The notes beneath the pieces are model-generated. The model was not told where the DNA came from. It saw only the letters and a list, made by a program, of their open reading frames with translations, and searched no databases. The position numbers and the translations under genes are program-made. Below, piece after piece: positions 1 through 23,831 of a DNA stretch of 23,831 bases. The stretch is from a virus. The stretch is from IMG/VR virus record IMGVR_UViG_3300009503_000707, positions 1 to 23,831 of that record; one strand, 5' to 3'. The stretch's first letter is position 1. Every line of letters starts with the position of its first letter.

Positions 1-284
1 ACAACATGCATTTTGCCAAGCAGCCCCTGCGTGCTTAGCTCATCGCAGAATTGGCTCACCGCCCAAGTGGTGTTACTACTCGGCCTATTCGTCGAGCCTG
101 CTGTCGCGTCAATCCGCGCAAGCCAGTTTGTCACCCATGCATTCGTTGTCCAGCCACCGCCGCCTCCACCGCCCGCCGGCTGTCGCCCGATGAGCGAGAG
201 AAACCCCGGGTCGCGCAGGCTGTTGGGCTGCGCACCGGCGCAAATGCAAAACGCAAAAAATGCCAGAAAAATCAGTGTTCTCAT
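1..284 (-). CDS. Exported fibre/LamG-like phage protein, partial (left edge)
   Basis: The first 94 codons of a leftward gene run off the left edge of the window. The start is an ATG with a GGAG ribosome site 7 bases upstream, and it overlaps the TGA of the upstream fibre gene by ATGA, so the two are probably translated together. Residues 1-19 form a signal peptide (hydrophobic core, then CAGAQ as a likely cleavage site). A run of seven glycines follows at 38-44, then a region rich in Asn, Thr and Trp. The pattern around residues 53-94 (NWLARIDA, then VSQFCDELSTQGLLGKMHV) resembles the short helical region that precedes LamG/concanavalin domains in many phage tail-appendage proteins. That match is from memory of the family and is an inference. 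The C-terminal, probably larger, part is outside the window. A receptor-binding or virion-surface role is likely but unproven. Confidence 0.6.
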   Translation of the reverse strand, partial: MRTLIFLAFFAFCICAGAQPNSLRDPGFLSLIGRQPAGGGGGGGWTTNAWVTNWLARIDATAGSTNRPSSNTTWAVSQFCDELSTQGLLGKMHV

Positions 285-1642
285 TGCTGTACTCCACCAA
301 CCAAAATGTTTGTCTCGCTGCTGCTGATGCCGATGAACGAAAATGCAATCCGCGCAATGCGTCCGTTGGTGAGCGTGACCGGCGAATTGAAAGTGTTGCT
401 CGAAAGCGTTTGCCAGTTTGTTGGCCAGCTAATCGTTCGATTTGCCCCATTCGGGTAAATTGTGTAAGTGACGCTGATTTCAAAACCAGTTGTCAAGTTT
501 GTCGCGCTCGAAAAATTCACGTTGTCCGCGCAAACAATGGAACGCGAGCTTGGCCCGTTAAAATCGAGAATGTAATTTGTCCCGTTGCTGTCGGGATTGT
601 GTTGCGTGAGTTGATAGCGCACAGAGGAGTAGAGTTGCCCATTCGTCATCACATTCGCGGCGGTGTAAGCTGCGCTCCCCAGCACGTTGCTGTGCGGATA
701 ACCGCGCAACCACATGTCCCCACCGGAATAATCAATTTGCAAATAGGTGGTTGTTTCATCGAACAACGAATCGTAGCCCCGCAAAATCAAGGCGTCACCC
801 GCATTCGTGATATAATAATAGAAGTCTGAAGCACTCGTCGGCCTCAATGAAACCCAATTGTACAATGATAGATTTGTGCGACTTGAAGTTTTGTCCCAAT
901 ACGTTTGCCCGTCCCAAGTGAAGTTTCCTTGAAGTTGCAAATCTGTGATTTGCTGGCCTGCTGGCATATTTGTTGGCCACCCTCGATTTATCAGCCAGCC
1001 ATTTGCATCAGTCCCAAGCCAGCTTTCACCAAAATCGGAAATTTTAATTGGCAAGGGCTGGCCTGCATAACCTGAAAAAACCAATTCTGGATGACCGCCA
1101 TATAAATATCTCAAGAGTATTGGTGATACTCTATCGTAATCATCATGAATTAAAAACCCGACTTGGGCCATGCCGTTTACTGTCCCCCAATTCGTCCATG
1201 CAACCTGCAAATTATCCACCCCGTCTAATCGCATCCACCAATTCGTTAGGATTTCTGTATCATAAATTCTCGGCTGGTGATAAGTCCAGCCCCATGTCAA
1301 TGTGCCGGCCAGCGCGTTTGTTGCGCTCGCAACGTAGTTGGTACTTGCAAGGCCATTCGTCGCGGCGGCCACGTAATTTGTTGCAGATTGCCAGACCGCG
1401 TTGGTTGAGTCCGAAACATAATTGGTTGACGCAAGGCCATTTGTCGCGGCGGCCACGTAATTTGTAATTGATTGCCATGTTGAATTTGTTGCGGCAGCGG
1501 CGATTTGATTGCTATTCGCATTGAAAAAATTGGTTGGCGCGCGCAATTCGCCATTGGTTGTTACCATAACTGGCACAAGCGTTTCCGACGCCATGCAACC
1601 AGCCAATCCCATTGTCAATAGTATGATGATTTGTTTTTTCAT
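281..1642 (-). CDS. Lipoprotein-like tail-fibre protein with internal repeats
   Basis: This 453-residue protein is probably a tail fibre or other surface appendage. Residues 1-16 look like a bacterial lipoprotein signal: two lysines, a hydrophobic stretch, then the lipobox LAGC with Cys16. Residues about 45-115 hold a repeated Asn/Ala/Thr-rich segment with the motif TNYVAAATNGLAS, period 28 residues, typical of fibre shafts. The rest is Trp-, Asn- and Ser-rich with a beta-type pattern, and the C-terminal 70 residues (SVTYTIYPNG, TLTNGRIARIAFSF) resemble the C-terminal beta domains of phage fibres. The start is ATG, one base after the stop of the phosphoesterase gene, with a weak GGAT site. 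A lipidated fibre is odd for a virion protein; the gene could instead encode a host-surface lipoprotein made during infection. Fibre-like: fairly sure. Exact role: unknown. Confidence 0.6.
   Translation of the reverse strand: MKKQIIILLTMGLAGCMASETLVPVMVTTNGELRAPTNFFNANSNQIAAAATNSTWQSITNYVAAATNGLASTNYVSDSTNAVWQSATNYVAAATNGLASTNYVASATNALAGTLTWGWTYHQPRIYDTEILTNWWMRLDGVDNLQVAWTNWGTVNGMAQVGFLIHDDYDRVSPILLRYLYGGHPELVFSGYAGQPLPIKISDFGESWLGTDANGWLINRGWPTNMPAGQQITDLQLQGNFTWDGQTYWDKTSSRTNLSLYNWVSLRPTSASDFYYYITNAGDALILRGYDSLFDETTTYLQIDYSGGDMWLRGYPHSNVLGSAAYTAANVMTNGQLYSSVRYQLTQHNPDSNGTNYILDFNGPSSRSIVCADNVNFSSATNLTTGFEISVTYTIYPNGANRTISWPTNWQTLSSNTFNSPVTLTNGRIARIAFSFIGISSSETNILVGGVQQ
1347..1477. repeat. 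Two 84-bp-spaced direct repeats in the fibre gene
   Basis: A segment of about 47 bases (1347-1393) recurs with few changes at 1431-1477. The period is 84 bp, or 28 codons, so the copies stay in frame. They encode the repeated TNYVAAATNGLAS segment of the fibre shaft. The 30-base core (1351-1380 and 1435-1464) differs at one position only, which suggests recent duplication or gene conversion. Confidence 0.8.
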
Positions 1643-1643
1643 A

Positions 1644-3566
1644 TCAATCCGTCAATGTTGGGGCGATTACGCCGTCAACTGATATTCCGGTGAATTTCTT
1701 GAACCCAGCCGGTGTCTTAATCCACAAGTTCCCAGCACTGTCGAAATACGTATTTGTCCCAATCCAAATTTGCCCCTGTGCATTGGGCGCCGGTGGCGTA
1801 AATGAACCGCCCTGGCTCACTGTAACAGGCGCCACGCCAGAAGACCAAGTGCAGGCTTCCTTGTCAAATTGTATGCCGTCAATCAGTTCTGAATCTATGT
1901 TCAGAAAGAAAACACGAAGTTGTGTGGCCGTGGCGGCAATCAAAAGGGCCCCATGTTTTGCGTTGTAGCGTACCTGGCTGCCTGTAGCGAGTTCTGATTC
2001 GCTTGGTGAAAGTATGGGGGCACCCCCCAACCCACAAACCAAATAAGGCAATCCATCTATAACACAGCGTTCGTACCAATGTTTGTGCCCGCTCAGAACC
2101 AGATTGACGCCAGCCCCCTTGAAATCCCAACGCAACGCCGCGTAATCGTCATTATGCCCGTCGCCGATGCTTGCGTATGGCGGATGATGTAGCACGACAA
2201 TTTTCCAAGGAGCATTGCTCTTGCGTATCAAATCCAGCATGTACCTACCCTGGGGGCTTGTCTCTGTAATCCCATCCTCCTGGGCAATCGTACTACCATC
2301 ATTCATGAAACCTGAATCAATGAAAAACCAATGCACATTGCCAAGCAAAATATCGTAGTACCCCTTGTTGGGCTGGCTTATACCGCCGATTGTAGATGGC
2401 GGCATGTTGAGAAATTCGCGCACCAAATCAAAACGAACAGCCGGGTCACGGTCATGATTGCCGATTGCAGAATAAAACCGTTGGTATTGGGCAACCTGCG
2501 GGCCGGCGGAACCGCGGTAGGGATAAAGAAACATCCGGTAAAGCCGGCCAAAGGTTATATCCAATTGCGTTTTTGTGCTGTCGCCCTTGTTATTCCAAAT
2601 ATCACCGCCACCAATCACAAAGGCCGGCCCCCAGCCCGCAATCAGGTTAGCCACACTTGCTGCCTCTTCCTTTTCGCCATCTATGTCGGCCACAAAGGCA
2701 TACGTCCACGTTGCATCAGTCTTCACCTGCGGCGCAGTTCTGCAAACTTCGTAGTCTGAGCCTGGCGGGAATATGCCGAAAACATTTGGCCGCGGCTTGA
2801 AATTTACATAAACAGGCCGCGCCTCAGGCCGCATCTCCATCTTATGGCGATAAATCAAATCCGCCCGTTTCTTGGTATAAAGCTGCATCATCGCCGCGCC
2901 GGCCTGCATGTCGTCCTCATAAAGCATCAAATGCTGCGCTTTTACATAAACAGCCAACACATCAACCAATTCAACGCCTTCATCTTTATCGTTTTGTTCA
3001 TCGTGGATGGATGAAAGTTTGATGATGTCGTTGTCTGCAAACCGCCGCTTAATCCCTGACCACTCAATTACAACGCGCTCGGTTGATTCAATTCTATGCC
3101 CGATGAAAATGTAATCTGAATCAAGGCAGTACCGGCCCCAATTATACCGGCAGCCTTTGTCAGTTATTGGGTCGGCATGATGAAATCCCATCGGCAATGG
3201 GGGGGCACCCGGCTGAACAATCTTTTTCCACAATGGCCGGCTGGCATCAAGCCAGTCCCAAAATATATGCGAATTATCTTCCCATTCATAAACCACGGGG
3301 CAACAATCCGTTTCTTCTGGCAGAGTATAAATGCGAATCACCTTGCCGCGCGGCTTTTCCAGAACAGTGGCCCCGCAATAAAACAAGGTTGAACAGAATG
3401 GGAAAACATCAATATGCCGCTGCTGATAAAAGGAATCGAATTGTTGAATATCAATCAAGCCGGCAACCAAATCGTCGCGGTGCTGTTTGGTGAGGTTTTC
3501 CGCTTCCCCGTCGGGGAAGGCCTTGGCAATTACTGCCTTCCTTAAATCAGCAAATATTGTTGACAT
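1644..3566 (-). CDS. Virion-type protein with calcineurin-like metallophosphoesterase domain
   Basis: The protein has 640 residues in two parts. Residues 1 to about 285 do not match a named enzyme. They contain segments (LVDVLAVYVKAQHLML, then EDDMQAGAAMMQLYTKKRA) that look like the helical part of phage head-tail or tail structural proteins. Residues about 288-555 are a calcineurin-like metallophosphoesterase. The metal motifs are D294-I-D296, GGGD322, GNHD at 369-372, the HH pair at 460-461 and GHKH at 493-496. The first motif has Asp where the usual D-x-H has His, so metal binding may differ. A short C-terminal tail (about 595-640) ends in a beta-like segment. I chose the ATG at 3566, with GGAG six bases upstream, over a TTG four codons earlier. 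It sits in the structural operon between two fibre-like genes and a small protein, so it is probably a virion or tail protein that cuts phosphoesters on the cell surface or in capsule. The substrate is unknown. Confidence 0.7.
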   Translation of the reverse strand: MSTIFADLRKAVIAKAFPDGEAENLTKQHRDDLVAGLIDIQQFDSFYQQRHIDVFPFCSTLFYCGATVLEKPRGKVIRIYTLPEETDCCPVVYEWEDNSHIFWDWLDASRPLWKKIVQPGAPPLPMGFHHADPITDKGCRYNWGRYCLDSDYIFIGHRIESTERVVIEWSGIKRRFADNDIIKLSSIHDEQNDKDEGVELVDVLAVYVKAQHLMLYEDDMQAGAAMMQLYTKKRADLIYRHKMEMRPEARPVYVNFKPRPNVFGIFPPGSDYEVCRTAPQVKTDATWTYAFVADIDGEKEEAASVANLIAGWGPAFVIGGGDIWNNKGDSTKTQLDITFGRLYRMFLYPYRGSAGPQVAQYQRFYSAIGNHDRDPAVRFDLVREFLNMPPSTIGGISQPNKGYYDILLGNVHWFFIDSGFMNDGSTIAQEDGITETSPQGRYMLDLIRKSNAPWKIVVLHHPPYASIGDGHNDDYAALRWDFKGAGVNLVLSGHKHWYERCVIDGLPYLVCGLGGAPILSPSESELATGSQVRYNAKHGALLIAATATQLRVFFLNIDSELIDGIQFDKEACTWSSGVAPVTVSQGGSFTPPAPNAQGQIWIGTNTYFDSAGNLWIKTPAGFKKFTGISVDGVIAPTLTD

Positions 3567-3585
3567 GGCTATCTCCAAAAACTGC

Positions 3586-3612
3586 CTTGCCTAACTTTAC
3601 TCAGGCGGCAAG
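3586..3612 (-). terminator. Possible weak terminator or attenuator hairpin
   Basis: CTTGCC (3586-3591) pairs with GGCAAG (3607-3612) over a 15-base loop. Read on the minus strand, the stem is followed three bases later by a run of five T (GCAGTTTTT). It lies in the gap between the small Pro-rich gene and the phosphoesterase gene. The stem is only six pairs, so this may tune read-through rather than stop transcription. Confidence 0.28.
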
Positions 3613-3628
3613 CCACGTCAACATTTTA

Positions 3629-4102
3629 TTATGTGGCCTTTTTAGGCCGGCCAACTTTGACTTTTACGCCGCGGCTGATTGGCTCACCGCCTTCGCCAGC
3701 CAGTACCCCCGCAGAGGTTGCAGGGGCGGCCTTTACCACAGCCGCTTCTGCACTTGCCTGTGCCACCGCAGGCTGGGCAGGGGATAACATCACTTGTTGT
3801 TGCGGCGGTTGCGGTTTTGGCGGTGGCCCCCAATGCGGACTTAAATCCACTATTCGCAATTGCGGGATTGATTGGCTGGGCGGGCTTGTCAGTTGTTTTT
3901 TTTTCAATTCATCGTAGATTTCTTTTGAAATCTCGACAACGCCGCCAATATGACGTTTCAAGCAAATCTCAATCGTTTTCAGTTCAGGCGCGTCATCGGC
4001 CAGTTCGAGTATCCCGTATTCATCAGGTATTGGGGTAAAGACAATTTGATTGCCTTCATGAAATATGGTTGTTTTGATATTCGATTTTTTAAAGTATCGC
4101 AT
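3629..4102 (-). CDS. Small structural-operon protein with Pro/Ala-rich tail
   Basis: I do not recognise this 157-residue protein. The N-terminal half (residues 1-75) is mixed alpha/beta: it starts MRYFKKSN, then has a strand-like FTPIPDEYGILEL and a helix ending in EIYDELKKKQ. The second half is low in complexity and probably disordered, with PPKPQPPQQQ and then an Ala-rich stretch. It ends in a basic VKVGRPKKAT tail that looks like a single AT-hook, which could touch DNA or simply be charged. The ATG at 4102 has an AAGG site six bases upstream and was chosen over an upstream ATG at 4153 that would overlap the preceding gene by 22 bases. Its place just after the capsid and decoration-like genes suggests a head completion or connector role, but that is inference only. 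Confidence 0.6.
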   Translation of the reverse strand: MRYFKKSNIKTTIFHEGNQIVFTPIPDEYGILELADDAPELKTIEICLKRHIGGVVEISKEIYDELKKKQLTSPPSQSIPQLRIVDLSPHWGPPPKPQPPQQQVMLSPAQPAVAQASAEAAVVKAAPATSAGVLAGEGGEPISRGVKVKVGRPKKAT

Positions 4103-4131
4103 ATCAAACCTTTGTGTTTCAGGTTTAGCTC

Positions 4132-4614
4132 TTAAGGCCAGTAGCCAACGCAAACATTGGACGGATAGACTGTCGCCCCGCTCGCGTTTGAAATGGCGGT
4201 CAAAGCCAAATACTTGGCCCCACCGAAATTAGTAAATGGCAGCGTGGCGAAAAGGTTCTGGACATTGGTTGTCTTGTCGCTTGTAGAAACCGCTAGGCTG
4301 ATTGGCTGGTTCGACGTCCAGTAAACATTGTCTGCTGACACATCAAACTTGAGCGTCAAGCTTACATTGGTCGCTGCGGCCATCTTCAACCGGCACACCA
4401 CCCCCAGCGGGCTGCTTCGTGGCGCCGCAAATGCAGCACCAACAACATTTGATTGCTGGCTCGCCCCAACTGAGCTTGGCAGATAGGCGCTGCCAAAGTT
4501 CTTGTAACCATAGTTGTCGGGGCCAGGTACAGAAATACTAGGCCCCGTCCAAGTAGCAGCGCACAAAATCAGTACGCTGGCAGCCAATCCAATTGCAATT
4601 GCGATTTTCTTCAT
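4132..4614 (-). CDS. Exported decoration-like protein after the capsid gene
   Basis: The protein has 160 residues and no family I can name with certainty. It begins with a clear Sec signal peptide (MKKIAIAIGLAASVLILCAA), and the mature part is Ser/Thr/Asn-rich and beta-type. The segment LTLKFDVSADNVYWTSN is similar in style to beta-sandwich phage decoration or appendage proteins. Translation starts at an ATG with a strong GGAGG site. It lies 20 bases downstream of the major capsid gene in the same operon, the usual place for a capsid decoration protein. A signal peptide does not fit simple capsid binding in the cytoplasm, so it may instead be exported. Either the hydrophobic N-terminus is a membrane or particle anchor, or the protein acts outside the cell. 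Coding: sure. Function: uncertain. Confidence 0.62.
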   Translation of the reverse strand: MKKIAIAIGLAASVLILCAATWTGPSISVPGPDNYGYKNFGSAYLPSSVGASQQSNVVGAAFAAPRSSPLGVVCRLKMAAATNVSLTLKFDVSADNVYWTSNQPISLAVSTSDKTTNVQNLFATLPFTNFGGAKYLALTAISNASGATVYPSNVCVGYWP

Positions 4615-4634
4615 TTCATCCTCCGTTAAATTGA

Positions 4635-6344
4635 TTAGTTGTCGTCGTAATCGCCGGCTTCCTGAGTGTGGTCAGGTACTTCGTCGGCAATATTCTCGCC
4701 AATCCAATCGCCAGCCGGGCACTCGGCTATTTGCGTGTGCGTTGTGGACATCAAAGTCGTTGTCTTGGTCGGGACACGCATCACGCAGCGATATGAATTA
4801 TCAACCGCAGCAAGCGTTTGCAAATCACCGGTCTTGTGGACAACTCTGTTGCTGCCCAGAATGCCGGTGTAATTCTTGCTCCAGTCAATAATCCAAATCC
4901 TGTTGCCGAAGTTTTTCCAAGCCGCGTTGCCGGTCGCCGCGGCGCGGGCCTCGCATTCATCCCGATAATCGTCAAAGAACCTGTCGGTGATGATGTTGAG
5001 GTAACAGTTCGGGTAATCCAGATAGAACCGTTTGAACGTGAAGCCAAACGGCGATTTCTGCTCCCCACTGCTCAGGTCAATGTTCATCCGCAGCAGGCTC
5101 TTGCTCTTGGCCTCATAGTAATTGATGAGGGCCTGCTGGAACAGGAGCGCATAGTTCGACGGCATGAACACGTCAACCTCGTTGCTCTTGTTGCCGGTAT
5201 CGTTGCGGATACGCAGCAACCGATAGAGCATCTTCTGGAAGCTCGGTATGCTGAGCCGTTGCCCTTGGAAATCACGCACACGCTTGCATTGCAACCATTG
5301 CTCATACCAACCGATTGAGTTGGCCTTGTAACCAACGCAACGGCTGCCGTCAATTGCCGCAGTGGTGATTTGCTGCAGGCTGCTGACGGTGTTGATGTCC
5401 TGATTCGGCAACGGCTGGTTGAAGAACATGGTATTGACAAACCGCCTGTAGAAATCTTCACCAGCCTGCCGGTTATACTCGACTACAGGCAGATGGAAGT
5501 AATTCGCATACAGCGGGTTATTGGCCAGAACCAACCCCAACCATTCCTCGTATTGCTCGTCAATCGCCAGAGCATCACGAACAGTTTCAACCCAGAACGG
5601 TTGCTCGCTGTGGCTAATCAAGCCAGGCGGCTGAGCACACCAGCTCTCAAAATCGGATACGTTGGCTGTACCACGATAGACAATGGCGTTCACCGGCCCA
5701 TTTGTCCATGTATGACTCGATACTGAAACCTTGCGTGAAGCCGGCAAATTGGAAGGCCCGGCAGTCAAAGCCAACCGGATGGTTTGAGTGCCGGAATTCA
5801 CAGTTGAATCAACAACTGTCCACGCCGCCCGCACAAGTGAACTGCCATCGTCGCCGACAGACTCAGTCCAGACACGCTCGCCAACATTGAACCAGCGGGT
5901 GTCCACCGGTATGCCTGTGCGGCTGGAAACGTTTATGTCCCAGTAATCGGCGCCGCTAACCTGCACACCATGCCCACCTGCCCCCTCCCAGTAATTGTTG
6001 TTGATGGGGCCTTTGCGCCGGCCCAAAATGTATGGGCGAATGCGAATAAGCCCGTTGCTCATGATTTCGGTGCTTATCCGTTTCGACAAGTCCACTTTGT
6101 TGGCCAAAAGAAACTTGGTCAACGGGGTTTGCTGCGCCTGGCAGGCGTTCAATTCAAGTTGATGCATGAACAACGCGCCCATGATGCGATATTTCCCATC
6201 CGAACTCAGGAACATATCGTCCAAATCGGTGGGCGAAGGTACAATTGCATTGCACGTTGTTACACTGCTTGCGCGGGCAATGTCGGTCGTCAGTGCTGGT
6301 ATGCACGCCTGAAAAATATTTGTTATATCGCTTTGTGCTGGCAT
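4635..6344 (-). CDS. Major capsid protein (probable)
   Basis: At 569 residues this is the best candidate for the major head protein. It directly follows the scaffold-like gene and has the size and composition of a large HK97-type capsid protein. The N-terminal part is mainly helical (KYRIMGALFMHQLEL and LTKFLLANKVDLSKRI). Residues about 130-230 are Trp-, Ser-, Thr- and Val-rich, with a beta pattern that suggests an inserted domain. The remainder is alpha/beta, with a C-terminal acidic tail (EVPDHTQEAGDYDDN). A conserved-looking stretch at DVFMPSNYALLFQQALINYY resembles the spine and P-domain region of podophage-type capsid proteins. The ATG has an AAAGGA site seven bases upstream. No single diagnostic motif exists for this family, so the call rests mainly on position, length and the scaffold neighbour. 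Confidence 0.72.
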   Translation of the reverse strand: MPAQSDITNIFQACIPALTTDIARASSVTTCNAIVPSPTDLDDMFLSSDGKYRIMGALFMHQLELNACQAQQTPLTKFLLANKVDLSKRISTEIMSNGLIRIRPYILGRRKGPINNNYWEGAGGHGVQVSGADYWDINVSSRTGIPVDTRWFNVGERVWTESVGDDGSSLVRAAWTVVDSTVNSGTQTIRLALTAGPSNLPASRKVSVSSHTWTNGPVNAIVYRGTANVSDFESWCAQPPGLISHSEQPFWVETVRDALAIDEQYEEWLGLVLANNPLYANYFHLPVVEYNRQAGEDFYRRFVNTMFFNQPLPNQDINTVSSLQQITTAAIDGSRCVGYKANSIGWYEQWLQCKRVRDFQGQRLSIPSFQKMLYRLLRIRNDTGNKSNEVDVFMPSNYALLFQQALINYYEAKSKSLLRMNIDLSSGEQKSPFGFTFKRFYLDYPNCYLNIITDRFFDDYRDECEARAAATGNAAWKNFGNRIWIIDWSKNYTGILGSNRVVHKTGDLQTLAAVDNSYRCVMRVPTKTTTLMSTTHTQIAECPAGDWIGENIADEVPDHTQEAGDYDDN

Positions 6345-6467
6345 AGCTCAATCCTTTCTACAACCAATTTAACACCGCAACTTAATAATGCCAGCTAGTT
6401 AAATCGGCATCTAATGAATATTATGTAATTGAGCTGTAATCCATTATAAGATAATGGGTTTCTTATT
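6345..6467. other. Spacer between scaffold and capsid genes with a hairpin
   Basis: This is the longest gap in the structural operon. It contains CCATTAT (6441-6447), a three-base loop AAG, and ATAATGG (6451-6457), which is a perfect 7-pair hairpin extendable to ten pairs with one G-T pair. It starts a few bases after the scaffold stop. On the minus strand no T-run follows, so it does not look like a strong terminator. It may be an RNA-processing or mRNA-stability element, or part of a capsid-gene promoter region (the stem contains TATAAT on the minus strand). The rest is AT-rich with no ORF. Confidence 0.4.
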
Positions 6468-7922
6468 TTATGTGATGGCGCCTGATGGCGGTAATCCGTT
6501 CAAAAGAGCATTCAAAAGCTTGCTCCCAGGCCCCTTTAACCCGCCTGATTGAGTGGTTGTTTTTGTGGCTACTGGCGCGGCGGCGGTTGATGGTGAAAGC
6601 GGCTTGCTAGCCGCCGGCGGCGGCATTGGCGGCGGGCTATTCAGCGCGATTTCCGCCGCTTTATCGGCCTTGCCGGGCTTTTGCAGGCCGTATTTGCGCT
6701 CGACAATTTTTTGGATGCGCTCCTGTTCTTGTTGGGCTTTTTCTTTCGCTTCTTCGAGAATGAGGTGATTGTTGATTGCAATAAGCGTTTGCGGGTCAAG
6801 TGTCCATCGCTTTGCTTTTTCCGCATCAGACAACTTGTTATACTGGGTAACAGAAATAAATTGCCGGCCTTGGCCATCTTTTTGCTCTTCTTCAGGCAGG
6901 CTGGTAATGTATTTTTCGATGTTGGCAACCGCCGATACAACGGCATCAGTTTGCCGTTCATCAGCCAGCCCGTTGATGAACGATTCAACTGTCGCCGCAA
7001 ACACAGCCGCTGCCTGAGCCGCGGATTCAATTATCTCGGCTGATTCAGGCGCAAGTTCGGTCAGTTTATCCCTTGAGAATTTCCCGTCCTTGAACACTTC
7101 ATCAAAGGCATCTTTGCCGACCATTTCATTCACAACATCAGCCGCGGCGCTTAAGGCGGTTTGCATTATCTTCGGCTGCACTTCTTTGAGCTTGGCTTGC
7201 TTAACTGTTTGCTCAAGCTCCTGAACTTTTGAAGCTATTGGCTTCAATTTCAACTGTTCCTGTGCCTTTTCGAAATCAGCTTGCGAATAGTTGAAGCCGA
7301 TTTTCTGACGCAGATTCGCGGCGTGTTCATTCCATGCCTCTGCCATTGCCGCGTTGCGTTCCTCATCGCTGGCAAAATTTTCGGGCGGGTTCGCCTTTTC
7401 CCACTTGTCGCGGAATGTATCCGCATCTTTTTCAAGGGTAGCCTTGAATTTCAGCGCCTTTTGCGGGTAATCCTTGTACTTGTCTGGGTACAAGTTGGCC
7501 ATTTCAACAATGACCTCATAAGCCTGCCGGTCTTCCTCAGGCAGTTTATCCGGCGGAATAATCTCTTCTTCAGCCGGCTGCGCTGGGGGCGGTGTTTTCG
7601 TTTTTTCATCTTTATCTTTCAGCGCCTTGGCAACCCCCCGCGCCGCCGCCTCAGCAATTTTCTCCGGGTCAATCTCCGGATAATCCTTTGCCTTTTTAAT
7701 GCGCTTGGCAGGTGCCGGGGGCGGCGTTGGTTCTTTTGGTTTGTCATCCGCCTGGGACGGTTCCGCCGGTTGGCCAAGCAAAGTGGAAAGCACCTTGCCG
7801 GCTACCTCAGGCGGTACAGTCTCCGGTTTTTCTGCCGATTGATTCTGTTGCTTGACAACTTGTTGGTTGTCGGTGTCTTGTTCGACAGTTTGATTTTGGA
7901 TTGTGTCTTTGTCGTTTTCCAT
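6468..7922 (-). CDS. Scaffold/prohead core-like protein
   Basis: This 484-residue, highly charged protein has low complexity at both ends. The N-terminal 120 residues are rich in Gln, Pro, Glu and Lys. The middle (about 120-400) is a string of long charged helices with predicted coiled-coil character (for example KPIASKVQELEQTVKQAKLK). The C-terminus is Pro/Ala/Ser-rich (PPPMPPPAASKPLSPSTAAA) and ends in a short hydrophobic helix, KLLNALLNGLPPSGAIT, of the sort that scaffold proteins use to bind capsid protein. It sits between the portal and major capsid genes, where scaffolds usually lie. The ATG follows the upstream stop by three bases and has no clear ribosome site, so translation is probably coupled. 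No protease motif was seen. Scaffold function is inferred from position and composition. Confidence 0.7.
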   Translation of the reverse strand: MENDKDTIQNQTVEQDTDNQQVVKQQNQSAEKPETVPPEVAGKVLSTLLGQPAEPSQADDKPKEPTPPPAPAKRIKKAKDYPEIDPEKIAEAAARGVAKALKDKDEKTKTPPPAQPAEEEIIPPDKLPEEDRQAYEVIVEMANLYPDKYKDYPQKALKFKATLEKDADTFRDKWEKANPPENFASDEERNAAMAEAWNEHAANLRQKIGFNYSQADFEKAQEQLKLKPIASKVQELEQTVKQAKLKEVQPKIMQTALSAAADVVNEMVGKDAFDEVFKDGKFSRDKLTELAPESAEIIESAAQAAAVFAATVESFINGLADERQTDAVVSAVANIEKYITSLPEEEQKDGQGRQFISVTQYNKLSDAEKAKRWTLDPQTLIAINNHLILEEAKEKAQQEQERIQKIVERKYGLQKPGKADKAAEIALNSPPPMPPPAASKPLSPSTAAAPVATKTTTQSGGLKGPGSKLLNALLNGLPPSGAIT

Positions 7923-7925
7923 AGG

Positions 7926-8219
7926 TTAGATTTGCACTTTGTTCAAGGTTACGGTTTTCTTGTCCAGCTCAGACCAAATCATGTCCAATCTCTCCTGACA
8001 CGTCTTCCATTCAAGGGCAGCGCGTGCATTGGAATTGGCGGCATCCATTATTTTCGGATACGCAAGGAGAGCATCCGCCAAATCACAGCCAGCGAGAATT
8101 TTGTGGTAATCAGCGCGATTTTCAATCACGCGGCGTAGGATTTCCATTCCTGGGTGCTGGAAAAGCGCCAGTAAGTTTTGAATTTCCACCTCAGTTAGTG
8201 GTGTTTTTTCAATTACCAT
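7926..8219 (-). CDS. Small helical protein between portal and scaffold
   Basis: This is a 97-residue protein, helical throughout, with no signal peptide or membrane segment. It begins MVIEKTPLTEVEIQNLLALF and contains a conserved-looking Trp region, ALEWKTCQERLDMIW, near the C-terminus. I do not recognise a named family; small proteins of this type are common between portal and scaffold genes of podovirus-like phages. The ATG at 8219 was chosen over a TTG three codons earlier; neither has a strong ribosome site. It ends three bases before the scaffold gene, so the two are likely co-translated. It may take part in head assembly, but the sequence itself does not show how. Confidence 0.6.
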   Translation of the reverse strand: MVIEKTPLTEVEIQNLLALFQHPGMEILRRVIENRADYHKILAGCDLADALLAYPKIMDAANSNARAALEWKTCQERLDMIWSELDKKTVTLNKVQI

Positions 8220-8264
8220 ATAGTTCAATCTACATTATCCATCACTTGAGTTCAAATCTTTTTT

Positions 8265-10703
8265 TCATTGAGGCGGCATCGGCATTTGAACCATGGGCGC
8301 CTCAGGCGGACTGGCCGGGGCATTGGATGCCGCGGTGATTATGGTGCCAAGGTTTTTGACCGCCTGCGCAATTTGATTGATTTGCTCGGCTTGCGCTTGG
8401 TCAATCTGATTGTTCTGTTGGGCCAAAGCACCCAGCGCCTTTTCTATTTCACCAACCTTGGCGGCTATCTGGCTAATGGCGGCTGATTGCTGTTGAATGG
8501 CGGGGGCAGTTTGTTGCGCCGCCATTTGCGCGGCGCCCTGGGCAATTTGCTGGGACATCTGCTGGAGTTGCCCCGCCAACATCTGCATTTGCGCCAACGT
8601 GCCGGCTTCAGGCGAAATTTTAATCTCAAAATCGTCAGGCGCCCCCATCATGCGGGCTATGCGATTGAACATAGCAACAAACCATTCAACGCCAATCTTC
8701 TGAGCAAGCTCAGGCTGGCCAACAACCGCTTGAATAGTTTGAAGCATAACCTGCGCAGTTTGCGGACTGGCCAGCCGCGTATTGCCTTCGCGGGACGACA
8801 GGAAACCGCCAACAGACAATTTCCGTTTATCGCCGCTAACCACAATCTTCCCCCTGTAGGGAGGCCATGTGAATTTGAAACCCAACGCTTCCCTCAACAT
8901 ATCGAGCTTGGGCAACGGGACGGCATTCACTTCCGCGGCGAATTCTTCGTCCATGAATTCAAGGGATGCCTCATAAAGCTGCCGTTTCATGGCCGCTATG
9001 GCGTCGTAAATGAAAGTTTCGATGTACTGAACGCGCCCGCTTGTGTTTTGGTTGATAATCCGAACCTCCTCCGCCGTTTGAATATGCCCCGCAGTTGTTC
9101 CCAGTTCCTGGGCGCTCATGTTCAGGGCGCGCTCCATGATGTTGAAAACGGTGTTGAGAATTGAAATCAATTGGGTGGTGTCTTGGTATTGAAAATTGAT
9201 TGGCTGGAACATCTCCGCCGGATTAAGCCCCTCCGCCTGCTGGCGCATCGAATCATACGGAAACCAAATGCAGGCTGTTGCATCCTTGTGTTTGGCTTCT
9301 ATTTCGCGGATTTGTGATTCTGAAACCTGCCGGACATCGTACCGGATTACCTTCATCAGGTTTTGCCGAATGGTGATTATGTGCTGCATCAGAATGTTCC
9401 CCACCAAATCCTGCCAGGGCAAACATTCAAGCGCAAAGGACGGGTTCAACGAAAGGCCATCATCAGAATCGCCACTCCAATAGACCAACGGGCAATACGG
9501 TAATGGTTCAGCCCAAATTACTGTGTCGTCATTGGCAACAACAAACCTAATCCAAACGGGTGTTGAAACATCAGCAAGCCCCCAATCCTTGGGGATAACT
9601 TTCATGAACAAATTGCTCACGAAAACCGCCTTGTCCTTTTCGTTTGTCGTGTATCGCTGAGATTCAATTTGCCGATTGTTAGTCCAGCCGCCGACAAAAT
9701 CGGGTGGCGAAATCACGCAGGGATACATCTCCTGAAAATACCCGTGACTTATCTGCGGGTCGAACCAGTTTTTCCCGTACGTTACCTTGTCAGTGTTGTA
9801 GTATGGCTCCCTTGTAATGCTGCCATACTTCATGATGTCCCAATAACAAGCCCACTCACAGCCTGTATCAGAATTGATTGTTGCCGGACGATAGGTTTTG
9901 TCGAAAGCACATCTTGTTGGGTGCGGGATGTTGTAGCGTAATCCTTCTTTCTTGGTGTAGGTTTTGCCTTCGTCATCAAAATCTTCCTCGTAATACCATG
10001 CTTCAGCGGGGAACGTGATGCACCACCCGTATTTGATGGCGTGCAGAATAGCCGATTTAACAACCGCCTTGAGGCCGCAATTTTCAACCATCTGGCGGCC
10101 AATCAAGTTGGTCAGAATCTCGCCAATCAATTCAAATGCTTCAGTTGTGTGAACGGGTTGGTAAACAAAGAACGGGTCATTATCCAAATCATTGAAAATC
10201 TTGCCTGCACGCGCCGTGACATACGCCTTTACAATCGGAACGAAAACCCTGAAAAAAGTGTCCGTGTTCAGGATGTATTCCTTTTCTTTTTTATCATTCA
10301 CGGTGATGGTGAAGAGAGTTTCTTCTGATAATCCCCATATTTTCAATTGCTGCCGGACGTCCTCAGGATTTTTGGCTGACGATATGATTTTGCGGATTAT
10401 AGTTGGCGTGATTTGGCTGAATGGAACATTCCATGCTTCATCTATGGCTCCGTAAACCCGCCAATCCTTCAGGCTATCCATTCGCGCCTGGGCAATCCGG
10501 TCAACAATGAGGTCGTAAAACTCCTTTTGCTTGCCTTCAAGTTGCTCCCTGTCCTTGGTGAAGATTTGCTTCAGCTTATCGCTGGTGATTGATTTGTAGG
10601 CGCGCTTGCCGCCAGTAGGCTCCTTTCTGGTGATACCAAGCGCATCACCAATGGCTTGAACGAAACTTGCGCCTATCTCTTTTGAACTAGTATTTTTCGC
10701 CAT
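8265..10703 (-). CDS. Portal protein (head-to-tail connector)
   Basis: This 812-residue protein is a probable portal, the ring through which DNA enters and leaves the head. The central part has features typical of large podovirus-type portals: aromatic beta segments (for example WAEPLPYCPLVYWSGD), long helices around QDLVGNILMQHIITIRQNLM, and a helical clip/crown stretch around AEEVRIINQNTSGRVQYIE. The last roughly 105 residues (about 706-812) are Gln/Ala-rich and coiled-coil-like, and end in a Pro/Met-rich tail, consistent with a barrel or disordered extension. The ATG at 10703 has an AAGGAA site four bases upstream; a longer version from 10778 would start at a poor codon inside the upstream gene. 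It overlaps the upstream small gene by 17 bases. The size favours a podovirus-like or large connector over the 400-500 residue siphovirus type. Confidence 0.82.
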   Translation of the reverse strand: MAKNTSSKEIGASFVQAIGDALGITRKEPTGGKRAYKSITSDKLKQIFTKDREQLEGKQKEFYDLIVDRIAQARMDSLKDWRVYGAIDEAWNVPFSQITPTIIRKIISSAKNPEDVRQQLKIWGLSEETLFTITVNDKKEKEYILNTDTFFRVFVPIVKAYVTARAGKIFNDLDNDPFFVYQPVHTTEAFELIGEILTNLIGRQMVENCGLKAVVKSAILHAIKYGWCITFPAEAWYYEEDFDDEGKTYTKKEGLRYNIPHPTRCAFDKTYRPATINSDTGCEWACYWDIMKYGSITREPYYNTDKVTYGKNWFDPQISHGYFQEMYPCVISPPDFVGGWTNNRQIESQRYTTNEKDKAVFVSNLFMKVIPKDWGLADVSTPVWIRFVVANDDTVIWAEPLPYCPLVYWSGDSDDGLSLNPSFALECLPWQDLVGNILMQHIITIRQNLMKVIRYDVRQVSESQIREIEAKHKDATACIWFPYDSMRQQAEGLNPAEMFQPINFQYQDTTQLISILNTVFNIMERALNMSAQELGTTAGHIQTAEEVRIINQNTSGRVQYIETFIYDAIAAMKRQLYEASLEFMDEEFAAEVNAVPLPKLDMLREALGFKFTWPPYRGKIVVSGDKRKLSVGGFLSSREGNTRLASPQTAQVMLQTIQAVVGQPELAQKIGVEWFVAMFNRIARMMGAPDDFEIKISPEAGTLAQMQMLAGQLQQMSQQIAQGAAQMAAQQTAPAIQQQSAAISQIAAKVGEIEKALGALAQQNNQIDQAQAEQINQIAQAVKNLGTIITAASNAPASPPEAPMVQMPMPPQ

Positions 10704-11067
10704 TGGATTCCTTTTCCTTTGCCTCTTCCTCTTCTTCCTTTGTTTCGGTCTCTTCCGATGCCTCTTCGACACTATCACCGACTATTGAAAGAACATCAAA
10801 ACAGATTTGGCTATCGGTATTGGATTGGCCTCTTAATTTGCGCCTGCTGACTTCCGTGCACCTTGCCTTGATTGTCATTTCAATCACTTCACCCAACTTG
10901 GGTTCGCCAAATTTCTTCACGAAATTGTCGGCTGCATCGAAATGCAAATCCAAACGCGGGTAATATGGCTCTGATTTTTTCTTTTTCCTTGGCTCCATTT
11001 CCTCATTAAAAACAAGGCCGCTGGGCGGTGTGTAACTCAAATCCAATTCGTCATTCGTTTCTTTCAT
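10687..11067 (-). CDS. Small acidic protein at head of structural operon
   Basis: A 126-residue protein in three parts. The N-terminus is polar and ends in a basic RKKKK patch. The centre (about 40-95) is a beta-type domain (YPRLDLHF, LGEVIEMTIKARCTEVSRRK, ICFDVLSIVG). The C-terminus is a run of Glu and Lys (EETETKEEEEEAKEKE) and is surely disordered. The beta domain resembles small proteins often found next to portal genes in metagenomic phages, but I know no assigned function. The ATG at 11067 has a GAGG site five bases upstream and is preferred to an ATG five codons earlier. It is the first gene of the leftward structural operon and overlaps the portal start by 17 bases. Confidence 0.62.
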   Translation of the reverse strand: MKETNDELDLSYTPPSGLVFNEEMEPRKKKKSEPYYPRLDLHFDAADNFVKKFGEPKLGEVIEMTIKARCTEVSRRKLRGQSNTDSQICFDVLSIVGDSVEEASEETETKEEEEEAKEKESNGEKY

Positions 11068-11129
11068 ATACACCTCAATCATTGACTTTTGAATGAAGCT
11101 ACCATAATGTCAATTGGTAGTCAACGGTT
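11068..11129. promoter_or_regulatory. Divergent intergenic region, possible two-way promoter
   Basis: This 62-base gap separates the leftward structural operon from the rightward terminase. On the plus strand TTGACT (11082-11087) lies 15 bases before CATAAT (11103-11108), a short-spaced sigma70-like pair. On the minus strand there are two further TTGAC boxes: TTGACA (reading 11113 to 11108) and TTGACT (11124 to 11119). ATTGAC at 11081 and GTCAAT at 11109 also form an inverted pair, so a regulator site is possible. No good minus-strand -10 box is evident. The plus-strand pair runs from inside the 5' end of an alternative start of the small gene. Confidence 0.35.
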
Positions 11130-12773
11130 ATGGAAGAGAAAAAAGCATGGGTGCCAAATGTATTTCCAAAACAGATGGCCGTTATCACTGACCCAAAACG
11201 TTACGTCCTTGTCAGCGGGCCACGGTATTCCGGCAAAACTGTTGCGTGTTTGCACGCCGTTGCCTGGCATCTTTGGAAGACGCCGGGAGCACGCGGTGTC
11301 ATGATTGGCCGGTCAATCGGCGACAACCTCAATGAAGGCGCATGGTCGGATTTGATTAACACCATTTTACCCCAGTGGTTTGAAGCCGATTTCGGCATGG
11401 AATTTTATTACAAGGACGTGAGGCGCGGGCCAGTTAAAATGGAGCCTGTAAGTCACAGGTATTATTTCGAGGTAACAAACCAATACTTTCCCGAACTCGG
11501 CGAGCAAGGCGGTATTTCGCGCATGTATCTGGATTCGCTTAAAGATGAATCAGAAGTCGAACGTTACCGTAACCGCCGTTTTTCACTCATCTGGATGACC
11601 GAGCTTTCAAACTTCAAACGCCGGCATACATTCGACGTTCTTCAGGAATGCCTGCGTTGTATGCATTTGACTCCTGAACAACACAAATTCATTTCTGACA
11701 CCAATCCCGCCGATGAAGGCGAAGATTCGTGGATTTACAAGTTGTGGTATTATTTCAGGAAACTTAACCTTGACCACCTTGAGCCTGAGGATGAGGAGTA
11801 TTTGAACCTGAAAGATATTCAGGGAGTTGCGCGGACTAAAATGCTGGCGAACCTTCGGAATCTCCAGAAAGAATTGTCCGTACACGAAATTCATGTCGGC
11901 GATAATGCATTTATCTCGGATGAACAGAAAGCCGCGCAACAGGCCAAGTACGCGCATAATCCCGATTTGTACCGTCGTTTCTACTTGGGCCAATGGGTGC
12001 GCGCCACTTCAGAAGCCATCTTTGCCAAAGTCTGGAAACCAACCGTCCATATTATCGGCGGCAAATCAGTTGATTTCGCCAAGCCTGATAGAGAGTTGGA
12101 AGATACAATCATGTTGCCGGAAGAAAACACCACAACTTTCATCATGGGCTGGGATATTGGCAGCGTGCGCAACCACGCTGTTATCGGGCCGATTGAGAAA
12201 ATCCAGATTGAATACCCTGACCAAATTGAGAATGGCAAGCCCCGGATTGAGGTGGCGTTCAAGGTTTTGGATGAATTCGTTTCCATCAATCAGGAATTGT
12301 CCCTGAAGGAAATAACCGAGGAAATCATGGAAATCATGGATTTCTGGGAGCAACAGTTGGGCCGGAAAGCTTTGTGGCGTCATTGGTCTGATACATCGGC
12401 ATTCGATTACAAAAACATTGCCGATTCGTATGAGTCCAAGGAGATTTACCGGTTTTCAAATGGCCGCATTGTTCTTCAAAAATGCCAGAAGGGCGATATT
12501 GAATCCCGTGTTGATTTCATCACGCGGCTGTTGCATCAGGACAGGCTTTTTATTTCCGGCCCGCGTTGCCAGCATCTAATCGAAATGTTTGAAAGCTTTC
12601 GACGAACCAGGGCCGGCAAAATTGACAAGGCATCTCCTCTCAAACATTCATTCGACGCCTTGTCCTACGCCATTTGCATGGAAGCCTGGAACGAGATGAT
12701 GACTTCAGTAAGGCAAATTCGAGTTGGCAAAAACCCTGCGAGTGGTAGTATAATAGTAACAAATATGGGATGA
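11130..12773 (+). CDS. terL: Terminase large subunit
   Basis: The 547-residue packaging motor protein has an N-terminal ATPase and a C-terminal nuclease. The ATPase shows a Walker A motif SGPRYSGKT at residues 29-37. Walker B is FSLIWMTE, with Glu158 as the likely catalytic base, and SDTNP at 189-193 is the coupling motif. The nuclease (about 335-515) shows the expected acidic residues: D342 in MGWDIGS, D421 in HWSDTS and D509 in KHSFDALSYA. It would drive DNA into the head through the portal and cut the concatemer. The length is a little above the usual 420-520 residues but contains no obvious insertion. The ATG at 11130 has only a weak upstream purine site. It is the sole large rightward gene between two leftward blocks, and no clear small subunit lies next to it. 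Confidence 0.93.
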   Translation: MEEKKAWVPNVFPKQMAVITDPKRYVLVSGPRYSGKTVACLHAVAWHLWKTPGARGVMIGRSIGDNLNEGAWSDLINTILPQWFEADFGMEFYYKDVRRGPVKMEPVSHRYYFEVTNQYFPELGEQGGISRMYLDSLKDESEVERYRNRRFSLIWMTELSNFKRRHTFDVLQECLRCMHLTPEQHKFISDTNPADEGEDSWIYKLWYYFRKLNLDHLEPEDEEYLNLKDIQGVARTKMLANLRNLQKELSVHEIHVGDNAFISDEQKAAQQAKYAHNPDLYRRFYLGQWVRATSEAIFAKVWKPTVHIIGGKSVDFAKPDRELEDTIMLPEENTTTFIMGWDIGSVRNHAVIGPIEKIQIEYPDQIENGKPRIEVAFKVLDEFVSINQELSLKEITEEIMEIMDFWEQQLGRKALWRHWSDTSAFDYKNIADSYESKEIYRFSNGRIVLQKCQKGDIESRVDFITRLLHQDRLFISGPRCQHLIEMFESFRRTRAGKIDKASPLKHSFDALSYAICMEAWNEMMTSVRQIRVGKNPASGSIIVTNMG

Positions 12774-12776
12774 TAT

Positions 12777-12953
12777 ATGGCAAATTGGATTCAAAATGCA
12801 ATCAAGAGGAAGGGCGCGCTGAAACAGGCCGCTCAACGTGCCGGCATGAGCACAATGGCTTTTGCACAGGCGCACCAGCACGATTCTGGAGTAACAGGAC
12901 GGCGGGCGCGACTTGCGCTCATTTTGAGCAAGTTACGCAAGAAAAAGAAATAG
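12777..12953 (+). CDS. 58-residue basic protein after terminase
   Basis: This short ORF starts three bases after the terminase stop and encodes 58 residues beginning MANWIQNAIKRKGALKQAA. It ends with an Arg/Lys-rich helix, GRRARLALILSKLRKKKK. The form of a Trp-Ile-Gln N-terminus, then KGAL, then a C-terminal RARLA...L helix matches a very common family of small phage proteins found near terminase or portal genes. This is my recollection of the family; its function is not established as far as I know. The ATG has a GGGA site six bases upstream. A different, longer frame covers the same DNA (12770-13069) but gives a Cys/Ala/Arg-rich product and runs through the terminator stem, so the short frame is preferred. 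Basic charge suggests DNA, RNA or head-surface contact. Confidence 0.72.
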   Translation: MANWIQNAIKRKGALKQAAQRAGMSTMAFAQAHQHDSGVTGRRARLALILSKLRKKKK

Positions 12954-13013
12954 GCAACGCGCCGGAAACACCCCTGAACGCACTGGCAACATTCAGGAAA
13001 ACGGCGCGTTGCC
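12953..13013. terminator. Long stem-loop between convergent operons
   Basis: GGCAACGCGCCG at 12953-12964 pairs perfectly with CGGCGCGTTGCC at 13002-13013 (12 pairs, GC-rich). A second, inner stem CCTGAA (12973-12978) pairs with TTCAGG (12992-12997). It starts at the last base of the 58-residue gene's stop codon and ends four bases before the stop of the leftward lipoprotein gene, so it can serve both strands. No T-run follows on either side, so it is not a textbook intrinsic terminator; it may block convergent transcription or protect the 3' ends. Confidence 0.55.
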
Positions 13014-13017
13014 CGAA

Positions 13018-13311
13018 TCACTTGCGTGCCTGGCATTCGGCCAGTGCGGCGGCAAGATTGATTACCTGAGCCTCCAACTCAGAGTAAGCTGTTGCGCTGT
13101 GCCAGATTTCATTTTTCTGGGCCACGTACGTTCCCGCCACCGTTTCCACTTTCGTCCCCGCTTTCAGCACCAGTACCCTGGGTTGATAAATGTTGTACGG
13201 TGGCGATGGCTTCGAGCCGAATAATCCGCTGGCGCAGCCTGTCGGCCCGAATATGGTCAATGTCATCAGTAGAACGGCGCAGCTTATCAATTTCATCCTG
13301 TTGGTTATCAT
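13018..13311 (-). CDS. Outer-membrane spanin-like lipoprotein (Rz1 type)
   Basis: A 97-residue protein with a signal of the lipoprotein type: basic N-terminus, hydrophobic core at about 10-21, then GPTGC with Cys26 as the likely lipid site. The mature part has Pro near its start (SKPSPPYNIYQPR) and a short beta segment (VLVLKAGTKVETVAGTYVA). It ends in a helix (YSELEAQVINLAAALAECQ). The gene begins inside the preceding coiled-coil ORF in another frame (203 bases shared), the classic arrangement of Rz/Rz1 spanin pairs that fuse inner and outer membranes at lysis. I chose the ATG at 13311 (GGAA four bases upstream) so that the signal begins MITNRMKL; ATG 13296 is possible. The lipobox -3 residue is Pro, not the usual Leu. 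It ends just beyond a long stem-loop shared with the terminase unit. Confidence 0.6.
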   Translation of the reverse strand: MITNRMKLISCAVLLMTLTIFGPTGCASGLFGSKPSPPYNIYQPRVLVLKAGTKVETVAGTYVAQKNEIWHSATAYSELEAQVINLAAALAECQARK

Positions 13312-13420
13312 AGTATTCCGCAATCTCTTTCGCCAATCGCCATCGCGCACTGACCAGTCGCAATTCCAAATACGCCGCAACTGCACGCAGCAAGTTGCCG
13401 ATGATTGTCAACCAGCTCAT
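13109..13420 (-). CDS. Inner spanin-like coiled-coil protein (Rz type)
   Basis: A 103-residue protein whose start overlaps the holin-like gene's stop by ATGA, which supports that it is translated. It has a hydrophobic to amphipathic N-terminal helix (WLTIIGNLLRAVAAYLEL), then a charged coiled-coil of about 45 residues (EIAEYYDNQQDEIDKLRRS to RLRQRIIRLEA), and a short Gly/Ser tail. The N-terminal helix carries Arg12 and Glu19, so it is a weak membrane segment. It overlaps the downstream lipoprotein gene in a different frame. Together they have the layout of an i-spanin and o-spanin. An alternative is that the membrane protein at 13740-14045, which has a better transmembrane helix, is the true partner, and that this ORF has some other lysis role. 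No strong ribosome site was seen, so coupling to the upstream gene is likely. Confidence 0.55.
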   Translation of the reverse strand: MSWLTIIGNLLRAVAAYLELRLVSARWRLAKEIAEYYDNQQDEIDKLRRSTDDIDHIRADRLRQRIIRLEAIATVQHLSTQGTGAESGDESGNGGGNVRGPEK

Positions 13421-13743
13421 TTAACTAATTTGACGCTGGCAAGCCAATCAAGCACATAAACAATTGCTTTTAGAATTTTTGAATTTTCGACTTTCGCCAA
13501 AAATTCATCATCTTTGGTGTCCGGTGTGCTTTCGACAACCTGATGCCAAATGGTGAAGACCGGCTTCAAGGCCAGGCGCAATGCCCCAATTGCAATCAAA
13601 ATTGTGGCAACAACCGGATATTTGACCACCAAATCATAAACCCAAGATGGAGCCTGAGCGTCAGTTGATGTCCCAGTTTCCTGTGCGAAACCACTGAATG
13701 TGGCCGCAACAGCCAACAGAATTATCAGTTTCACTTTCATCAT
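13417..13743 (-). CDS. Holin-like small membrane protein
   Basis: The 108-residue protein has two hydrophobic stretches. Residues 1-20 are signal-peptide-like and end in FSGFAQE. Residues about 43-60 (PVVATILIAIGALRLALK) form a transmembrane helix. A conserved-looking C-terminal helical part follows, with TPDTKDDEFLAKVENSKIL and then VYVLDWLASVKL. This pattern is familiar from a group of short holin-like proteins in environmental phages; I place it there by recollection. A holin would open the inner membrane to start lysis. Its ATG overlaps the stop of the upstream membrane/coiled-coil gene by ATGA, and its stop overlaps the next ORF in the same way, so three genes are tightly coupled. No endolysin was found nearby, which weakens the case slightly. 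Confidence 0.58.
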   Translation of the reverse strand: MMKVKLIILLAVAATFSGFAQETGTSTDAQAPSWVYDLVVKYPVVATILIAIGALRLALKPVFTIWHQVVESTPDTKDDEFLAKVENSKILKAIVYVLDWLASVKLVK

Positions 13744-14045
13744 TTCAAAGGATACAACAATCGCTCATGTCTTTCAAGTGATTCTTTGATGGCCACTGTA
13801 TTCGCTTCAATTTTGGCCAGGCTCAATTCAAGCTTGGCCATTGATACCCTGATGTTATCAATAATCTGCTGCTGTTCTTTTACTTGGCTTTCCAGAGCGG
13901 CCAAGCGATATGGAAACAGTACAAAGAAATAAATGACAAAAGCAATCGGCGTTATCACGGAAATAATCGTGCCCAATCGGCCCCAGTTTATTTTAACTAG
14001 GAACTTTCCATTTCCGTTGCCGTTACTATTTGTTGTCTCGCTCAT
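13740..14045 (-). CDS. Membrane-anchored coiled-coil protein, lysis cassette
   Basis: A 101-residue protein with a polar, Asn/Gly-rich N-terminus (residues 2-14). One clear transmembrane helix spans about 25-45 (GTIISVITPIAFVIYFFVLF). A coiled coil follows at about 49-95, with heptad-like spacing in LAALESQVKEQQQIIDNIRV and ending in ERHERLLYPLK. An N-terminal anchor followed by a coiled-coil outside the membrane is the standard shape of an inner-membrane spanin, but holin accessory proteins look similar. The gene lies upstream of the holin-like gene and overlaps it by ATGA. The ATG lacks a close ribosome site (AGGGG lies 12 bases upstream). Membrane localisation is well supported; the choice between i-spanin and antiholin-like is not. 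Confidence 0.55.
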   Translation of the reverse strand: MSETTNSNGNGNGKFLVKINWGRLGTIISVITPIAFVIYFFVLFPYRLAALESQVKEQQQIIDNIRVSMAKLELSLAKIEANTVAIKESLERHERLLYPLK

Positions 14046-14068
14046 GATTCAAATTTACCCCTTATCTA

Positions 14069-14551
14069 TCAACTTGCATCTTTTCCAGAGCCTGATTCTG
14101 TACTTGGCGATATGACAACCTGCATCTTGTCAGCAAATAGTTGTGGAGCAATGCTTTTCTGTTTGGTTTGTCTCTTGGCACTCCCACGTACTTCGGCCCC
14201 CTTAACCGCCTCGCGCGCCCAGGAAAGTTGAATGCGTGAGACAGCCTCAAGGCTGGCCGTCAATTCAGCAAGCTCAGGGACACTATCCGTTCTCTCAATC
14301 ATCTCGCTGATTTTCTGAGCCAGTTTTTCAGCCCTTTCGATGTTGCCAATCGCATGAGCCTGCATCACGCCAACCGCTTTTGATGAGACCCATTCAGCAA
14401 AGGTTTCCTTGTTCTGTATTTTTGCAATTGCATTCTCAGGCAGGCCAATGGCCTTGGCTGCTGCCAGAGCTTTCCTTTCGCTTACATCCGGCGGCTCGGT
14501 TGTAAGCGCAGCCAATGATTCGGGTTTGATTAACTGATTCTCATTTGCCAT
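14069..14551 (-). CDS. Helical protein of unknown function
   Basis: I do not recognise this 160-residue protein. It is almost wholly helical with many Ala, Glu and Lys: SERKALAAAKAIGLPENA, then a long helix AEKLAQKISEMIERT, then SLEAVSRIQLSWAREAV. The C-terminus is basic and Ser/Gly-rich, ending in a likely disordered tail. There is no signal peptide or membrane helix, so it is probably cytoplasmic. It starts 11 bases inside the end of the upstream Cys-rich gene and precedes the membrane genes by 23 bases. A small terminase subunit is conceivable, since none is found elsewhere in the window and the size fits, but there is no clear DNA-binding motif. This is flagged only as a possibility. Confidence 0.55.
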   Translation of the reverse strand: MANENQLIKPESLAALTTEPPDVSERKALAAAKAIGLPENAIAKIQNKETFAEWVSSKAVGVMQAHAIGNIERAEKLAQKISEMIERTDSVPELAELTASLEAVSRIQLSWAREAVKGAEVRGSAKRQTKQKSIAPQLFADKMQVVISPSTESGSGKDAS

Positions 14552-14966
14552 AAAATGAATTGTAGCTGGGCGGCCAGCAATTGGGAACCAAATTTATCCA
14601 GGCATTGGATTCGTATGCCCAGCAATCACACTCATAACGCGCTTTTGTGGGCATGTGACAATAACAGCCGGTGTATTTGCCCTGAACCAAAGGCGAGCCG
14701 CAGCTACGCAGCGGCGCATAAAACACCGGACAACCAGCGCATTTGGCCAATCTTTTCTCCCAAAGGTCTTTGCCCACCTTCTTGTTGCGCCCGCCGAAAA
14801 GCGTGAGCACTACATTCGTTCCGGCGTTCCAAAGATTTTTGATTGGATTATTGGACTTGCTCAAAGCCCAACCCGCCAGTGCCAGACAAATGATAAATTC
14901 AACCGTAGGCAGATGCTTTTGCAAATATCGCATCCAAATCCTTTTCATACTTAACATTTGACACAT
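14541..14966 (-). CDS. Membrane-anchored Cys-rich (zinc-binding) protein
   Basis: A 141-residue protein. Residues about 18-36 (LPTVEFIICLALAGWALSK) form one transmembrane helix, followed by a second moderately hydrophobic stretch. The C-terminal half has a cluster of cysteines: CAGCPVFYAPLRSC, then GCYCHMP, then CDCWA. The C-x2-C, C-x-C and C-x-C pattern indicates metal binding, like many short phage zinc-ribbon proteins, here joined to a membrane anchor. It is the first gene of the leftward lysis-type operon and lies 26 bases from the divergent early operon. The ATG at 14966 has a GGAT site six bases upstream; ATG 14957 or 14948 could also serve. Whether it belongs to lysis or to another process is unclear. 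Membrane anchor plus zinc-finger: fairly sure. Confidence 0.6.
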   Translation of the reverse strand: MCQMLSMKRIWMRYLQKHLPTVEFIICLALAGWALSKSNNPIKNLWNAGTNVVLTLFGGRNKKVGKDLWEKRLAKCAGCPVFYAPLRSCGSPLVQGKYTGCYCHMPTKARYECDCWAYESNAWINLVPNCWPPSYNSFYGK

Positions 14967-14992
14967 TTACAATCCAGATGCAAGGTTGAAAC
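14967..14992. promoter_or_regulatory. Short divergent gap between lysis and early operons
   Basis: Only 26 bases separate the start of the leftward Cys-rich gene from that of the rightward early gene. Any promoters must therefore extend into the coding regions. A TTGACA box lies at 14958-14963 on the plus strand and a TACAAT box at 14968-14973, but they are too close together to form one promoter. The ribosome site of the early gene (AAGG, seven bases before its ATG) lies here. Confidence 0.3.
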
Positions 14993-15364
14993 ATGAAACC
15001 GTTGTCGAATTTAACTGGCTTTGAATTGACCCGACTGGAAATACTTGAAGAACAATTCAGGCTCTCCGATGATGAAGTCGCCCTTCTGGTAAAATCACTG
15101 AACAACGCGGGCGTCAAAACAAGGCTGATTAGCATTCTAACCGGTGTAAAGCAGGAGGCGCTTGTGGGGCTGGGCATGACCACAAAAAGCAGGCTTCAAA
15201 CGGCACAGAAGCGAAGCATTTGGTTTTTGTGGTGCGCAGTGTTTCAGCCTGACCTTTTAAATGAACTTTGGGAGATAATCACATGGGGCCGCAACCGTGC
15301 CATGACCGAAACTGAGTTGCAAAAACTTTGCAATAATTGCGAAAAATTGTCGTTGCAAAAATAA
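14993..15364 (+). CDS. Possible DNA-binding regulator, first early gene
   Basis: A 123-residue protein with ATG preceded by AAGG at seven bases. It is helical throughout. The middle part (residues about 27-70) reads like a helix-turn-helix: DDEVALLVKSLNNAGVKTR, then LISILTGVKQEAL, then a basic segment TKSRLQTAQKR. This has a faint likeness to the FlhC-type pattern (acquired R and TG motif), which I note but do not claim. The C-terminal part has two tryptophans and a C-x2-C (LQKLCNNCEKL). It heads the rightward early operon, the place where phages often encode a regulator, and it sits divergently to the lysis operon. DNA binding is an inference from the shape of the sequence and the location. 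Confidence 0.5.
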   Translation: MKPLSNLTGFELTRLEILEEQFRLSDDEVALLVKSLNNAGVKTRLISILTGVKQEALVGLGMTTKSRLQTAQKRSIWFLWCAVFQPDLLNELWEIITWGRNRAMTETELQKLCNNCEKLSLQK

Positions 15365-15402
15365 AGGATAGCGGTAGGCTGCCACTGAATTGCGATAAAA
15401 TT

Positions 15403-16500
15403 ATGAACTGGCAAAAAGAAATGAGCAAGTTTAAGGGGGAGCTTCTCATCGAAACCGCAAACATCAAACCAATGTGCATCAAGATTGGTTTGTTTGGCGA
15501 AATTGGCTCCGGTAAATCAACAAGCGCCGCGATTACAGCCATTGCACTTGCGGATGAAAAAAGTCCAATCGGCTTCATTGACGGCGAAGCGTCAAGGGGG
15601 CCTATTGCCGTGGATTTGGCCTGCGAATTGGCGGCCAATTATTACGGCAAACCCAAGGATTCGTTCAAGAGCCGATTCAAATTCATTCACATCGGGCCGC
15701 CCTTCCATCCGTTGCGTGTTGTTGCTGCCGGCAATCTTTTGGTCGAATCAGGTTGCAGCGTCATAATTTATGACATATTGACGCAGGCATGGGATTCAGC
15801 GGGGGGCTACCTCGACTTGAAGGAAGAAAAGATTGATGAGATGACCGGCGGGCGCGAAGAACTTCGCGACCGTTACCTTCAAGCAGCGGCCGCGCATGTA
15901 AAACCATTCACACACACCAAACTGGTTCATCACGTTGAGCAGTTGGGAGTGAATGCCGTTTTGGTTTTTCAAGCGAAACGTAAATGGAATCCGACGACCA
16001 AAAAGTTGTCGGATTACGATACCCCGATTCAGGAAAGTGGCATAACGCGAACGGCTATTGCGGTGGGGCGCGTTTATGCGAAGGACGAAAACGGATTTGC
16101 GCAGGGGGGCTTTTGCCAGTTCGTGGGGGTTCCTGGCTGCACCAAATACACCCACCCTGCGCTATTAAAACTTTTGCCGAACGACGAACAATTGTCGTTC
16201 AAGCATATTGAAGCCGTGAAGAAATGGGTTCAAAACCCCAATTTCGATGTTGCTCAGGAAAAACCCGCCAGCACTCCCCAAGTTCAGCCTGAATCACCCG
16301 TAATGAACGATGAAAAGAAGCAGTTGATGGCCAAGCTTTGGAAGATGTGTGCAAATATTCGGGGGCCGGAGAAAAACTGGCTGAAAGTGGAGGAGTTCTT
16401 GGTGAAGAACAAAATCACCGATAAAAAGGTGGTGAATTTGACAGTTGAAGAATTGAAAGTTGTAATTGATAAAACCGACATCATTTTAAACGAAAACTAA
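15403..16500 (+). CDS. Sak4-like RecA-fold ATPase (recombination)
   Basis: A 365-residue ATPase of the phage AAA_24/Sak4 type. Walker A is GEIGSGKST at residues 32-40 and Walker B is SVIIYD with Asp124. A following beta strand, VLVFQAKRK (about 200), has the position of a RecA-type sensor. Such proteins act as single-strand annealing or recombination ATPases and usually pair with an exonuclease, as here (the PD-(D/E)XK gene one base downstream). The core ends near residue 285. A charged linker follows, then a small C-terminal helical domain (about 305-365) with WKMCANIRG and LKVEEFLVKNK. ATG 15403 was chosen because it leaves a complete core; ATG 15421 is an alternative, and the longer TTG-started version is unlikely. 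The ribosome site is weak. Confidence 0.78.
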   Translation: MNWQKEMSKFKGELLIETANIKPMCIKIGLFGEIGSGKSTSAAITAIALADEKSPIGFIDGEASRGPIAVDLACELAANYYGKPKDSFKSRFKFIHIGPPFHPLRVVAAGNLLVESGCSVIIYDILTQAWDSAGGYLDLKEEKIDEMTGGREELRDRYLQAAAAHVKPFTHTKLVHHVEQLGVNAVLVFQAKRKWNPTTKKLSDYDTPIQESGITRTAIAVGRVYAKDENGFAQGGFCQFVGVPGCTKYTHPALLKLLPNDEQLSFKHIEAVKKWVQNPNFDVAQEKPASTPQVQPESPVMNDEKKQLMAKLWKMCANIRGPEKNWLKVEEFLVKNKITDKKVVNLTVEELKVVIDKTDIILNEN

Positions 16501-16501
16501 A

Positions 16502-17536
16502 ATGGAAAACGAAAGACCAAATCCATTCGTAAAAGCCCGTATTGTCGGGCGCAATGTTGAAACGGCCAAGTATCTTGCCTTTGGCAACAAGCATCGCAAG
16601 GGCACAAGGCGGTTTGTAATGAGCCGCACGGAGTTGATGAAATTCTGGCAATGCCCTGCGAAATGGCTGAAAAGCCAACCGCCAGAGCCAACCAAAAGCC
16701 AAGCATACGGCACCCAAATTGATACCGCATGGTTTCATGGCAAAAACGCTTTTTTCATCGCGCCGGCAAAGTATGTTGATTCCAAAACAAGCGAAGAAAA
16801 GGAGTGGGATTGGCGCTCAAAAGAACGCGCTGCATTGCGTGACAAGGCTTTGGCTGAAGGCAAAATCCCGCTCAAAGCCGATGAATGGGCCGAAATTGAA
16901 AAGGCGCTGGCCGCCCTGCACGCAGATAAAGACATCAGGCAATTGCGCCGCGAATCCAATTGCCAGGTCATGATTGTGGGCACTTATCATGATAAAAACA
17001 CGGGCATCAACGTGCCCGTCAAAACCTTGATTGACCTCGCGCCGCGCAACAGTTCAAGGTACAAAAACAGTCTCGCTGATTTAAAAACAACAAGCTTCGC
17101 AAGGCTGGATTACTGGCAACGGGAGATTTTCAAATACAATTACCATGTTCAAGCCGCCATGGAGTTGGACATGTGGAACGCGGCGACCGGCCAGGAGCGC
17201 GATTCATTTCTGCATGTGATTCAGGAAAACACTCCGCCATATCAAACGGCCAAGCGGTTATTATCCGCCGAATTCATTCTGATGGGTTGGGACATTTACG
17301 TGTCGGCGCTTTCTCTTTATTGCCTGTGCCTGAAAACCAACGACTGGCCAGACTACGATTTGGGTTGCCAGGTTTTGAATGGCTGGACGCTTGTTCAACC
17401 CGTATTAGAGCCGGCCAACTGGCATTACGAAAAGCAATGCGTTGCCTATTCAAAGTGGCTTTCAATTTTAAACCAAATCAAAAACGTGGAAAATGATTTG
17501 GGCATCGCTGAAACATCTGATGACGTACCTGTATGA
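16502..17536 (+). CDS. PD-(D/E)XK exonuclease (recombination, exoVIII-like)
   Basis: A 344-residue protein with the marks of a phage PD-(D/E)XK exonuclease. SRTELMKFWQCPAKW (41-55) opens the nuclease, and the GTQID motif at 70-74 follows. The catalytic acidic residue is D178 in TLIDLAPR. D193 and K195 lie in LADLKTT, the D-x-K motif, and YHVQAAM at 214-220 carries the usual Gln after the active site. These features match the DUF3799/exodeoxyribonuclease VIII-like group that resects duplex ends. It would produce single strands for the ATPase just upstream to anneal. The ATG is one base after the upstream stop and has no ribosome site, so coupling is likely. It ends with ATGA overlap into the next gene. 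The His usual in the first motif is replaced by Asp74. Confidence 0.76.
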   Translation: MENERPNPFVKARIVGRNVETAKYLAFGNKHRKGTRRFVMSRTELMKFWQCPAKWLKSQPPEPTKSQAYGTQIDTAWFHGKNAFFIAPAKYVDSKTSEEKEWDWRSKERAALRDKALAEGKIPLKADEWAEIEKALAALHADKDIRQLRRESNCQVMIVGTYHDKNTGINVPVKTLIDLAPRNSSRYKNSLADLKTTSFARLDYWQREIFKYNYHVQAAMELDMWNAATGQERDSFLHVIQENTPPYQTAKRLLSAEFILMGWDIYVSALSLYCLCLKTNDWPDYDLGCQVLNGWTLVQPVLEPANWHYEKQCVAYSKWLSILNQIKNVENDLGIAETSDDVPV

Positions 17537-18138
17537 AAACAGACGAAAGCTTGATGACAATTTCATTAAACACCGCCAAAAAACTTGAGGAGTTGCGGGA
17601 ATTGGCCGAGCGAATGTTGAGGGTCATGGATTATTACGCTTGGATTGCCGAAAAGCCCGGCGAAATAGCCCATGCCCTAGATATTTTAAAAGAGAAAGAG
17701 AAGGTTGACAAATATCTGGCAGAAGCCGGCGAAATTCTCGAAAAATACCGCAACATTGAATTGACAGGATTCAAGGTTCTGAAAAGGAACAAATTCGGCG
17801 CTCTTATATCCTGCCATGTGCCGCCTGAACAAGGCGGGTGCATTTATTCAGTAGGAAAGATTGTTTATCCGGATGAAGGCTGTGGGCCTTTGAGTGTTTT
17901 CGCAACAATCAGGGCGGCAGCTTTTTACTCGTACAGGATTGAAGGGACAACGGTTTGGTCTTGCAAATTCAAACCATCCCCCATCAACAGGGTGTGGACG
18001 AAACAATTGCCAACCTGCCTTTATGATTGTTTGCCATGCGAGACGGCTCTGGCTGATTGGGTCATGATAACTGAGGAGGTTTCTCCAGATTTGATTGCCA
18101 GAATAATGGAAAACCAATTTAAGATTGATGCACGTTGA
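17533..18138 (+). CDS. Paralogue family member A with helical N-terminus
   Basis: The first of five tandem paralogues, 201 residues. Residues 1 to about 75 are a helical, coiled-coil-like extension (KKLEELRELAERMLRVMD, VDKYLAEAGEILEKYR). The family core (about 78-195) starts at GFKVLKR. It continues with GGCIYSVGKI, the signature GCGPLSVF, an alanine-rich helix, CKFKPSP, VW, and finally ALADWVMITEEVSPD. The family is not one I can name, although similar 'GYKVV ... GPL.VF' proteins occur in metagenomic phages. Two features recur in all members: the CGPL-VF motif and a final A(D)-V-LTEEVS(D/P)D helix. Its ATG overlaps the exonuclease stop (ATGA). Some cysteines may bind metal, but they are not spaced like a zinc finger. 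Function unknown. Confidence 0.65.
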   Translation: MKTDESLMTISLNTAKKLEELRELAERMLRVMDYYAWIAEKPGEIAHALDILKEKEKVDKYLAEAGEILEKYRNIELTGFKVLKRNKFGALISCHVPPEQGGCIYSVGKIVYPDEGCGPLSVFATIRAAAFYSYRIEGTTVWSCKFKPSPINRVWTKQLPTCLYDCLPCETALADWVMITEEVSPDLIARIMENQFKIDAR

Positions 18139-18536
18139 AATTGAAAAAGCATTCAACAACGCTACAACATGAAAAGAATGCCGACTGGGTTGACGGTTAT
18201 AAAGTGGTGCGCATTTTCTGGGATGGCAGAATGGCTTCGTCAGCCGTTAATAGATTCCTGGGCGGCATAATTTATCAAGAGGGCACCATTATCGTCCCCA
18301 AGGAGGGTTGCGGGCCAATTTGTGTTTTCAAAAGGTTGAAGGACGCCCTGCGCTTCAAAACGCAGCCCGAAGAAATTATCATGCGATGCAAATTTTTGCC
18401 GTCGAAAAAGAAATCCGTATGGGTCAAAGGCGACGCCTGGTGTATAAAACAGCGCCTTTGTGAATTGGCAAGAGGAACCGTGCTTGCTGACGCGGTCAAG
18501 CTTTTAGGAAAGGTGAGAAAAAAAATTAAAAAATAA
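18135..18536 (+). CDS. Paralogue family member B (TTG start likely)
   Basis: The second paralogue, about 133 residues. It has the core without the long helical extension: DGYKVVRIFWDG, GGIIYQEGTI, EGCGPICVF, MRCKFLPSKKKSVW and GTVLADAVKLLGKV, ending in a Lys-rich tail. No in-frame ATG precedes the core. The best start is a TTG whose TTGA overlaps the stop of member A, in the way ATGA does elsewhere in this operon; a second TTG six bases on is possible. Either this is a genuine TTG start or a frameshift separates it from an ATG in another frame at 18169. The last 15 residues are rich in lysine where other members have the EVSDDEI helix, so the C-terminus looks degraded or replaced. Confidence 0.58.
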   Translation: MKLKKHSTTLQHEKNADWVDGYKVVRIFWDGRMASSAVNRFLGGIIYQEGTIIVPKEGCGPICVFKRLKDALRFKTQPEEIIMRCKFLPSKKKSVWVKGDAWCIKQRLCELARGTVLADAVKLLGKVRKKIKK

Positions 18537-18550
18537 AGGAGGAAAATAAA

Positions 18551-19090
18551 ATGAATACAATATTGAATAACGAAAACCACTGGCGCCTGATGTGTCTAGA
18601 ACGAATAGCTGCATTAGAGACGCTACCAATAAATACTCTGAGCAAAGCAAAGACTGACCTTTGCATTACCCGTAAAGCAATGGATAGGGTTTCCAACATC
18701 CTGCAGTATTATTATAACCTGTGGATTGATGGGTATAAGGTTGTGCGCAAGCTCGATAATGGGAAACTAGTCTCATCGGAAATCAAAGAGGCTCTCGCAA
18801 TGCGCACCTACAAAATACATGAAATCACGGAGCAGCACCCCAACTATGGGCCGTTTACGGTATTTACTACATTGAAGGCGGCGGCGTGCTATGCTTATGG
18901 CAATCCCGCACTGCATGTCTTCACTTGCCGATATCGCATATCAGCCGCGACGGCTGTGTGGATTCAAGACGGGCCGTCAACCGAGCTAGCGCGGCTCTCG
19001 AAATGGACTGCGCTGGCAAGAGAAGTGCAACTCGTGGCCCAGGTATCGCAAGAGGATATTGATAGGGCGCTAAGGGATACCACGATGTGA
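18551..19090 (+). CDS. Paralogue family member C, divergent, with N-terminal extension
   Basis: The third paralogue, 179 residues, with the strongest ribosome site in the window (AAAGGAGG, about 8 bases before ATG). Residues 1 to about 57 are helical (HWRLMCLERIAALETLPI) and unlike the extension of member A. The core starts at DGYKVVRKLDNG and keeps GPFTVF (Cys replaced by Tyr before GP), the Ala-rich helix, CRYRIS, AVW and a final TALAREVQLVAQVSQEDI helix. It is the most divergent member, and its third-base choices (CTA, CTC, GCG, AGA) look less like its neighbours, so it may have come from another phage or evolved faster. It follows member B after a 14-base gap and precedes member D by eight bases. 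Confidence 0.62.
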   Translation: MNTILNNENHWRLMCLERIAALETLPINTLSKAKTDLCITRKAMDRVSNILQYYYNLWIDGYKVVRKLDNGKLVSSEIKEALAMRTYKIHEITEQHPNYGPFTVFTTLKAAACYAYGNPALHVFTCRYRISAATAVWIQDGPSTELARLSKWTALAREVQLVAQVSQEDIDRALRDTTM

Positions 19091-19098
19091 AAGGGGTT

Positions 19099-19482
19099 AT
19101 GACAAAAAGAAAACGCAATTGGAAAGACGGTTACAAGGTGGTTTTGGTTTCAAGGAGCGGCGAATTGCTATCCGCGACCATCGGGAAAGCTGACGGCGGC
19201 TGCGTCACATACTGCCCCGGTGTTGAAACAGTGCCATTGCCGAAATGCGGCCCATTGTGCGTGTTCACCTCATTTGAATACGCGGACAAATTCAGGGGAA
19301 TACCACATCAAATCTGGAGATGTAAATATAAACCAACTCAAAAAACCTGTGTTTGGCTTTCTGATTTATTAACGGCCTTATCCATTGAGGACTTACCGGA
19401 TGGGACTGCCTTGGCTGATGCAGTCGTGCTCACTGAAAAAGTGAGCGACGATGAAATCCAAAAAGCAAAGGAGGAGCTATGA
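19099..19482 (+). CDS. Paralogue family member D
   Basis: The fourth paralogue, 127 residues from ATG 19099. AAGGGG lies just before it, and this start is preferred to an upstream GTG at 19087. It is close to a minimal family core: NWKDGYKVVLVSRSGELL, GGCVTYCPGV, KCGPLCVF, RCKYKPTQKTCVW and GTALADAVVLTEKVSDDEI. It has more cysteines than the other members (GGC, YC, KCGPLC, RC, TCV). It overlaps member E by ATGA, and its final helix ends in KAKEEL. With E it forms the most similar pair of the five, so a recent duplication of D/E is plausible. No signal peptide, membrane helix or known catalytic motif is visible; function unknown. Confidence 0.66.
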   Translation: MTKRKRNWKDGYKVVLVSRSGELLSATIGKADGGCVTYCPGVETVPLPKCGPLCVFTSFEYADKFRGIPHQIWRCKYKPTQKTCVWLSDLLTALSIEDLPDGTALADAVVLTEKVSDDEIQKAKEEL

Positions 19483-19865
19483 ACATATATCCTGAATGGC
19501 GCGACGGATACAAAATAGTGTCCCCGAAACGAGATGGACTATATTCCGACATTCAAAGTGATGGCAGGGGAGGGATAAAATATGAATTGGGCAAAATCAC
19601 CATGCCAAAACAAGATTGTGGGCCACTCTGTGTATTCGCAGAAATGGAGGATTTAGTCAGATACCTTGATGGCAACCCCGTGATATATGGCCGCAGGATT
19701 CACCATTGCAAATTCATCAAATCGCAATTGGAAGCGGTATGGTATAATCCCAATAGAAAAATGCCTTTGCGCGACCTTCCCGCGGGCACAGTGCTGGCTG
19801 ATGCAGTCATATTGACCGAAGAAGTAAGCGACGACGAAATCAAAAAAACAGTGGAAGAAATATGA
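19479..19865 (+). CDS. Paralogue family member E
   Basis: The fifth paralogue, 128 residues, with ATG overlapping the stop of member D and a GGAGGAG site just upstream. The core is complete: EWRDGYKIVSPKRDG, GGIKYELGKI, DCGPLCVFAEMEDLVRYL, HHCKFIKSQLEAVW and LPAGTVLADAVILTEEVSDDEI. The C-terminal 25 residues are nearly the same as in member D. It is followed by the zinc-finger gene, again through an ATGA overlap. The whole block from exonuclease to VRR-NUC therefore forms one translationally coupled chain with two small gaps. The family role is not evident; placement among DNA-processing genes suggests a replication, recombination or host-takeover function, but this is inference. Confidence 0.66.
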   Translation: MNIYPEWRDGYKIVSPKRDGLYSDIQSDGRGGIKYELGKITMPKQDCGPLCVFAEMEDLVRYLDGNPVIYGRRIHHCKFIKSQLEAVWYNPNRKMPLRDLPAGTVLADAVILTEEVSDDEIKKTVEEI

Positions 19866-20065
19866 ACACCGATTATAATTTGCCTGACGGCGTCACCAGC
19901 AGCAACCCAGAATTTTCCAGAGACACAATCTGCCGCTGCCGCATTTGCGGGCGGGCGTTCCGATATGACCCCATGGAGGAAGCCGGCATCTGTGGATGCT
20001 GCCAGCGGCGCGAGGACATTGAGGATGACGTGCCGGACGACGGGCCGAAGGGGCGCGAACCATGA
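19862..20065 (+). CDS. Small zinc-finger protein
   Basis: A 67-residue protein starting with ATGA overlap on member E. It contains CRCRICG, about 16 residues, then CGCCQRR: two pairs of cysteines (C-x2-C type) forming a zinc ribbon. The C-terminus is acidic and Pro-rich (EDIEDDVPDDGPKGREP). There is no other domain. Ribbon proteins of this size are common in phages and often bind nucleic acid or protein, but the sequence does not reveal a specific target. It lies directly before the VRR-NUC nuclease, which overlaps it by ATGA, so the two may work together. Confidence 0.68.
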   Translation: MNTDYNLPDGVTSSNPEFSRDTICRCRICGRAFRYDPMEEAGICGCCQRREDIEDDVPDDGPKGREP

Positions 20066-20430
20066 GGCTTGAGGACATCAAACCAAGTGAATCGGTTAAA
20101 CGCCGCAACCCCGAAATTTTCGGTGTGCAGAAAATGCCGGGAAAACCGACGCGGGAACGTGATTTGCACAATCAGATTGCTGACTACTGCCGCAAAGCTG
20201 GCTGGCTTTTCTTTCACGGCTCGACGGCGCACAGGACGCATCGCACCCTGGGCGAGCCTGACTTTGTGATTTTTCCGGGCCGCGGGCGTGTCCTGCTCAT
20301 CGAATGCAAATCGGCAACCGGCAAACTGCGACCGGAGCAGCAGGCGGTGTTGGCTTATGCGCGCAAAAACGAATATGCGGCCTATGTGGTGCGTTCTTTT
20401 GATGAATTTTTGCAAATTGTTACATTATGA
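20062..20430 (+). CDS. VRR-NUC domain nuclease
   Basis: A 122-residue protein with the VRR-NUC (PD-(D/E)XK) fold. A basic N-terminus leads into helix RERDLHNQIADYCRKAGW (31-48). The motif GEPDFV (64-69) supplies the first catalytic Asp (D67), ECKSATG (81-87) supplies Glu81 and Lys83, and Gln93-Gln94 in LRPEQQ follow. The rest, LAYARKNEYAAYVVRSFDEF, matches the family C-terminus. Such enzymes act on branched or structured DNA and are typical of phage replication/recombination loci. The length is normal for stand-alone family members. Its start overlaps the zinc-finger stop (ATGA). It is the last gene before the regulatory gap and a terminator-like hairpin. Confidence 0.85.
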   Translation: MRLEDIKPSESVKRRNPEIFGVQKMPGKPTRERDLHNQIADYCRKAGWLFFHGSTAHRTHRTLGEPDFVIFPGRGRVLLIECKSATGKLRPEQQAVLAYARKNEYAAYVVRSFDEFLQIVTL

Positions 20431-20457
20431 GTTACTTTTCATCGGCTGGCACGACTG

Positions 20458-20483
20458 GGCCACGGAACGTCGTGGCCGCTTTT
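20458..20483 (+). terminator. Intrinsic terminator candidate
   Basis: GGCCACG (20458-20464) pairs with CGTGGCC (20471-20477) around the six-base loop GAACGT. A GC and then four T follow (20480-20483). It lies 28 bases after the VRR-NUC stop, so it would end transcription of the first part of the early operon. The T-tract is short, and partial read-through is likely. Confidence 0.45.
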
Positions 20484-20489
20484 CCGTGT

Positions 20490-20518
20490 GGTTGTTTGGT
20501 TGTTTGTTCGGTTGTTTG
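20490..20518. repeat. Three GGTTGTTTG repeats
   Basis: GGTTGTTTG occurs at 20490-20498, 20498-20506 and 20510-20518. The extended form GTTGTTTGGTT matches the reverse complement of the initiator iteron (GTTGCTTGATG) at 8 of 11 positions. These could be weaker binding sites for the initiator upstream of its own gene, a common autoregulatory set-up. The link is inference. Confidence 0.5.
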
Positions 20519-20545
20519 GTCTTTGCGATGGGTTAACAACCCTCC

Positions 20546-20564
20546 TGACAAACGATTCTTGTCA
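20546..20564. promoter_or_regulatory. Operator-like dyad upstream of initiator
   Basis: TGACAA (20546-20551) and TTGTCA (20559-20564) form a perfect inverted repeat with a seven-base spacer, 19 bases in all. That size and symmetry suit a dimeric helix-turn-helix repressor. It lies 56 bases before the initiator start. No direct evidence of binding exists. Confidence 0.38.
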
Positions 20565-20620
20565 CAATCCCGCCTCAAATCTGCCAGCCGATTAACTTTT
20601 CAAAGAATGGGAATTGCAAA

Positions 20621-21469
20621 ATGAACGCTGAGCGAGAAAAAAATTCCCCGGCCAGCGAAGACACGGGGGCAACCATGAACCCGATGGAAGATACATCGGA
20701 TTCATTGGATTGTCAAGGGTGGTTCAAGGCGATGCGCAATCCTGATGCATTCGAATTGGGAGCCATGAATCCGAATGCGCTTTGGCTGCTCTATGTGATT
20801 GCCTATCGAGCAAACTGGCATGGCGGCTTCAACAGGCATGGCTTGCAAAAGGGTGAAGCTTTTATCGGCGACTGGAAAAAACTCGGTCTAACCAGGCAAC
20901 AATACAGAACTGCTCTCATGCAACTGACAAAATTCAATTTTGCAACCATCAGAACAACCAACAAAGGAACCATCGCAAGGCTTTCAGACACAAGGTGTTT
21001 TGATATTAACGACACTGCAAAAAACCAACAAATCAACCATCAAGCAACCATCAAGCAACCATCAAGCAACCATCAAGCAACCACTAACGAAGAATATAAG
21101 AATGATAAGAATGAAAAGAATTATAAGAAAGAAAATACCAAAGAAAGAATTTCCGTTGAACGCGATGGTTTGCCAGAAACACCTCAAGCCGCTCGAAACT
21201 TTTGCGGTGCCGTAGGGTGCCCCGCTGACTTTGCGGAATTTGTCTGGCACAAGGCGAACTCTATGGGGTGGGTTGGCCCCAACGGCCAGCCGATTACGAA
21301 TTTCCAATCCTATCTGGCCGTTCAATGGCGGTATGAGCAGGAACGGTTAAATCGCAATCGTGCTTTAAGCAATGGGCCAAAGAGCAACAGGGAAATCACC
21401 GAGCCGAATTACCAGGAGGATTTTTGGGCTGGAACACCCTTTGAAAAAAAGAAACAACAAAAAACATGA
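20621..21469 (+). CDS. Replication initiator (lambda O-like layout)
   Basis: A 282-residue protein with three parts. Residues about 48-130 are a winged-helix DNA-binding domain (MNPNALWLLYVIAYRANW, LTRQQYRTALMQLTKF, then a wing). Residues 137-178 are low in complexity (NHQATIKQPSS repeats, then KNDKNEKNYKKEN) and are encoded by the tandem DNA repeats of the presumed origin. Residues about 195-245 form a C-terminal domain (AEFVWHKANSMGWVG, then PITNFQSYLAVQWRYEQ) like that of phage initiators that contact the helicase or its loader. This is the O-protein layout: DNA-binding domain, origin, and partner-binding domain within one gene. It is followed through ATGA overlap by a DnaC-like loader. 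No primase or helicase gene was seen here, so host helicase use is likely. Confidence 0.75.
   Translation: MNAEREKNSPASEDTGATMNPMEDTSDSLDCQGWFKAMRNPDAFELGAMNPNALWLLYVIAYRANWHGGFNRHGLQKGEAFIGDWKKLGLTRQQYRTALMQLTKFNFATIRTTNKGTIARLSDTRCFDINDTAKNQQINHQATIKQPSSNHQATTNEEYKNDKNEKNYKKENTKERISVERDGLPETPQAARNFCGAVGCPADFAEFVWHKANSMGWVGPNGQPITNFQSYLAVQWRYEQERLNRNRALSNGPKSNREITEPNYQEDFWAGTPFEKKKQQKT
21038..21081. repeat. Four perfect 11-bp tandem repeats (iterons)
   Basis: The unit CATCAAGCAAC occurs four times without mismatch at 21038-21048, 21049-21059, 21060-21070 and 21071-21081. The period of 11 bp places every copy on about the same face of the helix. Because 11 is not a multiple of three, the protein repeat is 11 residues long (33 bp). 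They lie inside the initiator gene, so they are good candidates for its binding sites in a replication origin. Confidence 0.85.
21096..21131. repeat. AT-rich 9-bp repeats beside iterons (possible unwinding element)
   Basis: Four tandem 9-mers follow the iterons after 14 bases: ATAAGAATG twice (21096-21104, 21105-21113), AAAAGAATT (21114-21122) and ATAAGAAAG (21123-21131). The region from 21091 to about 21150 is purine-rich on the plus strand and very poor in G+C. Iterons next to an AT-rich, strand-asymmetric stretch are the form of the lambda origin, where this part melts first. Confidence 0.65.
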
Positions 21470-22191
21470 CCATGGAAACCACATACGAAACAAAGGAAAT
21501 GCAATTGGACTGTGAGCAGTGTAAAAAGCCGTTCACTTCAATTTGCTTTGTGATAAACGGCAGGACTGGCGCTCCGATTGTCCGGCTTTGCCCTGAATGT
21601 CAGGAGCACAAACGGGCTGAAAAGGAAAAGCTGGAACACGAACGGCGGATGCAGAAACGTCTTGAGACCTTTGAGGCGTTATGCCGGCCAATTTACCGGA
21701 GCAGCGATTTGAACCTGCTATCCATGCCGGACGAAGTTAAGGCTACCGTTATAAGCTGGCAATACGGGCCAAAAGGCTTGATGCTTTACGGCCCAACTGG
21801 CGCTGGGAAAACGCGGCTCATGTGGATGCTTGTTCGCAGGCTGGTGGTGGATGAGGGCCGCCAAGTGGCCGTTGAAAGCTGCCAGGAATTCGGCCTCAGG
21901 GCCAGTGACGCCGCGGCGAATGGCCAATCAATCCCGTTCATCAAGCAACTTTCTGAAGCCGAGGTTCTGTTCTTTGACGATTTCGGCAAATTCAAACTCA
22001 CCGAGCGGGTTGAGGAAGCCCTCTTCGCCGTGATTGAGGGTCGTTATGCAAACCAGCTTCCGGTTTTGATTACCACCAATTACACCGGTAAAACATTCGC
22101 GGAAAGGTTTTCTCCAACAATTGGGCAACCTATCCTGCGACGGTTAAATGACATGTGCACAACAATTAACGCAGCGCAAAAGGAGAATTGA
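21466..22191 (+). CDS. DnaC-like helicase loader with N-terminal zinc finger
   Basis: A 241-residue AAA+ protein. Residues 16-45 hold two cysteine pairs (C16-x2-C19 and C42-x2-C45), a zinc finger like that at the N-terminus of DnaC-type loaders. The AAA+ core follows: Walker A GPTGAGKT (109-116), Walker B VLFFDDFG with D171-D172, sensor 1 LITTNY (201-206) and a probable arginine finger in ILRRL (about 225). These features fit loaders that place the replicative helicase on the melted origin together with the initiator. The ATG overlaps the initiator stop (ATGA); a second ATG two codons later is possible. The length is typical of DnaC/DnaI-like phage proteins. Its position after the initiator gene strongly supports the function. 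Confidence 0.85.
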   Translation: MTMETTYETKEMQLDCEQCKKPFTSICFVINGRTGAPIVRLCPECQEHKRAEKEKLEHERRMQKRLETFEALCRPIYRSSDLNLLSMPDEVKATVISWQYGPKGLMLYGPTGAGKTRLMWMLVRRLVVDEGRQVAVESCQEFGLRASDAAANGQSIPFIKQLSEAEVLFFDDFGKFKLTERVEEALFAVIEGRYANQLPVLITTNYTGKTFAERFSPTIGQPILRRLNDMCTTINAAQKEN

Positions 22192-22193
22192 TT

Positions 22194-22436
22194 ATGGGAT
22201 TGACAAGCCTCAAAACATTAGACGCACTGACCCGCAAAGGGTATGTGCGTATAACGAACAAATACAACATCGCCGAGCTTGACGAGTTGAAAAGACTCGT
22301 CCGCGCCTGGGAACCCATACCGGACGCGAAACTGGCATTTGTATCGCGCAAACCGAACTTTGTCGTCTTATGCCGACCGGCAAGCAAAGTGCGGATTGAC
22401 GATGAACCAGAGGAAATGGAGGTGCAAAATGACTGA
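22194..22436 (+). CDS. Small protein of unknown function
   Basis: An 80-residue protein from ATG 22194, with AGGAG about nine bases upstream, two bases after the loader stop. It has a helical and basic N-terminal half (MGLTSLKTLDALTRKGYVRI, then ELDELKRLVRAWEP). A short beta-type part follows (AKLAFVSRKPNFVVLCRP), then an acidic tail (DDEPEEMEVQND). I do not recognise the family. A TTG start at 22188 would overlap the loader stop but lies too close to the ribosome site. The end overlaps the next gene by eight bases. It is probably a cytoplasmic accessory protein of the replication block. Confidence 0.55.
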   Translation: MGLTSLKTLDALTRKGYVRITNKYNIAELDELKRLVRAWEPIPDAKLAFVSRKPNFVVLCRPASKVRIDDEPEEMEVQND

Positions 22437-22662
22437 CAAACAAAAATCAGCCCTTGCGTATGTCGAAAAGTATTTCCCCAAGTACGTCGGAATACTCAAG
22501 CGGGCATACAAGGGCCACAAAATATCGGCAATCAAAGCCAAGTGCCTGGATTGCTGCAATTTCGACAGAATTTCTGTCAGAGAATGCAGGGCTGAACGTT
22601 GCCCGCTTTGGGCAGTCCGGCCTTACCAATCCAAGGGAAAGGGCGATGACGAGACCGCATAA
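22429..22662 (+). CDS. Small Cys-rich zinc-binding protein
   Basis: A 77-residue protein with ATG preceded by a strong GGAGGT. The longer in-frame version from 22339 lies inside the previous gene and is rejected. The N-terminal half is a helical, basic segment (TDKQKSALAYVEKYFPKYVG). The second half has CLDCC, then RECRAERCPLW and RPYQ. The form 'KAKCLDCC ... V.(E/D)C....CPLW..RPYQ' is familiar in many phage small proteins and indicates a zinc site. A function for this family is not known to me. It overlaps the upstream gene by eight bases and the next small ORF by 17. Confidence 0.68.
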   Translation: MTDKQKSALAYVEKYFPKYVGILKRAYKGHKISAIKAKCLDCCNFDRISVRECRAERCPLWAVRPYQSKGKGDDETA

Positions 22663-22792
22663 AATCAATTCCTTGCGATTTACGCCCAGCAGAATGAGCC
22701 GTAAATCAACTTTCATGCGCGGGGAGTATCAACAAGCGGACATGAAATCAAAACGTCCTATAAGTCAAAATGTAACGTTAAAGTTGGGATGA
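22646..22792 (+). CDS. Small basic protein (48 residues)
   Basis: A short frame starting inside the end of the zinc-binding gene encodes 48 residues: MTRPHKINSLRFTPSRMSRK, then STFMRGEYQQADMKS and a basic tail. It is rich in Arg, Lys and Ser with no Cys or membrane segment, so it could bind nucleic acid. Purine runs (AAGGGAAAGGG) just upstream can act as a ribosome site. The gap after it (29 bases) leads to the next gene. Evidence is limited to the open frame, start context and operon position; it could be noise. Confidence 0.42.
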   Translation: MTRPHKINSLRFTPSRMSRKSTFMRGEYQQADMKSKRPISQNVTLKLG

Positions 22793-22821
22793 GGTAATTT
22801 TTAACGATAAAGAAGAATTGT

Positions 22822-23034
22822 ATGGAAAACGAGAAACCGAAGTTTACGGAGATGCTTTGCGGTAACTGCAAGCATTTCAGGCCTGACCCAAATGCCCCTG
22901 ACCAAGTTCAGAAAGGCTTTTGTACAATGCCGTATCCAATGTGGTGCATCGGCAGTAATGCAGTGCGGGCGAATAAATTTGCCTACAAATGCGAATGTTG
23001 GCAGTTTAAAGATGATAAGGACGCCAAAGATTGA
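22822..23034 (+). CDS. Small Cys-rich zinc-binding protein
   Basis: A 70-residue protein starting MENEKPKFTEMLCGNCKHF, with cysteines at CGNC, GFCTMP, MWC and CECW. The pattern of C-x2-C, a lone Cys, then C-x-C and a Trp suggests zinc binding and resembles other short phage 'CxxCxHF ... CECWE' proteins. The start is an ATG 29 bases after the previous stop with only a weak GAAGAA site, and the C-terminus is basic/acidic mixed. No target is known. It is the third small metal-binding protein within about 3 kb of the right end, beside the helicase loader's own finger. Confidence 0.65.
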   Translation: MENEKPKFTEMLCGNCKHFRPDPNAPDQVQKGFCTMPYPMWCIGSNAVRANKFAYKCECWQFKDDKDAKD

Positions 23035-23126
23035 CCGCTTTTCAAGCCCAAAGCCGCGCAGGATGATGAATAACTCATTCCCATATCGTTGACAATATTG
23101 AATTTTCTGCGAAAATTAAGGTGTTT
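23035..23126. promoter_or_regulatory. Gap with a TTGACA box before phosphoesterase
   Basis: This 92-base gap contains a perfect TTGACA (23089-23094), with AAAATT at a 17-base spacing (23112-23117) as a poor -10 match. It could hold a promoter for the phosphoesterase gene, but only the -35 box is convincing. A ribosome site is not clear (AAGG, five bases before ATG, is the nearest). No other structure was noticed. Confidence 0.25.
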
Positions 23127-23831
23127 ATGGGAATTACAACTGTCAGCCGGGAAGATTTGAGGCAAATTGTAATCCACGAATTGTACGCACATCCCAAATG
23201 GCCGTCGATGTCACTGGCCAAGCACATCATGAGCGAATATAAGCTGGCTGGAGTGACGACCGCCGAAAAACTCAGGTACCGCATCCGGTATTTGCGGGGC
23301 AACCGGAAAGAACATCAGCCGCGCATTAAAGATTTCATCCGACCGGATGGCAAGCGAACCGACAGGTGGGCCAGCCTGCCAGAAGGATTTCGCGAGATTG
23401 ACTGGACACCCCTTGAAATCCATGCAAGAACAACGCTCGTTCTCTCCGATATTCACTTCCCCAACCACGACAAAGCCGCCCTTATCGCAGCAATGCGGCA
23501 TGGTAAAAAAGTCGGGGCGGATTGCATTCTGCTCAACGGCGATATTCTCGACTGCAACGCATACTCGCGCTGGCCACGCGACCCGCACCAGATGATGACG
23601 ATGCCAGGCTTCCGGCTGTTCTACGATTTTTTTGAGCGGCTCATTGAAGATTTTCCGCGAGCGCAAGTAATTTACAAATTCGGAAATCACGAAGAACGCT
23701 GGATACATTACCTGTGGACACACGGGCCGGAATTATGCTTGGCTGATGACAACGGCGGCTTTCCGGGGCTTGATTTCGTGTTGAAAAATCCCGAAGCAAT
23801 CGGCATCAAGGTCTCCAACAAAATCAAAGAC
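23127..23831 (+). CDS. Metallophosphoesterase with N-terminal HTH-like region, partial (right edge)
   Basis: An open frame of 235 codons runs off the right edge. The N-terminal part (residues 1-60) is basic and helical with a helix-turn-helix-like shape (IVIHELYAHPKW, then LAKHIMSEYKL). From about residue 100 it is a calcineurin-like metallophosphoesterase. D108-x-H110 is in VLSDIHFP, GDILD has D139, and GNHEERW has H188. The final H...GH-x-H motifs lie beyond the window. In phages such enzymes are close to SbcD/Mre11-type nucleases or protein/nucleotide phosphatases; the subtype cannot be told from this part. The ATG at 23127 is preceded by an AAGG. It is unrelated in its motif form to the phosphoesterase of the structural operon (D-x-H here, D-x-D there). 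Confidence 0.8.
   Translation, partial: MGITTVSREDLRQIVIHELYAHPKWPSMSLAKHIMSEYKLAGVTTAEKLRYRIRYLRGNRKEHQPRIKDFIRPDGKRTDRWASLPEGFREIDWTPLEIHARTTLVLSDIHFPNHDKAALIAAMRHGKKVGADCILLNGDILDCNAYSRWPRDPHQMMTMPGFRLFYDFFERLIEDFPRAQVIYKFGNHEERWIHYLWTHGPELCLADDNGGFPGLDFVLKNPEAIGIKVSNKIKD

What the first reader, a model, noticed from the sequence alone, without database searches (positions are those of the whole stretch)
17533..19865. Tandem array of five paralogous genes of an unrecognised family
Five neighbouring ORFs share the core 'GYKVV - GG.xY - CGPLxVF - CKFxPS - VW - LADAVxLTEEVSDD', with members A and C carrying different helical N-terminal extensions. One phage spending about 2.3 kb on five copies suggests selection for diversity, dose or a hetero-complex, such as blocking varied host defences. 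The family is not one I can name.
Basis: partly seen in the sequence, partly recalled or inferred. Interest (0 to 1): 0.62.

Follow-up and report, generated by a model that had tools for sequence, protein, structure and literature searches.

The report
Tandem phage genes resembling ADP-ribosyltransferases
A bacterial virus carries five side-by-side copies of an undescribed small gene, repeatedly duplicated in several unrelated viruses, whose predicted shape resembles ADP-ribosyltransferase enzymes but lacks their first catalytic residue, suggesting a binding protein made early in infection.

Summary
Five adjacent plus-strand genes (17533-19865) encode one protein family, 29-42% identical pairwise. 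They sit in an early-type operon between a RecE-like exonuclease and a VRR-NUC nuclease. No member matches Pfam, NCBIfam or the PDB, and no PHROG is shared between members. Back-translated motifs recovered about 28 more members from uncultured viruses. Six of 17 virus records hold tandem copies, and in five the adjacent copies form supported within-virus clades, so tandem duplication recurred. Two GTDB contigs also carry a member; both have phage genes nearby.

AlphaFold2 models of two members (pLDDT 92 and 87) share one core. Among solved structures, the matches to the core of both models are ADP-ribosyltransferase (ART) folds: BC2332/DUF2441 (Z 5.8) and rifampin ART Arr (Z 4-5). Among viral models the matches are DUF7666 domains and, for one model, T4-type RIIB proteins. 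Z values are modest, and sequence comparison shows no homology to RIIB or DUF7666. The near-invariant lysine of strand 1 falls, by range offset in both models, at Arr's catalytic His19.

Best reading: a new phage family of ART-like fold, probably non-catalytic, acting early as host-takeover or counter-defence binders. The function is inferred. Diversifying selection is not supported (dN/dS 0.20-0.28).

The parts
17533..18138 (+). Copy A (201 aa): N-terminal two-helix extension (residues 4-73) plus core domain (about 77-200)
   Evidence: AlphaFold2 model pLDDT 87.3; its ATG overlaps the upstream exonuclease stop by 4 bp (ATGA)
18135..18536 (+). Copy B (133 aa), TTG start overlapping A's stop (TTGA); C-terminal helix degenerate
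18551..19090 (+). Copy C (179 aa), about 55-aa N-terminal extension plus core; own AGGAGG ribosome-binding site
19087..19482 (+). Copy D (131 aa from GTG 19087 overlapping C's stop, or 127 aa from ATG 19099)
19479..19865 (+). Copy E (128 aa), core only, ATG overlapping D's stop (ATGA)
   Evidence: AlphaFold2 model pLDDT 91.9, pTM 0.85
15337..16500 (+). Upstream operon gene: AAA_24 P-loop ATPase (PHROG 1366); possibly a recombination ATPase
   Evidence: AAA_24 E 1.4e-4, below the curated cut-off; phrog_1366 E 6e-15
16502..17536 (+). Upstream operon gene: exonuclease VIII / RecE-like PD-(D/E)XK (DUF3799)
   Evidence: phrog_412 E 6e-41
19862..20065 (+). Downstream operon gene, 67 aa with paired CxxC motifs (zinc-ribbon-like by eye)
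   Evidence: no Pfam match
20062..20430 (+). Downstream operon gene: VRR-NUC nuclease / resolvase-like
   Evidence: PF08774 E 1e-7
20458..20477 (+). Intrinsic-terminator-like hairpin just after the VRR-NUC gene, probable end of the operon
   Evidence: consensus scan only

Best explanation
The five genes are diverged tandem duplicates of one small phage protein whose core domain has an ADP-ribosyltransferase-like fold, of the kind seen in Arr/DUF2441 among solved structures and in phage DUF7666 and T4 RIIB C-terminal domains among viral models. The domain lacks at least the first catalytic residue of known ARTs: by range offset, a near-invariant lysine stands at the His19 position of Arr. I propose that the proteins are pseudo-ARTs: they are made early, together with the phage recombination enzymes, and use the remodelled cleft and added N-terminal helices to bind host targets (proteins, nucleic acid or a nucleotide) for host takeover or counter-defence. 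Several copies would give several targets or a hetero-oligomer. Shown: the family, the array, recurrent tandem duplication, distribution in phages, genomic setting, and a confident fold for two members. Supported but not proven: ART-like fold. Inferred: loss of catalysis, early expression, binding role and target.
For: Array and family. Further members in viral contigs, with phage genes beside both members from cellular assemblies. Recurrent within-phage duplication (five supported clades). Fold: two member models with pLDDT 92 and 87. Core matches in the PDB are ART folds in both models (BC2332 Z 5.8/5.8, Arr 9iaf 4.3/5.4 and 2hw2 3.8/5.0; with model E also MbcT, SRO1, PARP10, RCD1, ParT and ART toxins; only a DNA ligase at Z 2.1 is not ART). 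Viral models: DUF7666 (E 2e-3 and 8e-4) and, with model E, many RIIB. A DUF7666 phage protein was annotated by its depositors as 'putative ADP-ribosyltransferase' similar to rifampin ART. DUF2441 is in Pfam's ART clan (PMC7955679). The strand-1 lysine (31 of 33) falls at Arr residue 19 by range offset in both models (E 8..128 to 15..121; A 77..201 to 15..132); His19, Tyr49 and Asp84 are needed for Arr activity (PMC13246000). Setting: exonuclease or annealing-protein genes nearby in five loci. A DUF7666-like gene directly follows a family member in one virus.
Against: ART matches have Z 4-6, a range where unrelated folds can occur; the plain Foldseek search of the PDB lists no ART among its top 50 and nothing at E <= 0.001. 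Profile-profile comparison finds no sequence homology to RIIB or DUF7666. The catalytic mapping rests on range offsets for motif I only; no residue-level structural alignment was available. Active-site divergence does not prove lack of enzyme activity. There is no evidence on expression, ligands or targets. Proximity to recombination genes has no background control.
Confidence: 0.42

Rival explanations
1. The proteins are active but unorthodox ADP-ribosyltransferases (or NAD+/nucleotide-using enzymes) that modify host proteins or nucleic acid early in infection, like T4 Alt/ModA/ModB, with a lysine replacing the usual His/Arg; the copies would have different substrates.
For: ART-like fold; conserved polar and aromatic residues K12, S23, Y35, C77, T104 in 29 or more of 33 members suggest a maintained site; phages do deploy ARTs against host proteins (PMC7824862).
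Against: The strand-1 His/Arg position appears to be lysine. Human ART3 (K-L-V), PARP13 (Y-Y-V, listed inactive) and TASOR (L-Y-Q, listed inactive) show that such domains can lose the triad (PMC7955679).
Confidence: 0.2
2. The proteins are accessory or regulatory subunits of the phage recombination machinery (exonuclease VIII, annealing ATPase, VRR-NUC resolvase), in whose operon they lie.
For: Translationally coupled placement between exonuclease VIII and VRR-NUC; a member lies 9 bp after ERF in L131; Sak4-like or PD-(D/E)XK genes lie within about 4 kb in L122, L124 and L061.
Against: Most other members have no recognised recombination gene adjacent, and L062 lies by HNH endonuclease and head genes. 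Repeated duplication and divergence are unusual for a dedicated enzyme partner (inference). No background frequency was measured.
Confidence: 0.2
3. The family is a diverged branch of the RIIB-C/DUF7666 domains and does what RIIB does: protect the phage from exclusion or abortive-infection systems such as RexAB.
For: Foldseek hits of model E to many RIIB and DUF7666 proteins at probability 0.9-1.0 and TM about 0.5, of model A to DUF7666; a DUF7666-like gene adjacent in L129; T4 rIIAB protects against RexAB (PMC8594841).
Against: No sequence-level homology above shuffled controls; the invariant GxH motif of RIIB/DUF7666 is absent; no RIIA partner was noticed in the window; RIIB carries an HTH that these proteins lack.
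Confidence: 0.12
4. The ART-like match is a coincidence of beta-sheet arrangement and the family has a separate fold with an unrelated role.
For: Z 4-6 only; Foldseek on the PDB not significant.
Against: The matches to the core in both models are ART folds, and viral-library hits include a protein class independently annotated ART-like.
Confidence: 0.25

Closest known systems
DUF7666 (PF24703), phage and giant-virus domain
   Same: Foldseek E 2e-3 and 8e-4, probability 1.0 with both models; short K-containing first strand; one DUF7666-like gene adjacent to a family member (L129)
   Different: No member matches PF24703 at E <= 1; profile-profile comparison not above shuffles; invariant CxxGFHxC replaced by C-GPLxVF
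T4 RIIB C-terminal domain
   Same: Many RIIB proteins among Foldseek hits of model E; similar order of motifs by eye
   Different: No significant sequence match; RIIB has an N-terminal HTH and the conserved GLH motif; these are stand-alone, tandemly repeated
Arr rifampin ADP-ribosyltransferase (PDB 2hw2, 9iaf)
   Same: Core matched at Z 3.8-5.4 in both models; strand-1 position aligns
   Different: His19 position is Lys in 31 of 33 members; no sequence match; sequences 9-11% identical over the structural alignment
BC2332 / DUF2441 (PDB 2aua), Pfam ART clan
   Same: Best solved ART-fold match to the core of both models, Z 5.8
   Different: Itself of unknown function; no DUF2441 Pfam hit
Human pseudo-ARTs PARP13, TASOR, LRRC9 (PMC7955679)
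   Same: ART-like fold with the catalytic triad replaced, proposed non-catalytic or uncertain roles
   Different: Eukaryotic, multidomain; no sequence relation tested

Membership tests
ADP-ribosyltransferase (ART) superfamily | ART fold of the core domain | tested here: inconclusive
   Leans to met: the core matches in the PDB for two members' models are ARTs, Z 3.8-5.8 for BC2332 and Arr; but Z < 8 and Foldseek PDB not significant
ADP-ribosyltransferase (ART) superfamily | His or Arg of motif I on strand 1 | tested here: not met
   Near-invariant Lys (31 of 33) falls at Arr residue 19 by range offset in both models; no residue-level alignment available
ADP-ribosyltransferase (ART) superfamily | Tyr/Ser of motif II and Glu/Asp of motif III | tested here: inconclusive
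   Invariant F53 sits in the strand expected for motif II; no conserved Glu at the last strand (D108 in 17 of 33); not mapped residue by residue
ADP-ribosyltransferase (ART) superfamily | NAD+-dependent transferase activity | not testable with these tools
   Needs biochemistry
DUF7666 (PF24703) | Match to the family profile above cut-off | tested here: not met
   No hit among 33 members at E <= 1; hhalign not above shuffles
DUF7666 (PF24703) | Same fold in predicted models | tested here: met
   Foldseek probability 1.00, E 2.3e-3 (E model) and 7.5e-4 (A model) to the PspYZU05 protein; TM normalised by query 0.49 and 0.32
T4 RIIB | N-terminal HTH plus C-terminal domain with CSxGLH motif | tested here: not met
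   Motif absent in A4; no HTH Pfam hit; profile comparison not significant
Known anti-phage defence proteins (PADLOC) | Profile match | tested here: not met
   Only single-member matches at E >= 0.012

The most novel reading that the evidence does not exclude
A previously undescribed class of phage host-takeover proteins: ART-fold modules that have abandoned NAD+ chemistry and are repeatedly amplified in tandem as a diversifying set of inhibitors, sharing an ancient fold with the C-terminal domain of T4 RIIB and with DUF7666. This would give RIIB, whose mechanism is still poorly understood, a structural class.
Probability: 0.2. Interest if true: 0.75.

Novelty: new variant of a known kind. Interest (0 to 1): 0.47.

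Why it matters
If right, it adds an uncatalogued phage protein family to the ART-like fold, shows that such domains are repeatedly duplicated in phage genomes, and links the fold to the long-unexplained RIIB/DUF7666 domains, giving a direct structural hypothesis to test for RIIB. Even without the function, the family (absent from PHROGs, Pfam and NCBIfam and not found among cultured phage records with the members tried) is a target for counter-defence screens.

Tried and rejected
Pfam, PHROGs, NCBIfam and PADLOC scans of the five or of the 33 members: single-member chance hits only. PDB sequence search with the A4 profile and with a DUF7666 profile: nothing. tblastn of seven members against 50,697 phage records: none convincing, a few pieces at E about 7. 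Standard search for related loci with single proteins or alignments found little or nothing; hand-made back-translated patterns worked. About half of the hits are an unrelated conserved ORF with ...PGCGPLxVF... and were excluded by profile score. Homology by profile-profile to RIIB-C or DUF7666 was rejected as unproven: local scores 13.5 and 11.6 against shuffled means 11.1 and 10.7, equalled in 4 and 13 of 40 shuffles; the same test does connect RIIB-C with DUF7666 (20.8, 0 of 40). The extension of copy A matched only generic helical bundles. DUF7666 and Arr-ms searches in relatives of the two cellular assemblies found nothing. Diversifying selection: average dN/dS 0.20-0.28 in four duplicate pairs, so rejected at whole-gene level only. 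Plain Foldseek against the PDB gave mostly kinesins, Rubisco small subunits and tail tubes with E >= 0.3 and TM about 0.2, treated as noise.
Full report
WHAT IS THERE. The window is a 23,831-bp IMG/VR virus fragment. It has a minus-strand arm with a possible portal protein (837 aa, phrog_533 E 0.0036) and a plus-strand terminase, and a plus-strand operon-like region from about 15 kb. There the order is AAA_24 ATPase (15337-16500), exonuclease VIII/RecE-like nuclease (16502-17536), copies A, B, C, D and E (17533-19865), a 67-aa protein with paired CxxC motifs (19862-20065), VRR-NUC nuclease (20062-20430), a terminator-like hairpin (20458-20477), then a DnaD-like and a DnaC-like helicase loader. 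Neighbouring genes overlap by 4 bp (ATGA, TTGA, GTGA) except AAA_24/exonuclease and B/C; C has its own AGGAGG. This is the arrangement of a translationally coupled operon; early expression is inferred from the gene content.

THE FIVE ARE ONE FAMILY. All pairs align at 28.8-42.4% identity (E 1e-14 to 3e-27). A leave-one-out profile of any four finds the fifth at E 4e-23 to 4e-31. Only D and E keep detectable DNA similarity (80% over 64 bp). The mean column identity is 42% with 20 invariant columns.

RELATIVES. Libraries and cultured phages give nothing usable. DNA patterns back-translated from Y-x7-P-x3-C-G-P-L-x-V-F-x5-A found about 28 further members in viral contigs and two GTDB assembly contigs (alignment A4, 33 rows). 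The latter two have phage genes beside the member: endonuclease VII/HNH and head maturation protease (L062), Sak4-like annealing protein and exonuclease (L061). Within the collections searched the family is therefore a phage family.

REPEATED TANDEM DUPLICATION. A search of the whole records finds more than one copy in 9 of 17 virus records (G004 4, G012 4, G009 3, G010 3, and two each in G005, G007, G013, G016, G018). Copies abut or nearly abut in six of them (G004, G007, G009, G010, G012, G016); in G005 and G018 they are about 30 kb apart. In the tree, paralogues of L025, L033, L053 and L036 and two of G004's four form supported within-phage clades. Tandem duplication has therefore happened repeatedly, or gene conversion keeps copies alike. 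For the window's five copies a single clade is neither shown nor rejected (p-AU 0.44). Four duplicate pairs give dN/dS 0.20-0.28, which argues against whole-gene diversifying selection; dS of 1.2-2.6 is near saturation. Two pairs of the 17 records (G011/G015, G008/G014) are near-identical at the gene, and the records were found by a motif, so frequencies are not unbiased.

FOLD. AlphaFold2 with the family alignment gives a confident model of E (pLDDT 91.9, pTM 0.85) and of A (87.3, 0.72). In A the N-terminal extension is two long helices. Plain Foldseek against the PDB shows nothing significant. The VIA-align second look gives 13 rows for E, of which 12 are ART folds: BC2332 (DUF2441) Z 5.8 over 86 residues, Arr 4.3 and 3.8, Arr-2, MbcT, SRO1, PARP10, RCD1, ParT and bacterial ART toxins. 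The exception is a DNA ligase at Z 2.1. For A, most rows are helical bundles matching the extension; those that match the core alone are again BC2332 (Z 5.8) and Arr (5.4, 5.0). DUF2441 belongs to Pfam's ART clan (PMC7955679). In the viral library E matches DUF7666 and many RIIB proteins, and A matches DUF7666. Depositors of Acinetobacter phage fEg-Aba01 annotated a DUF7666-type protein as a putative ADP-ribosyltransferase similar to rifampin ART. I rate ART-like fold at about 0.75.

CATALYTIC RESIDUES. Arr needs His19, Tyr49 and Asp84 (PMC13246000). In both models the first aligned residues put the family's near-invariant strand-1 lysine (31 of 33) at Arr residue 19: E residue 8 to Arr 15, A residue 77 to Arr 15. 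This assumes no gap in the first five aligned residues. Phe53 is invariant in the strand where a motif-II residue is expected, and no acidic residue is invariant near the last strand; these two points are not mapped residue by residue. The conserved set (G10, Y11, K12, S23, Y35, P43, C47, G48, P49, F53, A at 59, C77, W88, T104, A107) shows that the domain is under constraint. Loss of the triad with retention of fold is known for PARP13 and TASOR (PMC7955679), but divergent sites can also hide new chemistry.

RELATION TO DUF7666 AND RIIB. Similar order of motifs and similar models are not homology by sequence: hhalign of A4 against 13 RIIB C-terminal domains or 7 DUF7666 domains is not above shuffled controls, whereas RIIB-C against DUF7666 is. 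The family is therefore not filed under either. One virus has a DUF7666-like gene directly after a family member (L129 898-1557, E 1e-5, just under the curated cut-off).

SETTING. Exonuclease or single-strand-annealing genes lie nearby in five loci: the window, L131 (PD-(D/E)XK, ERF, then the member 9 bp later), L122, L124 and L061. Without a background rate this is suggestive only; it fits early expression or a recombination role.

MECHANISM. I commit to early-made, non-catalytic ART-fold binding modules for host takeover or counter-defence, duplicated to cover more than one target or to form hetero-oligomers (0.42). Shown: family, array, recurrence, phage distribution, setting, a confident fold model. 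Supported: ART-like fold and absence of motif-I His/Arg. Inferred: early timing, binding role, target. Rivals are an unorthodox active ART, a recombination accessory, an RIIB-like anti-exclusion factor, and a chance fold match.

VERDICT. New variant of a known kind (ART-like fold), interest 0.47.

Noticed in passing
window 1644-3578, minus strand: A 644-aa protein with a calcineurin-like metallophosphoesterase domain (PF00149, E 2e-12) lies in the minus-strand arm downstream of the possible portal gene; unusual company and not followed further.
   Followed up: no
window 281-10778, minus strand: Most large genes of the presumed structural arm have no PHROG or Pfam match; the 837-aa protein at 8265-10778 only weakly resembles a portal (E 0.0036). 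The virus appears far from described phages.
   Followed up: partly
L129 898-1557: A DUF7666-like protein with a tail of degenerate repeats (SVWNSVxxSV...) directly follows a family member in the same virus.
   Followed up: partly
L124 6768-7160: A very diverged additional family member (E 9e-5) that lacks the GPLxVF motif lies 1.5 kb after a tandem pair, suggesting decay or further divergence of copies.
   Followed up: no
A5 versus A6 (L097-L117): The C-terminal domain of T4 RIIB and the DUF7666 domain are related by sequence profile (E 3e-4; score 20.8 against at most 15.6 in 40 shuffles). I found no paper on DUF7666 and none stating this link.
   Followed up: partly
Several viral contigs, e.g. 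L021, L035, L041, L043: An unrelated, highly conserved ORF stretch with ...PLPAPGCGPLxVFISLVFA recurs in many viral contigs and mimics the search pattern.
   Followed up: no
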